From an uncultured Sphingomonadaceae bacterium (GTDB lineage Bacteria > Pseudomonadota > Alphaproteobacteria > Sphingomonadales > Sphingomonadaceae): a stretch of DNA of 64,000 nt. Position numbers and translations under genes: made by a program. Location: contig CANMVC010000002.1 of assembly GCA_947501325.1 (NCBI GenBank), forward strand, positions 1,178,001-1,242,000. Direction: 5' to 3'. Under the pieces are notes generated by a model. The model worked only from the letters and a program-made list of their open reading frames with translations, was not told where the DNA came from and did not search any database. The first letter of the stretch is position 1. The number at the start of each line of letters is the position of its first letter. Of this stretch, positions 1 through 64,000 are shown piece by piece.

Positions 1-765
1 TATGCCCTTGAATGTATCGGGCGGCATCAGGCCATCTTCATAAATTTTCGCAGTGCGCTCTGTCTTCAAAGCGCGGATGCAGGGCGTCGCTTTCTTGTTC
101 AGGACATAGGTGCCGGTTTCCTTGGCATCCAGTATCGCCTGTTTGTAATTGTGGTGAACCGGACTTTCTGCGCTGGACACAAAACGCGTGCCCATTTGGA
201 CCGCCTCCGCTCCCAGAGCGAAAGCCGCCGCCATGCCCTTGCCGTCCGCGATACCGCCAGCAGCGACCATCGGTATGTCGGATTGGCGGCGGATGGCCTG
301 GAGCAGGACAAGGGTCGAGACTTCTTCGGGATTTTTAAACCCACCACCTTCTGCGCCTTCGACTACCAGACCATCAATGCCCGCCTCCACGCATTTCATC
401 GCAGCGTCAACTGTTGGAACAGCATGATAGACTGTAATCCCGGCCTCCTTCAGCGGACCGATAAATTTGGCCGGGCTACCGGCAGATGTTGTCACAAATT
501 TCACGCCCGAGCCACAAATATGGTCGAGAATTGCCGGGTCCTTTAGAAACATGATCGGCAGGTTCACACCAAAGGGCGCATCGGTCAGGTCGCTCATCTT
601 GGCGATTTCCGCCATGCAGTTTTCTGTCTCGCCAGATGATGTTTCGATAATACCAAGACCACCCGCATTACAGACGGCAGAAGCGAGTTGCGAACGGGCG
701 ATCCAGCCCATCGGTGCCTGTACAATTGGATATTTCGCACCAGTATGCTCGAGAAAACGGTTCAT
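1..765 (-). CDS. Nitronate monooxygenase (2-nitropropane dioxygenase) family protein, partial
   Basis: The open frame reads leftward from an ATG at 765 through 255 codons without a stop and runs off the window edge, so the C-terminus is missing. The N-terminal YPIVQAPMGWIA, a glycine-rich AAGGIADG segment and MGTRF phosphate-binding motif are typical of the FMN-dependent NMO/FabK TIM-barrel family. Members oxidise alkyl nitronates or act as enoyl reductases, and many are of unknown substrate. It follows the aldo/keto reductase gene by 47 bp in the same direction, so the two are probably co-transcribed. The exact substrate cannot be assigned. Confidence 0.85.
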   Translation of the reverse strand, partial: MNRFLEHTGAKYPIVQAPMGWIARSQLASAVCNAGGLGIIETSSGETENCMAEIAKMSDLTDAPFGVNLPIMFLKDPAILDHICGSGVKFVTTSAGSPAKFIGPLKEAGITVYHAVPTVDAAMKCVEAGIDGLVVEGAEGGGFKNPEEVSTLVLLQAIRRQSDIPMVAAGGIADGKGMAAAFALGAEAVQMGTRFVSSAESPVHHNYKQAILDAKETGTYVLNKKATPCIRALKTERTAKIYEDGLMPPDTFKGI

Positions 766-812
766 GGCTTTTGACCTTTCTTTGGGTCTTTCGTAGATTT
801 GAAACCGGCCGA

Positions 813-1832
813 TCAACCCATCGGATAGAGAATATCGTTGGTCACCGCATCGACGGCTGTCATCACCTCATCACCGAGCACCAATTCACTCGCGGCGAAT
901 ATGTCGGCCAATTGATCTGTATGGGTTGCCCCGACAATGGTGGAGGCTACAAATTTATGCTGTTTCGACCACGCCGTTGCGAGCGTGACCGGAGCGATCC
1001 CGGCTTCATCTGCGATAGCCATAAACCGTTTGGTCGATGCGATGCTTTTCTCGTTCACAAAGCGCTCCGCCATTTTGAACTGGCGCTTGCCTTTCATCTC
1101 CAGATAGGCCGAGAACCGCGCCCCCTCTGGTTTCGCACCATCATTATATTTGCCGGACAACACCCCGCCCGCGAGAGGTGAATAAGGAATCAGGCTGACA
1201 TTCTCTTTCTTGCAAACCTGCGCCAGCTCATCTTCGAAACGGCGGTTGTTCATGCTGAAATTATTCTGGATTGTACAATAGCGCGTGACACCGAGCCGCT
1301 CGGACGCCTCCAACGACTTCATCAAACCCCAACTGGTTTCGTTGGAGCAACCAATAGCGCGGATTTTGCCTGCACGAATTTGATCGTCGAGCACTTCCAT
1401 CGTTTCATCATAGCCGGTGCCATGATCAGGCCAATGGGTCTGGTACAAGTCAATATAGTCGGTTCCCAGCCGTTTGAGACTATCATCCAAAGCCTTGACG
1501 ATACTATGCCGATCGAGTGCGGTATTGCCTTGGCGTACAGCGGCTTGAAACCAACCACCGCTGGGCCCTGCCACTTTGGTTGCCAATATAATCGAGTCGC
1601 GATCTTTATCCTTGAGCCACCGGCCGACAATTTCTTCGGTCCGGCCAGAATATTCGAGCTTTGGCGGCACGGGGTAGATTTCAGCCGTATCAAAGAAATT
1701 TATCCCCGCGTCGAGTGATTGATCCATGATTTTATGCGACATGGCTTCATCAGCACCGGTGCCGAAAGTCATGGTTCCCATGCAGATATCGGAAACATGC
1801 AGGGCGCTCTTACCAAGACGGCGTCGTTTCAT
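813..1832 (-). CDS. Aldo/keto reductase
   Basis: A 339-residue NADPH-dependent oxidoreductase of the AKR superfamily, the usual length for the Tas/YdhF-like branch. The catalytic tetrad is visible as Asp48 (FFDTA), Tyr53 (EIY), Lys86 (ATK) and His133 (QTH). The C-terminal part holds the IPYSPLAGGVLSGKY segment and a cofactor-site region near WSKQHKFVASTIVGA. The enzyme would reduce aldehydes or ketones in the cytoplasm, with unknown natural substrate. It is the first gene of a leftward pair with the nitronate monooxygenase. Confidence 0.9.
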   Translation of the reverse strand: MKRRRLGKSALHVSDICMGTMTFGTGADEAMSHKIMDQSLDAGINFFDTAEIYPVPPKLEYSGRTEEIVGRWLKDKDRDSIILATKVAGPSGGWFQAAVRQGNTALDRHSIVKALDDSLKRLGTDYIDLYQTHWPDHGTGYDETMEVLDDQIRAGKIRAIGCSNETSWGLMKSLEASERLGVTRYCTIQNNFSMNNRRFEDELAQVCKKENVSLIPYSPLAGGVLSGKYNDGAKPEGARFSAYLEMKGKRQFKMAERFVNEKSIASTKRFMAIADEAGIAPVTLATAWSKQHKFVASTIVGATHTDQLADIFAASELVLGDEVMTAVDAVTNDILYPMG

Positions 1833-1935
1833 TCAGGCTCTCCGGGAGATTTTTTGATTTAACTATGCGGTTAAAGATGCCAGAATTACCATAGGTTGCA
1901 AGAGGCAATGTAATTATTCTGAGAAGAGATCTAAT

Positions 1936-2853
1936 CTATCCGGCTTGTCCCAACACCAGGCAGGCAAGAAACATCAGAAATCCGGCAAAGCGGTTGGATC
2001 GGAATTTGACCAAGGCATCTTCACCGTCACGGGTGTTCAAACTGCTCACTTGCCAAACCAGGTGCAGCGCCATCGGTATTAATGCCGTCAGGCCCAATAT
2101 CTCGGGGCGCACGATCCAGAAAGCCGCTGCCCAGCTGGCCAAGGCCAAGGCATAGAAGACCAGAACACCGGCCCGCACATTATCTCCGAGCCTAAGCGCA
2201 CTGGACCGGATGCCGACCAGCGCATCATCTTCGCGATCCTGCAGCGCGTAAATGGTATCAAAACCGATGACCCAGAATATCGATCCAGCATAGAGCAACA
2301 TCATTGCCCATGAAAAACCGGCTTCGATGGCAAGCCAACCGACCAGCGCCCCCCATGAAAAGACCATGCCGAGCCAAGCCTGCGGCCACCATGTCACCCG
2401 TTTCATAAAGGGATAACCTGCTACCAAAGCCAGGCTGCCCAGCGCGACAAGCTTTGCTGTCAGGTTCAATTGAAACCAGACGCCTAACCCGACGAGGCAT
2501 AAGAGCCCCAGCCATATCCAAGCGGCTTTCAGAGACACCGCCCCGCTGGCCAGGGGTCGGGAACGGGTGCGCTCCACCTGCTTATCAAGATCACGATCGA
2601 CAATATCATTATACACGCAGCCGGCTCCGCGCATCGCCACAGAACCCAGCAATAGCCACAGCAGTAAGTCCCAACGAAGCACTGCCCCACCAGCCAAAGC
2701 GACGCCCCAGGTACAAGGCCAAAAGAGCAGCCACCAACCAATCGGTCGGTCCAGACGGGCGAGCAGAGCATAGGGGCGGGCAGCGGCTGGCAAAAGGCCG
2801 ACCAGGCCGCGATATTCGGTGTCAGGAACATTTGGATGAAGATCGGATGACAT
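1936..2853 (-). CDS. ubiA: 4-hydroxybenzoate polyprenyltransferase UbiA
   Basis: An integral inner-membrane prenyltransferase of 305 residues that attaches the polyprenyl tail to 4-hydroxybenzoate in ubiquinone synthesis. The first Asp-rich motif is YNDIVDRDLD at residues 81-90 and the second is YALQDREDD near residue 205; both bind Mg-prenyl diphosphate. Preceding RPIGWWLLFWPCTWG is characteristic of UbiA. Multiple hydrophobic helices fill the rest. It is divergent from rsmE, and the shared upstream region carries an inverted repeat. Confidence 0.95.
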   Translation of the reverse strand: MSSDLHPNVPDTEYRGLVGLLPAAARPYALLARLDRPIGWWLLFWPCTWGVALAGGAVLRWDLLLWLLLGSVAMRGAGCVYNDIVDRDLDKQVERTRSRPLASGAVSLKAAWIWLGLLCLVGLGVWFQLNLTAKLVALGSLALVAGYPFMKRVTWWPQAWLGMVFSWGALVGWLAIEAGFSWAMMLLYAGSIFWVIGFDTIYALQDREDDALVGIRSSALRLGDNVRAGVLVFYALALASWAAAFWIVRPEILGLTALIPMALHLVWQVSSLNTRDGEDALVKFRSNRFAGFLMFLACLVLGQAG

Positions 2854-2865
2854 ATCGCTTCTATA

Positions 2866-2949
2866 CCGTTAGTCCTGAGCTTGTCGAAGACCGTTTTCAC
2901 AAACCGATAATATCTTATGGGCACGGTTCGACAGACGCATCACTAACGG
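2866..2949. repeat. REP-like imperfect inverted repeat between ubiA and rsmE
   Basis: The arms CCGTTAGT (2866-2873) and ACTAACGG (2942-2949) are exact reverse complements. Just inside them TTGTCGAAGACCG and CGGTTCGACA form a second imperfect pairing. The left part contains CCTGAGCTTGTCGAAG, which resembles an extragenic palindrome motif I recall as common in sphingomonads. The pair could fold as a long cruciform or hairpin, like a REPIN. No second copy was noticed in this window. Confidence 0.55.
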
Positions 2950-2962
2950 ATATTTGCAGTTT

Positions 2963-3721
2963 ATGCCCGCCACTCCCGCCTATCCCCCGCTTAGCGCTCC
3001 GCGCCTTTATGTAGACGTCGAACTCAGCGAGGGCACGGAAATCCGGCTGGACGGCAGCCATGCCCATTATCTGCTTAAGGTCATGCGGATAAAAGATGGT
3101 CAGCCCGTCAAATTATTTGATGATCGGACAGGCGAATATCTGGCCCATGTTATCATGCTCGGCAAACGCGATCTTATATTGCAGATTGACGCTAAAACGC
3201 GGGAACGGGAAGATGTGCCGGACCTTTGGTTGCTCGCAGCCCCGATCAAAAAAGATCGCTACAATTGGATTGCGGAAAAAGCGACCGAGTTGGGCATTGC
3301 CAGGATGATCCCGGTCCAGACCCAGCGTACCCAGAACACCGCCATCAAACCGGATAAGCTGCGCGCCCACATGATCGAAGCAGCGGAACAATGCGAGCGT
3401 ACGGCGCTGCCAGAACTGGAACCACTCGTAAAGATCGATACTCTGCTGGAAAATTGGCCCGCTGACCGGCATCTTTTCTTCGCAGACGAACGGATCCATC
3501 ACAGCGGAGAGGGGAGTTTCCGCAAAGCACTGGTTGCCCATGCCGGACCCGCAGCGTTGTTAATCGGACCAGAGGGCGGCTTTTCTGATTCGGAAAACGC
3601 CATGATCCGCGCCCTGCCCCAATCGGTCCCGGTATCACTAGGACCGAGGATATTGCGGGCGGACACCGCTGCGGTCGCCGCGATCAGTCTATGGATGGCT
3701 GGGCGTGGTGACTGGTCTTAA
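2963..3721 (+). CDS. rsmE: 16S rRNA (uracil(1498)-N(3))-methyltransferase RsmE
   Basis: A 252-residue SPOUT-class methyltransferase that methylates U1498 of 16S rRNA. The N-terminal PUA-like part starts with RLYVDVEL. The trefoil-knot SAM site is seen near the C-terminus as LLIGPEGGFSDSE and LGPRILRADTAA. The ATG at 2963 is preferred; an in-frame TTG at 2954 would add three residues. No strong Shine-Dalgarno is visible for either. It is divergent from ubiA. Confidence 0.93.
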   Translation: MPATPAYPPLSAPRLYVDVELSEGTEIRLDGSHAHYLLKVMRIKDGQPVKLFDDRTGEYLAHVIMLGKRDLILQIDAKTREREDVPDLWLLAAPIKKDRYNWIAEKATELGIARMIPVQTQRTQNTAIKPDKLRAHMIEAAEQCERTALPELEPLVKIDTLLENWPADRHLFFADERIHHSGEGSFRKALVAHAGPAALLIGPEGGFSDSENAMIRALPQSVPVSLGPRILRADTAAVAAISLWMAGRGDWS

Positions 3722-3846
3722 AGCTATAAAATATTGTGACAAATTAGTTTATCAATGAGATTCCATAGCATTGTAAAATTCTGTTAACCGCGCTTCTTGA
3801 CTGAAATTTTTACTAAATATTCAAGCTATTCGTCCAATGCGATCCT

Positions 3847-5991
3847 ATGAATGTGGGGACATTACATAAAGGATCTGACCGGTCCGCCGTGCGCCTATGG
3901 CTGGCGCATATGTTTTTGTGCCTCCTTGCCGTCTTATTCTCGCTTGCCACACCCAACGCTGCCATTGCACAAACTTTCACAGCCGATTGGACCAATCTTG
4001 GCGTTGGCAGTATTCAGGGCGTCCCAAGCGGGGCCTCTGTAACCGCTGGTCCGCGGACAGTGACGGTCACCCATACAGAAATTACCGACGGCGGCCCGTT
4101 TGAAAACTTTTACGGTACCGAAATGCTCAACTATTTTAATGGCACGATCGGGACCCAGAACGGCACATTGCTCTATTCTATGGACAATGACACATTCGAT
4201 CCTGATGATCGTTTTGAGAGCGTGTTTTCCTTCAATTCCGGAGTAACCGACTTATCCTTCGCCGTTGCCCACGTTGATAGCGGCACCAGCCCGCGCAGCG
4301 ACGGCGTCACGATCGAATATGATACGGGGACTGGCATCTGGCAAAATATCCGCAGTGTCCCAGCGACCTATACGCTGGGCGCAGTTGTCGGAAATGCGAC
4401 ACTATCAGGGGTGCAGGGTTTTGTTGGCACAGGATCGGCGGGCGGATTGACTAGTACAACCGGCAATATCAACGTCGATTTTGGCGCCATTTCGGTCCAA
4501 CGTGTGCGTATCACCTATCATTTCGGCCAGAATCAAACCGGTAATCCTGCCGGTAATCTCCAGTATATGGGTTTGTCGGACTTTACTTTCGAAGTTCCAG
4601 GCACCCCTATTTCCGACCTCTCGCTGGCGAAAACCGTGAGCAATGCTACGCCGCTGAATGGCAGCGCGATAAGCTACACGCTGAGCCTCACGAATAGCGG
4701 GCCAGTGGCTGAAACAAATGTACTGGTAGAGGATATTTTACCGGCCGGTTTCAGCTTCACGGGAGCGACGGGCTTTGGATCTTATTCAACCGGTACGAAT
4801 TTATGGACGGTTCCGAACATTGCTTCCGGACAAACCCGGTCGATAACAATTTCCGGAACAGTGACGGCGCCAGCAGGTGTGACCATCACCAATTTTGCCG
4901 AGGTTTTTTCACAGACCAATTTCGACACGGACAGCACCCCAGGCAATGGAAGCACCAATGAGGACGATGATGCGAGCCGCAGTTTTACGGTTCAGGGCAC
5001 GCGAACGGCTGGAATCGCGCCGAATTTCGATTCGATTTGCCCCGTTGTCAATCAAACCCTGTTCGACTGGAATACAGCAGGTGTGACTTGGGCATCAGGG
5101 ACGCTGAACAACAATTATACCGTTGCTAACATCGGGACGATCAATTTCGCGCTGAGCAATACTGGCGGGACCTATGATGATGGTTCACCTGAAGACAACA
5201 GTAACAATACTGGTGGATTGGCCGCCACCGAACAATCGCTTTACCAAAATTTGCAATTTGATAACCGCACGCAGGTGGCAACAACCGTGCTCACTCTGCC
5301 AACAGCAGTTCCCAGCTTGCAGTTCACCGTTTTCGATATCGATTTTGCTGCCAATGATTTCGCTGACAAATTAACTGTCACGGGTAGCTTCAATGGCGCT
5401 GCTGTCATGCCGACATTGACCAATGGTGTCGTCAACTATGTAGTTGGAAATGTCGCCATTGGAGATGGCGGTTCAAACTCGGATTCAGCAAACGGCAATG
5501 TCGTTGTTACATTTTCGTCACCCGTCGATACGATTACGATACAATATGGCAATGCCAGCACGGCGCCGGCCGATCCCGACGGACAGGCAATATCCATTCA
5601 CGATATTAATTTCTGCAATCCGGCAACAACACTCAGCGTGACGAAAATTAGCAGTGTGGTCAGTGACCCAGTTAACGGGACCTCCAATCCCAAAGCCATA
5701 CCGGGCGCCACAATAGAATATTGCATATTAATTTCCAACGCCGGTAGTGCCACAGCATCTTCGATAAGCGCCGCCGACACTCTACCCGGCAATGTCACCT
5801 ATACAGCAGAATCGATGCAAAGCGGCAGCAATTGCGGGTCGGCAGCAACCTCAGAGGATGACGACGCCACAGGAGCCGATGAAAATGATCCTTTTGGAGC
5901 GTCCATCAGTGGAACGGTTCTAACCGCAACGGCCGCCAACTTGGGACCAGCAGAAGGCTACGCACTGACGTTTCAAGTCACAGTCGACTAA
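3847..5991 (+). CDS. Secreted DUF11-repeat surface protein
   Basis: A 714-residue protein with a signal peptide (hydrophobic stretch at about residues 20-40, likely cleavage after AIAQ). Two DUF11 domains are visible: residues about 255-350 (SLAKTVSNATPLNG start, DILPAGF motif) and about 598 to the end (LSVTKISS start, DTLPGN motif). Between them lies a Ser/Thr/Asn/Gly-rich beta-type region. DUF11 repeats are Ig-like folds of large extracellular proteins. There is no LPXTG motif, autotransporter barrel or C-terminal anchor. Its stop overlaps the end of the convergent YaiI gene by 4 bp. Function is unknown; a surface or adhesin-like role is inference. Confidence 0.85.
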   Translation: MNVGTLHKGSDRSAVRLWLAHMFLCLLAVLFSLATPNAAIAQTFTADWTNLGVGSIQGVPSGASVTAGPRTVTVTHTEITDGGPFENFYGTEMLNYFNGTIGTQNGTLLYSMDNDTFDPDDRFESVFSFNSGVTDLSFAVAHVDSGTSPRSDGVTIEYDTGTGIWQNIRSVPATYTLGAVVGNATLSGVQGFVGTGSAGGLTSTTGNINVDFGAISVQRVRITYHFGQNQTGNPAGNLQYMGLSDFTFEVPGTPISDLSLAKTVSNATPLNGSAISYTLSLTNSGPVAETNVLVEDILPAGFSFTGATGFGSYSTGTNLWTVPNIASGQTRSITISGTVTAPAGVTITNFAEVFSQTNFDTDSTPGNGSTNEDDDASRSFTVQGTRTAGIAPNFDSICPVVNQTLFDWNTAGVTWASGTLNNNYTVANIGTINFALSNTGGTYDDGSPEDNSNNTGGLAATEQSLYQNLQFDNRTQVATTVLTLPTAVPSLQFTVFDIDFAANDFADKLTVTGSFNGAAVMPTLTNGVVNYVVGNVAIGDGGSNSDSANGNVVVTFSSPVDTITIQYGNASTAPADPDGQAISIHDINFCNPATTLSVTKISSVVSDPVNGTSNPKAIPGATIEYCILISNAGSATASSISAADTLPGNVTYTAESMQSGSNCGSAATSEDDDATGADENDPFGASISGTVLTATAANLGPAEGYALTFQVTVD

Positions 5992-6455
5992 ACGCGACGC
6001 TTGAGCCGCACCAGGACTTCATCCAGAGATGACAGAAACTTGGATCGGTCATTTTTGCTAAATGGTGGTGGGCCACCAATATTTTCGCTTCCCATGCCCG
6101 CACGCAGATCCGCCATAATAGCGCGTGTCGCCACGGCAGCACCAATCGAGTCCGCTGTGAACGGTTTGCCATTGGGCGCCAGCACCTGTGCTCCTGCCTT
6201 GATACAGCGGTCGGCCAATAATATGTCCGAAGTGATAACAACCGTATCAGCCGACACCTGGTCCGCAATATAGTCGTCGGCCGCATCAAAGGCATCGCTT
6301 ACGACAACGCGACTGACCAAGGGGTGGGCTGGCACGCGAAAGTGGCTATTGCTCACGATAATCACCGGTACTTCAAGCCGATAGGCCACCCGGTAAATTT
6401 CATCCTTTACCGGGCAAGCATCCGCATCAACGTAAATTTGGATCGCGTCAGTCAT
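5988..6455 (-). CDS. YaiI/YqxD family protein (UPF0178, DUF188)
   Basis: A 155-residue protein with the hallmark N-terminus IYVDADACPVKDEIYR and the conserved SNSHFRVP segment, followed by VVVSDAFDAADDYIAD. This is the UPF0178 family, a PIN-like fold of unconfirmed function. It lies 8 bp downstream of the DEAD-box helicase in the same direction, suggesting co-transcription and a possible RNA-related role (inference). Its 3' end overlaps the convergent DUF11 gene by 4 bp. Confidence 0.92.
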   Translation of the reverse strand: MTDAIQIYVDADACPVKDEIYRVAYRLEVPVIIVSNSHFRVPAHPLVSRVVVSDAFDAADDYIADQVSADTVVITSDILLADRCIKAGAQVLAPNGKPFTADSIGAAVATRAIMADLRAGMGSENIGGPPPFSKNDRSKFLSSLDEVLVRLKRRV

Positions 6456-6463
6456 AACGCGGT

Positions 6464-8485
6464 TTAGTCGCTTTTGGGCTTGCCTTCAAAAGGCCGCTTC
6501 CCGCGATGAGGTTTCTTCTTACCGCCAAAATCACCCTTGGGACCTGACTTCCGGTCACCCTTATAATCTGCCTTCTTTTTAAAGCCGTCACCAAATTCAC
6601 GCTTGCCTTCACCGCCGCCGCCTTCACTACGATCTGGACGATCACCAGCGGGTTTGCGTTTCATATAAGGTTTATCGCCGTCGGCAGATTTATTGCCATA
6701 TTTCTTTTTGCCTCCGAAATCGCGGCTCTCTGATTTTCCGCCACCGGATTTCCGGTCACCGAATTTTTTATCACCAAATTTCTTGCCGCCAAATTTCTTG
6801 CTGGCATTGCTGTAGTCCCGGCTACCGCCGCCATTGTCTCTGCGGCCGCCTTTGCGGTTGCGTTTGGCTTCATCGCGCGGTTTGCCTTCAAACTGGGTGA
6901 TGCTGATGTCGTCGGTATCGTCACCACCAGTCTCTCGTTTTTCTGCAATCGCCTTGGTGAATTTTTCGACTACACGGCGAGGAATCTCGAAGAGCGTATC
7001 ATCACCGTTAATCCGGATCGCACCGATTTCATTTTTGGTGATGTGACCACGGCGGCACAATACTGGTAAAATCCAGCGCGCATCGGCACGCTGATTATGC
7101 CCGACATTCATTTTGAACCATACGGTATCTTCAAAGCCCGGGCGCGGGCCGCTAGCAGCAGGTTGTGACTGCGCGCCACGATCCAGCATCTGCTCGGGCG
7201 CCGGCATTTTCGCACGATGGGATTGGACCAGCATCGCTGCAATTTCCTCCGGCGTTTTTTCCGCCATCAAGCGTTTTGCCAGTTCCAGATCGTCCTCGTC
7301 CACTTCAACGGGCTGAAGCAGGGTTTCAATCAAACGCTCGGCATCATTTTTCCGGATATCCGCCCGCGTTGGCGCATCTTTCCATTCTGCGTTGATTTTT
7401 GCGCCACGCAACATCGATTCAACCCGTTTGCGCCGCTGATAGGGCACGATGATAACCGCAGTACCTTTTTTGCCAGCACGGCCTGTCCGCCCCGACCGAT
7501 GCTGCAAAGTCTCTGCATCGCGTGGAATTTCGACATGTACAACCAAAGACAGAGTCGGCAAATCCAGTCCACGCGCCGCCACATCGGTTGCCACACAGAC
7601 CCGCGCACGTTTGCTGCGCAACGCCTGCATCGCCTGGTTGCGCTCAGCTTGCGTATGTTCGCCTGAAAGCGCAACGGCACTGAACCCGCGATCAACCAGG
7701 CTGGTATGAAGCCGACGGACCGCTTCCCTTGTTCCGCAGAACAACATTGCCGATTCCGCTTCATGAAAACGCAGCAGGTTGACCACCGCATTTTCGGTAT
7801 CTGCAGGGGCAACAGTTATCGCTTGATAGGCAATGTCGCCATGTCCGCGGTCTTCGCCCACGGTTGAGATGCGCATCGCATCATTTTGATAGCGTTTGGC
7901 CAGATTAATGATTGGCTTTGGTATGGTCGCGGAAAACATCAAAGTCCGGCGGTTTTCGCCAGTCGCGTCCAGTATTTCTTCCAGATCTTCACGGAAGCCC
8001 ATGTCGAGCATTTCATCCGCTTCATCGAGTACTGCTGCGCGCAGCTTGCTGAGGTCGAGCGCGCCACGCTCCAAATGGTCACGCAGACGACCCGGTGTTC
8101 CGACAATCACATGCGCACCGCGACGCAAGGTACGCCGTTCTTTTGACGCATCCATACCGCCCACACAGGTTGCCATCTGAACGCCAGCACCCTCATAGAG
8201 CCATTTCAATTCGCGGCTGACCTGCAAAGCCAATTCGCGCGTGGGAGCGATGACAAGCGCAAGAGGCTCTACCAGAAATGGAAAGCGGCCATTATCGTCC
8301 AAGAGCTGCGGCGCCATCGCCAGACCAAAGGCAACTGTCTTGCCGGAACCGGTTTGGGCAGACACAATAAGGTCGCGGCCCTGGGTTTCGGGTTCCAGCA
8401 CAGCGGCCTGGACGGCCGTCGGTTTCGCATATTCGCGGTTTGCAAGCGCTTCGGCAAGAAGCGGGGATACTGAGGAGAAAGGCAT
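6464..8485 (-). CDS. DEAD-box ATP-dependent RNA helicase (CsdA/DbpA-like)
   Basis: A 673-residue RNA helicase. Visible motifs are the Q-motif near residue 22, AQTGSGKT (43-50), PTRELALQ (81-88), DEAD (154-157), SAT (185-187), VATDVAARGLD and HRSGRTGRAG. A DbpA-type RNA-binding domain follows at roughly 448-520 (WFKMNVGHNQRAD start). The last 130 or so residues are a low-complexity Lys/Gly/Asp/Arg tail with repeated GGKKFGDKKFG-like units, probably disordered and RNA-binding. The domain order fits CsdA/DeaD-type helicases of ribosome assembly or cold adaptation. It leads an operon with the UPF0178 gene. Confidence 0.93.
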   Translation of the reverse strand: MPFSSVSPLLAEALANREYAKPTAVQAAVLEPETQGRDLIVSAQTGSGKTVAFGLAMAPQLLDDNGRFPFLVEPLALVIAPTRELALQVSRELKWLYEGAGVQMATCVGGMDASKERRTLRRGAHVIVGTPGRLRDHLERGALDLSKLRAAVLDEADEMLDMGFREDLEEILDATGENRRTLMFSATIPKPIINLAKRYQNDAMRISTVGEDRGHGDIAYQAITVAPADTENAVVNLLRFHEAESAMLFCGTREAVRRLHTSLVDRGFSAVALSGEHTQAERNQAMQALRSKRARVCVATDVAARGLDLPTLSLVVHVEIPRDAETLQHRSGRTGRAGKKGTAVIIVPYQRRKRVESMLRGAKINAEWKDAPTRADIRKNDAERLIETLLQPVEVDEDDLELAKRLMAEKTPEEIAAMLVQSHRAKMPAPEQMLDRGAQSQPAASGPRPGFEDTVWFKMNVGHNQRADARWILPVLCRRGHITKNEIGAIRINGDDTLFEIPRRVVEKFTKAIAEKRETGGDDTDDISITQFEGKPRDEAKRNRKGGRRDNGGGSRDYSNASKKFGGKKFGDKKFGDRKSGGGKSESRDFGGKKKYGNKSADGDKPYMKRKPAGDRPDRSEGGGGEGKREFGDGFKKKADYKGDRKSGPKGDFGGKKKPHRGKRPFEGKPKSD

Positions 8486-8584
8486 ATTCTTATTTCCGTG
8501 GCAAAGATTGAAAGCCGCGCGGAAATGCCAATCGCCTGCGGTCTGTGATAATATATCGTTGGTTTAGAGGGTTTGTGCTGCGAA

Positions 8585-9769
8585 CTATATTGCCTGACCG
8601 GCAGCATGGCCGCTAGCCCAAGCCCATTGAAAATTATAGCCACCGAGCCAGCCGGTAACTTCTACAGCTTCGCCAATAGCATAGAGTCCGGGCATTTGCC
8701 TAGCTTCCATATTTTTCGACGATAATTCGGCCGTACTGATGCCGCCGGCGGTGACTTCCGCTTTGGCATAACCTTCGGTTCCATTGGGCATGAAGCGCCA
8801 TTGGGATAGCCGCCTTGTAGCCTCTTCCAGCTTACGATCTGCCAGATTACCCAAGTCGCCTGAAAGCGCGATCCGATCCAATAGAGTTTCCGCAAGGCGA
8901 GTTGGCAGGTGCTCGTTAACGGCTTTGTTCAGCGAAACACGGGGTTGTTCCCGCTTTAACTGGGTCAGCCAGTCGGGCTTCAGGTCAGGCAAGAAGTTAA
9001 CGCTTACCGCATCCCCGTGCCGCCAGTAAGACGAGACCTGCAATATCGCCGGACCGGACAAGCCTTTATGGGTGAACAGTGCTGCTTCACGGAAGGCGGT
9101 TTTGCCGCAGCTCGCTATAATCGGCGCGGATACACCGGACAACGACCGGAACAGAGTTTCTTCGCCCCCAAGGGTTAGCGGGACCAAAGCAGGCCGTGGC
9201 TCCACGACCTTCAGGCCAAATTGCCGGGCAATATCATAGGCGAAACTCGTCGCGCCCATTTTCGGAATAGACGGCCCGCCCGTCGCGATGACCAATGACG
9301 GGGCAGTCGCTGCCTTATTGCCATAGTCCACATGATATGTGCCGTCGTTGTGACGGATATCCGTTACCGATTGTCCCAGCGACAAAGTTACGGCGTCTTT
9401 AGGGCACTCATCCATCAACAAGGCAACGATCTGCTTAGCCGAACCATCGCAGAATAATTGTCCTAAAGTCTTCTCATGCCACGCAATGTCATATCTGTTG
9501 ACCAAGGCGACAAAATCTTGTGCCGTGTAACGGCTAAGCGCCGATTTGGCGAAATGCTTATTGGCTGAAAGATAGCGATCCGGCGCTGTATTACTGTTGG
9601 TAAAGTTGCAACGCCCACCGCCGGAAATCAGGATTTTCTTACCTGGTTCGTCGGCATGATCTATTAATAATACCTTGCGGCCTCGTTGACCGGCAATGGC
9701 TGCGCACATCAGGCCAGCGCCGCCAGCACCAAGAATGATGGCATCATATTTAATGGGGATGTTGGTCAT
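8585..9769 (-). CDS. BaiN/HI0933-family NAD(P)/FAD-dependent oxidoreductase
   Basis: A 394-residue flavoprotein. The FAD-binding GAGGAGLMCAA motif is at residues 12-22, followed by the family hallmark ISGGGRCNFTN and a C-terminal AVEVTGWLGGYNFQWAWASG segment. This is the HI0933/YhiN family, most members of which have unknown substrates. The start at 9769 (MTNIPIKYD) is preferred to an in-frame upstream codon at 9811 because the Rossmann fold then begins in the usual place. It is leftward and about 100 bp from the helicase. Confidence 0.9.
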   Translation of the reverse strand: MTNIPIKYDAIILGAGGAGLMCAAIAGQRGRKVLLIDHADEPGKKILISGGGRCNFTNSNTAPDRYLSANKHFAKSALSRYTAQDFVALVNRYDIAWHEKTLGQLFCDGSAKQIVALLMDECPKDAVTLSLGQSVTDIRHNDGTYHVDYGNKAATAPSLVIATGGPSIPKMGATSFAYDIARQFGLKVVEPRPALVPLTLGGEETLFRSLSGVSAPIIASCGKTAFREAALFTHKGLSGPAILQVSSYWRHGDAVSVNFLPDLKPDWLTQLKREQPRVSLNKAVNEHLPTRLAETLLDRIALSGDLGNLADRKLEEATRRLSQWRFMPNGTEGYAKAEVTAGGISTAELSSKNMEARQMPGLYAIGEAVEVTGWLGGYNFQWAWASGHAAGQAI

Positions 9770-9903
9770 GATTGAACGCCATTCTACGCCAAAGCTCAGA
9801 TTAGCAAACAAAAATTACCTTTGGCAAAAAGCGATCCGACCCAAGCCATTCAATGCCTGGCTTCTGTACAAGAAACCTTTGGCACGACGCGCTGCGAAGC
9901 AAG

Positions 9904-12900
9904 TTAGGGTTTGGCAGCACCTATGCGCCTCCCGTCCCCGTCGACGCGAAATAATCTGACCGGTTTAACCAACCCGAGCCGAACGAGATTATTTTCATGT
10001 GTCTTCATATGCTCAGCAAACTTGTCACCGGCAAGCGCGCGGCCCACAAGCGCGTTTCGTAACGGAGGTCGCACCGAGACTTTGATTGTATTTTGCCCGA
10101 CGCGAGCAGCATCCGTGATATCAAGCAGAAATGGGTGGGCAGAGGCTTTGCCTATCTTGGTGCCGTTGACTGACACGCTCGCAACGCCCTCTACCTGCCC
10201 CAGATCGATCACATAGCTTTCGTCTGCGGCTGCACCCTGCAATAAGAAATCGCTACTATAAACCATCGGGCCTGCAGAATATTTCAACGCTTCGTCCTCC
10301 CGCAGTTCGATCATCCGGCCTTTCATCACCCTCTCGATATCGCCTGCCTTCAGCGTCCAATCATCCAACACCCGTGTTATGACACCTTTTCCCCGGACTA
10401 AACGGGACAGCGGCCTGCCCGTCTCGTCAAGCGTTTGCGGGGTAGACACCAGGAACACGGCCTCCAGCGGACCTAAAGTAAGCGGCAATCCACCCATATT
10501 GTCATCAGCGGCCCGCCAAACGCGTCCTTCCATGGGATCAAACCAGTAGCGGTTCAGACCATCATCGCCAGTCAGTTTAAGGACGCTGGTCGAATCTTTG
10601 AGCGAGAGGTTGGTAAAAAAGTCGACTGTCTCGCGTGCACCCACCACCCGGCGGACCCGACGAACACTCTCGTTTCCGGCCATAGTCAATGATCCGGCAA
10701 TTTGGTCGACCAGCTGGCTTTGGGTTGTCGCAATCCGATTAGCGCTGAGTTCGGCTATGCGCGCGCGCAAAACTTCATCGCCGGTTCCGGCGTTCTTGAA
10801 ACCGTTCTGTCGCTTCGGCGTTTTGCCGAAAAAACGAATTTGCGTGCCGTGATTAGCAAGAAAATCCAGCGCTTTTGCAGCCGAAAGCTCCATTGTTTCG
10901 GTTTCAAAAACGACAACCGCTTCGATATCGTTGTGAAAACCACTGCCTGCTCGACGCCCGCGCTCTTCTAGTGCGTGACCGTTTGTCCAAGCCCATGTCA
11001 TGCCCCGCCTGTCGAGTTCTTGCGTCAGTTTTGAAACCCGGGACAACCAGGCAATACGCGGATCGCCATCGTCCTTTGGCGCTTTGAAGAAAGGAAGTCC
11101 TGACAGATCGATACCGGGCTTGCCACGCTCTGGCTTATCGGCATCAGGCATACAGCCTTCGAACAGAAACTCGTCTGAGAGCCCTGGCGTATCGTCAAAA
11201 AAGGAAGGAAAACCAAGCCAGGGATAGTAGATAAAAACGTCAATTTCGGGCTTGCCCGACTGCAGCAATTTTTGGGTACGGCTCATATAGGCGTTCAGCT
11301 GCGGCTGCGCATCCCACATGAGACTCCCTTGGCCGTAATTTTCGCTGAAATGGCTAAAATTGGCGGGACCTGAAAATGGGTGCCAGGGAACGTCGCCGAA
11401 CCAATTATCATAGGGCTCGCCTTTGGCATCATACGGCATGCCGTGATAGATAATCTGGTTGACGCCAGAGGCAAATAACAAGTCGGCTGCGGCCTTGACC
11501 TGCCGCGGGGTGATTGCATAATCGCGATTAATCCAGACAAAAGACTCTGCTGTAATCAAAGGGCGATTATATAGAGCTCCCGCCGATGCCGCCATTTTCA
11601 TAAATGCGGTCGAGCCACCGGCATAAAGCTGTTCGATTTCCGGAATATGATTGGCGCCAAGCGCACGGATTACATCAAGATCCATGCCATAGCTTTGCCC
11701 GCGCGAATGCAGGTTCCGTGCTTCCGCCCAGTTGGCCGACGTCTCCAGAAAACGTTCAATAATCAGATCTGACAGTGTGAGCTTATAATCGTGCCGGACC
11801 CGCGCATCATTTTCCGAAAGCGTGTATCGCGGCGTCGCGTCAACATGCGCGACGTCCCACAGAAAATAATTGTCGGTAGCATCGACCAGCACCGCGGGAA
11901 GATGGGGTCGTAAATCATAACCCCGGCGTTTTTCGAACTCGGTCAGAATGTCGTGAGCAGCCAGACGATCGACCTTGAATTCCAGGCTGTCGTTGAAAAA
12001 ACCCTGGAACGCTTTGCCGTAATGATCCTGCAAACCAGTGCGGTTTCCGAACGCCCAGTTATAATGACCGACGACCTGATCCTGCCGAAGATGGTCGAGG
12101 ACATAGCCAGGAGTTTCATGGGCGCCGAAAGTGGGTGCCTCACCGGAAGGAAGGATATAAGTCGCCACGATTGTCCAGTCTCCTGCGGGCGCTTCCCATT
12201 CAATATCATTGCCGGTTACATAATCGTCCAGAACTATCGCGGTCGCGCTATCCAGCTTGATCGTATCGGTCACATCCAGGGGATTGCTGGAATGTTCGCC
12301 GCCCAGCCGCCGCATCGCCACGGCACTTACAAAGCTTGCCCGGTCGCTCGGAAAATCCCCAAAATGGGCGCCGAAGAAAACTTCAGCGAGACCAAGGATA
12401 TAAGCATTGAAACCAGGCTCTGGTCGCGGCAGGCTTGTGCGAACCGTCTGCCCACCCTGAACATCCAGATGCGCGCTGGCCAGACTTTGCAAACCGTCCT
12501 CCAGCAACACCTGCGGACCGCCCGCAGGCCAACCACTCAGATGGTTGAGATAGACGTCCATGCCCAACTGCTCCGCACAAGTCATCGTCGCCGAAAGGGT
12601 TTCGTAATAGTCGTGGCTTGCAAAGGAATTGATCTTGGCCTGCAGTGCTTCGTCTTCAATTTTTTCCAGACCAATTTTGAAGGATTGGATTTCCACGCCA
12701 CCGATACCGCGCGCATCCATCAGGCGAAGCTCTTCACAGGTTTGCTTGGCATCAACATCGCCGCCCGGCCACCACCAGCGTGCCCAGGGGCGGGTGCTCG
12801 GATCAACAGCAGAAAGAGTTTGCAGATCAAGCGCGGGCGGGCGAAGCGGCGCATAGTGAATATTCGCTGGCGCGGCTTCGTCCGCATAGGTGCTGATGCT

Positions 12901-13044
12901 GGGTTGGCCAGCGATTGCAGCAGGTGGTTCGAAAGCATCGGTCAGCGCGCTTTGCAAATAAATAAAGCCCGCAACGCTGGCTATCAGCGCGATGACGATC
13001 AGCCCCAGCACGGCATAACCGCTCCATTTCATAACACGTTTCAT
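9904..13044 (-). CDS. GH106-type alpha-L-rhamnosidase, membrane-anchored
   Basis: A 1046-residue glycoside hydrolase. The GH106 signature region begins at residue 85 with PWARWWWPGGDVD and continues with ARGIGGVEIQSF. Further on are AESFVWINRDY and LLFASGVNQIIYHGMP, typical of this family, and a C-terminal beta-sandwich near VEGVASVSVNGTKIG. GH106 enzymes remove terminal alpha-L-rhamnose from glycosides; a characterised sphingomonad member is RHA-P of Novosphingobium. Residues about 8-31 form one hydrophobic helix with no cleavage site, so the enzyme probably faces the periplasm while anchored. It is the last gene of the TonB receptor-GH2-SDR-GH106 operon, 51 bp after the SDR. Actual substrate is unproven. 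Confidence 0.87.
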   Translation of the reverse strand: MKRVMKWSGYAVLGLIVIALIASVAGFIYLQSALTDAFEPPAAIAGQPSISTYADEAAPANIHYAPLRPPALDLQTLSAVDPSTRPWARWWWPGGDVDAKQTCEELRLMDARGIGGVEIQSFKIGLEKIEDEALQAKINSFASHDYYETLSATMTCAEQLGMDVYLNHLSGWPAGGPQVLLEDGLQSLASAHLDVQGGQTVRTSLPRPEPGFNAYILGLAEVFFGAHFGDFPSDRASFVSAVAMRRLGGEHSSNPLDVTDTIKLDSATAIVLDDYVTGNDIEWEAPAGDWTIVATYILPSGEAPTFGAHETPGYVLDHLRQDQVVGHYNWAFGNRTGLQDHYGKAFQGFFNDSLEFKVDRLAAHDILTEFEKRRGYDLRPHLPAVLVDATDNYFLWDVAHVDATPRYTLSENDARVRHDYKLTLSDLIIERFLETSANWAEARNLHSRGQSYGMDLDVIRALGANHIPEIEQLYAGGSTAFMKMAASAGALYNRPLITAESFVWINRDYAITPRQVKAAADLLFASGVNQIIYHGMPYDAKGEPYDNWFGDVPWHPFSGPANFSHFSENYGQGSLMWDAQPQLNAYMSRTQKLLQSGKPEIDVFIYYPWLGFPSFFDDTPGLSDEFLFEGCMPDADKPERGKPGIDLSGLPFFKAPKDDGDPRIAWLSRVSKLTQELDRRGMTWAWTNGHALEERGRRAGSGFHNDIEAVVVFETETMELSAAKALDFLANHGTQIRFFGKTPKRQNGFKNAGTGDEVLRARIAELSANRIATTQSQLVDQIAGSLTMAGNESVRRVRRVVGARETVDFFTNLSLKDSTSVLKLTGDDGLNRYWFDPMEGRVWRAADDNMGGLPLTLGPLEAVFLVSTPQTLDETGRPLSRLVRGKGVITRVLDDWTLKAGDIERVMKGRMIELREDEALKYSAGPMVYSSDFLLQGAAADESYVIDLGQVEGVASVSVNGTKIGKASAHPFLLDITDAARVGQNTIKVSVRPPLRNALVGRALAGDKFAEHMKTHENNLVRLGLVKPVRLFRVDGDGRRIGAAKP

Positions 13045-13095
13045 CCGGATTTCCTTAATCCAATCGAGTGAGGCACGGGGCTGGGCACCAGGCTT

Positions 13096-13917
13096 TTAAG
13101 CAGCAAAACGGCCTGATGTGTCGCAGGCGTCATAGTCGGACAATATGGCTTGCATCCGTTCCGCCACTGCGCTTTGCAGCTCCGGATGGGTGAAGATATG
13201 GAAGCGGTCCGCTTCGATGGAGTCCAGTGTCCAGTCGGCCACCATGCCCGGATCAATCCCTCCGTCCACCAGCGCTTTTACCGAGTCAGGCTCATCCGCT
13301 GCTGGCGCTTCGTCCCGGACGGACGGACGGTTTTCACCGCTCCTGTGGATGTTGGTGCGAACAAAGGCGGGACTGAGCACGCTGACCCCGATATTGTCCA
13401 TCGCCAATTCCAGCTTCAAACATTCAGAATAACCGACGACTGCGAATTTTGTCGCGGAATAGGGCGCCATATAGGGCGCGGGCAGATATCCGGCGATTGA
13501 GGCCGTATTGATAATATGACCACTTTGCTTCTGCCGCTGCATTATGGGCACAAAGGTTTCCACGCCGTGGACCACACCCATCAGATTAATATCTACTGCC
13601 CAGCGCCAGTCCTCAATCGGGGTTCCGCCCGCTGGTCCGCCAGCGCCGACGCCAGCATTGTTGAAAAGCAGATGAATCTCGCCCCGCGCCTTCAAGGCTG
13701 CCTCGGCGGCTTTTTCCACGCTTTCCAGGCTAGCGACATCGCATGCGACAGCGGTCACGCTAGAGCCAAGCTCGGCCTGGGCGGCCTCCAGCGCGGCCTC
13801 GTTCACATCTGCGATCACAACCCCGGCGCCGCGGGCTTTTAGAGTTTTGGCCAGCGCCAGCCCGATGCCGGATGCCCCGCCTGTTATGAAGGCGGACTTG
13901 CCATAGATGTCAGTCAT
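13096..13917 (-). CDS. Short-chain dehydrogenase/reductase (SDR)
   Basis: A 273-residue classical SDR. The cofactor motif TGGASGIG is near residue 11, NNAG near residue 90, and the catalytic Ser-Tyr-Lys is seen in NTASIAGY and YSATKF. The start at 13917 (MTDIYGKSAFIT) is chosen over a long in-frame extension to 14070, because it places the nucleotide-binding motif at the normal position and begins 10 bp after the GH2 stop. It has no signal peptide and would be cytoplasmic. In this operon it may oxidise or reduce a released sugar or aglycone (inference). Confidence 0.9.
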   Translation of the reverse strand: MTDIYGKSAFITGGASGIGLALAKTLKARGAGVVIADVNEAALEAAQAELGSSVTAVACDVASLESVEKAAEAALKARGEIHLLFNNAGVGAGGPAGGTPIEDWRWAVDINLMGVVHGVETFVPIMQRQKQSGHIINTASIAGYLPAPYMAPYSATKFAVVGYSECLKLELAMDNIGVSVLSPAFVRTNIHRSGENRPSVRDEAPAADEPDSVKALVDGGIDPGMVADWTLDSIEADRFHIFTHPELQSAVAERMQAILSDYDACDTSGRFAA

Positions 13918-13927
13918 TATTCTATCC

Positions 13928-16402
13928 TCATCGTTGCGCGCGGCTTGCTGGAGACGCGGCGGGTTTCGTATCGGATCCGGGTGAAGTAGATGGCAGGCGA
14001 AACGGTGGGTCGGGAATGGCCTTGCCGACATGATCATAGCCAATTTTCCGTCGGCTATAGACCGGGTCAAAGGCGCCGGTTGGCGACGTCAGCCGAGCGA
14101 CGACCAGCAGCCGTTTCGTTTCCGGAATATTGACAGGGATGCTGATATCCTTGCGGACCAGCGGGTCGAGAACCAGCTCCATCGGCCGTGAACGGGATTT
14201 CACCCGCCCGCTGTTATCAACAATGAAGATATCCGCAATTACCGCTCGCTCTTCATAATCATCATTGAGCAGGATCAATGGCACTTTGGCCTGCTGCCCG
14301 TGCGGATAGGATGCTTCATCCCAGGCGCGCAGATAGATGAGCTGTGGCGCGAAGGCGCTTTTTGCATATCGCTGCCAACGTGGTTCCAGCTTCAGATTTT
14401 CAACATCGATAAAGCTGTCACAAGTTTTGCTGGTCGATTTCACCTCCCAGCTTTCGGGAATATCGGCTGCGTCATCGCATTTCGACAAATATACAAAATG
14501 CTGCACCCCGGCATAGCCGCGCATTGCCCGCCAGTAAGCCGTAAGCTCCGCCATTATATAAGCATAGCCTTCCAGATATTCCTGCGGCGTTAGCGTTTTG
14601 CCTTCTGCAATATTGTCAAAGGACAGCTTACCCAATTCGGTCGGCCGACCGCGATGCGTGACCCATAAAAATCCATATTCGTTGTTGATAAACGGATGCT
14701 CAAGTGCGCCGGAATAGGTAGCGAACGGCCCCCAGGTGGCTTGCGGTGGCTGCCCATCCATGGTTGTGAAATCATCCAGCGAATACCGGCGATCATTCAT
14801 GTTGAGCGCACCCCCGGCATTCAGCTTATAGGGGTGCTCCTCAATCGGGTCGTTGAGGCCAACCGGCGGTCTGTAACCGCCATTTTCCCATTGGCGGGTC
14901 GGATCCATGTCACGCACACGCCGGATCACTTCGTCGGATATCGGATTGTGATTTTCATTGGCCGCATCCCACCAACCGATAGACGCATGGTTCCAGTTTT
15001 CACTCACCCATCCGCGAAATTCTTTTTCAAGCTCCGCGACAGACCAGCTGGCTGACTCCGTATTACGAACCACAGACCAGAAGCTATATTCGTCAGCCAC
15101 GATAAAGCCGATCTCGTCCGCCATATCATACCAGAAATTCGGCATGCGTCCGGTATGGTTGCGAAATGAATTCCAGTGAAAATCTTTAGGATGACCGCTC
15201 AACAATTCGCGCACCCATGCCTTGTTCCATGGCAATTGCCCGCGCTGTGCATCCTCGAAAAACCGGTGCAGGCCGATATTGGTACCGCGCAGATAGTAGA
15301 GCTTGTTATTCAGGTAAAAGCCCTTGTCCGCACCGCTGCGCCATTCCACCTTGCGCATTCCAAATCTTTTTACCCTATCATCGCTTGGCATAACCGCGCC
15401 GTCAGCATCTACCCGACCCAGCTGCGCGTGCACCTGATAGAGAAATGGGTTTTCGGGCGACCACAGCTCATAATCCTGCATATCGACCGTCTGCTCCACC
15501 AGCTTGGTTTCTCCGGCCGGCACTGTGATGTCGATTTCTGTGCTTAGGGTATCAGCAGCGCTACCGTCTTTCCACGGCTGGACGTCTTGCACCAATATGC
15601 CGTTATAGTCTTCGGCGCCGCTGTTGCGGACGATCGTTTTGATTCTAACCAAGCCATTATCGATTTCGGGTTCAATTTTTACATTTGCAATTGATGCCTG
15701 ATCCGTCAGAATCAGGCTGACCGTGTCCCATAATCCGGGATACCATCTTTCTTTTTCATCATCATCACCCGCCGGGACAAAACTGGGCAGCTGGCTACGA
15801 TCCGCGCCCAGCCGAACGACCAGTTCATTGGTCTGGCCAAACTTAATCGCATCAGAAGCATTATATTCGGACAGCGAAAACGTCCCGAAATGCTCACCCA
15901 ACGGCTGTCCGTTGAGCCAGACTTTGACACCGTTCTTCGCTTTGTGGAGGCATAAAAATGCCTGCGCGGATTCTTTTTCAGGCGCTTTGAATTCAGTGCG
16001 GTACCAGAACACATCGCGCTGACCGCTTTCTATGCCCGTTTCAGTGAAAGCCGGACGCGCATCGGTGATGAGCCCGGGAACCGGCGCTTTATGACCATAG
16101 GTTTCCGGCAGCGTGTCCGACATTTTACTTTCGGCCACGTCCCATGTGCCATCCAGCATCAATGTACGGCGTGTTTGTTCACCCCAGTCGACATGGCTGC
16201 CTTGACATGCAGCAACCGGATAAGATCCTTCGACCGTCGCTTCATAATCATCGGACGGCTCAAAAGTGGTCAACCAGCTTGAAATCGTCTCGTTGTTCAG
16301 CATCCACGTCACGATAAACGCACGGTTAAACCAACCGACGGCGAGTAGCACGAGGATTACCGCAAATAGTGTCGCAAGAATTTTAGGAAGCGATTTCAGC
16401 AT
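13928..16402 (-). CDS. GH2 family glycoside hydrolase, membrane-anchored
   Basis: An 824-residue GH2 enzyme: N-terminal anchor helix (about residues 7-24), sugar-binding jelly roll (about 80-235), Ig-like domain (about 240-345) and TIM barrel. The acid/base is probably Glu483 in DAANENH and the nucleophile Glu575 in FINNEYGF. A C-terminal beta-domain follows. GH2 members include beta-galactosidases, beta-glucuronidases, beta-mannosidases and others; the exact specificity is not readable here. It starts 20 bp after the TonB receptor gene and is followed at once by the SDR. Confidence 0.9.
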   Translation of the reverse strand: MLKSLPKILATLFAVILVLLAVGWFNRAFIVTWMLNNETISSWLTTFEPSDDYEATVEGSYPVAACQGSHVDWGEQTRRTLMLDGTWDVAESKMSDTLPETYGHKAPVPGLITDARPAFTETGIESGQRDVFWYRTEFKAPEKESAQAFLCLHKAKNGVKVWLNGQPLGEHFGTFSLSEYNASDAIKFGQTNELVVRLGADRSQLPSFVPAGDDDEKERWYPGLWDTVSLILTDQASIANVKIEPEIDNGLVRIKTIVRNSGAEDYNGILVQDVQPWKDGSAADTLSTEIDITVPAGETKLVEQTVDMQDYELWSPENPFLYQVHAQLGRVDADGAVMPSDDRVKRFGMRKVEWRSGADKGFYLNNKLYYLRGTNIGLHRFFEDAQRGQLPWNKAWVRELLSGHPKDFHWNSFRNHTGRMPNFWYDMADEIGFIVADEYSFWSVVRNTESASWSVAELEKEFRGWVSENWNHASIGWWDAANENHNPISDEVIRRVRDMDPTRQWENGGYRPPVGLNDPIEEHPYKLNAGGALNMNDRRYSLDDFTTMDGQPPQATWGPFATYSGALEHPFINNEYGFLWVTHRGRPTELGKLSFDNIAEGKTLTPQEYLEGYAYIMAELTAYWRAMRGYAGVQHFVYLSKCDDAADIPESWEVKSTSKTCDSFIDVENLKLEPRWQRYAKSAFAPQLIYLRAWDEASYPHGQQAKVPLILLNDDYEERAVIADIFIVDNSGRVKSRSRPMELVLDPLVRKDISIPVNIPETKRLLVVARLTSPTGAFDPVYSRRKIGYDHVGKAIPDPPFRLPSTSPGSDTKPAASPASRAQR

Positions 16403-16422
16403 GATGCGCTACGGTCCTACAA

Positions 16423-18876
16423 TCAAAATTTCAAAGCCAGGCGCGCGCCCCATGTTCGCTGAGCCTCAAACGTGCGAAACTGGGCATAGCCACCCTCATC
16501 AAAGGGCATCGGCACAATGGCTGCGACAAAATTTTCGTTTGTGAGATTGCGGCCAAATAGGGACATGGTGGCCCGCCCATCCCAAAATGTGACGCCAACT
16601 TGCGCATCAACCAGAGTGTAGGCATCAATCCGGCTTTGCGGGTCGTTAGAAACGAGACTGAGCGCATCATCGCGATACTGAAATCCGCCCTGAATATAGG
16701 CGTCAACGCCTTCGCTGACGTTGAAATCATATCGAGCAAGACCGTTAAGAATCCATTCTGGCGCATTTGCTAGCGGTGCTCCGGAAAGATCCTGTGCCGG
16801 GGTGGTCGCAAGATTGCCAGGGTCATCGGGATCAATCCTGACTTGCACGCATCCTTGTGCCTCTGTCTGGAGACTATAGCATGGTGCTTGCTCGAAGCTT
16901 TTATACTTGGCGTCATTATAGGACAGGGCCCCTGACAAAGTCAGGCCATTGACCGGCATGAAACTAACATCGACCTCCACACCTTTTGAAACAGCCTTCG
17001 CGGCGTTTGAAAGGGACACAACCAAAGTATTGTCCGGACCGCGAACCAGTGATTGCGCTTGCAAATCCTTGATCGTGGTGTGGAATGCCGTCACGCCGAT
17101 CTGAAGACGATCGCTCAAACTGCGATAACGAAGACCAGCCTCAAATTGCAGGGGCTTTTCCGGGCGGGCAATAGGCAGTCGTTCATCGCCATCGGATGCG
17201 GCTTCGACTATATCCTCACCTGTCACCAGGGCTGCTGATTTATAACCCTGGGTAGCGGTTGCAAACATATTGAAATCATCTGAAAAGTCATATTTTGCAC
17301 CAAGTCGCCACGTCACGGCATCGTCATCATTTGCAACCGAAACCCTGCCCGGATCAAGAACACGGAACAGGAATGGCGCGACAATCAATGGTGAAACCGA
17401 TGTCGGCGTCTGTGCCAATGATTGGCCGGCTTTCAGTTCAGACCGCAAGAGTCGCAATCCGCCGATCAGCGAGAATTTGGGTGTCACCTGATATTGGCCC
17501 TGCCCGAAAATCGCATAATTATGCTCCTCGAAATCTGAGGCAAAATCTGTACCGGTCAAGCCCGGAGCCGGCAATATCGGCGGCAGAACGCCCGGGGCAA
17601 ACGATCTCAAATTCAAGCCACCCGTACCAACCTGTCGATTGAACTGGTCTATTTCCTGCCAGAAATAATAAGCGCCCAGAGTGTAAGTCAGCTTCGTGTC
17701 ACGCGGTGAGGATAATCGAAATTCTTGGCTGAATTGTGATTGTTGCTGCGCGCCGGAATTAATCAGCAGGAAGGGCTGTGGAATAAGATCAGCATCTTCT
17801 TCCGAAAAAGTGTCCCACTCACGCCAAGCCGTCAGTGAGGTAAATTCAAGCTCTCCCCAATTCGCCGTCAACTCGGCAGAGAGTCCGTTCACTTCACTTT
17901 CCGCGATCCAGTTAGCGTCAGAAGCGATCTGCCTGTTTTTGGGACCCGGTATTATACCGGCTCTCAGCGACTCCAAGCCAATGGCATTAAATGCTCCAGG
18001 CCCAAGACTTGGCAAAAGTCCTGTGCCTGGGACGTCTGGCGATAGCTGCCTGTATGTCAGGCCACCGGGCGTATTATCCCGGCGCGAATGATCCACGTTG
18101 AGCAACAGATTTACCGAATCGCTGAATTCGAAATTGATCTTGGCTCGAAACCCATATTCGTCCCGATCCGCTAGATCCCGTTGAGGAGCATTAGGATTGA
18201 TATTCTCGATGAAACCATCTCGCGTGTTGCGGTATCCCGAGATGCGGGCAGTTACATTGTCACCCAGTGGCCCTGATATTGCACCGGACAGATTAACTTC
18301 GTCAAACGAACCATAAGCCACGTTCATTTCGGCCGTTAGGTCATTTGTTGGGCCCTTGGTAATGATCGAGAGGACACCGCCAGAAGCATTTTTCCCGAAC
18401 AGCGTTCCTTGTGGTCCGCGTAGTATTTCCACGCGTTCGACATCGGAAAAATCAAAGAGACCCGCACCTGTTCGCCCAATGGTAACACCGTCAATCGACA
18501 GCGCTACACTTGCCTCTACACCAATATTGAAGACGCCCACCCCAACTCCGCGAATGGTCATCGCCGATTGGCGCGCATTGATACCGCTACTGAAAAGAAG
18601 GCCGGGTGCAACATATTGAAGCTGTTCAAAGCTATCAATTTGACGATCCTGCAACTGGTCACCCGAAACGACTGTAGTAGAAATGGGCACATCCTGCAGA
18701 TCTTCCTCAACCTTTTGTGCTGTCACGATAATAGTGTTGAATCCAGCATTCTCGTCTTTGCTGCTTATGTCGCCGGTTCCGTTGGCCTCCGTTTGCGAAA
18801 ACGCGGGCTGAGAGCTGATGAGCGCTCCCAGAATAATTGAAGACGTAAGTAACAAGTTCTTGTGCCGACAGGCCAT
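16423..18876 (-). CDS. TonB-dependent outer-membrane receptor
   Basis: An 817-residue receptor with signal peptide (cleavage after PAFSQ), TonB-box-like NTIIVTAQKVEED, plug domain (DVPISTTVV, then MTIRGVGVG and VERVEILRGPQGTLFGKN) and a C-terminal barrel ending in Phe. The start at 18876 is chosen because GGGAGG lies 6 bp upstream; the ATG two codons earlier abuts that Shine-Dalgarno. It begins a four-gene operon with GH2, SDR and GH106, so it likely imports the glycoside across the outer membrane. There is no SusD partner, as expected outside Bacteroidetes. Its promoter carries three palindromes. Confidence 0.93.
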   Translation of the reverse strand: MACRHKNLLLTSSIILGALISSQPAFSQTEANGTGDISSKDENAGFNTIIVTAQKVEEDLQDVPISTTVVSGDQLQDRQIDSFEQLQYVAPGLLFSSGINARQSAMTIRGVGVGVFNIGVEASVALSIDGVTIGRTGAGLFDFSDVERVEILRGPQGTLFGKNASGGVLSIITKGPTNDLTAEMNVAYGSFDEVNLSGAISGPLGDNVTARISGYRNTRDGFIENINPNAPQRDLADRDEYGFRAKINFEFSDSVNLLLNVDHSRRDNTPGGLTYRQLSPDVPGTGLLPSLGPGAFNAIGLESLRAGIIPGPKNRQIASDANWIAESEVNGLSAELTANWGELEFTSLTAWREWDTFSEEDADLIPQPFLLINSGAQQQSQFSQEFRLSSPRDTKLTYTLGAYYFWQEIDQFNRQVGTGGLNLRSFAPGVLPPILPAPGLTGTDFASDFEEHNYAIFGQGQYQVTPKFSLIGGLRLLRSELKAGQSLAQTPTSVSPLIVAPFLFRVLDPGRVSVANDDDAVTWRLGAKYDFSDDFNMFATATQGYKSAALVTGEDIVEAASDGDERLPIARPEKPLQFEAGLRYRSLSDRLQIGVTAFHTTIKDLQAQSLVRGPDNTLVVSLSNAAKAVSKGVEVDVSFMPVNGLTLSGALSYNDAKYKSFEQAPCYSLQTEAQGCVQVRIDPDDPGNLATTPAQDLSGAPLANAPEWILNGLARYDFNVSEGVDAYIQGGFQYRDDALSLVSNDPQSRIDAYTLVDAQVGVTFWDGRATMSLFGRNLTNENFVAAIVPMPFDEGGYAQFRTFEAQRTWGARLALKF

Positions 18877-18895
18877 TTTCATCCTCCCATAGTGA

Positions 18896-18907
18896 ACACT
18901 TAAGTGT
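18896..18907. promoter_or_regulatory. Perfect 12-bp palindrome in the TonB receptor leader
   Basis: ACACTTAAGTGT is a perfect palindrome about 20 bp upstream of the receptor start codon, between it and the GTCCA-NN-TGGAC site. It may be a second regulator site or chance; no other copy was noticed. Confidence 0.35.
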
Positions 18908-18926
18908 CTTTATGAATCTGATATTC

Positions 18927-18938
18927 GTCCATTTGGAC
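18927..18938. promoter_or_regulatory. Candidate operator 1 (GTCCA-TT-TGGAC), TonB receptor promoter
   Basis: GTCCATTTGGAC, centred about 56 bp upstream of the receptor start. The same 12-mer occurs twice between the symporter and carboxylesterase genes and once with a single mismatch upstream of the CocE/TetR pair. A perfect TTTGTC-AATC-GACAAA inverted repeat adjoins it (18941-18956). Confidence 0.7.
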
Positions 18939-18940
18939 TA

Positions 18941-18956
18941 TTTGTCAATCGACAAA
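18941..18956. promoter_or_regulatory. Inverted repeat TTTGTC-N4-GACAAA
   Basis: A perfect 6-bp inverted repeat with a 4-bp spacer, two bases from operator 1. TTTGTC also abuts operator 2 at 20537-20542, so this element could be part of an extended regulator site. It is upstream of the receptor promoter and downstream of the symporter stop. Confidence 0.35.
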
Positions 18957-19061
18957 TCCGGCCTCTGACAGAAAATCGTCCGTCTGTGTGGTTTTCTCGC
19001 TCTCTTGGGGACGATATATTGCCATTGCAGATGCCTTTCGGCGCCCATACTGATCCGGTTC

Positions 19062-20450
19062 CTAGGATTTTCCAGTCAAACTCTCGTCTGCGATTCGTTT
19101 ATTCGCAGCAATCGCCTGAACTATTTCAGCATGTCGATCCTGATCGAGATCGAACCGTCGCGCGAGTAAAAGACAAACAATATAAAATGCCATTGGAACA
19201 AGGGAGACCAGATACCGAAGCCCCTCTTCCGCCTCTGGCGTTTGCACTTCATTTGCCCGGTATCCGACAAGATCGAGGCCTATTCCCAATATACCAACCG
19301 CAACACCCAGGGACACTTTTTGCGCAAAAGCCATCAGGCCATAGATTACTCCTTCCGCGCGAACGCCCGTCTTCCATTCTCCGAATTCCACGGTGTCCGG
19401 CATTGCCGCAGAAATTGACAGATAGACGGCGCCCGTCCCCACAGCTCCGAAGACCATCAGTGGAACGACAAGAGCTGGCGACGAATGAGCCAGCAGAAAA
19501 AGCGCGCCATTGACTGTAATGGAAATGGAAAATGCACTGAGGAGAACAAATTTCTTCCCCCGCCGCTTCGCAACCCAGCCCCAGAAAGGAACCGCAAGAG
19601 CGATCGTGAGCGCATAGCCTCCAGCGAACAAACCAAAGAGTGACTCTGATCCAAGATTATATTTCAGGAAATAGAGACCGGACTTTCCGCCTATCGTCGC
19701 GCCGCTGCCGCCAATGAATATAATGGCAAACAGCAGCCAGAACGCTGAGTTTTTTGATAGCATCTCGATGATATGACCGATGCTGGGCAGCGGTTCTTCT
19801 GAATCGGCCAGCGATTCACTTTCGCGGGTCACAGCAAAACACACCAGGATCGCCACCACCGAAATAGCTGCATAGATCATGGCTGTCCGCCCGAACCCCA
19901 CCGCCAGGTCGCCATCTCCAAGCGCCTTGGAAAGATCCAATGTAAGCCCGGCGACCAGCGCACCCGATATCGCCGCAAAGAGCAGCCGCCAGACCACCAG
20001 CGAACTGCGCTCGTCAGCATTTTTCGTGAGCCGAGCGATCAGTGAATGATAGGGAATGGCCACCACCGTATAACATGTGCGAAACAACAAATGCGTCGCA
20101 GCAACAAAAACGATAAGCTCGGTCCCTTCGAGATCGGGTCGGTAGAACATCAGCGAGAGAGACAAGGCCAGCGGCACACAGCCGAACAGCATATAGGGCC
20201 GATACCGGCCCCAGCGCGTTCGCGTCCAGCTAGCAAGCACTCCAATCACAGGATCCGTAATGCCGTCCCAGATCATCGCCGCCATAATGATGGTGCCAGC
20301 AACGGCATTGGGCAAACCGACGGCATCGGTATAATAGAATAGAACAAAAGTGTTGGTGATATTCCAACCGATTGAAATCCCGAAATCGCCGAAACCGAAC
20401 CCGATCCGGGAACGCAAAGTTGTCGTCGCCGCACCAGGGTCGGCGAGCAT
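19062..20450 (-). CDS. GPH-family glycoside/sugar:cation symporter (MFS)
   Basis: A 462-residue inner-membrane transporter with about 12 helices. GFGFGDFGISIGWN near the N-terminus, DAVGLPNAVAG, WDGITDPVIGVLA and RWGRYRPYML match the glycoside-pentoside-hexuronide symporter family. The start at 20450 (MLADPG) gives the usual family length. An in-frame ATG at 20537 would add 29 hydrophilic residues and would place operator 2 only 6 bp upstream of the start codon. It is divergent from the carboxylesterase and lies upstream of the TonB receptor operon in the same direction. It probably imports the processed glycoside from the periplasm. Confidence 0.9.
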   Translation of the reverse strand: MLADPGAATTTLRSRIGFGFGDFGISIGWNITNTFVLFYYTDAVGLPNAVAGTIIMAAMIWDGITDPVIGVLASWTRTRWGRYRPYMLFGCVPLALSLSLMFYRPDLEGTELIVFVAATHLLFRTCYTVVAIPYHSLIARLTKNADERSSLVVWRLLFAAISGALVAGLTLDLSKALGDGDLAVGFGRTAMIYAAISVVAILVCFAVTRESESLADSEEPLPSIGHIIEMLSKNSAFWLLFAIIFIGGSGATIGGKSGLYFLKYNLGSESLFGLFAGGYALTIALAVPFWGWVAKRRGKKFVLLSAFSISITVNGALFLLAHSSPALVVPLMVFGAVGTGAVYLSISAAMPDTVEFGEWKTGVRAEGVIYGLMAFAQKVSLGVAVGILGIGLDLVGYRANEVQTPEAEEGLRYLVSLVPMAFYIVCLLLARRFDLDQDRHAEIVQAIAANKRIADESLTGKS

Positions 20451-20542
20451 TTTATCGCTTGCTACGGTCACGCGAAGGCTCTGCAAAAAGCGCGCAGCCG
20501 ATCCGGTTTGGCCAAGTCCATTGTCATCCTCTCCCATTTGTC

Positions 20543-20554
20543 GTCCAAATGGAC
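20543..20554. promoter_or_regulatory. Candidate operator 2 (GTCCA-AA-TGGAC), symporter promoter
   Basis: GTCCAAATGGAC is the exact reverse complement of operators 1 and 3. It is centred about 98 bp upstream of the preferred symporter start and 76 bp from operator 3, suggesting shared control of the divergent genes. Confidence 0.7.
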
Positions 20555-20618
20555 TACTTTCAGTTTATCGTAGTTCAGTCAATGCCGATTAACCCAAACG
20601 AGGAATATTTCTTTTTAC

Positions 20619-20630
20619 GTCCATTTGGAC
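20619..20630. promoter_or_regulatory. Candidate operator 3 (CGTCCA-TT-TGGACG), carboxylesterase promoter
   Basis: GTCCATTTGGAC with one extra matching base pair on each side (CGTCCA/TGGACG, 20618-20631), the best palindrome of the set. It is centred about 73 bp upstream of the carboxylesterase start. Confidence 0.72.
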
Positions 20631-20697
20631 GATTTTTGTTGCGTGCATGAGTTTGATCGGCAATTAAGAGCTCAAGAACAGACGTTTGGAGGGATCA

Positions 20698-22476
20698 TTG
20701 ATTAGTCGTATCGCCGCGGGAATCGCCTTGTCGCTTTGTCTGACGGCCTGCGGAAATCCGCTGGAAGCTGCGCCGGCGCCAGTCGAGGATGACGATACCC
20801 GGCTGACTCTGAATAACGGACAGATAATCGGGTTCAAATCCAGTGACGGAGCGCATGTCTGGCGGGGCGTGCCATTCGGCGCATCGACTGCAGGGGCAAA
20901 TCGTTGGCGCGCACCACGCCCTGTTGCGCAATGGGACGGCGTTCGCTCTGCCATCGCACCCGCATCGCCCTGCCCGCAATTTTCCAGAGAGAAATCCATC
21001 GCCGGAAAACTGACCGGATCGGAAGACTGTCTATATCTGAATGTCTACGCTCCCCCAAATGCAACAGACCGTAATCTTCCTGTCATGGTTTGGATCCATG
21101 GCGGCGCCCATGTCTGGGGCATGGCCAGCGAGCGCGACGGTTCCAAACTTGCCACTGGTCAGGATGTTATTGTCGTAACGGTCCAGTATCGGCTCGGTCC
21201 ACTTGGTTTTTTCGCTCATCAATCCCTGCGGGAATCGGCTGAACAGCCTTTAGATAAAGCCGCGAATTTTGCTCTTCTCGATTTGATCGCCAGCCTGAGG
21301 TGGGTTCGGGAGGAGATTTCCGCTTTTGGTGGTGATCCGAACAATGTGACTATTTTTGGTGAAAGTGCCGGCGGTCAAAATATCGCCGCCTTAATCGGCT
21401 CTCCGCTGGCGAAGGGTCTTTTTCACAAAGCCATTATGCAGTCAGGGGGCTTCGACAGCGTGCCTCTAAGCAAAGCCGAGCATGCCAATAGCGATTATTA
21501 CAATCCAGCTGCGGTGGTTGTCGACAAGCTTGGCTTTCGGGGTATTGACAGCAAAAAAACCGCGCGAGCGCTTCGGGAGACTTCCGTCGCTGATCTACTC
21601 GCCGTTTATGCAACTGAGAAAATAGCGGCCAATGCGCGGTTTCGCTATAATGACGGGGAACCCGAATTCCCCAATATTCCTTCCGTAATTTCCGACGGTG
21701 TGACTTTGCCGCTGGCTCCGCTTCGGTCCCTGTTGTCCAATCAGGCGACTTTTAATGCTGTGCCAATGATCATGGGCACGAACCGGGATGAACTCAAAGC
21801 CCTCTTCCAGGCTGACCCCGCGCTCGTAAAGAAACATCTTGGCCTTTTCCCGGCTGCACGAGACCAGCGTCTTTATGATTTGATAGCGGAATATGCCAGT
21901 CGGCTCTGGCGAATCCATGCCGTGGACGAACCCGCATCACAGATGGCGCGTGCCGGCCATAAGGCGGTCTGGGCCTACCGCTTCGATTGGGACGAAAGCG
22001 GGTCCATCGGGATGACCAACCTTGCCAAACTCTTCGGCGCTTCGCACGGTTTTGAAACGCCTTTCGTCTTTGGCACTTTCGATGATTTCTCTGACGAACT
22101 AAAATATTTGTTTCCCGACAAATATGCCGAAAGCCGCGATGCCCTAAGTGCAGTTATGAGTGAATATTGGGCCGCCTTTGCGCGCAGCGGACAACCCCGT
22201 CGATCAGCCGGCCCAGAATGGCCGCGCTATACGAATGGACCACAGCGCCAACTTATGCGGTTCGACAGTGAAAGAGACAAAGGTGTTGGAATTCTGCCCG
22301 GCGCAGACTCCATGGGTAGATGGATTGCCGATTTGCAGAATGACAAAAGGATTTCGCAAACGGATTTATGCGCGATCCTGACCGTGCTCAAGACATATCA
22401 CGACGGACATGTAATTCCTCCTCCTGCCCGCCGCCAAATAAACGCCTTACGGCAATCCCAATGCCCTACCGGATAG
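20698..22476 (+). CDS. Type-B carboxylesterase, predicted lipoprotein
   Basis: A 592-residue alpha/beta-hydrolase of the carboxylesterase type B family. The nucleophile is Ser223 in FGESAGGQN, the oxyanion region is WIHGGAHVWG, and the probable catalytic His is in GASHGFETPF. Residues 1-18 form a lipoprotein signal ending in LTAC, so the enzyme is expected on the periplasmic side of a membrane. The start is a TTG at 20698 with GGAGG five bases upstream; another in-frame TTG at 20686 lies too close to that site. It opens a rightward unit with GH3, under operator 3. It likely removes acyl esters from the glycoside (inference). Confidence 0.9.
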   Translation: MISRIAAGIALSLCLTACGNPLEAAPAPVEDDDTRLTLNNGQIIGFKSSDGAHVWRGVPFGASTAGANRWRAPRPVAQWDGVRSAIAPASPCPQFSREKSIAGKLTGSEDCLYLNVYAPPNATDRNLPVMVWIHGGAHVWGMASERDGSKLATGQDVIVVTVQYRLGPLGFFAHQSLRESAEQPLDKAANFALLDLIASLRWVREEISAFGGDPNNVTIFGESAGGQNIAALIGSPLAKGLFHKAIMQSGGFDSVPLSKAEHANSDYYNPAAVVVDKLGFRGIDSKKTARALRETSVADLLAVYATEKIAANARFRYNDGEPEFPNIPSVISDGVTLPLAPLRSLLSNQATFNAVPMIMGTNRDELKALFQADPALVKKHLGLFPAARDQRLYDLIAEYASRLWRIHAVDEPASQMARAGHKAVWAYRFDWDESGSIGMTNLAKLFGASHGFETPFVFGTFDDFSDELKYLFPDKYAESRDALSAVMSEYWAAFARSGQPRRSAGPEWPRYTNGPQRQLMRFDSERDKGVGILPGADSMGRWIADLQNDKRISQTDLCAILTVLKTYHDGHVIPPPARRQINALRQSQCPTG

Positions 22477-22530
22477 CGAAATGACGCAATATTTTGATCA
22501 ACTCCTTGAACCAGCAACAGAATTGAAACC

Positions 22531-24600
22531 ATGACAACATCTTCTGCCGATCACGCCCTTATCGAGAAAGAGCTCGACGACCTTATTCCGACACTGAGTC
22601 TCAAAGAAAAGGTAGCGATGATGTCGGGAAAAGACTTTTATAAATATTATTTCACCGTCGATAATCGCCAATTTGGCGTGCGCCCCTATAATGCCGGTGG
22701 CGGATGCGATCGGATCGGTCTGCCGCCGCTCAGCTATGCCGACGGGCCAAGAGGTGTACGCCTCCCAAATGGCACCACTTGTTTCCCCGTTTCCATGGCC
22801 CGCGGCGCAAGTTGGGATGTCGAACTAGAACGAAGAATCGGTGTTGCGATGGGCGTCGAAGCCCGCGCCCTTGGTTTGACCTTGTTGAGCAACGTCTGCA
22901 TCAATCTGCTGCGGCACCCGGCTTGGGGACGATCCCAAGAGACTTATGGCGAAGACCCTTACCATCTGGGAGAGATGGGCGCAGCTCTGATAGAGGGCAC
23001 ACAATCCCAAAATGTCATGGCCACTGCCAAACACCTCGCCGCCAACAGCATCGAGAACGCCCGATTCAAGGTCGACGTCACCGTCTCTGAACGCGTGCTC
23101 CGAGAGGTTTATCTGCCACATTTCAAACGGGCGGTAGATGCCGGATGTGCAACGGTCATGTCCGCATATAACCAAGTTAACGGCCATTATTGCGCTCATA
23201 ATAAGCAGCTTTTGCGGGATATTCTAAAGGACGAGTGGGGTTTCGAGGGCTTCGTCCACTCAGACTGGGTGAAGGGCGTTTACGGTGCCGACGCCGCCGA
23301 ATCGGGACTCGACATAGAGAATCCCGAACCCACGTTCTTTGGTGAAGATCTGATTTACGCGGTTAAGAGTGGCGAAACGAAGGAAGCCGTGGTCGACGAA
23401 GCAGTACGCCGAATCTTACGCATGCAGTTGCGGTTTTCTCGTGCTGCCGACCCGCGAACCTATTCGGAAAGCGATATCGGCTGCGCAGCGCATACAGAAC
23501 TTGCTCGTGAGGCCGCTGAAAAAAGTATGGTTCTTCTGAAAAATGATGACGCGCTGCCTCTTGCCAAAGACGGCGCCCGGATCGCGGTACTGGGAAAACT
23601 GGCAGACAGAGTGAACCTAGGTGATCATGGATCATCCAACGTGACACCACCTTATGCAGTCACGCCTCTTGCTGGTATTGAAAAACACGCCGCGGAGCTT
23701 GTCAAATTACAATCAGACACAAGCGGAGACCCATCTGCCTCCGCGACGCTCGCAGCAAATAACGACGTAGCAATTGTAGTCGTGGGCTATACCTATTTCG
23801 ACGAAGGCGAGTTTATTCCCGGGGACGTGGCCCTTGAGGAAGTTGAAGATGAAGAAGAAGCCCATCGAGGCGGGGACCGCAATTCACTACACCTTCCGGG
23901 GCCCGATGTTGATCTCATCAAATCAGTAGCAGCAACCGGAACAAAAATGATTGTCTGCGTGATGGGTGGCGGCGCAATTATGATGGACGAATGGTTCGAG
24001 CTCGCCGACGCTGTTCTGATGATATGGTATCCGGGAATGGAGGGCGGCACGGCTCTCGCGCGCATCCTGTTCGGTGATGTTTGTCCGTCCGGCAAACTGC
24101 CTTTTTCCATTCCCGCCGACGAGAGTCACCTGCCCTATTTCGACAAACACGCGGACGATATTACTTACGGAATGTATCACGGTTACACCCTATTTGACCG
24201 GGACAGCGTCACCCCCGCGCTGCCATATGGTTTTGGCTTGTCTTATACGCAGTTCGACTATGGCGAACCTTTACTCGAAATCATCGGCGACCTTGCGCGC
24301 ATTCGTGTTGAAATAACGAATAGCGGAACTGTCGCCGGCGCCGAGATCGCCCAGCTATATGCCGGTTTTAAGAACAGTGAGATTGATCGACCTAGCAAGC
24401 TGCTGCGGGGATTTGAACGAGTAGAGCTCGCAGCAGGGGAAACGGCGATGGTGGAATTCACGCTCAATCGCACCGCATTTACCCATTATGATGAAGAGGC
24501 AAAAGGCTGGCGTCTGGATGCCGTTCCTTTCGATATATTTGTCGGCCCTTCATCGGACACCTTAACATGCTGCGCGACTCCATTGGTTTGGGACGACTAA
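22531..24600 (+). CDS. GH3 family beta-glycosidase
   Basis: A 689-residue GH3 enzyme, probably a beta-glucosidase. The N-terminal barrel has YADGPRGVRLP, the KHLAANSIE segment (GH3 KH motif) and the nucleophile Asp245 in FVHSDWVKG. The alpha/beta-sandwich domain (AREAAEKSMVLLKND) and a C-terminal fibronectin-III-like domain (YGFGLSYTQFDYG onward) follow. No signal peptide is visible, so it should act in the cytoplasm on imported glycoside. It follows the carboxylesterase by 54 bp in the same direction and converges on the CocE-type gene 17 bp away. Confidence 0.92.
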   Translation: MTTSSADHALIEKELDDLIPTLSLKEKVAMMSGKDFYKYYFTVDNRQFGVRPYNAGGGCDRIGLPPLSYADGPRGVRLPNGTTCFPVSMARGASWDVELERRIGVAMGVEARALGLTLLSNVCINLLRHPAWGRSQETYGEDPYHLGEMGAALIEGTQSQNVMATAKHLAANSIENARFKVDVTVSERVLREVYLPHFKRAVDAGCATVMSAYNQVNGHYCAHNKQLLRDILKDEWGFEGFVHSDWVKGVYGADAAESGLDIENPEPTFFGEDLIYAVKSGETKEAVVDEAVRRILRMQLRFSRAADPRTYSESDIGCAAHTELAREAAEKSMVLLKNDDALPLAKDGARIAVLGKLADRVNLGDHGSSNVTPPYAVTPLAGIEKHAAELVKLQSDTSGDPSASATLAANNDVAIVVVGYTYFDEGEFIPGDVALEEVEDEEEAHRGGDRNSLHLPGPDVDLIKSVAATGTKMIVCVMGGGAIMMDEWFELADAVLMIWYPGMEGGTALARILFGDVCPSGKLPFSIPADESHLPYFDKHADDITYGMYHGYTLFDRDSVTPALPYGFGLSYTQFDYGEPLLEIIGDLARIRVEITNSGTVAGAEIAQLYAGFKNSEIDRPSKLLRGFERVELAAGETAMVEFTLNRTAFTHYDEEAKGWRLDAVPFDIFVGPSSDTLTCCATPLVWDD

Positions 24601-24617
24601 CGGTTTGTTGGCAATCT

Positions 24618-26393
24618 TCAGCGGGCGTTCGAAACCAGTGGCAGGCTCACCGACCCTCCATAAACTGTTTGTGTCGCAACCACCGGCCCGGCTTTCGCAC
24701 TCCATAGTCCAGCCAGGTTAAAATGCGGCGCAAATGCTGGCGCATTGGAGGACGAAATATCCAGGCGGATCCGACTGCCCGCCATTAGCGTCCAATCAAT
24801 CGGCACCATAGGAAAATTCAGGGCCACACCAGTATCGGGTGCATATTCCGTCTCAACCCTATCCCCTTCCCGGGCTGATAGGGCCAGAATATCATCGCGA
24901 ATGTTCAAGATGCGTCCATCCTCAAATATTTCCGATACCCGAACGAAGAAGGCCGTATCCTCAGCATTGCTCGACACATCAAGCTTTACGTTTATCGAGC
25001 CAGCAATACGACGAGACGTCAGCGACGACGCTGAAACGAAAGACAAGATATCGGGGCGTTTGCAAGCGGCGTCTCCTTGGGAAGCTACCGCCGGCGGCGA
25101 CACCGAAGCGTTTAGCATGTAAGCTCCGCCAACGGTTGGAGCTGGCGATGCCGGATCATATGTGAACTTTGCCACTGACCGCTCGACGGTGGCTTCACCT
25201 TCCATGGCGAGCACACCAGCACAGTTAGAAGCCTTGTCCAATTTTGTAAGCTGCAGGTTGTGCCTTTGGCTCGCGGGTGGCCAAGATGCTGATTTCGTCC
25301 AGCGATCTGCACCGTTGCGGTAATATAATATCCCCGGAGACAGGTAATCGGGCAGCGGTTTTCCCCGCAGATGATGGTCAAGCCAAGCAAGCGAAGATCG
25401 AAAATATTGCACGGACTGATCCTCAACTGATAGATCACCAGTCTGTCCTGCATGCTCGCCAGGCTGTATGATAAGAGTGCTTTGCGCGCGCGTGGGCAAG
25501 GTCGTAAAGCGTTCAAGTGTACCTTCGAGGAAAAAATCATGCCAGCCGGCAACCCACAATACGGGAATATCGATGGCTTCATGCGCCCTTCGTAATTGCC
25601 TGTACTCCGCGCTTTGCCAATAGGCATCACTCCGCAGCGGATGGCTGATGAAATTTCGATAATCAGACCATGCAGCGCCAAAAATATTGGGATCAACGTC
25701 CAAAGCTGGCCGTGCCGTTATAACCTGAGATTTCCAGATTTCAGCAGCATCTTTATTTTTCCCTGATGGCATAAAAAGCTCTGTCGACCAAAGACCTGTA
25801 ACCCCTTGCGCAAAATGTCCTCCACGATAGACAATATCGTAGACGTCTCCGTGTCCAAGCATGGGTATAATCGTCTTGACCTCCGGCGGAAGGCGGTCGG
25901 CAACCGCCCATTGCGAAACGGCAAGATAAGAAAAGCCAATCATAGCAATATTGCCATCTTGCCAGTTCTGATCAACCAGCCAATCTAAGGTTGCTTTACC
26001 GTCTTTTGCTTCGTTGACGAACGGGCGCCATTTTCCTTCTGAACCAAATCTTCCGCGAACATCTTGGTGAACGCATGCATAGCCGTAGCGCACAAGCGGG
26101 TGACAAAAGAGATATTTGTTGAAGCTGTAGGCATCGCGGACCAAAACTGCCGGCCAAGGCCCTTTTCCTTCGGGCAGGAAGACTTCTGTCTGCAGCTCTA
26201 TACCATCATCCATCTCGACCCGAAAATCGAGAGTCCGTCCGGCCTCGTGCGTATAGGCCGGTTTGTCACCCAGATAAGGCGCAACGCCCTGTTCCACAAA
26301 ATATTCCAGCAAATCCGCGCCGAAAACAACGAGCATAAGGGCGCCGGCGCCAAAAGTGATAGCGGCCCATTTGATGATGGCACGCCCCGTCAT
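24618..26393 (-). CDS. CocE/NonD-family alpha/beta hydrolase (X-Pro dipeptidyl-peptidase S15-like), membrane-anchored
   Basis: A 591-residue hydrolase. The N-terminal helix at about residues 8-30 is a membrane anchor. The S15 catalytic domain holds RDAYSFNK, HQDVRGRFGSEG and the nucleophile Ser155 in GFSYLAVSQWA, followed by a cap region and a C-terminal jelly-roll domain. The family includes cocaine esterase, glutaryl acylases and other esterases and amidases. The ATG at 26393 is preferred, with GGGAG eight bases upstream, over an in-frame ATG at 26465. It is divergent from the TetR gene with operator 4 between them, so it probably belongs to the glycoside regulon. Confidence 0.88.
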   Translation of the reverse strand: MTGRAIIKWAAITFGAGALMLVVFGADLLEYFVEQGVAPYLGDKPAYTHEAGRTLDFRVEMDDGIELQTEVFLPEGKGPWPAVLVRDAYSFNKYLFCHPLVRYGYACVHQDVRGRFGSEGKWRPFVNEAKDGKATLDWLVDQNWQDGNIAMIGFSYLAVSQWAVADRLPPEVKTIIPMLGHGDVYDIVYRGGHFAQGVTGLWSTELFMPSGKNKDAAEIWKSQVITARPALDVDPNIFGAAWSDYRNFISHPLRSDAYWQSAEYRQLRRAHEAIDIPVLWVAGWHDFFLEGTLERFTTLPTRAQSTLIIQPGEHAGQTGDLSVEDQSVQYFRSSLAWLDHHLRGKPLPDYLSPGILYYRNGADRWTKSASWPPASQRHNLQLTKLDKASNCAGVLAMEGEATVERSVAKFTYDPASPAPTVGGAYMLNASVSPPAVASQGDAACKRPDILSFVSASSLTSRRIAGSINVKLDVSSNAEDTAFFVRVSEIFEDGRILNIRDDILALSAREGDRVETEYAPDTGVALNFPMVPIDWTLMAGSRIRLDISSSNAPAFAPHFNLAGLWSAKAGPVVATQTVYGGSVSLPLVSNAR

Positions 26394-26470
26394 ATTGTCT
26401 TCTCCCTCTTCAATGGCACGCGTTGCAAGTGCCGAGATTAGCTGCATGATTCGCATGGTCAACATAATTC

Positions 26471-26482
26471 ATCCAATTGGAC
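26471..26482. promoter_or_regulatory. Candidate operator 4 (ATCCA-AT-TGGAC), CocE/TetR intergenic region
   Basis: ATCCAATTGGAC differs from GTCCA-NN-TGGAC at one outer base. It lies between the divergent CocE-type (83 bp) and TetR (about 95 bp) starts and would allow autoregulation. Confidence 0.6.
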
Positions 26483-26570
26483 GCATTGACCTACTCGCTA
26501 ACTCGCACTAGCTTACTCGCAGCAGGATTGACGCCAATCGCCTGATAAAAGGGATTGTTCGCGTCATCAT

Positions 26571-27281
26571 ATGAAGTCGGGGGTTAATAGACAGATGAGC
26601 AAGGCAAAGGTGGCAGCTATGGAACCGTCTGAGACAAATATAGATAGTCTGAACCACCGCGTTCCCGTGCAGGCCCGCTCGAAACAAAAGCGTTCCGAAA
26701 TATTGCATCAGGCCCGGATCATCTTTGCCGAAAGAGGATGTGATGCGGCAAACGTCAGGGACATCGCGGCAGCAGCGAAGACCACGCATTCCATGATTCG
26801 ATATCATTTTGGTACCAAGGGTCAGCTGTGGCGGGAATCGGTCAGGGACATGTTTGAGCTGTTGGATCAAGCGCTCGCATTGGACGATGAATCCTATTCC
26901 ACATTAGGTGGGTTGGACGGTTTCAAAGCCTATTTGCAGCGCTACATCCGCTATAGTGCAGCCCATCCGGAACATGCGCGAATTATGATCATGGAATCTG
27001 TTCGCGGCGGCGACAGGCTGGATTGGATTGTCGAGACATTCATTCGACCACTCCACAAAAACCTGAGTGAGCGCTTCGAAAACAGCGGTGGGATTAATGG
27101 CATGCCCAACATGCACCCAGTTTCTTTCGTCTACATTCTGACGGCAGCCTGCCAGATGCCGTTCGTCCTCGCTCAAGAGGCAAAAGCTCTTTACGGCGTC
27201 GACACTTTGGCCCCTGAGATGGTTGAAACGCACGTTGATTCCGTGATGAACCTCTTTTTCGAGGGGCGCTCAGTAAAATAG
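26571..27281 (+). CDS. TetR/AcrR-family transcriptional regulator, likely local repressor of the glycoside locus
   Basis: A 236-residue TetR protein. The helix-turn-helix occupies about residues 59-84 (DAANVRDIAAAAKTT, MIRYHFGTK), and the C-terminal part is a ligand-binding domain. The start is uncertain: in-frame ATGs at 26595 and 26619 also exist, the last with AAGG eight bases upstream. It is divergent from the CocE-type gene. The intervening palindrome matches sites at the receptor, symporter and carboxylesterase promoters, so it is the best candidate to bind them. The inducer is unknown. It is followed 65 bp downstream by a second TetR gene. Confidence 0.88.
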   Translation: MKSGVNRQMSKAKVAAMEPSETNIDSLNHRVPVQARSKQKRSEILHQARIIFAERGCDAANVRDIAAAAKTTHSMIRYHFGTKGQLWRESVRDMFELLDQALALDDESYSTLGGLDGFKAYLQRYIRYSAAHPEHARIMIMESVRGGDRLDWIVETFIRPLHKNLSERFENSGGINGMPNMHPVSFVYILTAACQMPFVLAQEAKALYGVDTLAPEMVETHVDSVMNLFFEGRSVK

Positions 27282-27346
27282 CCTGCCTAGTTCGGCTGCG
27301 AAAAAGTGATTTACGAACCGACTGGGGCCGACCTATTGGGTGAGAC

Positions 27347-27970
27347 ATGGAGCAACATTCAAAAGAAAGTACACGCGTCCGGCTGATCGAAGCAGCGATG
27401 GTTCTTTTTGCTCGTAACGGTCTTGATGGGGTTTCCCTGCGGGCTGTAAATCAGGCTGCAAAGGCGAAGAATTCTGGCGCAACCCACTATCATTTCAAAA
27501 ACCGCCTTGGACTGATCCGGGCCATGGTCGAACACATCAATACTGCAACACCTAGCGAGGTGGATTTGATCTTGTCCAGTTTACCCATTGGGGACGACGA
27601 GCAATTAAAAGCTATAGCCAGTTTCTTCAGCCCCGTTCTTGTAATGCGCTATTTGCGCCCCAAAGGAGAAGACGCGTTAGGGTTTCTTTCCCAACTCCTG
27701 CAAAGTCATGATCCTAATATTCAAGCCATTTGGGAGCCGGTTTTCGGCCGGGGCAAGAAAAAAGACCTCCAAAGGATATTTGATGTTTTCCCCAACCTCG
27801 ATTCGATAGTTATCAAGCGGCGCCTCATTTACTCGACCCTGAATATCGTGCACGGCCTTGCGAATGATAGCGGGCTGCACCGGACGATGTTCGGTGACTT
27901 GTCGATGAGTGACGGCCCAGAGACTTTGGTCGATCTCCTTCAATATATTAGGGGCGGTCTTGCTAACTGA
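27347..27970 (+). CDS. TetR/AcrR-family transcriptional regulator
   Basis: A 207-residue TetR protein. The DNA-binding domain is at about residues 10-55 (RLIEAAMVLFARNG, VNQAAKAKN, THYHFKNR). The remainder is helical and unassigned. It is convergent with the flavin monooxygenase and overlaps its stop by 8 bp. It could control that gene, the SCP2 gene or both, but no clear operator was found near them. GTGAGAC before the ATG serves as a weak Shine-Dalgarno. Confidence 0.88.
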   Translation: MEQHSKESTRVRLIEAAMVLFARNGLDGVSLRAVNQAAKAKNSGATHYHFKNRLGLIRAMVEHINTATPSEVDLILSSLPIGDDEQLKAIASFFSPVLVMRYLRPKGEDALGFLSQLLQSHDPNIQAIWEPVFGRGKKKDLQRIFDVFPNLDSIVIKRRLIYSTLNIVHGLANDSGLHRTMFGDLSMSDGPETLVDLLQYIRGGLAN

Positions 27971-29471
27971 CCCCTCTGTCGAGTTTCGCGTAGGAACCGC
28001 TATTTATCGGTTCTCCATGACGCCGAAATCGCATAACACCATCGTTCAGCTTACCAAAACGCAGTTGCCGGATATCGAGCGCATAATTCTGGGCGAGCTT
28101 CCATGGCCAACGGTCACCTTGTTTGGGCAGAAAATGGCTCGCGCGCTGAACATAGCCGGATGTGAAATTTATGGCATTTTCGCGCCCCATGCCCGGATCA
28201 TCCAGTTCCGGCACACATTCAACATATTGCCTTTCATCCATGAAGGACATCAGCCGCCCGATATATTCCGAAACCAGGTCTGCCTTGAGAGTCCATGATG
28301 AATTGGTATAGCCTGTCGTGACCGCAAGATTTGGCACTCCCCCAAACATCATGCCCTTGTAAGTTACCAAATCACCGGACACGATAGGCTCGCCATCTAG
28401 GGAGAGTTGGGCACCACCGAAGACGTTGAGTTTCAACCCGATTGCCAGCACAATTATGTCAGCAGACAACTGCTCACCGGATTTCAACAATATGCCGTCC
28501 TGCGTAAAATGATTGATCCGATCGCTCACTACCGAAGCGCGTTTCTTTCGGATCGACTTAAACAAGTCTCCATCAGGCACCACGCAAACGCGTTGATCCC
28601 AAGGATTATACGATGGAGTAAAATGCTGCTTGATATATTCGCGCGGCAAATGCTTTTCCATTTCCTTGAGGAGGTAGCTCTTAGCCCGTTGAGGGTAACG
28701 CCGGGCCAATCGATAGGAAATCAAGTTCGCCAACACATTTCGCCAGCGGGTTACCGCATAGGCAAAACCACTGGGCAGCCATTTGCGAAGGCGATTCGCA
28801 AATGCGTCCTTTGCAGGCAGTTCCACCACATATGATGGCGTGCGCTGCAGCATAACCACATGATCCGCCGTCTCAGCCATAGCGGGGACTACAGTGATCG
28901 CGGTTGCTCCAGAACCGATCACAACGACGCGTTTGCCAGCATAGTCCAGGTTTTCCGGCCAAAATTGCTGATGAACAATCTGGCCCTCGAAAATATCTTG
29001 ACCTTTGAAGGTAGGCGCATGCCCCTCATCATAATCATAATAGCCCGAACACAGATGTAGAAAATTACAGGTCCATGTCTCGGCTTCCGCTGTCGTCTCA
29101 TTTTGAATGACCAGCGTCCAAATCGCCCTTGCGCTATCATAATCTGCCGCAACCAGTGTGCGATGAAACACGATCTTTTCATTTAGCGCGAGTTCATCGA
29201 CCGTCTCTTGCAGATAAGCCATGATATCAGGGCCGTCGGCAATGGCCTTTACGCCGACCCAAGGCTTGAAAGCAAAACCAAGCGTATGCATGTCGCTGTC
29301 CGAGCGGATACCAGGATATTTAAACAGATCCCATGTCCCGCCGATTTCGCCTCGTCGTTCCAATATTGCAAAGGAACGATGCGGGCTGCGCTTTTGCAGA
29401 TAATGTGCCGCGCTGATCCCTGACAAGCCGGCGCCGATGATGAGATTATCAAAATGTTTTACAGTTTTCAT
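27963..29471 (-). CDS. Flavin-containing Baeyer-Villiger-type monooxygenase
   Basis: A 502-residue FAD/NADPH enzyme. The FAD Rossmann motif GAGLSGIS is at residues 13-20, the Baeyer-Villiger fingerprint FEGQIVHQQFWP at 161-172, and the NADPH-binding VVIGSGATA at about 183-191. Such enzymes insert oxygen next to ketones of cyclic, steroid or terpenoid substrates, or hydroxylate. It lies 67 bp downstream of the SCP2 gene in the same direction, which suggests a hydrophobic substrate (inference). Its end overlaps the second TetR gene. Confidence 0.9.
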   Translation of the reverse strand: MKTVKHFDNLIIGAGLSGISAAHYLQKRSPHRSFAILERRGEIGGTWDLFKYPGIRSDSDMHTLGFAFKPWVGVKAIADGPDIMAYLQETVDELALNEKIVFHRTLVAADYDSARAIWTLVIQNETTAEAETWTCNFLHLCSGYYDYDEGHAPTFKGQDIFEGQIVHQQFWPENLDYAGKRVVVIGSGATAITVVPAMAETADHVVMLQRTPSYVVELPAKDAFANRLRKWLPSGFAYAVTRWRNVLANLISYRLARRYPQRAKSYLLKEMEKHLPREYIKQHFTPSYNPWDQRVCVVPDGDLFKSIRKKRASVVSDRINHFTQDGILLKSGEQLSADIIVLAIGLKLNVFGGAQLSLDGEPIVSGDLVTYKGMMFGGVPNLAVTTGYTNSSWTLKADLVSEYIGRLMSFMDERQYVECVPELDDPGMGRENAINFTSGYVQRASHFLPKQGDRWPWKLAQNYALDIRQLRFGKLNDGVMRFRRHGEPINSGSYAKLDRGVS

Positions 29472-29538
29472 GCCCGACCTCTTGGTTGATGCATTGGATC
29501 ATGGGCCCTCAAGGCCGCGCAGCCGAGAGGATCTCCGG

Positions 29539-29850
29539 TCACGATTTTGCAAATAAATTGCCCAGCTTTCCGGCAAGAACCATATTACCCTTTACCGCCA
29601 ACTTACCGGTCATGACGGCGCGAATCCCATCCACTTCGCCTTTCATTATTCCGGTAAAAGTTTCAGCGGAACAAACCATTGTTGCATCTGCTGGTTCATC
29701 GGAAGCGGTTATATTTGCTGGCGCGTCCCTCCCATCAAAGTAGATTGTACCAGCTTCCCCCATATCCACCTTGATAGTTCCGTTGATCGTTGCGTCTTCA
29801 ATCAAGTGTGGTTTCAAACCTGCGATGATCTGTTCAGCTACTTCACTCAT
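29539..29850 (-). CDS. SCP2 sterol-carrier domain protein
   Basis: A 103-residue single-domain protein. It matches the SCP2 fold: an N-terminal helix, beta-strands including GTIKVDMGEAGTIYFDG, and the DATMVCSAETFTGIMKGEVDG and MTGKLAVKGNM segments near the C-terminus. SCP2 domains bind sterols, fatty acyl-CoAs or other lipids. It is probably co-transcribed with the flavin monooxygenase downstream and could present a lipid-like substrate to it. Confidence 0.85.
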   Translation of the reverse strand: MSEVAEQIIAGLKPHLIEDATINGTIKVDMGEAGTIYFDGRDAPANITASDEPADATMVCSAETFTGIMKGEVDGIRAVMTGKLAVKGNMVLAGKLGNLFAKS

Positions 29851-30173
29851 ATCAAATGACCCCTATTTTTAATGACCGTGATCGTCCGTACTGTGCCGAA
29901 GCCTCGGCGTGCAGAGCCACGTCCATAATCAGCCTGAACGAAAAAGTAAATCATTTGATTTAACGGTTGTGGTGAGAAAATATGGGTCACCCGAAGCGTG
30001 CTTCGAGCAGCGGGTAAATATCAGGAGTGGCGAAAAATTTATGATATGCAGCGACCGCTGCACTGGGATAACCATTCAATAGAAGCGATCAGGACGCATA
30101 TGGTTATCTGGGGCATAGCGCACCGAACAGCCTGAAGCTGCCGATAACGGGGTGCGCTGGGAATATAAGAAAA
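29851..30173. other. Non-coding stretch with three successive inverted repeats
   Basis: No gene is visible in these 323 bp. Three hairpin-forming pairs occur in order: ACCCG/CGGGT at 29989-30015 (with GAAGC-GT-GCTTC inside the left half), ATAACCAT/ATGGTTAT at 30068-30107, and AGCGCACC/GGTGCGCT at 30117-30158 with an internal CAGC/GCTG stem. The last lies 15 bp beyond the 3' end of the leftward tRNA-Ala and could act in its termination or processing, though no T-run follows. A small RNA is possible but unproven. Confidence 0.45.
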
Positions 30174-30249
30174 TGGTGGAGCCTAGCGGGATCGAACCGC
30201 TGACCTCTTCGCTGCCAGCGAAGCGCTCTCCCAGCTGAGCTAAGGCCCC
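30174..30249 (-). tRNA. tRNA-Ala (GGC)
   Basis: A full cloverleaf reads leftward: acceptor GGGGCCT paired with AGGCTCC plus encoded ACCA, D-stem GCTC/GAGC, anticodon stem CTTCG/CGAAG around loop CTGGCAG (anticodon GGC), and T-loop TTCGATC between AGCGG and CCGCT. It reads GCC codons. Confidence 0.97.
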
Positions 30250-30318
30250 TTATGCGGCGCGTTTAATCTAAGCGCGCCGCTTATTGCAAGCCCCAAATGG
30301 TGCCTGCGGGTATCAAAA

Positions 30319-30645
30319 TCAAGTTTCAGCGTCGTCGTCGTCGCCTTTGCCTTTGCTAACGCCCAGATCGTCGTCGCCGCCCAGATCAACTTCGTTGTCA
30401 GGAGACGGCTCATCATCATCGATGTTGATGTCGAGATCATCATCATCAATCGAATCTTCTTCTTTTTTCGCGTCTTTTTTGGGCGCTTCTTCAAACGGCA
30501 TCGGTTGTTTGGATTTCAGGCTTGGCTCTGGCGTCCATGTTTCATCACATTCGATGCAGGCAACCGGGTCCTCTTTACCCAAATCGTAAAAACGTGTTCC
30601 GCATTTCGGGCAGCTTCTCTTCGTGCCCCATTCTGGCTTTACCAT
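30319..30645 (-). CDS. TIGR02300 family zinc-ribbon protein
   Basis: A 108-residue protein beginning MVKPEWGTKR. A C4 zinc ribbon is formed by Cys12, Cys15, Cys30 and Cys33 (CPKCG and CIEC). The second half is Lys-rich and then strongly Asp/Glu-rich and repetitive, likely disordered. This is the alphaproteobacterial TIGR02300 family of unknown function. The start at 30645 is preferred over an upstream in-frame codon because it gives the conserved N-terminus. It is divergent from aroA. Confidence 0.9.
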   Translation of the reverse strand: MVKPEWGTKRSCPKCGTRFYDLGKEDPVACIECDETWTPEPSLKSKQPMPFEEAPKKDAKKEEDSIDDDDLDINIDDDEPSPDNEVDLGGDDDLGVSKGKGDDDDAET

Positions 30646-30826
30646 GGCTGGTTCCAAATCCTTATTTGTCAGTAATATATAATGACCGCTCGCAAGATTT
30701 ACGGAATCGATCAATCAATCGGGCCGCGCCTTGCCATAGCTCAGCCGCGCTGTCAAAAGCCGTTTCACATCCTGAAACGAATCATGCGCGATTCAACCGC
30801 GTACGACTGCATTATAAAGCCCATAA

Positions 30827-32200
30827 ATGACCAGCAAACCGACAGATCAGACGATAATGGAGGCCAAGCCAGCTTCATTCAAGCCAAGCGGTCCTTTGAC
30901 TGGCCGAATAACGGTGCCGGGCGACAAATCCATTTCCCACCGCTCGTTGATTCTCTCTGTGCTCGCCATTGGCAAGAGCCAGATTAGCGGGCTGCTGGAA
31001 GGCGAAGATGTTCTGGCGACTGCCGCCGCATTGCGGGCAATGGGCGCAAAGATTGAGAAAAAGGGCAGCAGCTGGACGGTACACGGCGTCGGTGTTGGCG
31101 GATTGATGCAGCCGGAAACGGCCATTGATCTCGGTAATAGCGGAACCTCTGTCCGCCTGCTCATGGGTCTTGTCGCTTCCCATGATATAAGCGTGACTTT
31201 CACCGGCGATGCCAGTCTTTCCAAGCGCCCAATGGGCCGGGTGATTGATCCACTGTCCAGCATGGGCGCTGATTTTACAGCGCGGATGTCATCGGACGGC
31301 AAAGCTTGCCTGCCACTTACTGTGCGCGGTCTGTGTCCCGCCGTTCCCATTGAATACCGACTGCCGGTGGCGTCGGCGCAGGTTAAATCCGCGATCCTGC
31401 TTGCGGGTCTAAATGCGCCGGGTGTGACGCGCGTGATAGAACCGGTTCCCACCCGTGATCATAGCGAAACCATGCTGAAAGGCTTCGGCGCGAACCTGAC
31501 AGTGGAAACTGACAGGGATGGCAACCGGATCATTTCGTTAACAGGCGAAGCCGAACTATCACCGCAGAAGATCAAGGTGCCCGGAGACCCGTCCTCTGCA
31601 GCTTTTCCGGTCGTCGCCGCGTTACTTGTTCCGGGATCGGATATTGTGGTCGAGAATGTCGGCATAAACCCGACACGTGCTGGCCTGTTCACAGTTTTGC
31701 AGCAAATGGGCGGTGATATCAGCTTCAAGAAAAAACGCACCGTTGGCGGGGAACCGGTGGCTGATATTCATGTGAAACACAGCAAGCTGACAGGTATTGA
31801 TGTTCAGGCAGACATCGCTCCGAGCATGATCGATGAGTTTCCAATCCTTTTTATTGCAGCCGCATTGGCAGAGGGAACAACTACTACCAGCGGTCTGCAT
31901 GAACTGCGCGTCAAAGAGTCCGACCGCTTGAGCCAGATGGCCACAGGTTTGAGCCTGTTGGGCGTGGATGTAACCGAGAAGGAAGACGGTCTGGTTATCA
32001 CTGGAAGCGGCGGACCGATTCCGGGTGGAAAGAAAAAGACAGCCATTAAAACAGCGCTGGATCACCGCATCGCGATGAGCTTTGCGGTCGCTGGTCTGAT
32101 TACAAAAACAGGCGTTGCGATTGACGATATGAGCCCGACAGAAACCAGCTTTCCGGGATTTGCTGATTTGCTGGCCACCTTGCAGGGTAGCGCCAAATGA
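30827..32200 (+). CDS. aroA: 3-phosphoshikimate 1-carboxyvinyltransferase (EPSP synthase)
   Basis: A 457-residue enzyme of the shikimate pathway joining PEP and shikimate-3-phosphate. Class II EPSP synthase motifs are visible: GDKS (32-35), SAQVK (183-187), RDHSE (210-214) and NPTR (281-284). At the PEP-site position where the well-known CP4 enzyme has Ala, this protein has Gly106 (GNSGTSVR). The gene overlaps cmk by 4 bp, and cmk and rpsA follow, the normal alphaproteobacterial order. Confidence 0.96.
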   Translation: MTSKPTDQTIMEAKPASFKPSGPLTGRITVPGDKSISHRSLILSVLAIGKSQISGLLEGEDVLATAAALRAMGAKIEKKGSSWTVHGVGVGGLMQPETAIDLGNSGTSVRLLMGLVASHDISVTFTGDASLSKRPMGRVIDPLSSMGADFTARMSSDGKACLPLTVRGLCPAVPIEYRLPVASAQVKSAILLAGLNAPGVTRVIEPVPTRDHSETMLKGFGANLTVETDRDGNRIISLTGEAELSPQKIKVPGDPSSAAFPVVAALLVPGSDIVVENVGINPTRAGLFTVLQQMGGDISFKKKRTVGGEPVADIHVKHSKLTGIDVQADIAPSMIDEFPILFIAAALAEGTTTTSGLHELRVKESDRLSQMATGLSLLGVDVTEKEDGLVITGSGGPIPGGKKKTAIKTALDHRIAMSFAVAGLITKTGVAIDDMSPTETSFPGFADLLATLQGSAK

Positions 32201-32841
32201 TTATCGCGGTTGATGGCCCTACCGCCTCTGGCAAAGGAACCATTTCCAAGGAGTTGGCCAAGCATTTTTCGCTGCCCTTTCTCGATACTGGCCTGCTCTA
32301 TCGCGCGGTTGGATGGACCTTGCGAGAGCAGCACGGAAATGCGGATAATCCGGCCGACGCGCTTAAGGCCTGCATATTTGATGCCGCATTGCTCGATGAG
32401 CCGGGCTTGCGCAGCGAAGCCGTAGGCGGCCTGGCTAGCCGGGTCTCGGTCCATCCCAAGGTGCGCAATGCGTTGGACAAGCGCCAGAAAGATTTCGCCT
32501 ATCAACCGGAGGGCGCAGTTTTGGATGGCCGCGATATCGGGACCGTAATTGCGCCCGATGCAGACGTAAAACTGTTCGTGACCGCCTCATCCGAAGCCCG
32601 CGCCGTTCGCCGTTTCGAAGAAATGAAGCGCCGCGGGGAGAAGGTGAACTTTGATGATATCCTTGCTGATATTCTGAAACGCGATGAGCGAGACCGCAGT
32701 CGGACGACCGCACCGCTCAAGCCCGCGGAAGATGCGGACTTGCTTGATACGACCGATTTGACTATAGGCGACGCCGTTCAACAGGCAATTGCCTTGGTGA
32801 ATATGAAGATAAGCCGCCGGCGCGACAAAGATCCGGCATAG
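32197..32841 (+). CDS. cmk: (d)CMP kinase
   Basis: A 214-residue cytidylate kinase that phosphorylates CMP and dCMP with ATP. The P-loop is DGPTASGKGTISK at residues 5-17, followed by FLDTGLLYRAVGW and the conserved LDGRDIGTVIAPDA. The C-terminal lid has RDERDRSRTTAPL. Its ATG overlaps the aroA stop (ATGA), implying translational coupling. rpsA follows 206 bp downstream. Confidence 0.96.
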   Translation: MIIAVDGPTASGKGTISKELAKHFSLPFLDTGLLYRAVGWTLREQHGNADNPADALKACIFDAALLDEPGLRSEAVGGLASRVSVHPKVRNALDKRQKDFAYQPEGAVLDGRDIGTVIAPDADVKLFVTASSEARAVRRFEEMKRRGEKVNFDDILADILKRDERDRSRTTAPLKPAEDADLLDTTDLTIGDAVQQAIALVNMKISRRRDKDPA

Positions 32842-33047
32842 CAAAAAAGCAATATGCAAGACGGAATGGTGCATAACCGTTCTGGCTTTGGCGCAGCTTT
32901 TTCTGTTTTGGCTGACGCTGCATATCACCAAATTATCGCAGTTTTCTGGGGAATATGGCTGTCACATGCGGTGGCGGTTATATTTTGGTCCAAGACCAGC
33001 GGAACCAACCGCTTGGCCCGAAAAAATGACTATTAAGGAACTCTTAT

Positions 33048-34751
33048 ATGGCCTCTACGGCATTTCCCAGTCGCGACGATTTCGCGGCACTATTAAACGA
33101 ATCAATTGGCGGTGAAGATCAAGGCTTTGAAGGCCGCGTGGTCAAAGGCACCGTTGTCGGCATCGAAAATGATATGGCTATCATCGATGTAGGCTTGAAA
33201 TCAGAAGGCCGTGTAGCGCTGCGCGAATTCGCCGCTCCCGGGCAAAAAGCCGAACTTAACGTTGGCGATGAAGTCGAAGTTTATGTCGACCGCATCGAAA
33301 ATGTGAACGGTGAAGCCATGCTGTCCCGCGACCGCGCACGCCGCGAAGCTTCTTGGGACAAGCTTGAAAAAGAATATGACGAAGGCAACCGCGTTGACGG
33401 TATTATCTTCGGACGCGTCAAAGGCGGCTTCACGGTTGACCTTGACGGTGCCGTGGCCTTCCTGCCCGGTAGTCAGGTTGATGTGCGCCCCGTGCGTGAC
33501 GTGACGCCGCTGATGGACATTTCTCAGCCTTTCCAGATACTGAAAATGGACCGCAAGCGTGGCAATATTGTTGTATCGCGCCGCGCGATCCTCGAAGAGA
33601 CCCGCGCTGAACAGCGTAGCGGACTTATAGAGTCTCTGGCTGAAGGTCAGGTTACCGAAGGTGTTGTGAAAAACATCACCGACTATGGTGCATTTGTAGA
33701 TCTGGGCGGCATTGATGGCCTGCTCCACGTCACCGATCTCAGCTACAAGCGGGTCAATCACCCGAATGAGATGATCAACATCGGCGATACGCTGAAAGTT
33801 CAGATCATCAAGATCAACAAAGACACGCAGCGTATCTCGCTCGGCATGAAACAGCTTGAAAGCGATCCTTGGGATGCTGCTTCCGAGAAATATGCCGTTG
33901 GCACGAAACTGACCGGTTCGGTTACCAACATCACCGAATATGGTGCTTTTGTTGAGCTCGAGGCCGGCATTGAAGGCCTTGTCCACGTTTCCGAAATGAG
34001 CTGGACCAAGAAAAACGTACATCCTGGCAAAATCGTCTCCACCTCTCAGGAAGTGGATGTGATCGTTCTGGAAGTCGATACCGAAAAACGCCGCATTTCG
34101 CTGGGCCTCAAACAGGCACAGTCCAACCCATGGACCGACTTTGCCGATACGCATCCTGTCGGCAGCACGGTTGAAGGCGAAGTCAAGAACGCGACCGAAT
34201 TCGGTCTGTTCATTGGGCTTGAAGGCGACGTGGACGGCATGGTTCACATGTCTGACATCGCATGGGGTATTTCCGGCGAAGACGCACTCAACCTCCATCA
34301 TAAGGGTGAACAGGTAAAAGCGATCGTTCTCGACATTGATGTAGAGAAAGAGCGTATTTCCCTTGGCATGAAGCAGCTTGAAAAAGGTGCACCTGCAGTT
34401 GGTGGAACCGATACCGGCGGTCTTAAGAAAGGTTCGGTTACCACCGTTACCGTGCTTGAAGTTCGCGATGGTGGTCTGGAAGTCCAGGTTGGCGACGATG
34501 GCGCAACTGGCTTCATCAAACGCACAGACCTTGGTCGTGACCGTGATGAGCAGCGTCCTGATCGCTTCCAGGTTGGCCAGAAGGTCGACGCGATGATCAT
34601 CGGTTTCGATCGCTCCAAGAAGCCGAATTTCTCGATCAAAGCCCATCAGTTGGCTGAAGAGAAACAGGCTGTCGAACAGTTTGGGTCTACCGACTCTGGT
34701 GCCAGCCTTGGCGACATTCTGGGCGAAGCGCTGAAGAAAAAAGAAGACTAA
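33048..34751 (+). CDS. rpsA: 30S ribosomal protein S1
   Basis: A 567-residue protein with six S1 (OB-fold) RNA-binding domains, the normal proteobacterial length. Repeated ITEYGAFVELEAGIEGLVH-like units and the RISLGMKQLE linker are evident. It recruits mRNA to the 30S subunit. AAGGAA sits upstream of the ATG. The 206-bp leader contains a short AGCGG/CCGCT hairpin; S1 is known to control its own translation through its leader, but no specific fold is demonstrated here. A strong terminator follows. Confidence 0.97.
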   Translation: MASTAFPSRDDFAALLNESIGGEDQGFEGRVVKGTVVGIENDMAIIDVGLKSEGRVALREFAAPGQKAELNVGDEVEVYVDRIENVNGEAMLSRDRARREASWDKLEKEYDEGNRVDGIIFGRVKGGFTVDLDGAVAFLPGSQVDVRPVRDVTPLMDISQPFQILKMDRKRGNIVVSRRAILEETRAEQRSGLIESLAEGQVTEGVVKNITDYGAFVDLGGIDGLLHVTDLSYKRVNHPNEMINIGDTLKVQIIKINKDTQRISLGMKQLESDPWDAASEKYAVGTKLTGSVTNITEYGAFVELEAGIEGLVHVSEMSWTKKNVHPGKIVSTSQEVDVIVLEVDTEKRRISLGLKQAQSNPWTDFADTHPVGSTVEGEVKNATEFGLFIGLEGDVDGMVHMSDIAWGISGEDALNLHHKGEQVKAIVLDIDVEKERISLGMKQLEKGAPAVGGTDTGGLKKGSVTTVTVLEVRDGGLEVQVGDDGATGFIKRTDLGRDRDEQRPDRFQVGQKVDAMIIGFDRSKKPNFSIKAHQLAEEKQAVEQFGSTDSGASLGDILGEALKKKED

Positions 34752-34784
34752 ATCTTCGGGCAATCGTCCGACCAGATTTCAAGA

Positions 34785-34817
34785 AAAAGCCCGCTCTTGC
34801 GAAAGAGGCGGGCTTTT
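34785..34817 (+). terminator. Rho-independent terminator of rpsA
   Basis: AAAGCCCGC-TCTT and AAGA-GGCGGGCTTT form a stem with a GCGA loop and one bulged G, followed by a short T-run. It starts 34 bp after the rpsA stop. Confidence 0.88.
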
Positions 34818-35023
34818 TCATTTATAGCCTTAAGCGCTTGCCGAAGCAGATGCGGCCAATCCGTCCCAGATCAAGACGTATTACAATGTAAAATCCAAAG
34901 TGCATTGAAAACACGTAAATTTTCTGCCACTATCCTATTATTATCGTTATGCCGCACGATGGTGTCGGCAGGAAGCGAACAGCAGAAATTCCGTGGTTGC
35001 CCCACAATCGGAAAGGCATGCGT

Positions 35024-35305
35024 ATGATACGTTCTGAACTGCTTGAAAAGCTGGCCGAAGAGAATCCTGATCTCAAGCCGGATGAAATTGAGAAGATTGT
35101 TGACTTATTTTTCAATCAGATAAGCCAAAAACTAGCGGAAGGCGGACGCGTCGAATTGCGCGGTTTTGGCGCATTTTCGACTCGTGAGCGCAAGCCGCGC
35201 ATCGGTCGCAATCCGCGCACGGGAGAATCAGTCGAGGTTCCAGCGAAACGCGTACCCTATTTCAAGCCTGGCAAAGAAATTCGCGAACAGCTCAACAAGC
35301 GCTGA
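35024..35305 (+). CDS. ihfB: Integration host factor subunit beta
   Basis: A 93-residue DNA-bending protein of the HU/IHF family. MIRSELLEKLAEENP starts it; GFGAFSTRERKPRIGRNPRTG is the beta-arm region and VPYFKPGKEIRE the conserved C-terminal part. IHF-beta pairs with IHF-alpha in the nucleoid. The ATG at 35024 is preferred, with AAAGG seven bases upstream, over in-frame starts at 34949 and 35018. Its position after rpsA is conserved in proteobacteria. Confidence 0.95.
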   Translation: MIRSELLEKLAEENPDLKPDEIEKIVDLFFNQISQKLAEGGRVELRGFGAFSTRERKPRIGRNPRTGESVEVPAKRVPYFKPGKEIREQLNKR

Positions 35306-35432
35306 CCTTATGTCCGGAACTGTCAAATATTTGGCAGGCTAACGAAAATTATCAAATTAGGCATCTCAGCTCTTGACCTGCTGCGCTCAATGATGCTTGT
35401 CGCATGTTCCAATGCAAGTTGGATCTACCGGT

Positions 35433-35519
35433 GCGGACGTGGCGAAATGGTAGACGCAGCAGACTTAAAATCTGCTATCCGAAATGGGTGTGCGGGTTCG
35501 AGTCCCGCCGTCCGCACCA
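35433..35519 (+). tRNA. tRNA-Leu (TAA)
   Basis: Acceptor GCGGACG pairs with CGTCCGC followed by encoded ACCA. The anticodon stem GCAGA/TCTGC surrounds CTTAAAA (anticodon TAA). A long variable arm, as in class II tRNAs, and T-loop GGTTCGAGTCC follow. It reads UUA codons. Confidence 0.97.
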
Positions 35520-35542
35520 GTTTTCCGATAATGATTGTTATT

Positions 35543-35619
35543 TGGTGCGCCCGACAGGAATCGAACCTGTGGCCCCCAGATTAGGAATCTGATGCTCTAT
35601 CCGACTGAGCTACGGGCGC
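35543..35619 (-). tRNA. tRNA-Arg (CCT)
   Basis: On the minus strand acceptor GCGCCCG pairs with CGGGCGC followed by ACCA. The anticodon stem TCAGA/TCTGG surrounds TTCCTAA (anticodon CCT), and the T-loop is GGTTCGATTCC. It reads AGG codons. It converges with tRNA-Leu, with only 23 bp between their CCA ends. Confidence 0.97.
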
Positions 35620-35659
35620 TTGTCTGGTTTTTAGCTGCTGTATAGCCGATAGACCAGCT

Positions 35660-36166
35660 TCAATTTTGCGACTTAGGTGGCGTAACTGGCAATGGGAGCG
35701 GCATTATCTCGACGCCCTCATCCTCTAGCTCAGCGACATCTTCGGCTGAGGCTGTGCCATGGATCGGTGATGCATCTTTTTCACCATAATGGATGGCCCG
35801 AGCCTCTTCCGGAAAACCGGCCCCTACCCATTTCGATTTATCGAGCATCTTGGCCTGCGTTTCAGCGAGCTTGTCCATCAGTTCCTTGTATTCCGCTGGA
35901 ACCTGAACTGCGTTCTGTATCGGCTGAGTGTCGCCCGTCGAGCTGAATGGATCCGTTTGCTGAGCCGAGTTGGTTATATCGCTTGAACGCTGATTGGTTT
36001 TGATGCCAATATTAGGTGCCATGACTGCCTTTTCGATAACGCCACATCCACAAGTTGGGCAATCAATCAGACCTTTTTGCTGCTGTTCTTCATAGTCACG
36101 AGACGAACCAAACCAGCCCTCAAACTCATGTCCCCCATCGCGGCAGATAAGATCAAAAACGATCAT
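35660..36166 (-). CDS. DUF1178 family protein
   Basis: A 168-residue protein with the family start MIVFDLICRDGGHEFEGWF and a Cys pair in IDCPTCGCGVIEKAVMAP, so a zinc-binding N-terminus is likely. The middle is low-complexity Ser/Thr/Gln-rich and the C-terminus ends near IHYGEKDASPIHGTAS, typical of DUF1178. Function is unknown. Its start overlaps the nitrilase-type gene by 4 bp, as the last gene of the comF-grxC-nitrilase-DUF1178 operon. Confidence 0.92.
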   Translation of the reverse strand: MIVFDLICRDGGHEFEGWFGSSRDYEEQQQKGLIDCPTCGCGVIEKAVMAPNIGIKTNQRSSDITNSAQQTDPFSSTGDTQPIQNAVQVPAEYKELMDKLAETQAKMLDKSKWVGAGFPEEARAIHYGEKDASPIHGTASAEDVAELEDEGVEIMPLPLPVTPPKSQN

Positions 36167-37002
36167 ACAGTCCTCTTGGGCGCTTCAAAGACACGGCGAT
36201 TGGTAATTGCAGGAACGCGGCTTCGCACCTTCTCAATGTCGGTCAAGTTGATATCGCATATTCCGACGCCGGTATCTGTTCCCATGTCCAGCAAAACATC
36301 CCCCCAAGGGTCAATGACCATCGAATGGCCATAAGTTGTGCGGCCGTCGTCGTGCAGACCGGTCTGCGCCGCCGCGACAACGAAAACCCCTGCCTCAATC
36401 GCACGGGCACGCAGCAATATTTCCCAATGTGCAAGGCCAGTCGGGACAGTAAAGGCCGATGGTATCGTGAGGATATTAGCTCCAGCATTAGTAAGCGCAG
36501 CATAGAGCGCCGGAAACCGGACATCATAACAAATGGATAGACCAAGAGTTGCTTCCCCAACCGAGGCCGTGATTGCTTCCGATCCGCCTTGATAGGCCGC
36601 CGATTCGCGCCATGTTTCACCAGTATCCAGGTCCACATCGAAAAGATGGATTTTATCATAGCGAACAATGATCTCGCCAGCGGGGTCGATCAGAAACGCT
36701 CGATTGACCCATTTGCTCGTATCGCTTGCATCTATCTTCATCGCCAGCGAGCCGATGGCCACCCAGATATTCTCCCGGGCAGCCGATTCACGGGCTTCTT
36801 GCAGAACCGGATCATCCTGTTCCTGGTAGATATTTGATTTCGCGCGGCTCCGGTTACGATCAAGCAAACCAGTCATCTCTGGCGTAAACAGAATTTCAGC
36901 GCCCTTTGCGGCCGCCTCGTGCACATGCTTCCGCAAGGTCAGTGCATTGACAACAGGATCTATACCGCTGCACATCTGAGCCAAGGCGATACGACTAGGC
37001 AA
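36163..37002 (-). CDS. Carbon-nitrogen hydrolase (Nit1/Nit2-like)
   Basis: A 279-residue nitrilase-superfamily amidase. The Glu-Lys-Cys triad is visible: Glu42 in FTPEMTGL, Lys117 in YDKIHLFD and Cys158 in LSICYDVRFP. The length and HLFDVD motif match the Nit2/deaminated-glutathione amidase branch. It starts directly after the grxC stop, so a role in repair of thiol metabolites would fit the neighbourhood (inference). Confidence 0.93.
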   Translation of the reverse strand: MPSRIALAQMCSGIDPVVNALTLRKHVHEAAAKGAEILFTPEMTGLLDRNRSRAKSNIYQEQDDPVLQEARESAARENIWVAIGSLAMKIDASDTSKWVNRAFLIDPAGEIIVRYDKIHLFDVDLDTGETWRESAAYQGGSEAITASVGEATLGLSICYDVRFPALYAALTNAGANILTIPSAFTVPTGLAHWEILLRARAIEAGVFVVAAAQTGLHDDGRTTYGHSMVIDPWGDVLLDMGTDTGVGICDINLTDIEKVRSRVPAITNRRVFEAPKRTV

Positions 37003-37260
37003 CTATACGGCCAGGAGTTCGTCCAATTTTCCGGCATCATCAAGCGACGCTAGATCATCAGAACCGCCAATATGGGCACCGTCGATAAATATTTGCGGCA
37101 CCGTTGTTCGACCGCCCGAGCGCTGAACCATCTCTTCGCGCTTGGCACCACCCATCGTGATGTCGGTTTCTTCAAACGCGACGCCCTTTTCTTTCAGCAA
37201 CCCTTTTGCGCGAAAACAATAGCCGCATGTGAATTTGGTGTAAATTTCGACTTTTGCCAT
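37003..37260 (-). CDS. grxC: Glutaredoxin 3
   Basis: An 85-residue thioredoxin-fold oxidoreductase that reduces disulfides with glutathione. The active site is Cys12-Gly-Tyr-Cys15 (TCGYCFRAK); TVPQIFIDGAHIGG holds the cis-proline and glutathione-binding loop. The ATG at 37260 (MAKVEIYTK) is preferred over an in-frame upstream start at 37320. It sits 79 bp after comF and immediately before the nitrilase gene. Confidence 0.95.
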   Translation of the reverse strand: MAKVEIYTKFTCGYCFRAKGLLKEKGVAFEETDITMGGAKREEMVQRSGGRTTVPQIFIDGAHIGGSDDLASLDDAGKLDELLAV

Positions 37261-37339
37261 AGAACCATTCCAATATTTGCCAGTTATCTTGCAGATGGCC
37301 CCGATCATGAGGTAAATCAACTCTGCTAGGCATTGCTGC

Positions 37340-38089
37340 TTATTTTAATGAGGCATTATCATAGTCTTTCAAAACTCTCGCCCAGCAAAAAACCAATACC
37401 CTCTCTGCACCGGCCTCTTTCAGCCGTCTGGCACACGCATTGGCGGTAGATCCCGTGGTATAGACATCATCGACCAGTATGATCGTCTTTCCCACAAGGT
37501 CATTTTGTCTGCTCGGCGATATCGCAAATGCATTTTTGACGATTTTCTGGCGCTTCTTCGCCGACATGGATCGCAGCGGCGGCGTGGCATTTTTACGGGT
37601 TAGAATATTGGTGTTCATTGCAAGTCCGCTTTGCCTGGAAACAGTCCGTGCGATAAGCGCCGACTGATTAAATCCGCGCGACCATATGCGCCAGCGATGC
37701 AGCGGGACCGGGATGATGAGCGCGTCTGAAGGAACCTCATTCAAAAAACGCAACAAATGTCGTCCCATTAATTCCGCCATTCCCAGGCGTGCTCCATATT
37801 TCAAGCGCATGGCTAGCAGGCTACTCTTGTCGTCATATGCCACCACAGCCCGTACGCCATCATGCTGAGGTCTTTCCTGAAGACAGGACGCACATTGTGC
37901 ACCTTCCCCCTGGGCGAAAGCAAATGGCTTTCCACAGGTGCTGCACCAAGGCGGATTCAAAAAATCGAGATCTTGCCAGCAGGGCAAGCAAAACCGATTA
38001 TCCGCGTCGACGGTCACACCACATATTGGACAACGCGGTGGCAAAGCAAAATCAACCAACGGTTTTAACAGAGCCGAAAAATATCCCAT
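37340..38089 (-). CDS. ComF family amidophosphoribosyltransferase-like protein
   Basis: A 249-residue protein with an N-terminal double zinc ribbon (CPICG, CLPC, CSTCG, CASC) and a C-terminal phosphoribosyltransferase fold with IILVDDVYTTGSTANAC, the PRPP-binding motif. ComF proteins are linked to DNA uptake in competent bacteria, but the biochemical role is unclear. The start at 38089 (MGYFSALLKPL) replaces a 66-residue in-frame extension, which would overlap the divergent methyltransferase. It is the first gene of a conserved leftward operon. Confidence 0.93.
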   Translation of the reverse strand: MGYFSALLKPLVDFALPPRCPICGVTVDADNRFCLPCWQDLDFLNPPWCSTCGKPFAFAQGEGAQCASCLQERPQHDGVRAVVAYDDKSSLLAMRLKYGARLGMAELMGRHLLRFLNEVPSDALIIPVPLHRWRIWSRGFNQSALIARTVSRQSGLAMNTNILTRKNATPPLRSMSAKKRQKIVKNAFAISPSRQNDLVGKTIILVDDVYTTGSTANACARRLKEAGAERVLVFCWARVLKDYDNASLK

Positions 38090-38129
38090 TTGCCCTTGTC
38101 GCCCGTTCCCTGCGAAGGCACAAGACCAT

Positions 38130-38993
38130 ATGCAAGAAGCAAACAAACCCAGGGAATTATTCGACCGTGAACGCCGTCGCCACTTTCGCGATCGCGCCTT
38201 CTTCCGAACCAAAGGAAAAGATTTCATCGGCCAAATCATGGCTGATGAAATATTAGACAGGCTTTCGCTGGTAAAGCGGGACTTCAAAAAATGCCTGCTG
38301 ATTGGGCAAGCGGGACATCAGCTCGCCTCCGCTCTGAAGAACAAGGGCATTGAGACTGTTACCGCCGATTCCGCCTATGCTTCGGTGAATGCAACGCACG
38401 GCATTCAGTGCGATGAAGATCGACTACCATTTGCTGATTACAGCTTTGACCTTGTTGTCAATGTCGGCACGTTGGATAGCGTGAATGACCTGCCCGGCGC
38501 TCTGGTGCTGACGCGGCGCATCTTGGAACCGGACGGCTTATTACTCGCATCCTTCATTGGGGCAGAAAGTTTCACTACGCTGAAATCCCTGTTAATGGAG
38601 GCGGAAGGCAACCGCGTTGCGCCACATATTCATCCGCAAATTGATATACGTACTGTTGGTGACCTTGTATCGCGCGTGGGTTTGACCTTGCCTGTAATAG
38701 ACAGTGATGGCCTGGATCTAGCGTATCGGGAATTCAACAAGCTCATCGATGATATCAGAGATATAGGTGGAAGCAATGCGCTGAATGGCAACATCCGTCC
38801 ACTTCCGCGAACCATTTACAAACGAGCAAAAGAACTATTTCAAAACCAAGCCGATGCGGAGGGCAGAGTAGCTGAGCATATTGAGCTCGTAAATATATGC
38901 GCGTGGGCGCCCCATCCCGATCAACCGACACCTGCACGTCGCGGCAGCGGCCAAGTATCACTTAAAACGGCTCTGAACAAACCGACGGTGTGA
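38130..38993 (+). CDS. SAM-dependent methyltransferase (NDUFAF5/BioC-like)
   Basis: A 287-residue class I methyltransferase. The start MQEANKPRELFDRERRRHF resembles the BioC and NDUFAF5 groups; the SAM region is CLLIGQAGHQLASAL, with the acidic DEDRLPFADYSFDLVVNVG segment following. NDUFAF5 homologues act on complex I subunits in mitochondria; that role here is inference. It is divergent from comF (40 bp apart), and its stop directly abuts the Nudix stop. An in-frame extension to 37938 is rejected because it overlaps comF. Confidence 0.88.
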   Translation: MQEANKPRELFDRERRRHFRDRAFFRTKGKDFIGQIMADEILDRLSLVKRDFKKCLLIGQAGHQLASALKNKGIETVTADSAYASVNATHGIQCDEDRLPFADYSFDLVVNVGTLDSVNDLPGALVLTRRILEPDGLLLASFIGAESFTTLKSLLMEAEGNRVAPHIHPQIDIRTVGDLVSRVGLTLPVIDSDGLDLAYREFNKLIDDIRDIGGSNALNGNIRPLPRTIYKRAKELFQNQADAEGRVAEHIELVNICAWAPHPDQPTPARRGSGQVSLKTALNKPTV

Positions 38994-39404
38994 TTATAGC
39001 GCTATAACCAATTGCTCGACCAAAGGCTGGTCGGCGGGCGGCATATCAAGATGCTGTAACTCATGGACCGGAAGCCATTGCATGGCACTCGCTTCCAGAT
39101 TTATCGCCTGACCTGTCCATTCATGACACGTGTAGAGCAATAGCAAAAGATGTTTGCTATCCAGAGATTCGCTAGCGAATGCGAGCGGCTTCAAGGCGCC
39201 GGTCTCGACAATTAAACCCAGCTCCTCTTCCAATTCACGTACAAGCGCACTTTCTGGAGTCTCACCAGCTTCGACCTTGCCACCGGGGAATTCCCAAAGA
39301 CCTGCCATCGGCTTCCCTTCTGGGCGTCGTTGCACCAGAATATGATTGTTCTGATCAACCAGAGCTGCCGCAACCACGAACAGATATGTCGGATTATTTT
39401 CCAC
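38994..39404 (-). CDS. mutT: Nudix hydrolase, 8-oxo-dGTP pyrophosphohydrolase (MutT-like)
   Basis: A 136-residue Nudix protein. The box GGKVEAGETPESALVRELEEELG matches GX5EX7REUXEEXGU, preceded by MAGLWEFPG. MutT cleans oxidised nucleotides from the pool to prevent mutation. The GTG at 39404 is preferred for length; a TTG at 39464 would add 20 residues. Neither has a clear ribosome site. It is convergent with the methyltransferase. Confidence 0.92.
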   Translation of the reverse strand: MENNPTYLFVVAAALVDQNNHILVQRRPEGKPMAGLWEFPGGKVEAGETPESALVRELEEELGLIVETGALKPLAFASESLDSKHLLLLLYTCHEWTGQAINLEASAMQWLPVHELQHLDMPPADQPLVEQLVIAL

Positions 39405-39499
39405 TTTTTTTTGCGATGTAAGGATTTTGTTAATCCCTTTCTGTGAAAAACGAGTTGTTCGCAACTTAGCAGAACCTTTGAAGCGTGAAGAGGGATATA

Positions 39500-39670
39500 A
39501 TGAATCAATTGAAAAAATTATATCGCTCGGAACAGGGGGCGACGGCTGTTGAATATGGTTTGATTTTGGCTTTGATCGCTATTGCTGCAATTGCAGCAAT
39601 CAGTGGCGTCGCCAATTCGACCGGTAATATGTGGAATGAGGTCGCCGATGAGGTCGTCTCAAATTCCTAG
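39500..39670 (+). CDS. Flp family type IVb pilin (1)
   Basis: A 56-residue prepilin. Short basic leader, predicted cleavage in EQG-ATAVEYG, with the Flp Glu-Tyr motif at mature positions 5-6, then one hydrophobic helix. AGAGGG lies 6 bp upstream of the ATG. Flp pilins are assembled by Tad/Cpa secretion machinery, none of which is in the window. A second Flp gene follows 114 bp downstream. Confidence 0.92.
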   Translation: MNQLKKLYRSEQGATAVEYGLILALIAIAAIAAISGVANSTGNMWNEVADEVVSNS

Positions 39671-39784
39671 ACTGCCGTTGCACGTTAAACAATTCTAAAG
39701 GTTTCTAACATAGTGTGTTGAATATCGGCCCAGAATTTGGGTTTGATTGGGTAAGTGAAGTTTGTCAAATATAGGAGACCAGAC

Positions 39785-39952
39785 ATGAAACTCGTACGTA
39801 AAATGTTTAAGAACGAAGAAGGCGCAACTGCCATTGAATATGGTTTGATTGCTGCTCTGATCGCTGTTGCAGCTATTGTTGCTATGGGTCAGCTGGGTAA
39901 CACCCTGAGCAACACCTTCAACGAAGTTGAAACTGAAATGGCCGGTTCTTAA
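39785..39952 (+). CDS. Flp family type IVb pilin (2)
   Basis: A 55-residue prepilin with leader MKLVRKMFKNEEG, cleavage before ATAIEYGLIAA, and one hydrophobic segment ending in a short polar tail. AGGAG precedes the ATG. Its core matches pilin 1 but the leader and tail differ. A terminator follows immediately, so it probably ends the transcript. Confidence 0.92.
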   Translation: MKLVRKMFKNEEGATAIEYGLIAALIAVAAIVAMGQLGNTLSNTFNEVETEMAGS

Positions 39953-39976
39953 GAACAACCATTTTGTTTAAAAGAG

Positions 39977-40008
39977 GACGGCGGCCCGCAACGGCCGCCG
40001 TCTTTTTT
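39977..40008 (+). terminator. Rho-independent terminator after Flp pilin 2
   Basis: GACGGCGGCC and GGCCGCCGTC form a perfect 10-bp stem with a CGCAAC loop, followed by TTTTTT. Confidence 0.95.
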
Positions 40009-40024
40009 ATTGCTAGGTTTCCGA

Positions 40025-41536
40025 CTAATAAACGACGATTTTAACCTTGTCTCCAGCTCGCAACTGGTCGTTGGACCGGAGCCGGTTAAGCACAACAAAT
40101 CGGTCTTTCTGATAATCGGCATAAGCCATTCGCTTCGCAATGCTGTCGATAGTATCCCTACTTCCGACGGTAACAACATCTATTTTGCGCGGCTTGATCG
40201 CAGCAGCTTCGCGAGTAGTCATGCGCTTTGTGCTTTGATACATCGTTGAGAAAATATTCGCCCGTCCAGCCGGAGCAAGCGTTGCAAAGTGGAAAGCACT
40301 GCTTTTCGAAAACTCATATGCGAATATCGTAACGTCAACTTGGCCGTTGCCACTGGTCACGCGACCGGTCGCATATGCCGCCGGTAGACCGTTGACAGTC
40401 GTCCGTTGGATATCGCCATAGGGAATATCCTGCCCCTGCCCCGACAACGCCTTGAAAGCGGAGGCAATATAAGTCGTCATATTCCCGTTATAGGGCCCTG
40501 TTGTGAATTGCCCTTTACCGGCAGATCCATTGATTGTTACGGCGCGCGTCCCATTTTGCATCGAAAAGCCGTTGGGAACGCTAAATTTAAACTTTAGATC
40601 GGGATGCAGAAAACTGTTTCCTTCAATTACACCTTGTTTTGGATCGTCGCCATACATCACACCGTCGAGACTATTTAAAAATGTGTCACGATTACGTTTT
40701 CCACCGGAAACGCCTAGTTTGCTTGCATTTCTAGCCGCCCGTGAAACACGCTGTGCGGGATCTGGATGAGTGCTAGCCCATTCCGGCACCGAACGTGCGT
40801 CGCGCCCGGCAACACGAGCATCAATTGCCGATTGCGCAGCCAGCGATGCTAGCATCGTTGAAAGAGCCTGCGGGTCGTAGCCTGCTGAAGCGAGATACTT
40901 TATGCCCAGGTCATCCGCTTCATATTCTTGTTTTCTGGAATATTTTAAGGTCAGGAGCTGGCTACCGGTGCCAAAGACCTCTTGCCCCAGCTTACCAAGT
41001 GCAGAATCGCCTAACAATATGGCAGCCCCTATTTGACCTAAAGCACCCAAAATACTGTTCCTTTTGGCCGCCTTCTGCCTTTTTTGACCGTGCCGGGCAG
41101 CCACATGACCTACTTCATGGCCAAGAACTCCAGCCATTTCAGCTTCATCATTCATCAAGGCCATGAGTTGGCGGGTCAAATAGACATAACCACCGGGAAT
41201 GGCGAAAGCATTGTTTACCGGGCTGTTCAGCAACGTGACGGTAAAGTCACTGCGGGCATCACCCAGCCCAGATTGGACAGCGATATCTTGTCCGATCCGA
41301 ACAACATAAGCGCTTTGTGGCCCAGTGTAAGCGCCACCAAATTCCTGCAATAACTGCGGATGAGCCTGCGAACCTTTTTTCTTGTCTTCAGCCGATATTG
41401 TCCGCACCTCACCGGCTTGCGCAGACGAGTTGCTACTAGCGGACTCAACAGAACCTGCATCGGCACCGGAACCACCGCAAGCCGCAAGCGACAGAGTAAC
41501 AACGGTCGATAGAAGTATTTTGGCTTTTGTTCTCAT
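40025..41536 (-). CDS. M48 family metalloprotease, lipoprotein (BepA-like)
   Basis: A 503-residue protein with a lipobox (LSLAAC, Cys20). The HEXXH zinc site is His140-Glu141-His144 in LGHEVGHVAARH, with the downstream EYEADDLG glutamate. The C-terminus carries a LysM-like or SH3-like segment ending DKVKIVVY. It likely works in envelope quality control, as BepA/YfgC do. AGGAG precedes the ATG at 41536. Confidence 0.9.
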   Translation of the reverse strand: MRTKAKILLSTVVTLSLAACGGSGADAGSVESASSNSSAQAGEVRTISAEDKKKGSQAHPQLLQEFGGAYTGPQSAYVVRIGQDIAVQSGLGDARSDFTVTLLNSPVNNAFAIPGGYVYLTRQLMALMNDEAEMAGVLGHEVGHVAARHGQKRQKAAKRNSILGALGQIGAAILLGDSALGKLGQEVFGTGSQLLTLKYSRKQEYEADDLGIKYLASAGYDPQALSTMLASLAAQSAIDARVAGRDARSVPEWASTHPDPAQRVSRAARNASKLGVSGGKRNRDTFLNSLDGVMYGDDPKQGVIEGNSFLHPDLKFKFSVPNGFSMQNGTRAVTINGSAGKGQFTTGPYNGNMTTYIASAFKALSGQGQDIPYGDIQRTTVNGLPAAYATGRVTSGNGQVDVTIFAYEFSKSSAFHFATLAPAGRANIFSTMYQSTKRMTTREAAAIKPRKIDVVTVGSRDTIDSIAKRMAYADYQKDRFVVLNRLRSNDQLRAGDKVKIVVY

Positions 41537-41662
41537 CAGAATCTCCTTAAGCGGGAACATATATCACACTGTTGTCCAGCGGAAGGGCGGCCGTTGTAAA
41601 ACTCTGTCGCCCCGGTTCGCAGAAACGGTCGGATCGTGATCTTTGAAGCAACGAATAAGGTG

Positions 41663-42610
41663 CTAAAGGGTTCCGATTTTCAGGAATTTCTCACGGCGCA
41701 TAGCGCGGAGCTGTTTCCGGTCTAGCGCGGTCAAACTCTCGATTTCTTCGGCAATCGCTGTTCTCAATGTAGCGATACACAGACTAGAATCTCGATGAGC
41801 GCCGCCAACTGGTTCCTTTACTATACGGTCAATAACACCGAGTTTCTTGAGGTTTTGTGCGGTAATTTTCATCGCATCTGCAGCTACATCGGCCTTATCA
41901 CCGGTGCGCCACAATATAGAAGCACAACCTTCTGGCGAAATGACAGAATAAACAGCATGTTCAAGCATCAATACGCGTTCAGCTGCCGCCAATGCCACCG
42001 CTCCGCCGGAACCGCCCTCACCAACAATAACGGCTACCATTGGTACACCCAAAGAGAGACATTTTTCGGTCGACCGAGCAATAGCTTCTGCTTGTCCACG
42101 CTCTTCTGCCGAAACGCCTGGAAAGGCACCCGACGTATCAACTAAAGTTAAAACCGGTAAAGAAAACCGGTCCGCAATATCCATCAGTCTTATTGCTTTG
42201 CGATATCCTTCTGGTTTTCCCATGCCAAAATTATGCCGCAACCGACTTTCTGTATCGTCACCCTTTTCGTGACCGATAACAATCAGTCGCTGTTCGCCCA
42301 TTTTGGCAAAACCGCCGATGATTGCCTGATCATCACCAAAGTTACGGTCACCGCCAAGCGGGACAAATTCATCAAACAGCTCGGCGACAAAATTCTTAAA
42401 ATGCGGACGCTCGGGATGCCTGGCAACCTGTGTTTTCTGCCATGGCGTTAAATTTGAGTATGTATCACTCAACATTTTCGCCGACTTCGTCTGCAATTTT
42501 GCAATTTCAGATTCAATATCCAGCGAACCTTCGTCGGCAGTCTCACGAAGTTCAATGATCCGAGACTCAAGAGCGGCTATCGGTTTTTCAAAATCCAGAA
42601 AAGATGTCAT
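41663..42610 (-). CDS. accA: Acetyl-CoA carboxylase carboxyltransferase subunit alpha
   Basis: A 315-residue subunit that transfers carboxyl from biotin to acetyl-CoA in fatty acid synthesis. It begins with FLDFEKPIAALESRI; WQKTQVARHPERPH, GKPEGYRKAIRLM and VIVGEGGSGGA(V/A)AL are typical. It follows xerD by 31 bp in the same direction. Confidence 0.97.
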   Translation of the reverse strand: MTSFLDFEKPIAALESRIIELRETADEGSLDIESEIAKLQTKSAKMLSDTYSNLTPWQKTQVARHPERPHFKNFVAELFDEFVPLGGDRNFGDDQAIIGGFAKMGEQRLIVIGHEKGDDTESRLRHNFGMGKPEGYRKAIRLMDIADRFSLPVLTLVDTSGAFPGVSAEERGQAEAIARSTEKCLSLGVPMVAVIVGEGGSGGAVALAAAERVLMLEHAVYSVISPEGCASILWRTGDKADVAADAMKITAQNLKKLGVIDRIVKEPVGGAHRDSSLCIATLRTAIAEEIESLTALDRKQLRAMRREKFLKIGTL

Positions 42611-42641
42611 GATATTCGGTTAGAACCGCCAGACAAAAACG

Positions 42642-43538
42642 TCAACGCGAGAGATTCTGGTAACCAAGAGGATGCCGCCTGTTCACCAGTTCGACAAGCC
42701 GCGCGCTGTCAACATGGGTGTATATTTGTGTAGTGCTGATATCGCTATGTCCTAATAAAGTTTGCAAGGCGCGAAGATCGGCTCCCCCCTCCAATAAATG
42801 GGTGGCGAACGCGTGGCGTAAAACATGGGGACTAACTTTCGTCGGATTGATATCCGATTTTGCCGCTAATTCCTTGATAATCTGAAATAATCTTACTCGG
42901 CTCAGATGACCTGTCCGTGATGGAAAAAGATATTTTTCGTCAGACTTTACGAACTCCGCCCATCTCTTGACGGCTTGGCGTGCGCGCTCGGAAATCGGAA
43001 CCAGTCGCTCCTTTCCGCCTTTGCCGCGAATGATCAAAAACGGACGATCCACCGTCACAGATTTGCGCGGGAGGGAAACGAGCTCGCTGGCCCTCAAACC
43101 GGAACCATAAAGTAACTCCACCAACGCTGCCAAGCGCGCGGCCTTTGGTTCTGCCTTTTCAGAATCCAGTCCGGTTTCGATGGTCTCGAAAAGCCTCGAT
43201 ATCTCTTCATGGGATAGGATTTTGGGCAATGAACGTCGCCCACTCGGACGAGGGAGTGCATCGGAGGGATCATCTTCTCGAAAACCTTCTTCGGATAGAA
43301 ACCCAAAAAACCGCCGTAAAGCAGAGGATTTGCGGGAAACGCTACTATTTTTCAGCTCACTCCAGGCGGCAGCTATATTTTCTAGTCCGCTTCGATCCGC
43401 GTCCGACAAGGCCCCTTTTGCTATACTGGATGCCTGCTCAAGATCGGAACGATAGGCTGATAGAGTATTGTTGGAAGCGCCACACTCCGCTGCCATCATC
43501 TCCAAAAATCGGTCAATATAGGCGGAATCGTTGCTCAT
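42642..43538 (-). CDS. xerD: Tyrosine recombinase XerD
   Basis: A 298-residue site-specific recombinase that resolves chromosome dimers at dif. An N-terminal SAM-like core-binding domain precedes the catalytic domain with Arg in YGSGLRASELV, Lys in RGKGGKERLVP, HVLRHAF, LGHSDIS and the nucleophile Tyr in TQIYTHV. The start at 43538 (MSNDSAYIDRF) is preferred. Its downstream neighbour accA and upstream 616-residue gene read the same way. XerD versus XerC was judged from sequence character only. Confidence 0.9.
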   Translation of the reverse strand: MSNDSAYIDRFLEMMAAECGASNNTLSAYRSDLEQASSIAKGALSDADRSGLENIAAAWSELKNSSVSRKSSALRRFFGFLSEEGFREDDPSDALPRPSGRRSLPKILSHEEISRLFETIETGLDSEKAEPKAARLAALVELLYGSGLRASELVSLPRKSVTVDRPFLIIRGKGGKERLVPISERARQAVKRWAEFVKSDEKYLFPSRTGHLSRVRLFQIIKELAAKSDINPTKVSPHVLRHAFATHLLEGGADLRALQTLLGHSDISTTQIYTHVDSARLVELVNRRHPLGYQNLSR

Positions 43539-43598
43539 AATCCCAAGACGATAGCGATGCTCCAAACCGATTGAAAGCCTGGAAACCTGTTACAGATA

Positions 43599-45449
43599 TT
43601 AGGTCCGTGTCAAAGCTTCTGCGGCAATCATACGTGCTTCTGCTTCCATGCCAACGCGACTTAAGGATCGGGTAATGTAAAATAGATGGACTGGTGACAT
43701 GGCATTCCAGTCCCGTCCTTGCATACCAACGGCTGTGAGCAAAGCCACTGTCCCTGCCTGCCCTCGTTGCGCTGCGGACCGGATCGCCGTTGTCCACTTT
43801 GTGGTGCCTTCAAGCTTTAATCCCAGATCGTCAGCAAAAGCTTGAACTATAGAGGGGTCCGCGCGGCCCAAGCCCGCAAGTGATGCAAGCAAGAACTTGC
43901 TCTTCAATTGTCCAGCGCTCTCATCATTATCCACAAATTCATCGAGCGCGTCATTGGTGATGGTGACCGTGGGATCGGGAGTTCCGACCGCTAGTAACGC
44001 CCAAGCATTGCCACCTGAAGCAACTTGTTCTGACCAACGCGCTGCATTTCTGTCGAGACCCGCAGACAACATCGATGCAATCAAGTCGGCCTCGACATCA
44101 CTTAAACCGGCAGAAGCCGGGATTCGCGCGGCCGCCCGCGCGGTAAGGATTTTGGCGGAATAAGAGGCCAAAGCACCATCCGAACGCGTCCACAAACTGC
44201 GCATCGCATCAAGGCGCCCAGTAGCAGTAGCATTGGTGTAAGCCTGCCTCAACGTAGAGGCCCGCGCTTTCAAATCGTCACTAGCCTCTGGATCATCATA
44301 GGTCGCGGCATATAGATCGACCATCGCCTTATTCGATAAAGTGCCGATAGCAGCGGCTATATCGGCGGCTTTCATCCGCGAATTACGGGAGAGCATCGGT
44401 GCCCTTGCCCGCCAGCCTTGAACATGACGCCCTGCTTGTTCGTATAGCCGATCTGGCGGTTCGACTCCAGTGGCAGCCCCTAAACCAAAGCGCCAATTGT
44501 TGAAATATTCAATATCATCCCACTTGATCGTGACTGCGCGGCGTCCTTGAAAACCGGCTCCTACTGTTTTTTCAGCGAGTAGATAATCTATACCGGTTGC
44601 GACCTTCCGATTTTGCGCGCTATTTAGCAACGCAGACGCCCGACTTTGCTCTCCAGAAAAAGACGCGCAAATTGGGCGAAACATGATCCAGGTGGGTGCA
44701 TCACTGGTTCTTAAACCTCCCTGAACATAGGGACAAATCCCGGCGGGATCAGCGGTGGCCAAATGAGCCTGCATGGCGACTTCATACAAACGGGGTGTAA
44801 AATTCCCTCCATCAACCTTGAGCACAAGAGCGCGGGCAGCGTCTGCTTCGCCGATCAGCAGCAACCGCCAGGCACGCGCCGCAACCCAATCGGCAGGATT
44901 GATATTTTCCGGACTATCCACTTTACTCAGCAACGTCCGGCGGAGCAGGATCGATGCCCAGCGAGAAATTATAGGGCCGTTGAGGTTTTGAATGAGATTG
45001 GTAAGATATTGACCACCTTCTTCGCCAAATCCATCCGCTGGGATGCCGCCCGTGCTTTCCGTCAACACACCAACCTGAGCGAGCGACCGACGGGCACTCG
45101 CCGTCAAATAATATTGCGGTTGTAGGGCATCATCCAGTTCGCTCAAATCGCTATCTTCATTCAAGTCCAATATTGATGAAGGTGAGCCCGTAGCGAGATT
45201 TGGCACAGAATCAGGAACGACAGGTCCACTTGAGGCCACAGGGCCTGGATCGCTGCTCACGGGACCAGGTGTCGGCGTTGGACGGGGTGTCGGAGCGGGA
45301 CTAGGTGCTGGCGTTGCCGCCGGTTGAGGATCCCCAAAACCAGGAGGCAATAGCGATTCCGGGGAGCTCTGGCCTAAAACGGGCAACGATATTGCCAGAG
45401 CGGCCATACCGGCGGTGGCAAGCGAAATGTGTTTCAGGCGAAAGCGCAT
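43599..45449 (-). CDS. Secreted helical protein of unknown function
   Basis: A 616-residue protein not recognised as a named family. A signal peptide (about residues 8-27, cleavage after VLGQ) is followed by a Pro/Thr/Ala-rich linker at about 32-85. The remainder is helical with alternating Ala-rich segments, resembling a solenoid. It starts 3 bp after the 44-residue membrane gene, suggesting translational coupling, and leads into xerD. A periplasmic scaffold is possible, but no function can be assigned. Confidence 0.85.
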   Translation of the reverse strand: MRFRLKHISLATAGMAALAISLPVLGQSSPESLLPPGFGDPQPAATPAPSPAPTPRPTPTPGPVSSDPGPVASSGPVVPDSVPNLATGSPSSILDLNEDSDLSELDDALQPQYYLTASARRSLAQVGVLTESTGGIPADGFGEEGGQYLTNLIQNLNGPIISRWASILLRRTLLSKVDSPENINPADWVAARAWRLLLIGEADAARALVLKVDGGNFTPRLYEVAMQAHLATADPAGICPYVQGGLRTSDAPTWIMFRPICASFSGEQSRASALLNSAQNRKVATGIDYLLAEKTVGAGFQGRRAVTIKWDDIEYFNNWRFGLGAATGVEPPDRLYEQAGRHVQGWRARAPMLSRNSRMKAADIAAAIGTLSNKAMVDLYAATYDDPEASDDLKARASTLRQAYTNATATGRLDAMRSLWTRSDGALASYSAKILTARAAARIPASAGLSDVEADLIASMLSAGLDRNAARWSEQVASGGNAWALLAVGTPDPTVTITNDALDEFVDNDESAGQLKSKFLLASLAGLGRADPSIVQAFADDLGLKLEGTTKWTTAIRSAAQRGQAGTVALLTAVGMQGRDWNAMSPVHLFYITRSLSRVGMEAEARMIAAEALTRT

Positions 45450-45452
45450 AGC

Positions 45453-45587
45453 TTAGTTCGTTTCTTCAGCAATGACGGGCTTTTCAATAGGTTTCATGTC
45501 CTGCTCCACGTCCATCGAAGCCAAAAGAAACAAGACGCCGATCAAGGCAACCAAAAAGACAATCAGAAAAAACAAGTTCTTTGGCAT
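45453..45587 (-). CDS. Small single-pass membrane protein (44 aa)
   Basis: Reading leftward from an ATG at 45587, 44 codons end in TAA at 45453. Residues 4-23 are a hydrophobic segment (begins NLFFLIVFLVAL), then comes an acidic and polar tail ending IAEETN. The 3' end is 3 bp from the start of the 616-residue gene, typical of a coupled operon. The Shine-Dalgarno is weak. It is divergent from aroK. Function unknown. Confidence 0.6.
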   Translation of the reverse strand: MPKNLFFLIVFLVALIGVLFLLASMDVEQDMKPIEKPVIAEETN

Positions 45588-45680
45588 TGTTGTTCAACTA
45601 ACTCTCTTTTTACCAAATTTACAGCTGCAAGCGCATTGGGTTTTGCACTCGTTCGCATCCTATGTATAGCCTTTGCCTCA

Positions 45681-46256
45681 ATGGACAAAAACATGAAAGA
45701 CCCTTTTGACCGAACCACCGGAGAATCCGGTGAAGAGTGTGGCATTTTAATCGAGAAACCTTTGGTTCTAATCGGTTTAATGGGTGTTGGTAAAACAACC
45801 GTTGGGCGCAGATTAGCCAAAAAACTCGGTTTGCCATTTGTCGATGCCGATGAAGAAATCGAAAAAGCAGCTGACCTGAAGATTGCTGAGATTTTCGATC
45901 GGTTTGGTGAGAATTATTTCCGCGATGGCGAACGGCGTGTCATTGCGCGTCTGATGGACGATGGCCGTCAGGTGATAGCCACCGGCGGCGGTGCCTTTAT
46001 GAATGAAGAAACAAGAGCTTTAATATTGTCCAAGGCAACCGCGATATGGCTAGATGCGGACATTGATATCCTGGTTAACCGCGTGGCGCGGCGCGACACG
46101 CGCCCCTTGCTCAAAAATGGTGATCCAGAAACAATATTGCGCAAGCTGGCTGCAGAAAGAAACCCTGTATACGCGTTGGCGCACCTTCATGTGACTGGCA
46201 ATGATGCCCCGCATGAATTGACCGTGGAAAATATCATGAAAGCTCTAAAAGAATGA
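45681..46256 (+). CDS. aroK: Shikimate kinase
   Basis: A 191-residue kinase that phosphorylates shikimate. The P-loop is GLMGVGKTTVGR, followed by FVDADEEIE, the shikimate-binding region FRDGERRV and ATGGGAF. The start at 45681 (MDKNMKDPF) is preferred; an ATG at 45693 is also possible, and a long in-frame upstream extension overlaps the small membrane gene. It overlaps aroB by 4 bp, forming the aroKB unit. Confidence 0.95.
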   Translation: MDKNMKDPFDRTTGESGEECGILIEKPLVLIGLMGVGKTTVGRRLAKKLGLPFVDADEEIEKAADLKIAEIFDRFGENYFRDGERRVIARLMDDGRQVIATGGGAFMNEETRALILSKATAIWLDADIDILVNRVARRDTRPLLKNGDPETILRKLAAERNPVYALAHLHVTGNDAPHELTVENIMKALKE

Positions 46257-47353
46257 ATCGCGTCTCCGTCGATCTTGCTGGCAATGGATATGATATTCTG
46301 GTGGAGCCGGGGGCATTAAACTCTGTGGCCGAACAGATAGAACCCTATCTCCATAACGACAGAATTTTCTTGATAACTGATGCTAATGTCGCTGCCCGAT
46401 GGCTGGAACCACTACAGGCAGATTTACAGAAGTCGGGGATCAAGGTCATCAGCAAGATCCTTGCCGCCGGTGAACAGACAAAAAGCTGGGCAGTGCTCGA
46501 ACAATTGACCGATTGGCTTTTGGAGGAGGGCGCCGAACGATCCGATACATTGGTGGCTTTGGGCGGCGGTGTCATCGGCGACCTCACGGGATTTGCTGCG
46601 TCCATCCTCAAACGCGGTTGTCATTTTATACAGATACCAACCAGCCTGTTGGCGCAAGTCGATAGCAGCGTCGGGGGCAAGACAGCGATTAACAGCCGTG
46701 CAGGAAAAAATCTGATCGGCCGGTTCAATCAACCGAAATTTGTCCTGATCGACCCCTTGGTACTCGATACATTGTCTGACCGCGAGCTGCGGGCAGGCTA
46801 TGCCGAAGTCGTTAAATATGGACTGATCAACAATGCGCCATTTTTTGAATGGTGTGATGAAAATAGCACCGCTTTGTTAAATCGTGATCCTGATGCTTTG
46901 AGCTATGCGATTATACAGAGTGTCCAGGCAAAAGCGGGCATTGTTGCGGAGGATGAGAAGGAACTGAGTGGCCGTCGTGCCCTGCTCAATCTGGGTCATA
47001 CATTTGGTCATGCATTGGAAGCCGAAACTGGATATTCCAGCGAACTGGTACACGGCGAAGCTGTAGCAGCTGGTATGGCTTTGGCCTTTCACTATTCTGT
47101 CCGACGCGGTCATTGCGGTGAAGCAGATGCCCGTCGGGTCGAGCAGCATCTGAAAAATGCCGGATTGCCGCATGGACTGAAGAGCGCTGCGGTCAAAGCA
47201 TCTGGAAAACAATTGGTTCAGCACATGTTGCACGACAAAAAAATGGCGTCCGGAAACCTACCGTTTCTATTGGCCGCTGGGATCGGTCAGTCATTTCTGG
47301 CCAATGATGTTGATTTAGGCGATGTCGCTACATTTCTCGATCAGGCTGGATGA
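46253..47353 (+). CDS. aroB: 3-dehydroquinate synthase
   Basis: A 366-residue NAD-dependent enzyme that converts DAHP to 3-dehydroquinate. GGGVIGDLTGFAAS (NAD-binding), QIPTSLLAQVDSSVGGKT and the metal-binding LNLGHTFGHALE are visible. Its ATG overlaps the aroK stop. It ends 9 bp from the convergent antiporter gene. Confidence 0.97.
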   Translation: MNRVSVDLAGNGYDILVEPGALNSVAEQIEPYLHNDRIFLITDANVAARWLEPLQADLQKSGIKVISKILAAGEQTKSWAVLEQLTDWLLEEGAERSDTLVALGGGVIGDLTGFAASILKRGCHFIQIPTSLLAQVDSSVGGKTAINSRAGKNLIGRFNQPKFVLIDPLVLDTLSDRELRAGYAEVVKYGLINNAPFFEWCDENSTALLNRDPDALSYAIIQSVQAKAGIVAEDEKELSGRRALLNLGHTFGHALEAETGYSSELVHGEAVAAGMALAFHYSVRRGHCGEADARRVEQHLKNAGLPHGLKSAAVKASGKQLVQHMLHDKKMASGNLPFLLAAGIGQSFLANDVDLGDVATFLDQAG

Positions 47354-47362
47354 AGCCCTTGT

Positions 47363-49111
47363 TCAATTGCCTTTATTGGCCCCGCTAAGCCCAAAGCCAA
47401 GATGTTTGCCCGCAAGCATGTCGCCAGAAGCCCGCTGCGCTTCCAGTCGGTCACAGTCAAGTTGCCGGAATTCTCGGTCTACTTCATCAATCAATACTTC
47501 ATCAATATCGATCGCTGTCATAGTCTGGCGCGCTAGATGGATGGCTGATTCAAACACCTCACGCTTTACGCCAGCAAGACCTGCTTTTTTGACTTCAAGC
47601 AAGTGCACCCGATCATAGGCGCGTACAAAAAGCTTGGCATCGGGAAACGACATAGCGATCGTTTCCAAAGATTCTGCCGTCAATGTCGTTCCATCCATAC
47701 AGAAAACAATGGCCGCACATTCATCTGCACCCGCCCCTCGCAACAAATCTACCCGTGTGCCATCACCATAGAAAACCTTGCGGCCAAATTTCTGACTCAC
47801 GCCAATTTGCTGTGGCTTAATATCGATAATTGTAACCGGTATATTCGCGCCGCTGAGCATCTGGGCCACGGTCTGGCCGAACCGGCCATGCCCAACGACA
47901 ATTACAGATGCTTTGCCTGCTAGCGAAGGATCATCGAGATCAATATCCCCTTTCGCACCAGTGACATTAAACCGCTCGACGATAAGCATGAGTAAAGGCG
48001 TCATCGCCATAGAAACGGTAATCACGGCCCCGAAAAGGCTACTGGCTTCTGGTTGAATCAACAGTGCCTGCTCGGCCTCGGCAAACAGAACGAAACCAAA
48101 TTCACCGCCCTGGCTGAGCAGCATACCCATACCCAAAGCTGGTAAGGTCGGCATCCCGAACAATTTGCCTAAACAAAATATGATCAGAGTCTTTGTGATA
48201 ACAAGCGCGATAGCAGCGCCAAATACAAAGGCTGTATTCTCAGCAATCACATTGACATCAAGCATCATCCCGACGGCCAGGAAGAACAATCCCAATAACA
48301 GCGATCGGAAGGGATCGATATCTGCCTCAAGCTCGTGACGATAGGGTGAATTGGCCAGCATGACGCCGGCGATAAATGCCCCAAGCGCGGGCGACAAACC
48401 GATGACTTCCATCAGAGCGGCGCTTCCGAAGACCGCAACCAATCCCGCGACTATAAATAGTTCGCGCTCGGCAATTTTTCCGATCAACTCCAACACCGGT
48501 TGCAATACATACCGGCCAGCTAGGATTAGACCACCGATCGCCGCTACGCCAAGAATCGCTGTCATCCAGCCCGACATGGCTCCAGGTTCGGCTGGCGCGC
48601 GGGACAGGGCGGCTACGACTGTTAACAGGGGAATGAGGGACAAATCCTGGAACAGCAGGATGGAAAAGGCTTTTTCACCAGTAGGTGTGTTGAGCCGTCC
48701 CGACGACTGTAACATCGGTAATACTTGAGCGGTCGACGACAGCGCAAGCGGCAATCCCAATGCTATTGCTGCTCCAAAAGTGAAATTGGTGGTGGCCATG
48801 ATCAGCAGAAAGAGAGCCAATCCGCAAAATGCAACTTGGCCCATCCCCAACCCGAATATCGCTTTACGCAAACGCATCAGGCGCGCAGGAGCAAGTTCCA
48901 ATCCGACCAAAAATAGCAGCAAGATAATCCCGATTTCAGAAAATTCGAGGATTGTTTCACCTTCGCTGATCAGTCCGAAACCCTGCGGACCGATTAAGAT
49001 CCCGGCGATCAGATAGCCAAGGACTGCACCAATGCCGAATTTACGAAATAACAAAACCAGTATCAGCGCCGCGCCCAGCATGATGAAACCGCCCAAGAGC
49101 AAATCGCCCAT
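47363..49111 (-). CDS. CPA2 family cation:proton antiporter with TrkA-N domain (KefB/YbaL-like)
   Basis: A 582-residue inner-membrane protein. About 12 helices are followed by a cytosolic TrkA-N/RCK domain (VIVVGHGRFGQTVAQML, then ALIVFCMDG-type strands). The N-terminal GDLLLGGFIMLGAAL and GLISEGETILEFSEIGIILLL match the CPA2 family. The likely role is K+ or Na+/H+ exchange. The ATG at 49111 is preferred over a GTG at 49132. It is the last gene of the radA-cvpA-scaffold-antiporter series. Confidence 0.88.
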   Translation of the reverse strand: MGDLLLGGFIMLGAALILVLLFRKFGIGAVLGYLIAGILIGPQGFGLISEGETILEFSEIGIILLLFLVGLELAPARLMRLRKAIFGLGMGQVAFCGLALFLLIMATTNFTFGAAIALGLPLALSSTAQVLPMLQSSGRLNTPTGEKAFSILLFQDLSLIPLLTVVAALSRAPAEPGAMSGWMTAILGVAAIGGLILAGRYVLQPVLELIGKIAERELFIVAGLVAVFGSAALMEVIGLSPALGAFIAGVMLANSPYRHELEADIDPFRSLLLGLFFLAVGMMLDVNVIAENTAFVFGAAIALVITKTLIIFCLGKLFGMPTLPALGMGMLLSQGGEFGFVLFAEAEQALLIQPEASSLFGAVITVSMAMTPLLMLIVERFNVTGAKGDIDLDDPSLAGKASVIVVGHGRFGQTVAQMLSGANIPVTIIDIKPQQIGVSQKFGRKVFYGDGTRVDLLRGAGADECAAIVFCMDGTTLTAESLETIAMSFPDAKLFVRAYDRVHLLEVKKAGLAGVKREVFESAIHLARQTMTAIDIDEVLIDEVDREFRQLDCDRLEAQRASGDMLAGKHLGFGLSGANKGN

Positions 49112-49135
49112 ATGTGCTTCTGATCCTTCCACCGC

Positions 49136-49576
49136 CTAAACCACCTTGTCCGCAGTTGTGGCCGCTTCAAAGGCAGCAATAATGGCGTCGTAAGGTAATA
49201 ATATTGCGGCATGTCGGCCAGGATGATCTTTCGCAGCCCTGAGATGATCCATATTATCCCAATCACCCGGATGGTCAGATGAACCAACCAAGAATTCAAA
49301 CAACTGGCCTCTCGCAGAAGCAATATCATCGGCGGATTTGCCAACAGCTTCGGTCGCCAAAATTGCGGCTGATGCTTGGCCCAAGGCACAGGCGTTTACT
49401 TCTATTCCTAGTCGCTCAATAACTTGTTCGTCGGACAATATGATATCTACAGCCACACGACTGCCACAAGTGCGTGACCGGATATCAGCCGTTCCATGCG
49501 GCTTATCGATTCTAGACTGATGCGGAATTGAAACGGCCAGTCTCAAAATATTCCTGGTATAAAGCGCCTCGCTCAT
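49136..49576 (-). CDS. NifU/IscU-like iron-sulfur cluster assembly scaffold protein
   Basis: A 146-residue protein. Conserved Cys37 (in TCGSRV) and Cys63 (in ACALGQAS) match two IscU ligands. The usual third Cys in the RxKCA motif is replaced by Ala (RHAAILL, residues 121-127), so three-Cys cluster binding is in doubt. It overlaps cvpA by 4 bp. It may be a variant scaffold or a regulatory paralogue. Confidence 0.82.
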   Translation of the reverse strand: MSEALYTRNILRLAVSIPHQSRIDKPHGTADIRSRTCGSRVAVDIILSDEQVIERLGIEVNACALGQASAAILATEAVGKSADDIASARGQLFEFLVGSSDHPGDWDNMDHLRAAKDHPGRHAAILLPYDAIIAAFEAATTADKVV

Positions 49577-50085
49577 TCTGAAGCCTCCGCAATTTCGCGC
49601 CGATCTTCAACGAATTGAACCATTGTATCACCACTGGCGTTCAGCAAGGGATAGGTTCGCGAATTCGCAATCCATTCCGGCCGCGGTTCTTGCGAACTAT
49701 AGATGCTATCATAAACCAATACCACCAACAGATAAGCCAGCGTCGCACCGATCAACCCTTTGACCATCCCGAAACCAAAACCAAGCACTCGATCAATCGG
49801 TCCGAGCAACGATTTACGCGATTTGCGTCCGATAGATTTTGCGATCCAGCGGCCCAAAGCATAAGTCACAATTACGATCGATCCGAAGGCTAGGACTGAC
49901 GCGCCGCCCTCGTTACCAACGGGTGCGACCAAAAAGTCTGAGACCGGGGCATGTAAAAACCGAACGGCGAAAATCACCAGAATCCAGGCCATTAGCGACA
50001 GCGTTTCCTGCACAAACCCCCGCACAAAGCCAAAAACAGCAGCGCCGCCCATTAACAGCAATACGAAAATATCAAGACCGGTCAT
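49573..50085 (-). CDS. CvpA family membrane protein
   Basis: A 170-residue protein with four predicted membrane helices, beginning MTGLDIFVLLLMGGAAVFGFVRG, and with the GPIDRVLGFGFGMVKG motif of CvpA. CvpA is needed for colicin V production in E. coli, and is often linked to envelope stress. It starts 9 bp after radA and overlaps the scaffold gene by 4 bp. Confidence 0.92.
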   Translation of the reverse strand: MTGLDIFVLLLMGGAAVFGFVRGFVQETLSLMAWILVIFAVRFLHAPVSDFLVAPVGNEGGASVLAFGSIVIVTYALGRWIAKSIGRKSRKSLLGPIDRVLGFGFGMVKGLIGATLAYLLVVLVYDSIYSSQEPRPEWIANSRTYPLLNASGDTMVQFVEDRREIAEASE

Positions 50086-50094
50086 AACGACTAG

Positions 50095-51462
50095 CTAATG
50101 GCGGCCAAGCATATGGTCAACGAGATTGGCAAGCTTCCCAAAGTTCACACAATTCACACCAGCGACAGCCTTTTCTTTCGACGCCGGAATCAATGCCCTG
50201 CCAAAGCCCAATTTCGAAGCCTCTTTTAATCGGAGCGGGGTGTTAGATACCGGACGAACTTCGCCGGAGAGAGCAATTTCGCCGAAAATCACAGCATCGC
50301 TTGGCATCGGTTTTTCAGCGTGAGCAGAAATCAACGCAGCGGCCACTGCAAGGTCGGCTGCCGGATCGGTCAGCCGATATCCGCCAGCAACGTTCAAATA
50401 AACTTCAGCGCCCGAAAAACTGAGGCCACAGCGCGCTTCAAGCACTGCCAAGATCATCGCCAATCGCGAACTATCCCAACCCACTACCGAGCGGCGCGGG
50501 GTTGCTCCGCTCGCCAGTCGAACGGTAAGTGCTTGAATTTCGACCAGAACTGGCCGCGTTCCTTCAAGAGCCGGAAATACCGTCGCACCAGTCACTTCCT
50601 CGCTTCGGTCCGTCAGAAATAGTGCCGATGGATTTTGAACCTCGCTAAGGCCCATTTCTTCCATAGCGAAAACGCCAATTTCATCCGTGCCGCCAAAGCG
50701 ATTTTTGATGGCGCGTAATATTCGATATTGATGGCTCCGCTCGCCCTCGAAACTCATCACGGTATCGACCATATGCTCCAGAACCCGTGGCCCAGCAATG
50801 TTGCCATCCTTGGTCACATGACCAACCAACATGATCATCGTGCCGTGTTCCTTGGCAAATTTTATCAGTTCTTGAGCAGATGCGCGCACTTGGCTGACCG
50901 TGCCTGGAGCGCCTTCAATGAGATCGCTGTGCATAGTTTGAATGGAATCAATGACCACGAAATCAGGCGCATCTTTTCTTAGCGTCGTGAGAATGTCCCG
51001 AACCGATGTCGCTGAGGCCAGTTTCACCGGTGCTTTACCGAGCCCCAATCGCCGGGCTCTTAGACGCACCTGATCCGCCGCTTCCTCGCCGGAAATATAG
51101 GCAACCGAACATCCAGCGTTGGCCAACCGGGCCGAGACTTGAAGCAAAAGCGTTGACTTTCCAATCCCGGGATCACCGCCCATCAAAGTCGCAGATCCGG
51201 CCACCAACCCACCGCCTACTGCACGGTCAAATTCTTCGATCCCGGTCTTTTTGCGCTCTGGCAGCTGAATTTCCGAATCCAGTCCAACCAGCCGAACCTC
51301 ACGCCCACCACTCTGCAAATTATGCTTGGCGGCAAAAACAGTGTCGCCCGCTTCTTCAACCAAAGTATTCCAATCACCGCAATCGGGGCATTGACCTTGC
51401 CAGCGGTGCGAAATGGAGCCGCAATTCTGGCAGGCATATTTTTTCTTAGGCTTGGCCATCAC
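50095..51462 (-). CDS. radA: DNA repair protein RadA
   Basis: A 455-residue RecA-like DNA branch-migration factor. N-terminal C4 zinc finger CQNCG and CPDCG, Walker A GGDPGIGKSTLLL, the RadA motif AIKNRFGGTDEIG and a C-terminal Lon-like domain (EVYLNVAGGYRL, AEKPMPSDAVIFGEIALSGEVR) are visible. An in-frame second Met gives an alternative start one codon in. It leads a leftward operon with cvpA. Confidence 0.96.
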   Translation of the reverse strand: MMAKPKKKYACQNCGSISHRWQGQCPDCGDWNTLVEEAGDTVFAAKHNLQSGGREVRLVGLDSEIQLPERKKTGIEEFDRAVGGGLVAGSATLMGGDPGIGKSTLLLQVSARLANAGCSVAYISGEEAADQVRLRARRLGLGKAPVKLASATSVRDILTTLRKDAPDFVVIDSIQTMHSDLIEGAPGTVSQVRASAQELIKFAKEHGTMIMLVGHVTKDGNIAGPRVLEHMVDTVMSFEGERSHQYRILRAIKNRFGGTDEIGVFAMEEMGLSEVQNPSALFLTDRSEEVTGATVFPALEGTRPVLVEIQALTVRLASGATPRRSVVGWDSSRLAMILAVLEARCGLSFSGAEVYLNVAGGYRLTDPAADLAVAAALISAHAEKPMPSDAVIFGEIALSGEVRPVSNTPLRLKEASKLGFGRALIPASKEKAVAGVNCVNFGKLANLVDHMLGRH

Positions 51463-51563
51463 AATCTTCTAATAGAACAAAAAAAGAACATTATAGCTTT
51501 TCATGGGTTTTTCAACTGCTTTCCTGCTTGCGCGATTCTCTACATCCTGTAACTCTTGGGCCA

Positions 51564-53918
51564 ATGCGCCAGAAGGAACTCAGACTTGCTCTTATTTGTT
51601 ATGGCGGCGTCAGTCTTGCCATCTACATGCATGGCATAACCAAGGAAATCTGGAAGCTCGCCAAAGCCAGCCGCGACTTTCATGACGACCAGAAAAACGC
51701 CACATGTAGCCGCGGAACCTATTATGACATATTGACATGGATCGAAACTGAAACAGGCGTCAAATTACGGGTTCTGCCGGATATCATCGCGGGCGCGAGC
51801 GCCGGCGGAATTAACGGCATATTTCTGTCGCAAGCTATTATATCGGGAGAATCGCTTGAACCGTTGACCGAGATGTGGTTGGAAACAGCCGACGTAGATA
51901 CGCTGCTTGATCCTGACGCCCGACCGCTATCGCGTTTTTCCAAATTCTGGGCAGAACCCATCGCCTGGATGGCGCTCGGACGGAAAGGCGGGGCGGTGGA
52001 ACAAACCGTTTCGAAGGAGGCGCGCGAGGAAGTAAAAATGAAACTTTCCCGCTTTGTACGCGCCCGATGGTTTGCGCCGCCTTTTGGTGGCAAAGTATTT
52101 TCAGGCCTTATCATGGACGCATTAGCGACGATGAAAAAGACCGAGCGTGGTCCCAAATTGCTCCCGCCGGGGCAACCGCTGGACTTGTTTGTGACCGTCA
52201 CCGATTTTGTGGGTCATCCGGAAAAGCTGCAATTGCATAGCCCGCCAGAGGCTTTGGAGATGGAACACCGGATCACCATCAGCTTTTCGACACGCGGCGT
52301 GAATGGCAGCGATATCGCCGATCCAGCAGAACTCGTCTTTGCGGGACGCGCTACGGCAAGCTTCCCTGGCGCTTTTCCTCCGTTCACGGTGACGGAACTG
52401 GACAGCGTGTTGGCGGATCGAAACCATGTCTGGACTAATCGGTCGGCATTCCTGAAACGCATATTGCCCAATCAGAGCCGCGCTGGGACCGCTGATGATA
52501 CCGTATTGATCGACGGCTCGGTCCTTGCCAACGCGCCTTTCGCACAGGCCATTGAAGCGCTGAAAAACCGACCGGCAAAACGGGAAGTCGACAGGCGGTT
52601 TGTCTATATCGACCCAAGGCCGGATCTGGATGTCGCCAAAAGCGATCGGGCGCTTCAGCGATTGCAGGCAGCCCAGGAAGCCGAAGATGAAAGCCTGCCT
52701 GGTTTCTTTTCCACCATCTTCGGCGCGATTTCGAATATTCCGCGGGAACAGCCCATTCGCGATAATCTCGACGATATATCGCGGCGCTCCAACCGGATCA
52801 TTCAGATGCAGCAGATCACCGATAATCTGCGCGGCGAGGTCGAGCAAAATGTCGAAGCCATTTTCGGCCGAACGCTGTTTTTGGACAAGCCGACGGCTGC
52901 TCGATTGGCCGCTTGGCGACGCAAGTCGCGCGATAAGGCAAGCAAGCTGGCAGGGTTTTCCTATAGCGCTTATGGTCACCTCAAGCTCGCAACCGTACTG
53001 GAAGACATTGCGCAGACTGTAAGACGCGCTAGGGGTGAGATCAACATCCACAATCACCAGGCACTGCGAGAGGCTTTGTGGGCTGAGCTGCGGCAGCGCG
53101 GGTTTGAGAATATCGCCAAAAAGGGTGGCGCTGGCCCGTCCAAACTGGCCGCCGATTTCTTTCGCCAACATGATCTGGGCTATCGCATCCGCCGGTTGCG
53201 CTTTCTGGCAAGGCGCTTTGCAGAGGATCTCGATAGCGCTCATCCGGATGATTATGATGTGATTGAGCAAATGCATGATGTGATTTACGATTGCCTTTCT
53301 CTCTACATCGAACGCGAAACGGTGGAATATCTCGGCGACGATTTCGTCGCTCTGGCCGAGCAGGCCGAAAGCCACCCGTCAGCCATGCTGGACAGTCTGG
53401 CCAAGGCTCGCGATCTCGCCGCTGCTGATGCCCTCGTCGATACCAAGCTCGCCGAAGCCATGGCGGGATTGCCCAAGGCGGAGAAGCGCTCGATGCTGCT
53501 CGCCTTCCTCGGCTTTCCGTTTTACGACATCGCCACACTGCCCCTTTTACAGGGCGAGGGTCTGGATGAGTTTGACCCGATCAAGGTCGACCGAATTTCC
53601 CCCGAAGACGCCAAGTCGATCCGCAAGGGCGGCGTAGCATCGACGTTAAAAGGCATTGAATTCAATAACTTCGGTGCATTTTTCAGTCGATCCTACCGCG
53701 AGAATGACTATCTCTGGGGCCGACTTCACGGGGCTGAGCGGATGATCGATATTCTGCTCTCCACTCTCCCCGAGGCCAAACGCCCCGACCCGGTCAAGAC
53801 GCTGGAATTCAAAAAGACTTTGTTCCGCGCCATCATCGATGAAGAGGAAAAGCGGCTGACCAAAGTCGCGCCACTCATCACCTCGCTGCGCAAAGAGGTT
53901 AGTCGCGCCAAACCTTGA
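51564..53918 (+). CDS. Patatin-like phospholipase with DUF3376-type C-terminus
   Basis: A 784-residue protein of the large patatin-related family (TIGR03607/DUF3376). The patatin core shows LICYGGVSLAIYMHG, the nucleophile Ser in AGASAGGING and the catalytic Asp in DGSVLANAPF. A long helical C-terminal part follows. The start at 51564 (MRQKELRLA) is preferred over a TTG at 51528. It is divergent from radA and convergent with the MBL gene, 10 bp away. The likely activity is lipid acyl hydrolysis. Confidence 0.87.
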   Translation: MRQKELRLALICYGGVSLAIYMHGITKEIWKLAKASRDFHDDQKNATCSRGTYYDILTWIETETGVKLRVLPDIIAGASAGGINGIFLSQAIISGESLEPLTEMWLETADVDTLLDPDARPLSRFSKFWAEPIAWMALGRKGGAVEQTVSKEAREEVKMKLSRFVRARWFAPPFGGKVFSGLIMDALATMKKTERGPKLLPPGQPLDLFVTVTDFVGHPEKLQLHSPPEALEMEHRITISFSTRGVNGSDIADPAELVFAGRATASFPGAFPPFTVTELDSVLADRNHVWTNRSAFLKRILPNQSRAGTADDTVLIDGSVLANAPFAQAIEALKNRPAKREVDRRFVYIDPRPDLDVAKSDRALQRLQAAQEAEDESLPGFFSTIFGAISNIPREQPIRDNLDDISRRSNRIIQMQQITDNLRGEVEQNVEAIFGRTLFLDKPTAARLAAWRRKSRDKASKLAGFSYSAYGHLKLATVLEDIAQTVRRARGEINIHNHQALREALWAELRQRGFENIAKKGGAGPSKLAADFFRQHDLGYRIRRLRFLARRFAEDLDSAHPDDYDVIEQMHDVIYDCLSLYIERETVEYLGDDFVALAEQAESHPSAMLDSLAKARDLAAADALVDTKLAEAMAGLPKAEKRSMLLAFLGFPFYDIATLPLLQGEGLDEFDPIKVDRISPEDAKSIRKGGVASTLKGIEFNNFGAFFSRSYRENDYLWGRLHGAERMIDILLSTLPEAKRPDPVKTLEFKKTLFRAIIDEEEKRLTKVAPLITSLRKEVSRAKP

Positions 53919-53928
53919 TTAATCGCCC

Positions 53929-54879
53929 TTAATGTTTGTGATCGCCCTCCATATGCTTCGGCGCTTCCAGACTTTTATAGACAGCCTCTACAAACGCATC
54001 ACCCTTGATAAAGGCGTCTTCGTTCGTGTCCCATTGAGCGGCCGGCTTCATCGCCTGTATCTGCTCCAGCGTCTTGCCCTCGCCGCGCGCCTGTTCGACC
54101 GCACCGATGACGCTTTTCAGCATATCGCGATATGCCATCAGGTCAGCCTTGGTTGCCATTGGACCATGGCCAGGAATAATCTTGGTATTGTCATCTACCA
54201 TCGTCAGCGCTTTTTCAGCTGCCGCCAGAACGCCCCTTGCATTGCCGCCGCTGTTCAGATCGATAAATGGCAAAGTGACCTTGTTAAAATAGAGATCGCC
54301 CATGTGGATCACATTGGCCTTTTTCCAGAACACGATGCTGTCGCCATCGGTATGCGCATGTTTCATGTGCTTCACATGCACCTCGTCGCCATTCAGGTGC
54401 AACTTCAAACCGTCATGATAGGTGACCACCGGCAGGGCCTCTTTCGGGGCAGCCGGATCATTGCCGCGCCCTTCCGTCTGCAGGCCCGCCATCCGTTCGC
54501 GAACATGGTCATGCGCCATGATCAGCGCGCCCGCCTTGCCGAAATTCTCGTTCCCGCCGGTATGATCATAATGCCAATGGGTATTGATCAGATATTTGAC
54601 CGGATCCGCTCCCAAAGCCGCCACAGCCGCCTGAATTTTGGGCGTCAGCGGCGCGAACTGGTCATCGATCAGCACCGTACCGTCAGGACCATAAGAAACA
54701 CCGATATTGCCGCCCGCACCAAAAAGCACCGCAATCCCGTCGCCCAGTGTCTCGGTCTTTATCTCCACCTTCGCAAAGCGATCCGCTTCCTGCGCATTGC
54801 TCTCGGCACAAGCCGTCAACGCTAGCGGAGAAACGGCCAGAAGGGCGAGGGATAATGTCTTGGTCAATAGGGTTTTCAT
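53929..54879 (-). CDS. MBL-fold metallo-hydrolase, lipoprotein
   Basis: A 316-residue protein with lipobox LALTAC (Cys24) and the metallo-beta-lactamase motif His101-x-His103-x-Asp105-His106 (NTHWHYDHTGG). Additional metal ligands are likely in HAHTDGDSIV and IPGHGPM. The family includes many hydrolases; nothing supports beta-lactamase activity here in particular. It converges with the patatin gene and follows the DUF6445-like gene by 33 bp. Confidence 0.85.
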   Translation of the reverse strand: MKTLLTKTLSLALLAVSPLALTACAESNAQEADRFAKVEIKTETLGDGIAVLFGAGGNIGVSYGPDGTVLIDDQFAPLTPKIQAAVAALGADPVKYLINTHWHYDHTGGNENFGKAGALIMAHDHVRERMAGLQTEGRGNDPAAPKEALPVVTYHDGLKLHLNGDEVHVKHMKHAHTDGDSIVFWKKANVIHMGDLYFNKVTLPFIDLNSGGNARGVLAAAEKALTMVDDNTKIIPGHGPMATKADLMAYRDMLKSVIGAVEQARGEGKTLEQIQAMKPAAQWDTNEDAFIKGDAFVEAVYKSLEAPKHMEGDHKH

Positions 54880-54912
54880 CGGGGTTTCTCCTAAAATTTA
54901 CAGGCTTGTAAC

Positions 54913-55527
54913 CTATCTTTTCGCTTTGGCAAAGAACATCAGATGCACCAGCCGTCCATTCTCTGGCGACGTCCCAAAGGCTGCACCGCTATTGTGAAAC
55001 AGCCAAGGGCTGAACAATATCAGCCGGTTGAACCGCATCGGGATCAACATGGTGCGCTCCCATTTGGCCTTATTCATTGTGTCCCGGTTGACGACATCCT
55101 CGATCAATCCGTTGATGTCCGCATAGCCAGCCTTGGTCACTTCCACCGGGTCATTGGGCACGCGTTCCAGTCCGGTGCGTTTATGCCGGAAGAATTCCGT
55201 GCCGCCTTTGCAATGCTCGGGCAGCGACAGATACAGGATGCCCGAATAGAAGGCCGGATCGATATGCACGCCGCTGCGGCCCTTATCTCCTTTGAGGGTG
55301 ATCCGGCAATGGTTATGGCTGGTTCCCGGCGCCGGTTCCACCGGTGCGCGAATAATGTCGGATATGCGGGCATCGAGGCCCTGAATGGCGAGCGGCGTGG
55401 TGGAGATATGGCCGGGATAATTGCCGCGTTTGAAAGACGCGTCATAGTCGAGCGCAAGCGCGGCCCGGCGCGCCGTCAGTGGATCGGACAGAAAGTCGTC
55501 GAGGATCAGGAGCGATGGCAGCATCAT
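54913..55527 (-). CDS. DUF6445-like putative Fe(II)/2-oxoglutarate-dependent oxygenase-fold protein
   Basis: A 204-residue protein. A possible iron site is visible: HID in SGVHIDPAFYSG, a distal His in SPWLFHNSG, and Arg in ENGRLVHLM. The overall layout matches DUF6445-type 2OG oxygenases. The substrate is unknown. It probably shares a transcript with the MBL gene. Confidence 0.6.
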   Translation of the reverse strand: MMLPSLLILDDFLSDPLTARRAALALDYDASFKRGNYPGHISTTPLAIQGLDARISDIIRAPVEPAPGTSHNHCRITLKGDKGRSGVHIDPAFYSGILYLSLPEHCKGGTEFFRHKRTGLERVPNDPVEVTKAGYADINGLIEDVVNRDTMNKAKWERTMLIPMRFNRLILFSPWLFHNSGAAFGTSPENGRLVHLMFFAKAKR

Positions 55528-55550
55528 CGAATCAGTGCCTTTTTGTCTTG

Positions 55551-55570
55551 AGGGTCACACAGGGTCACAC
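55551..55570. repeat. Perfect tandem repeat of AGGGTCACAC
   Basis: Two adjacent identical 10-mers in the 183-bp intergenic stretch upstream of the DUF6445-like gene. No partner copy was noticed. Its role is not evident. Confidence 0.5.
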
Positions 55571-55710
55571 CCCCCAAAGGCAAATTTTCTTTTCCGGTTT
55601 TTGACCCGAAATTCCCCACAAGTGTTTGATATAATTACCTTCTGAATCATGCCGCTGAAAATCTCCTATGATCGGACCATATCACAGATGCCGTTCTGTA
55701 GGACAGCTTT

Positions 55711-56352
55711 TCATTGCTGATTTTCGCTGTCCCACCGCGTTGCCATCAAACTCGGTCGCTTGCCGATTTTGTTCAGCCAATGGCGCAGCGGCAGAAGCTG
55801 ACCGATCAGATGATCGCCCTCGGACGTCATCTGGACCGGCCGCAAAATACAATAGACAAAAATATCCGCCAGCGTGAATTGCGCACCCGCAAAAAAGGGG
55901 GCTTCCTCAACCCGCTGACACACAATCCCGAGATGCTCGGCTATTTCCGGCAAAGCGGCTTCGATAATATCCGAGCGCAAGGGGGTTTTCAAAAACCGGT
56001 GCGCCAGCCGCGGCATCAGCAGCCCATGCTCCGCCACCGGAAACAGATAAGCATTCGCGACCGAAATCCAGCGGTCCATCTCGGCGCGCGTGGCAGGATC
56101 ATCGGGTTGCAGCGCGCCGCCATTATGCGCATTGTCGATATATTGGCAGATTGCGACGCTTTCATACAGGTTCAGGCCGTCAATTTCGACGGTTGGCACT
56201 TTGCGAAACGGATGCCGGCGTCGGTTCTCTTCACTGCCCGCTGGCGTCGCCGTAATCGTCCAGCTGATCCCCGCCTCTTCCGCCACCGTCTGAACAATAC
56301 GGCTGTAGGTCGATATAATCGTGCCGTGAATGTGAAGGGTCGGTTGGGTCAT
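55711..56352 (-). CDS. Glutathione S-transferase family protein
   Basis: A 213-residue protein: N-terminal thioredoxin-like domain (LHIHGTIISTYSRIVQT, with KVPTVEIDGLNLYESVAI) and an all-helical C-terminal domain. The substrate is unknown. It starts 12 bp after the acyl-CoA dehydrogenase-like gene and is probably co-transcribed with it. Confidence 0.9.
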   Translation of the reverse strand: MTQPTLHIHGTIISTYSRIVQTVAEEAGISWTITATPAGSEENRRRHPFRKVPTVEIDGLNLYESVAICQYIDNAHNGGALQPDDPATRAEMDRWISVANAYLFPVAEHGLLMPRLAHRFLKTPLRSDIIEAALPEIAEHLGIVCQRVEEAPFFAGAQFTLADIFVYCILRPVQMTSEGDHLIGQLLPLRHWLNKIGKRPSLMATRWDSENQQ

Positions 56353-56364
56353 CCGCTTGCTAGC

Positions 56365-57549
56365 CTAGAGCATCGCCATATCCACCGGCTGTTCCAGCAA
56401 TGTGCGTCCGGCCAATTCGAAGACAGCCGGCGCCGTTGCGATATGCTGGGTCGCGACATGGGCATCGCGAAACCGCCGCTGGAGACTGCTGCTGGAATAG
56501 ACCGCGCCGCCGCCGCCCAATGTGTAGGCCGTCTTGCAGACATCCGCCGAAACTTCGGTCGCGTGCGCGCAGGCCAAGCGCAAATCAGAACGCGCCTTCA
56601 CGGAAATATCGCCCTCCCCCTGTGCTTCCTGCCAAGCCTTGCCAACTGCGCTTTCCAGAAAGCTGAACGCCCCGCCAAGCTGCGCGGTGGCCCGCGCTAT
56701 ATCGACTTGTACCGTCGCGCGCTGGGCCATGCTGCGGCCGCCACCGGGTGTCTTTTTCATGATCGCGACCTGCTTGATTTCTTCCAGCGCAGCCCGCGCA
56801 TTGCCAAGCGCAACCGAGGAAACCCCCAGCGCCAGCAGGCCGAATAGCGGGAATTTGTAAAGCGCCCCCGTATCGCGCGGTCGGTCCGCGACAAAGGAAA
56901 CGCTGCGGGCCTTGGGAATTTTCAGGTCTTTGACGCTGAAATCACCCGACCCGGTGCCCTTCATGCCAGCGACATGCCAGCTATCGATAAATTCGACGTC
57001 AGCGACAGGGAAGAACAGCATCCGGTGATAGGGCGCGCCGTTATCAAATTTCTGCAGCTCGCCATCCTTGAAGATCATCGCGCCGCCGCCCAGCCAGCTG
57101 CAATTGGCGGAGCCGGAGCCCCATTGCCACTGACCCGAGAGCAAATAATGGTCGCCCTTGTCTTCGGCCTTGCCCATGGGCGCAAACACGCCACCGGTGA
57201 TAACATCATCGGGACCGAAAATATCAGCCGCGGGCTTCTCATCCATATAGGCGGCGCCCAGAGTGGAAGTGACCGCTATCATCGCGCACCAGCCCGCGCT
57301 GGCATCGGCCTCTGCAATTGTTTCGATAATCTGCATGAATTCCAGCGGCGGCAATTCGAGGCCGCCCAGTGATGCGGGCTTGGACAGATTAAACGCCCCG
57401 GCAGCGGCCATTTTGGCCGCCAGATCGGAAGGCAAATGGCGGGCATTTTCTATATCGGGCGCGCGGTCGGCAATTTCCGGAAGCAGCTTCAATATTGCTG
57501 CGCCGGTCCCCTCGCCAATTCCGCTGATATCATATTGCAAACCGTTCAT
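56365..57549 (-). CDS. Acyl-CoA dehydrogenase-family flavoprotein (HsaA/DszC-like monooxygenase branch possible)
   Basis: A 394-residue protein with the acyl-CoA dehydrogenase fold: N-terminal helical region, a middle domain (GGVFAPMGKAED, GQWQWGSGSANC) and a C-terminal helical domain. It looks closer to the flavin-dependent hydroxylase branch than to beta-oxidation dehydrogenases, because the acid residue of acyl-CoA dehydrogenases is not evident; this is tentative. The start at 57549 follows GGAG by eight bases. It is in operon with the GST gene and divergent from the SBP genes. Confidence 0.82.
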   Translation of the reverse strand: MNGLQYDISGIGEGTGAAILKLLPEIADRAPDIENARHLPSDLAAKMAAAGAFNLSKPASLGGLELPPLEFMQIIETIAEADASAGWCAMIAVTSTLGAAYMDEKPAADIFGPDDVITGGVFAPMGKAEDKGDHYLLSGQWQWGSGSANCSWLGGGAMIFKDGELQKFDNGAPYHRMLFFPVADVEFIDSWHVAGMKGTGSGDFSVKDLKIPKARSVSFVADRPRDTGALYKFPLFGLLALGVSSVALGNARAALEEIKQVAIMKKTPGGGRSMAQRATVQVDIARATAQLGGAFSFLESAVGKAWQEAQGEGDISVKARSDLRLACAHATEVSADVCKTAYTLGGGGAVYSSSSLQRRFRDAHVATQHIATAPAVFELAGRTLLEQPVDMAML

Positions 57550-57627
57550 TTGGGAATCTCCGTTCAATAGCTGTCAGCATAGGAGTTACTATTTGTCGAT
57601 CCAGCAAAAACATATACTAAAGATATC

Positions 57628-59172
57628 ATGCGCATATTGGCACTTTTGGGTTTTATCCTTTTCCTCGCGAGTTGCAGCAGCCGGGCGGACACCGATAGCA
57701 TGCCAGGTCCGGACCAAATCGTGCGCTTGTCCGATTCCGAGATAAAGGGCCTCGACCCTCAGAAGATATCAGACCTGTCCTCGCTGCGCATCGCCGCAGA
57801 CCAATTTGAAGGGCTGACCCGGCTGGATGCAGCTGGCGAAGCCGAACCGGGGCTTGCAGAGGACTGGAGCGTTTCGGATGACGGATTGCTATGGACGTTC
57901 CCCCTGCGTGAAGGGCTCCGGTTTTCCGATGGGGCCGTCTTTGACGCCGCGCTTTTTCCAAAATTATGGGATCGGCTGCATGCGCCGGAAACAGCATCTC
58001 CAACCAAAGCGCTGTTTGAGAATATCGCGTCGGTGAGTGCCAGCGACGCAACCACGGTTGCGGTGAGGCTAAAAGCCCCCGCGCCGTCGCTGCCGATATT
58101 ATTGGCCCATCCGGCTATGGCGGCCTTGCCGCTCCATCATATTGAAAAAATCGGGGACAAATGGACCAGTGCGCGTCCCATGATCGTCAGTGGCCCCTAT
58201 CAACTGGCCGCGTGGCAGCTCAACGATCATGCACGGATGACGCGGAACCCGGAATGGCATGACCAACCGGCTCCGACTGCTACTATCATCTGGAAACCGA
58301 TGGATGATAGCCTGTCGGCGATGCGTTTGTTTCTTTCCGGCGGCGCCGATGTCGCGGCGGATTATCCAGCCAGCCGGCACCAGTGGCTCATGGATAATCA
58401 CCCTGATCTTGCGCATAGCGTGCCCTATCTCGGCAGCTATTATTTCGCATTCAATACCCGCAAGGCTCCGTTTGACGATGGTCGTGTGCGCACCGCACTT
58501 TCTATGGCAGTCGAACGAGAGTGGATTGCGGAAAAGGTCATCGGCATCGGCAATGTTCCGGCCTGGAATCTTTTACCGCCGGAACTGACCGGCGGTATCA
58601 GTGCAAAGCCGGTTTGGGCCGATTGGGATCGCGAACGGCGACTGGCAACCGCCCGGCAATTGCTCGCGGAGGCGGGATATGGCCTGGGCAATCCTTTGCG
58701 CTTCGAAATTCGCTTCAACAGTTCCGCCGAGCATCGCCGCGTTTCGGTCGCTCTCGCCGCCATGTGGAAAGATTTGAACGTCGAGGCCAGCCTGTTCAAC
58801 AGCGAAGCCGCTTTGCATTTCGCGGCGCTCCGGCAACATGATTTTTCGCTGGCACGGTCTGGCTGGATTGCCGACTTGCCAGTTGCAGAGAATTTTCTGA
58901 CCGTGCACCAGCCGGCCAATGGTGCCGGCAACTATTCCGGATATGACAACCCGGCTTATGACGCGTTGGTGGCGCAGGCCATCACTACAGCAGATCCAGA
59001 CCGCAGAAACAGCATCATGCGCCAGGCGGATGCCACGCTCATAGCGGACATGCCGATTTTGCCCCTTTATTTCTATGTCACCCGCTCGCTCGTCAGCAAA
59101 CGCATTGATGGATGGCAGGATAATATTTCCAATGTGCATCCCAGCCGCACTCTGCGTATAAGAACGAAATGA
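57628..59172 (+). CDS. SBP_bac_5 family ABC peptide-binding-like lipoprotein (1)
   Basis: A 514-residue solute-binding protein (DppA/OppA family). The lipobox FLASC puts the modified Cys at residue 16. GLTRLDAAGEAEPGLAEDW and WTFPLREGLRFSDG are characteristic. No permease or ATPase genes are adjacent. It overlaps the second SBP gene by 4 bp (ATGA), suggesting coupling. Confidence 0.88.
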   Translation: MRILALLGFILFLASCSSRADTDSMPGPDQIVRLSDSEIKGLDPQKISDLSSLRIAADQFEGLTRLDAAGEAEPGLAEDWSVSDDGLLWTFPLREGLRFSDGAVFDAALFPKLWDRLHAPETASPTKALFENIASVSASDATTVAVRLKAPAPSLPILLAHPAMAALPLHHIEKIGDKWTSARPMIVSGPYQLAAWQLNDHARMTRNPEWHDQPAPTATIIWKPMDDSLSAMRLFLSGGADVAADYPASRHQWLMDNHPDLAHSVPYLGSYYFAFNTRKAPFDDGRVRTALSMAVEREWIAEKVIGIGNVPAWNLLPPELTGGISAKPVWADWDRERRLATARQLLAEAGYGLGNPLRFEIRFNSSAEHRRVSVALAAMWKDLNVEASLFNSEAALHFAALRQHDFSLARSGWIADLPVAENFLTVHQPANGAGNYSGYDNPAYDALVAQAITTADPDRRNSIMRQADATLIADMPILPLYFYVTRSLVSKRIDGWQDNISNVHPSRTLRIRTK

Positions 59173-60686
59173 CCATGACCAACCATCCCAATCTCCTGTC
59201 TATGCTTGCTCTGGCCGCAGTTTCCCTTGGCCTGACGGCTTGCGGTACTGCGGGTGATGAGGATCGCGCACGCGTGATCGTTATCGAAGACGAGGAGCCG
59301 GTCATAAAACCGATCGGGATCGAGCTAAACTATGCTTCGGCCATCGCTCGATCTGCTATAGCCAAGGGGCTGGTTGGCTTTGATGAGCAAGGGCGCGTGG
59401 TCCCCTCTCTGGCTGCGCGCTGGATCGTCACCGATGACGGCATGAGCTACATTTTCCGCTTGAACGATGCACAATGGAATGATGGCACGCCGGTTACGGC
59501 AGAACGGGTTGCGACCTTGCTGCGCGAGCGGATTGCCGAGTTAAGCAAAAGCCGCTTGGGGCCGGATTTGCGGACCATTGATGAAATTGTTCCGATGACG
59601 GGCCGTGTTATCGAAATCCGCCTGACATCGGCCCATCCCAATTTCCTGCAGCTCATGGCGCAACCGGAACTCGGTCTGTTCAAGGCGGGGCAAGGCGCGG
59701 GCCCGATGACCAAATTGGACAATGGCAAGACCTACACGCTGGCCATAATGAGCCAGCAGCCATCAGATGAAGACGAGAGCGAAGAAAACGAGCAAACTGT
59801 CGAGGAGGCCGTTGAGGATGACCCGCGCCGTGTCATTCTCCGCAGCGAGACAGCGGCCAAGGCCCTGGCTCGCTATACGGCTGGATATAGTGATGTCCTA
59901 TTGAACGGTAAATTCCATCATCTTCCGCTGGTTGAGGAAGCCGGGATCAGCACCAATGATCTGCGGCTGGACCCGGTAGCGGGCCTGTTCGGATTCAAAT
60001 TTTTACGGGCGGAGGGCTTTTGGGCCGTTCCGAAAAACCGTGAGATATTGTCGATGGCGATTGATCGGCCCGCGCTGTTAACGTCCTTTCCCAATGTCAC
60101 CGCTTGGCAGAGCCGCCAGAAGATCGTCCCCGAGGCACTGGATGTGGCGGGAATAGACGCACGGCCATATTGGGCCAGCATGACGATACAGGAACGTCAG
60201 GCCGTGGCCCGCGAACATGTCGCCCGCTGGCAATCCCTGGAGGGGCCCGTGCGACCGCTCACCATTTCGCTGCCCGATGCCGCGGGAGCAGACATATTCT
60301 TCCTGCGCGTGCAGTCCGATTTGCGACGCGTCGGGCTGAATGCGATTCAAGCCGGTCCGGATCAGCCAGCGGATATCCGTTTGATTGATGAAATAGCGGC
60401 TTATGACAGCACCAAATGGTTCCTCTATCGGCTGACCTGCACCCAGATGTCGGTCTGCCTGAACGACGCAGACGCAAAAATTGCCGAGGCGGATGCTGCG
60501 ACCAACTTGCAGATGAAGGCAAGGCTGTATGCCGAGGCTGAAGTCATGCTGGTCGAGCATTACAGCTTTATTCCGCTCGCGGTCCCGGTCCGCTGGTCGA
60601 TCAGCAGGCCCGGCCAGCAGGGTCTAGCGGTGAATCCGCGCGGCTGGCATCCATTGAATCTGCTGGTGGGAATCCCCATATCCTGA
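59169..60686 (+). CDS. SBP_bac_5 family lipoprotein with acidic insertion (2)
   Basis: A 505-residue protein with lipobox LGLTAC (Cys25) and the family-typical LAARWIVTDDGMSYIFRLND. Residues 199-219 form an acidic insertion rich in Glu/Asp (SDEDESEENEQ start). An in-frame second ATG at 59175 is also possible. It is coupled to the first SBP gene and followed by a DUF4112 gene 32 bp downstream. No transport permease is in this window. Confidence 0.85.
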   Translation: MTMTNHPNLLSMLALAAVSLGLTACGTAGDEDRARVIVIEDEEPVIKPIGIELNYASAIARSAIAKGLVGFDEQGRVVPSLAARWIVTDDGMSYIFRLNDAQWNDGTPVTAERVATLLRERIAELSKSRLGPDLRTIDEIVPMTGRVIEIRLTSAHPNFLQLMAQPELGLFKAGQGAGPMTKLDNGKTYTLAIMSQQPSDEDESEENEQTVEEAVEDDPRRVILRSETAAKALARYTAGYSDVLLNGKFHHLPLVEEAGISTNDLRLDPVAGLFGFKFLRAEGFWAVPKNREILSMAIDRPALLTSFPNVTAWQSRQKIVPEALDVAGIDARPYWASMTIQERQAVAREHVARWQSLEGPVRPLTISLPDAAGADIFFLRVQSDLRRVGLNAIQAGPDQPADIRLIDEIAAYDSTKWFLYRLTCTQMSVCLNDADAKIAEADAATNLQMKARLYAEAEVMLVEHYSFIPLAVPVRWSISRPGQQGLAVNPRGWHPLNLLVGIPIS

Positions 60687-60718
60687 CTAGCATATAGTAT
60701 AATTTGGTCGGAGGACGC

Positions 60719-61141
60719 ATGGCGATTTCGGAAGAACAGTTAAAACGGTTAGCCGAACAATTGCCTGATGTAAGCCGTGATCCACAAGCGGTACGCACGC
60801 GTGTCGAAGCCATGGAAAAAGTGCTGGAACGCGCTTTCATCATTCCCGGCATTAACAAACCGATCGGCGTTGACTCACTGGTCGGCCTCATTCCTGTAGT
60901 TGGTGATATCGTCACCGCGGTCATGGGCACCTATATCGTCTGGGAAGCCCGTAATCTCGGTATGTCCAAATGGCAATTGACCCGCATGGCGGCCAATGTC
61001 GGCATCGATACCGCTTTGGGAGCAATTCCGCTGGCCGGCGATGTTTTCGACTTTTTCTGGCGATCCAATACGCGCAATTTACGGATTATCCGCAAGCATC
61101 TCGACAAGCACCATCCCGGCACCCGCACGCTGGAAGGTTAA
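60719..61141 (+). CDS. DUF4112 domain-containing membrane protein
   Basis: A 140-residue protein with a hydrophobic segment LVGLIPVVGDIVTAVMGTYI and the repeat-like TALGAIPLAGDVFDFFW near the C-terminus, typical of DUF4112. GGAGG precedes the ATG at 60719. Function unknown. Its end overlaps the convergent RNase T2 gene by 4 bp. Confidence 0.88.
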   Translation: MAISEEQLKRLAEQLPDVSRDPQAVRTRVEAMEKVLERAFIIPGINKPIGVDSLVGLIPVVGDIVTAVMGTYIVWEARNLGMSKWQLTRMAANVGIDTALGAIPLAGDVFDFFWRSNTRNLRIIRKHLDKHHPGTRTLEG

Positions 61142-61842
61142 GCACCGCGCCAGATTTTGACCGGCTGGTCATCCCTGACCGGTCGCATATTTGTCGGACA
61201 ACGGACGGGCCGAAAACTCTTGCCGAGACAAAGCCGAACCTCCTCTAGCCAGCCGCGCCCGTTGACCTTTAATCGGATCATCTCTGGCCCCAGCCCTTCA
61301 TTTTCTGCAGCAAAAGCATCGCGCAACGCTCTGGCTGTCAACGGTTTGCGCGAAAGCCGGTCCATATTGGGAAATTCCACCGCATCGAACATGATTTTGG
61401 AAATCCGGAAATAGGTTTCCGGCCGCCGGGTCATGCAAGTGCCGTGTTTCGCCCATTCCTTGGCCATTAGCCGGGTGGACGGCATCATGCAAAAATTGCG
61501 TTTCACCACCGCTGGCGGCAACGCCTTGGTCGCGCGGCACCATTGCGGATAGCTCGCCCCTTGCGCGTCCGGCCACAGGCCATGAAGGATGAAACCAAAG
61601 CTGCCATCATCCCCGCCACATTGGCTTTTGTCGCGGGCATTGTCCTTGCGCAGCCGGCAATATTCCGGCGACCAGCTCATCGCGAGCGTATAGCCTGATA
61701 CCGGTGTGATCCGGCGCGGTTCGCTGGCAGGTTTGCTTGCCGGAGCGGCGGGCTTGGCCAGCGCCGGTGCGCGGCATTGATAGGATTGGGCGTGTGCTTG
61801 TGATGACAGAATCAAAATTAGCGACGGAATAAAATATTTCAT
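61138..61842 (-). CDS. Ribonuclease T2 family protein
   Basis: A 234-residue secreted endoribonuclease. The signal peptide ends near SQAHAQ. The two active-site motifs are visible: CAS I with His87 (ILHGLWPDAQG) and CAS II with Glu129 and His133 (AKEWAKHGTC). RNase T2 cuts single-stranded RNA through 2',3'-cyclic phosphates and would act in the periplasm or outside. Its start overlaps the upstream membrane gene by 4 bp. Confidence 0.93.
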   Translation of the reverse strand: MKYFIPSLILILSSQAHAQSYQCRAPALAKPAAPASKPASEPRRITPVSGYTLAMSWSPEYCRLRKDNARDKSQCGGDDGSFGFILHGLWPDAQGASYPQWCRATKALPPAVVKRNFCMMPSTRLMAKEWAKHGTCMTRRPETYFRISKIMFDAVEFPNMDRLSRKPLTARALRDAFAAENEGLGPEMIRLKVNGRGWLEEVRLCLGKSFRPVRCPTNMRPVRDDQPVKIWRGA

Positions 61843-62303
61843 TTAAACACTTCCGATAAATCTTGTTCAACCCCGCCGGGCGAGCGTCCTTTAGACTGAA
61901 ACCAACTTCGGGCTCCTTGTCGGAACAAGAAAACAATCGAAAACGCAACCAATGCTTGAATGACCAAAGTGGAGGCAATTATCGATTCAACGCCGTTTCT
62001 TAATAGCGATGGCAAAACCCATCCTATGGAAACGAATGCCAGTGATGTTTTGACAATCAAAAGCCATTTCGCAATTTTGCTGGCTCGCCGCGCAATAAAA
62101 TACCAAAGTCCAATATCTATTGAAAAAGCGATGATCGTGGCGACCATCTGACCGATAACGTAATTGCTCCAACCTTCACGACTAAAATCACCGCTTGAGA
62201 AATTTTCAATCCAGTTAAGGGAAACTGGTATTGCCGACAAAAGGATCGAGGCAACGAAAAACCTTTCAAACCATAGGATAGACTTGGGCCGCGAGCGTTT
62301 CAT
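61839..62303 (-). CDS. Small multi-pass membrane protein (paralogue of the next gene)
   Basis: A 154-residue protein with about four membrane helices. RPKSILWFERFFVAS near the N-terminus and ARRASKIAKWLLI in the middle match MRPNSIIRFEQLFLGA and ARKASNMAKWLLV of the gene at 62351-62758. No known family was recognised. It overlaps the RNase T2 start by 4 bp. Confidence 0.85.
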   Translation of the reverse strand: MKRSRPKSILWFERFFVASILLSAIPVSLNWIENFSSGDFSREGWSNYVIGQMVATIIAFSIDIGLWYFIARRASKIAKWLLIVKTSLAFVSIGWVLPSLLRNGVESIIASTLVIQALVAFSIVFLFRQGARSWFQSKGRSPGGVEQDLSEVFK

Positions 62304-62350
62304 ATCGATCGCAGACCTAGCCCGGAATGAGCGGGCGTATCCAGCGAATT

Positions 62351-62758
62351 CTATGTCACTACGGTATTACCGGCAAGCCATTGCTTCGCATCACTTTTGA
62401 ACAGCATATAAATCGCCGCCGCCTTCAGGGCGAGGATGGTGAACAGGATCGTCAGACCCAACGTCCGGTAATTATCAACCGTCGCAAGCGACCAGATGAC
62501 ACCGATCACGAACATCCCAACCAACAGCCATTTCGCCATATTGCTCGCCTTGCGCGCTATCTTGAACCAGAGCCACAGGTTGATGAGAAAGGGGAAGGCA
62601 ATGATCGTATAGGTTGCAAAGGCATTCATCCCGTCGCTACCGTCTCCATGATCCATTACCATTGACCAGGTATCCCAATTCAGGATGATATTAAGGACAT
62701 TGAGCGCAAGCGCGCCCAAGAATAGCTGTTCAAATCTGATGATGGAATTTGGTCGCAT
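62351..62758 (-). CDS. Small multi-pass membrane protein
   Basis: A 135-residue protein with about four helices, paralogous to the preceding one. The ATG at 62758 has GGAGG five bases upstream. Downstream lie the paralogue and RNase T2, probably a three-gene unit. Function unknown. Confidence 0.85.
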   Translation of the reverse strand: MRPNSIIRFEQLFLGALALNVLNIILNWDTWSMVMDHGDGSDGMNAFATYTIIAFPFLINLWLWFKIARKASNMAKWLLVGMFVIGVIWSLATVDNYRTLGLTILFTILALKAAAIYMLFKSDAKQWLAGNTVVT

Positions 62759-62931
62759 GACGGCCTCCGGACTATGTCTAGAACCCGTGCTTCCCTGAAC
62801 CGGCCTAACCAAGCCTTGGTCCAAATCCAAATGTTAGCTGCGGGTTAGGCCGAATGTGTCAAAAGCGATCAATCAAAACTTTATTGCAGATCAACCTGCT
62901 TATCCCGTTGGATTTTATCGTGAAGCCCGCC

Positions 62932-63780
62932 CTATACTTGCGCAAAATCGAGCCCGATGTCCGCCGCCGGTGCCGACTGCGTCAACCGTCCCACCGAGAT
63001 AAAGTCCACGCCGGTGTCCGCCTTGTCGAAAATCGTCTCCAGCGTCACGCCGCCAGATGCTTCCGTCACGACCCGTCCACCGATCAGCGTCACCGCCCCG
63101 CGTAAGGTGGCGGGTTCCATATTGTCGAGCAGCAAATGGGTCGCTCCAGCAGCCAGCGCCGGTTCGATCTGATCAACCCGGTCCACTTCGACAATGATCC
63201 GTTCAATCCCGGCATCCACCGCGCGCTTGACTGCTTCGGTGATATTGCCGGCCACTGCGACATGATTATCCTTGATCATCGCGGCGTCCCACAGACCCAT
63301 GCGATGATTTTGCGCGCCACCCATGCGAGTGGCATATTTTTCCAGCACGCGCAGGCCGGGAATGGTCTTGCGCGTGTCGAGCAAGGTACAGCCGGTACCG
63401 ACAATCTTGCGCACATATTCGTTGGTCATGCTGGCAATGCCGGTGAGATGTTGCACTGTGTTGAGCGCGCTACGCTCCGCAGTCAGCATCGCGCGGCCCT
63501 TGCCCTTCAGGCGCATGATATCGGTGCCAGCCTCTACCGCCTCGCCTTCCTGTGCCAAAATTTCAATTTCAACATCGGGATCGAGCGACCGGAAAAACGC
63601 CTCGGCAATCGGCAAGCCCGCGATCACGGCATCGTGGCGGCTATCCATGACGCCGGTAAAGATGGCGTCCTCGGGGATCACGGCCTCGGAAGTTACGTCG
63701 CGGCCAGTGGGGCCGAGATCTTCGGCGAGCGTGGAATGCACAAAGGCATCGAGGTCGAAGCGGTCCAGGGTGAAGGTCAT
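62932..63780 (-). CDS. nadC: Nicotinate-nucleotide diphosphorylase (carboxylating)
   Basis: A 282-residue quinolinate phosphoribosyltransferase of NAD synthesis. TLAEDLGPTGRDVTS, the GKGRAMLTAERSALN segment, DTRKTIPGLR and MGLWDAAMIKDNH are the standard family motifs, including the Arg/Lys/His phosphate-binding residues. It overlaps the upstream partial gene by 4 bp. Confidence 0.97.
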   Translation of the reverse strand: MTFTLDRFDLDAFVHSTLAEDLGPTGRDVTSEAVIPEDAIFTGVMDSRHDAVIAGLPIAEAFFRSLDPDVEIEILAQEGEAVEAGTDIMRLKGKGRAMLTAERSALNTVQHLTGIASMTNEYVRKIVGTGCTLLDTRKTIPGLRVLEKYATRMGGAQNHRMGLWDAAMIKDNHVAVAGNITEAVKRAVDAGIERIIVEVDRVDQIEPALAAGATHLLLDNMEPATLRGAVTLIGGRVVTEASGGVTLETIFDKADTGVDFISVGRLTQSAPAADIGLDFAQV

Positions 63781-64000
63781 GCAACCTTCTTCATGTTTTT
63801 CCGGAAAGCATCAAGTCTCTCTTCCAGTTCTGCCAAAGAGGTTCCCTTCAATTCGGTTCTTGCCAGCGCGACCAAAGTCTCTGCCTCGTCAAGCAAACTT
63901 TGCAGACGTTCGTCGGATCGGCAACTCGTTGAAGCGGAATAAAGACTGTCGATGAATTTTTTTGCCGCAATAATGTTGGTCGCCGCAGCGGTACGGATCA
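63777..64000 (-). CDS. Uncharacterised protein, partial (C-terminal end only)
   Basis: An open frame reads leftward from the window edge to a TGA at 63777-63779, giving about 74 residues that end FRKNMKKVA. The visible part is helical and charged. Its stop overlaps the nadC start. The N-terminal part lies outside the window, so the family is not identifiable. Confidence 0.6.
   Translation of the reverse strand, partial: IRTAAATNIIAAKKFIDSLYSASTSCRSDERLQSLLDEAETLVALARTELKGTSLAELEERLDAFRKNMKKVA

Follow-up and report, generated by a model that had tools for sequence, protein, structure and literature searches.

How can a regulator and its several operators change together while control is retained? 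This long-standing question is raised by a glycoside gene cluster in the window, i.e. the whole 64,000-nucleotide stretch of DNA analysed here, in which four short palindromes lie in front of transport and catabolic genes. As a regulon, the set would be nothing unusual. Are the palindromes operators at all, and of which protein? Would that protein repress or activate? Have protein and operator changed in its relatives? The sequence-only reading had named the TetR-type protein at 26571-27281 (TetR1) as the regulator, and its palindromes are the starting point of the following comparison.

The gene cluster

The genes and the palindromes are listed in Table 1. Comparison with loci L064 and L065 was used to choose starts, and on this basis TetR1, CocE and the GPH symporter most likely begin at the positions given rather than at the ends of their longest ORFs. 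The esterase start is a TTG behind GGAGGGA; this start and the lipobox were read by eye. TetR2, which begins 65 bp behind TetR1, is also present in L064 and in the congener L065.

Table 1. Cluster genes and putative operators in the window, with operator-to-start gaps counted by hand on the revised starts.
Feature	Position	Strand	Basis
GH106-type, alpha-L-rhamnosidase-like	9904..13044	-	PF17132, 138.6 bits (cutoff 29)
SDR oxidoreductase	13096..13917 (longest ORF to 14070)	-	PF00106; 274-aa ortholog in L064
GH2-type glycosidase	13928..16402	-	PF00703 and PF02836 above cutoff
TonB-dependent receptor	16423..18882	-	PF00593 and PF07715
Operator 1 (putative)	18927..18938	.	GTCCATTTGGAC; 44 bp before TonB receptor
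GPH cation symporter	19062..20471 (longest ORF to 20537)	-	TIGR00792, 336 bits (cutoff 231)
Operator 2 (putative)	20543..20554	.	GTCCAAATGGAC; 71 bp before GPH symporter
Operator 3 (putative)	20619..20630	.	GTCCATTTGGAC; 67 bp before esterase-GH3
Type-B carboxylesterase, lipoprotein-like N-terminus	20698..22476 (longest ORF from 20686)	+	PF00135
GH3 glycosidase	22531..24600	+	PF00933 and PF01915
CocE/NonD hydrolase	24618..26393 (longest ORF to 26465)	-	TIGR00976, 306 bits (cutoff 66)
Operator 4 (putative)	26471..26482	.	ATCCAATTGGAC; imperfect; common to CocE (77 bp) and TetR1 (112 bp)
TetR1, proposed regulator	26595..27281 (longest ORF from 26571)	+	PF00440, 38.5 bits (cutoff 24)
TetR2, second TetR-type gene	27347..27970	+	PF00440, 26.2 bits (cutoff 24)

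For a set of GH106, GH3 and GH2 proteins combined with an SDR and two enzymes of esterase type, a fitting substrate would be an acylated glycoside that bears rhamnose and is of the saponin, terpenoid or flavonoid type. The GH106-type protein, above the cutoff of PF17132, scores 247 against a cutoff of 1300 with NCBIfam NF049897, so that activity on L-rhamnosides is putative, and the closest solved chain to the GH3 protein is a beta-glucosidase (7ms2). A flavin monooxygenase gene (27963-29471), whose nearest solved relatives are cyclohexanone and phenylacetone monooxygenases, was considered as a further member of the regulon; it has no matrix site and none was seen upstream of it, and it was therefore left out, even though 9 of the 80 related loci gave matches to such genes.

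Four palindromes in front of the genes

All four palindromes that had been claimed, three perfect ones and a one-mismatch copy at 26471, are present in the sequence. They do lie upstream of the genes, but the distances first given, 56-98 bp to the preferred starts, become 44-112 bp on the revised starts. The claim that the window holds no further copies stands for exact GTCCANNTGGAC and fails when one mismatch is allowed, as GCCCATTTGGAC occurs at 190 and GTCCACTTCGAC at 63181. In a scan of the 64 kb with a symmetric matrix, the four sites score 22-25 bits against 11 for the next best place, the matrix having been built from 12 sites of three species that include these four by construction. 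Operator 1 follows a perfect TTGACA (18948-18943, minus strand) and takes up the gap after it. Operators 2 and 3, separated by 76 bp, lie between divergent genes, and a TTGAC box adjoins operator 4. At none of the operators did the promoter scans pick up a consensus sigma-70 promoter.

Conservation and genomic background

Related genomes were searched for the motif, as the sequence-only reading had proposed: two congeners (G128 and G099) keep the cluster and bear TetR1 orthologs (91% and 87%), and all four sites are conserved in both. Across the three species, operators 2 and 3 keep their arms while the centre varies, operator 1 is conserved with the neighbouring TTGAC box, and operator 4 has an identical imperfect ATCC arm with a TTGAC box alongside.

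In the 3.58-Mb genome, GTCCAWWTGGAC occurs exactly four times, three times in the window and once at G000:C1:951089. With up to one mismatch there are 25 copies against 23 for a backward control, so that genome-wide only the exact cluster stands out. The genome search also found GTCCANNTGGAC sites at C2:694248 and C3:148998. Of 32 genomes of the genus, those with the close TetR1 ortholog are the window's genome (four exact sites), G099 (four) and G128 (three), 9 of these 11 sites being inside the cluster; the other 29 genomes have 11 exact sites altogether, compared with 16 for the control. Four of those 11 background sites are in a single genome (G105), spread over three contigs.

A fifth regulon member was considered at G000:C1:951089, where the site precedes by about 260 bp an apparent flavin monooxygenase ORF, similar to that at 27963. 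Against this, G128 has no such extra site, RTCCAWWTGGAC being absent outside its cluster, and the one extra copy in G099 is elsewhere, within an apparent sensor-kinase ORF. With a background of 11 sites in 29 genomes, the fifth member is taken as chance, though not disproved.

Could the four palindromes themselves have arisen by chance, or be terminators or short hairpins? Two of them (20618-20631 and 26483-26470) are picked up by a terminator-type scan because T-rich DNA comes next, and the equality of the one-mismatch count with its control points the same way. However, the palindromes lie upstream of genes, have stems of 5 bp, and are conserved and clustered above controls, which makes such an origin scarcely credible.

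TetR1 and its fold

TetR1 belongs to the TetR family by its PF00440 helix-turn-helix, and its predicted model (pLDDT 84.0, pTM 0.78) has the all-helical two-domain TetR fold, with TetR-family structures as top matches. Foldseek and VIA-align 2 both rank RutR chains first against this model. A RutR-like fold in a model does not by itself show anything about function. By sequence TetR1 is not RutR, scoring 39.3 bits with NCBIfam TIGR03613 against a curated cutoff of 368; RutR chains are absent among the 21 matches listed for the single sequence, and a profile search does reach them (8e-15), ranked after several other TetR proteins. No rut genes were seen among the 10 proteins scanned, the neighbours examined being glycoside genes. 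TetR1 also has weak matches to TetR_C_3 and TetR_C_29, below cutoff. The recognition helix comprises residues 73-80 in the 236-aa reading, residue 74 being the second in the helix.

A motif family in the loci of TetR1 relatives

From 252 confirmed TetR1 relatives, 80 were sampled for their loci; 79 loci lie outside the window's close kin, the sole criterion for them being that they encode a TetR1 relative. In an unbiased scan of these 79 for all 5-base inverted repeats with spacers of 0-12, TATCC-N4-GGATA ranked first (53 against 0.67 expected) and ATCCA-N2-TGGAT third. From this ranking, the TetR1 clade appears to use xTCCRnnYGGAx' as its usual operator, of which the GTCC of the window would be one version and ATCC the commonest.

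The flanks of the TetR genes agree with this. Within 400 bp, 38 of the 79 loci hold 47 sites in all, while three rearranged controls gave 0, 3 and 2. The core CCRnnYGG with two more pairs is found in the flanks of 48 of 79 loci, five control cores giving 5, 3, 7, 13 and 16; with one mispair allowed the test is far weaker (63 of 79 against 37, 13, 28, 51 and 51). These locus counts are not independent because the loci share ancestry. Variants of the palindrome lie near TetR and before genes of the kinds seen in the window: 53 of 82 loci have sites near starts of receptor, GPH, esterase, GH3 or TetR genes, or just behind TetR. Under the strict rule the remaining 29 of 82 have no site; eight of these carry an asymmetric variant, L126, which shares its genome with L070, carries AACCAATTGGTT, and 20 are left over.

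Recognition helix and outer operator base

The outer base of the operator varies with residue 74. Ala or Gly goes with A in 38 of 39 loci (L149 is the exception to the Gly rule) and Thr with T in 7 of 7, in loci that are related rather than independent; Ser goes with G in 5 of 7, A in 1 and T in 1, so Ser by itself leaves the base unfixed. A further set of 22 loci contains two copies of earlier ones and one place represented twice (L076 and L179), and many of its TetR proteins lack His73 and are outside the clade. L068 and L074 obey the rule but were already in the earlier data, and the single new locus that obeys it is L182 (Gly74, ATCC about 50 bp before TetR). L174 has Gly74 and ATCC, but 500 bp behind TetR; L186 contradicts the rule, with Gly74 and a GTCC about 800 bp off. 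L176 and L183 (Ser74) have paired TTGACCA-nn-TGGTCA-type sites beside TetR, and no near site was found in the remaining loci. In the wider family the docking sequence seems to have been altered several times.

Might another protein bind the sites? Besides TetR1, the cluster encodes one other DNA-binding protein, TetR2, which both congeners retain. However, among 80 related loci a separate TetR2 place was matched in just one (congener L078), whereas the motif family lies near TetR1 relatives throughout and its base follows the TetR1 helix; binding by TetR2 is thus most improbable. An unlinked regulator, with TetR1 relatives as mere neighbours, is also very unlikely. Neighbourhood alone is no proof of binding, and since TetR1 was the basis on which the 79 loci were selected, whatever motif is frequent in loci of this kind would emerge; yet within 400 bp of TetR the motif exceeds its controls, and an unlinked regulator would leave its change along with the TetR1 helix unaccounted for.

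Congener conservation, the relatives' loci and the match of helix and base thus favour the protein named at the outset: the four palindromes are very probably docking sites of TetR1. Comparison at the level of sequence bears out the sites, their conservation and their association with TetR1 relatives and recognition helices. Less firmly, and only somewhat better than evenly balanced in our judgement, a widespread undescribed RutR-fold TetR clade would run loci for the uptake of glycosides in alpha-, beta- and gammaproteobacteria, keeping a CCR-nn-YGG core with an outer base pair rewritten several times and residue 74 as the main, context-dependent switch. Among the top-ranked matches listed from the open-licence PMC literature, none describes this clade, the operator it uses or a regulon of this type.

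A model of regulation and its meaning

Binding, repression, autoregulation, operon structure, ligand and substrate are parts of the model that we infer. The ligand-free TetR1 dimer would occupy the four predicted operators and restrain expression from four start regions: those of receptor-GH2-SDR-GH106, of the GPH symporter, of esterase-GH3, and of CocE with TetR1-TetR2 opposite. A glycoside product or aglycone would free TetR1, so that uptake and breakdown are switched on together. This whole reading, TetR1 operators with repression of four start regions and release by a ligand, is considered likely with good confidence. That TetR1 binds the sites but mainly activates, or acts both ways, is unlikely: activation is conceivable from operators 2 and 3, placed as they are between divergent genes, and from operator 4 beside TTGAC, but operator 1 comes immediately after a perfect TTGACA, a position in which a repressor would block polymerase, and most characterized TetR proteins are repressors.

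The four palindromes thus become a regulon that can be tested, its proposed regulator being named, and the sites help predict genes serving one glycoside in sphingomonads and Hyphomonadaceae. Naturally occurring TetR variants, each with its own operator form, provide a series in which the ATCC, mixed ATCC/GTCC (operator 4), GTCC and TTCC forms can be compared using few purified proteins. If the reading of the clade is true, it is a natural experiment in the joint change of a regulator and its operator set.

Comparison with known systems

TonB-receptor carbohydrate utilization loci are termed CUT loci. As described for Xanthomonas and aquatic bacteria (PMC1790865), they resemble the present cluster in combining an outer-membrane receptor, an inner-membrane transporter, glycosidases and a local regulator; the window's cluster differs in that its local regulator is TetR-like and that it includes two esterase-type hydrolases and an SDR. 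The saponin-degrading genes of Sphingobium sp. RC1 are alike in that GH3 and GH106 enzymes act on plant saponins, and the main text of that paper contains neither 'TetR' nor 'TonB' (PMC10653915). RutR (E. coli YcdC, the pyrimidine utilization regulator) has a fold like that of TetR1, from which TetR1 differs by sequence and by its glycoside-gene neighbours. EdcR of Caenibius tardaugens (PMC8700777) is an estrogen-responsive TetR repressor beside its catabolic operons; it differs in its operator, TnnCnnTACnAnTnGTAnnGnnA, and in a C-terminal TetR_C_11, in place of which TetR1 has the below-cutoff matches given above, and it is alike in being a TetR protein of a sphingomonad-type bacterium that is encoded beside catabolic genes, several of whose promoters contain palindromes.

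Candidate operators and the genes behind them

A regulatory role of the TetR-type protein TetR1 at four palindromes, proposed in the sequence-only reading, is well supported; all four palindromes lie at the positions claimed, and very probably they are operators of TetR1. We infer that TetR1 would bind and repress at these sites, and any ligand or substrate is likewise putative. Regulons of this kind are already known, and what goes beyond the sequence-only reading is the wider TetR1 clade and its drifting operator. The statement that the window holds no further copies stood for exact GTCCANNTGGAC, of which none was found in the 64 kb beyond the noted sites, and fell for copies with one mismatch.

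Features of the cluster and of related sites
Feature	Position	Sequence	Remark
Operator 1	18927	GTCCATTTGGAC	from sequence search of window; precedes TonB receptor - GH2 - SDR - GH106 (minus strand)
Operator 2	20543	GTCCAAATGGAC	from sequence search of window; precedes GPH symporter
Operator 3	20619	GTCCATTTGGAC	from sequence search of window; precedes esterase - GH3
Operator 4	26471	ATCCAATTGGAC	from sequence search of window; between CocE and TetR1-TetR2
Additional one-mismatch copies	190, 63181
Fourth exact genome copy	G000:C1:951089-951100 (L001:1501-1512)	CGTCCAAATGGACT	window's genome
GPH start	~20471		by congener comparison; inside longest ORF
CocE start	~26393		by congener comparison; inside longest ORF
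TetR1	26595-27281 (+)		start by congener comparison; inside longest ORF
TetR2	27347-27970 (+)		65 bp behind TetR1
Region of a 19-codon frame	20447-20537	ATGACAATG...TGA	strong GGAGAGG ahead of frame
tRNA-Ala (GGC)	30174-30249		right of cluster
Scattered sites in G105	C7:3819, C7:71241, C12:54797, C22:65579	GTCCAWWTGGAC	congener without close TetR1 ortholog
Phenylobacterium-type sites	L128, L134, L135, L137, L145, L150, L153 (near 10001 or TetR start); L114	CC(A/G)nn(T/C)GGGCAATAA	just before TetR
Paired palindromes	L176:2121-2165, L183:1404-1448	TTGACCAnnTGGTCA-type	29 bp apart, beside TetR genes

The window's genome (3.58 Mb on 18 contigs) holds four exact copies of GTCCAWWTGGAC, and three of these are clustered within 1.7 kb in the window. 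With up to one mismatch there are 25 copies against 23 for the control, and because these counts are alike the signal comes from the cluster of exact copies and not from the motif in general. The fourth exact copy lies about 260 bp upstream of an ORF reading as a flavin monooxygenase, akin to that at 27963-29471; no counterpart was found in the congener G128, nor at the matching position in the congener G099.

The operons listed are those that strand and small gaps would predict. The enzyme set suggests an acylated, rhamnose-bearing glycoside as substrate, on which a terpenoid-type aglycone is conceivable, if doubtful. The stop of the 19-codon frame overlaps the probable GTG start of the GPH symporter; the frame may be meaningless, and the congener sequences differ there.

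Conservation within the genus

The whole cluster with all four sites is retained in G128 and G099, whose TetR1 proteins are 91% and 87% identical to that of the window. Both also keep TetR2, for which no match outside the congeners was found among 80 related loci (L078, which is G128 itself, excepted). In the aligned promoters of the three species the operators form conserved blocks: operator 1 is identical throughout, as is the ATCC arm of operator 4, and operators 2 and 3 have constant arms around centres that vary. A TTGAC box adjoins operators 1 and 4, and another lies 23 bp from operator 2.

Among 32 genomes of the genus, exact sites number four in the window's genome, four in G099 and three in G128; the remaining 29 hold 11 together, versus 16 for a backward control, and four of the 11 are in G105, on three contigs. 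Outside the cluster, RTCCAWWTGGAC is absent from the G128 genome and occurs once more in G099, within an ORF reading as a sensor kinase. With no close TetR1 ortholog in 29 of the 32 genomes, the cluster is possibly a variable island.

Related loci beyond the genus

Within the family, 14 of 397 genomes matched TetR1 at 1e-25, and GPH, receptor and GH3 genes adjoin several of these relatives. A species-collection search with an alignment of 11 TetR1 relatives gave 252 confirmed loci, of which the best 80 were taken; motif scans covered 79 (1.46 Mb), L078 being left out. When all 5-base half-sites with spacers of 0 to 12 were scanned as inverted repeats, TATCC-N4-GGATA ranked first (53 vs 0.67 expected, 36 loci), followed by the overlapping TTATC-N6-GATAA and, third, by ATCCA-N2-TGGAT (23 vs 1.26, 21 loci); TTCCA-N2-TGGAA was found 17 times (1.49 expected). 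The palindrome xTCCRnnYGGAx' (the strict rule) occurs 47 times in the 400-bp TetR flanks of 38 of the 79 loci, and its rearranged controls 0, 3 and 2 times. CCRnnYGG with two further pairs was present in 48 loci, against 5, 3, 7, 13 and 16 for five control cores; the core with one mispair tolerated is a poor test, as its 63 loci compare with controls of 37, 13, 28, 51 and 51.

Positions were counted in 82 loci (window, L065, L078-L157), with approximate gene starts extrapolated from tblastn. In 53, an xTCCRnnYGGAx' site lies close to where a matched gene begins or immediately behind TetR (sites: receptor 30, GPH 16, TetR 13, behind TetR 10, esterase 8, GH3 7, CocE 2, GH2 1, GH106 1). Window proteins matched in the 80 loci (GH3 53, GPH 48, receptor 43, esterase 18, SDR 14, FMO 9, CocE 7, GH106 7, GH2 2, TetR2 1) indicate kinds of genes rather than proven orthologs, because the families of the receptor, the SDR and the GPH symporter are large.

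Recognition helix and outer operator base

The predicted TetR1 model (40 sequences, mean pLDDT 84) places the recognition helix at residues 73-80, with His73 invariant across the 40. In the 53 loci with a strict-rule site, Ala or Gly at residue 74 goes with outer base A in 38 of 39 (L149 has G) and Thr74 with T in all seven; Ser74 goes with G in five, namely the window, its two congeners, Hyphomonas atlantica L079 and Novosphingobium L102 (all GTCC), with A in L093 and with T in L096. On the tree, a minimum of three changes is required for label G and likewise for label T, versus about six and eight when shuffled; the labels are thus clustered by descent, yet not of single origin on this tree, and three changes could equal one gain plus two losses.

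Strict-rule sites are missing from 29 of the 82 loci. Among these is a clade of eight, seven Phenylobacterium included, with EHSL-type helices and an asymmetric CC(A/G)nn(T/C)GGGC ahead of TetR in every locus. In L126, which shares its genome with L070, AACCAATTGGTT lies between GH3 and TetR; this clade and L126 account for nine of the 29, which leaves 20.

Comparison with RutR

The solved folds closest to the TetR1 model are RutR structures, a likeness of predicted fold. By sequence TetR1 scores 39 bits against the RutR cutoff of 368, which rules out that it is RutR itself, and no RutR chain is among the matches listed in a single-sequence search. PMC10891134 describes a palindrome of about 16 bp bound by RutR, and a guanine contact, modelled by comparison with QacR, of Lys52 where helix 3 begins. 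The ORFs beside the TetR gene of L176 appear to encode an FAD monooxygenase and a sodium:solute symporter. The RutR operator consensus is TTGACCAnnTGGTCAA, for which a search of open-licence PMC papers found no source, and it is this consensus that the site pairs of L176 and L183, beside more distant TetR relatives, resemble.
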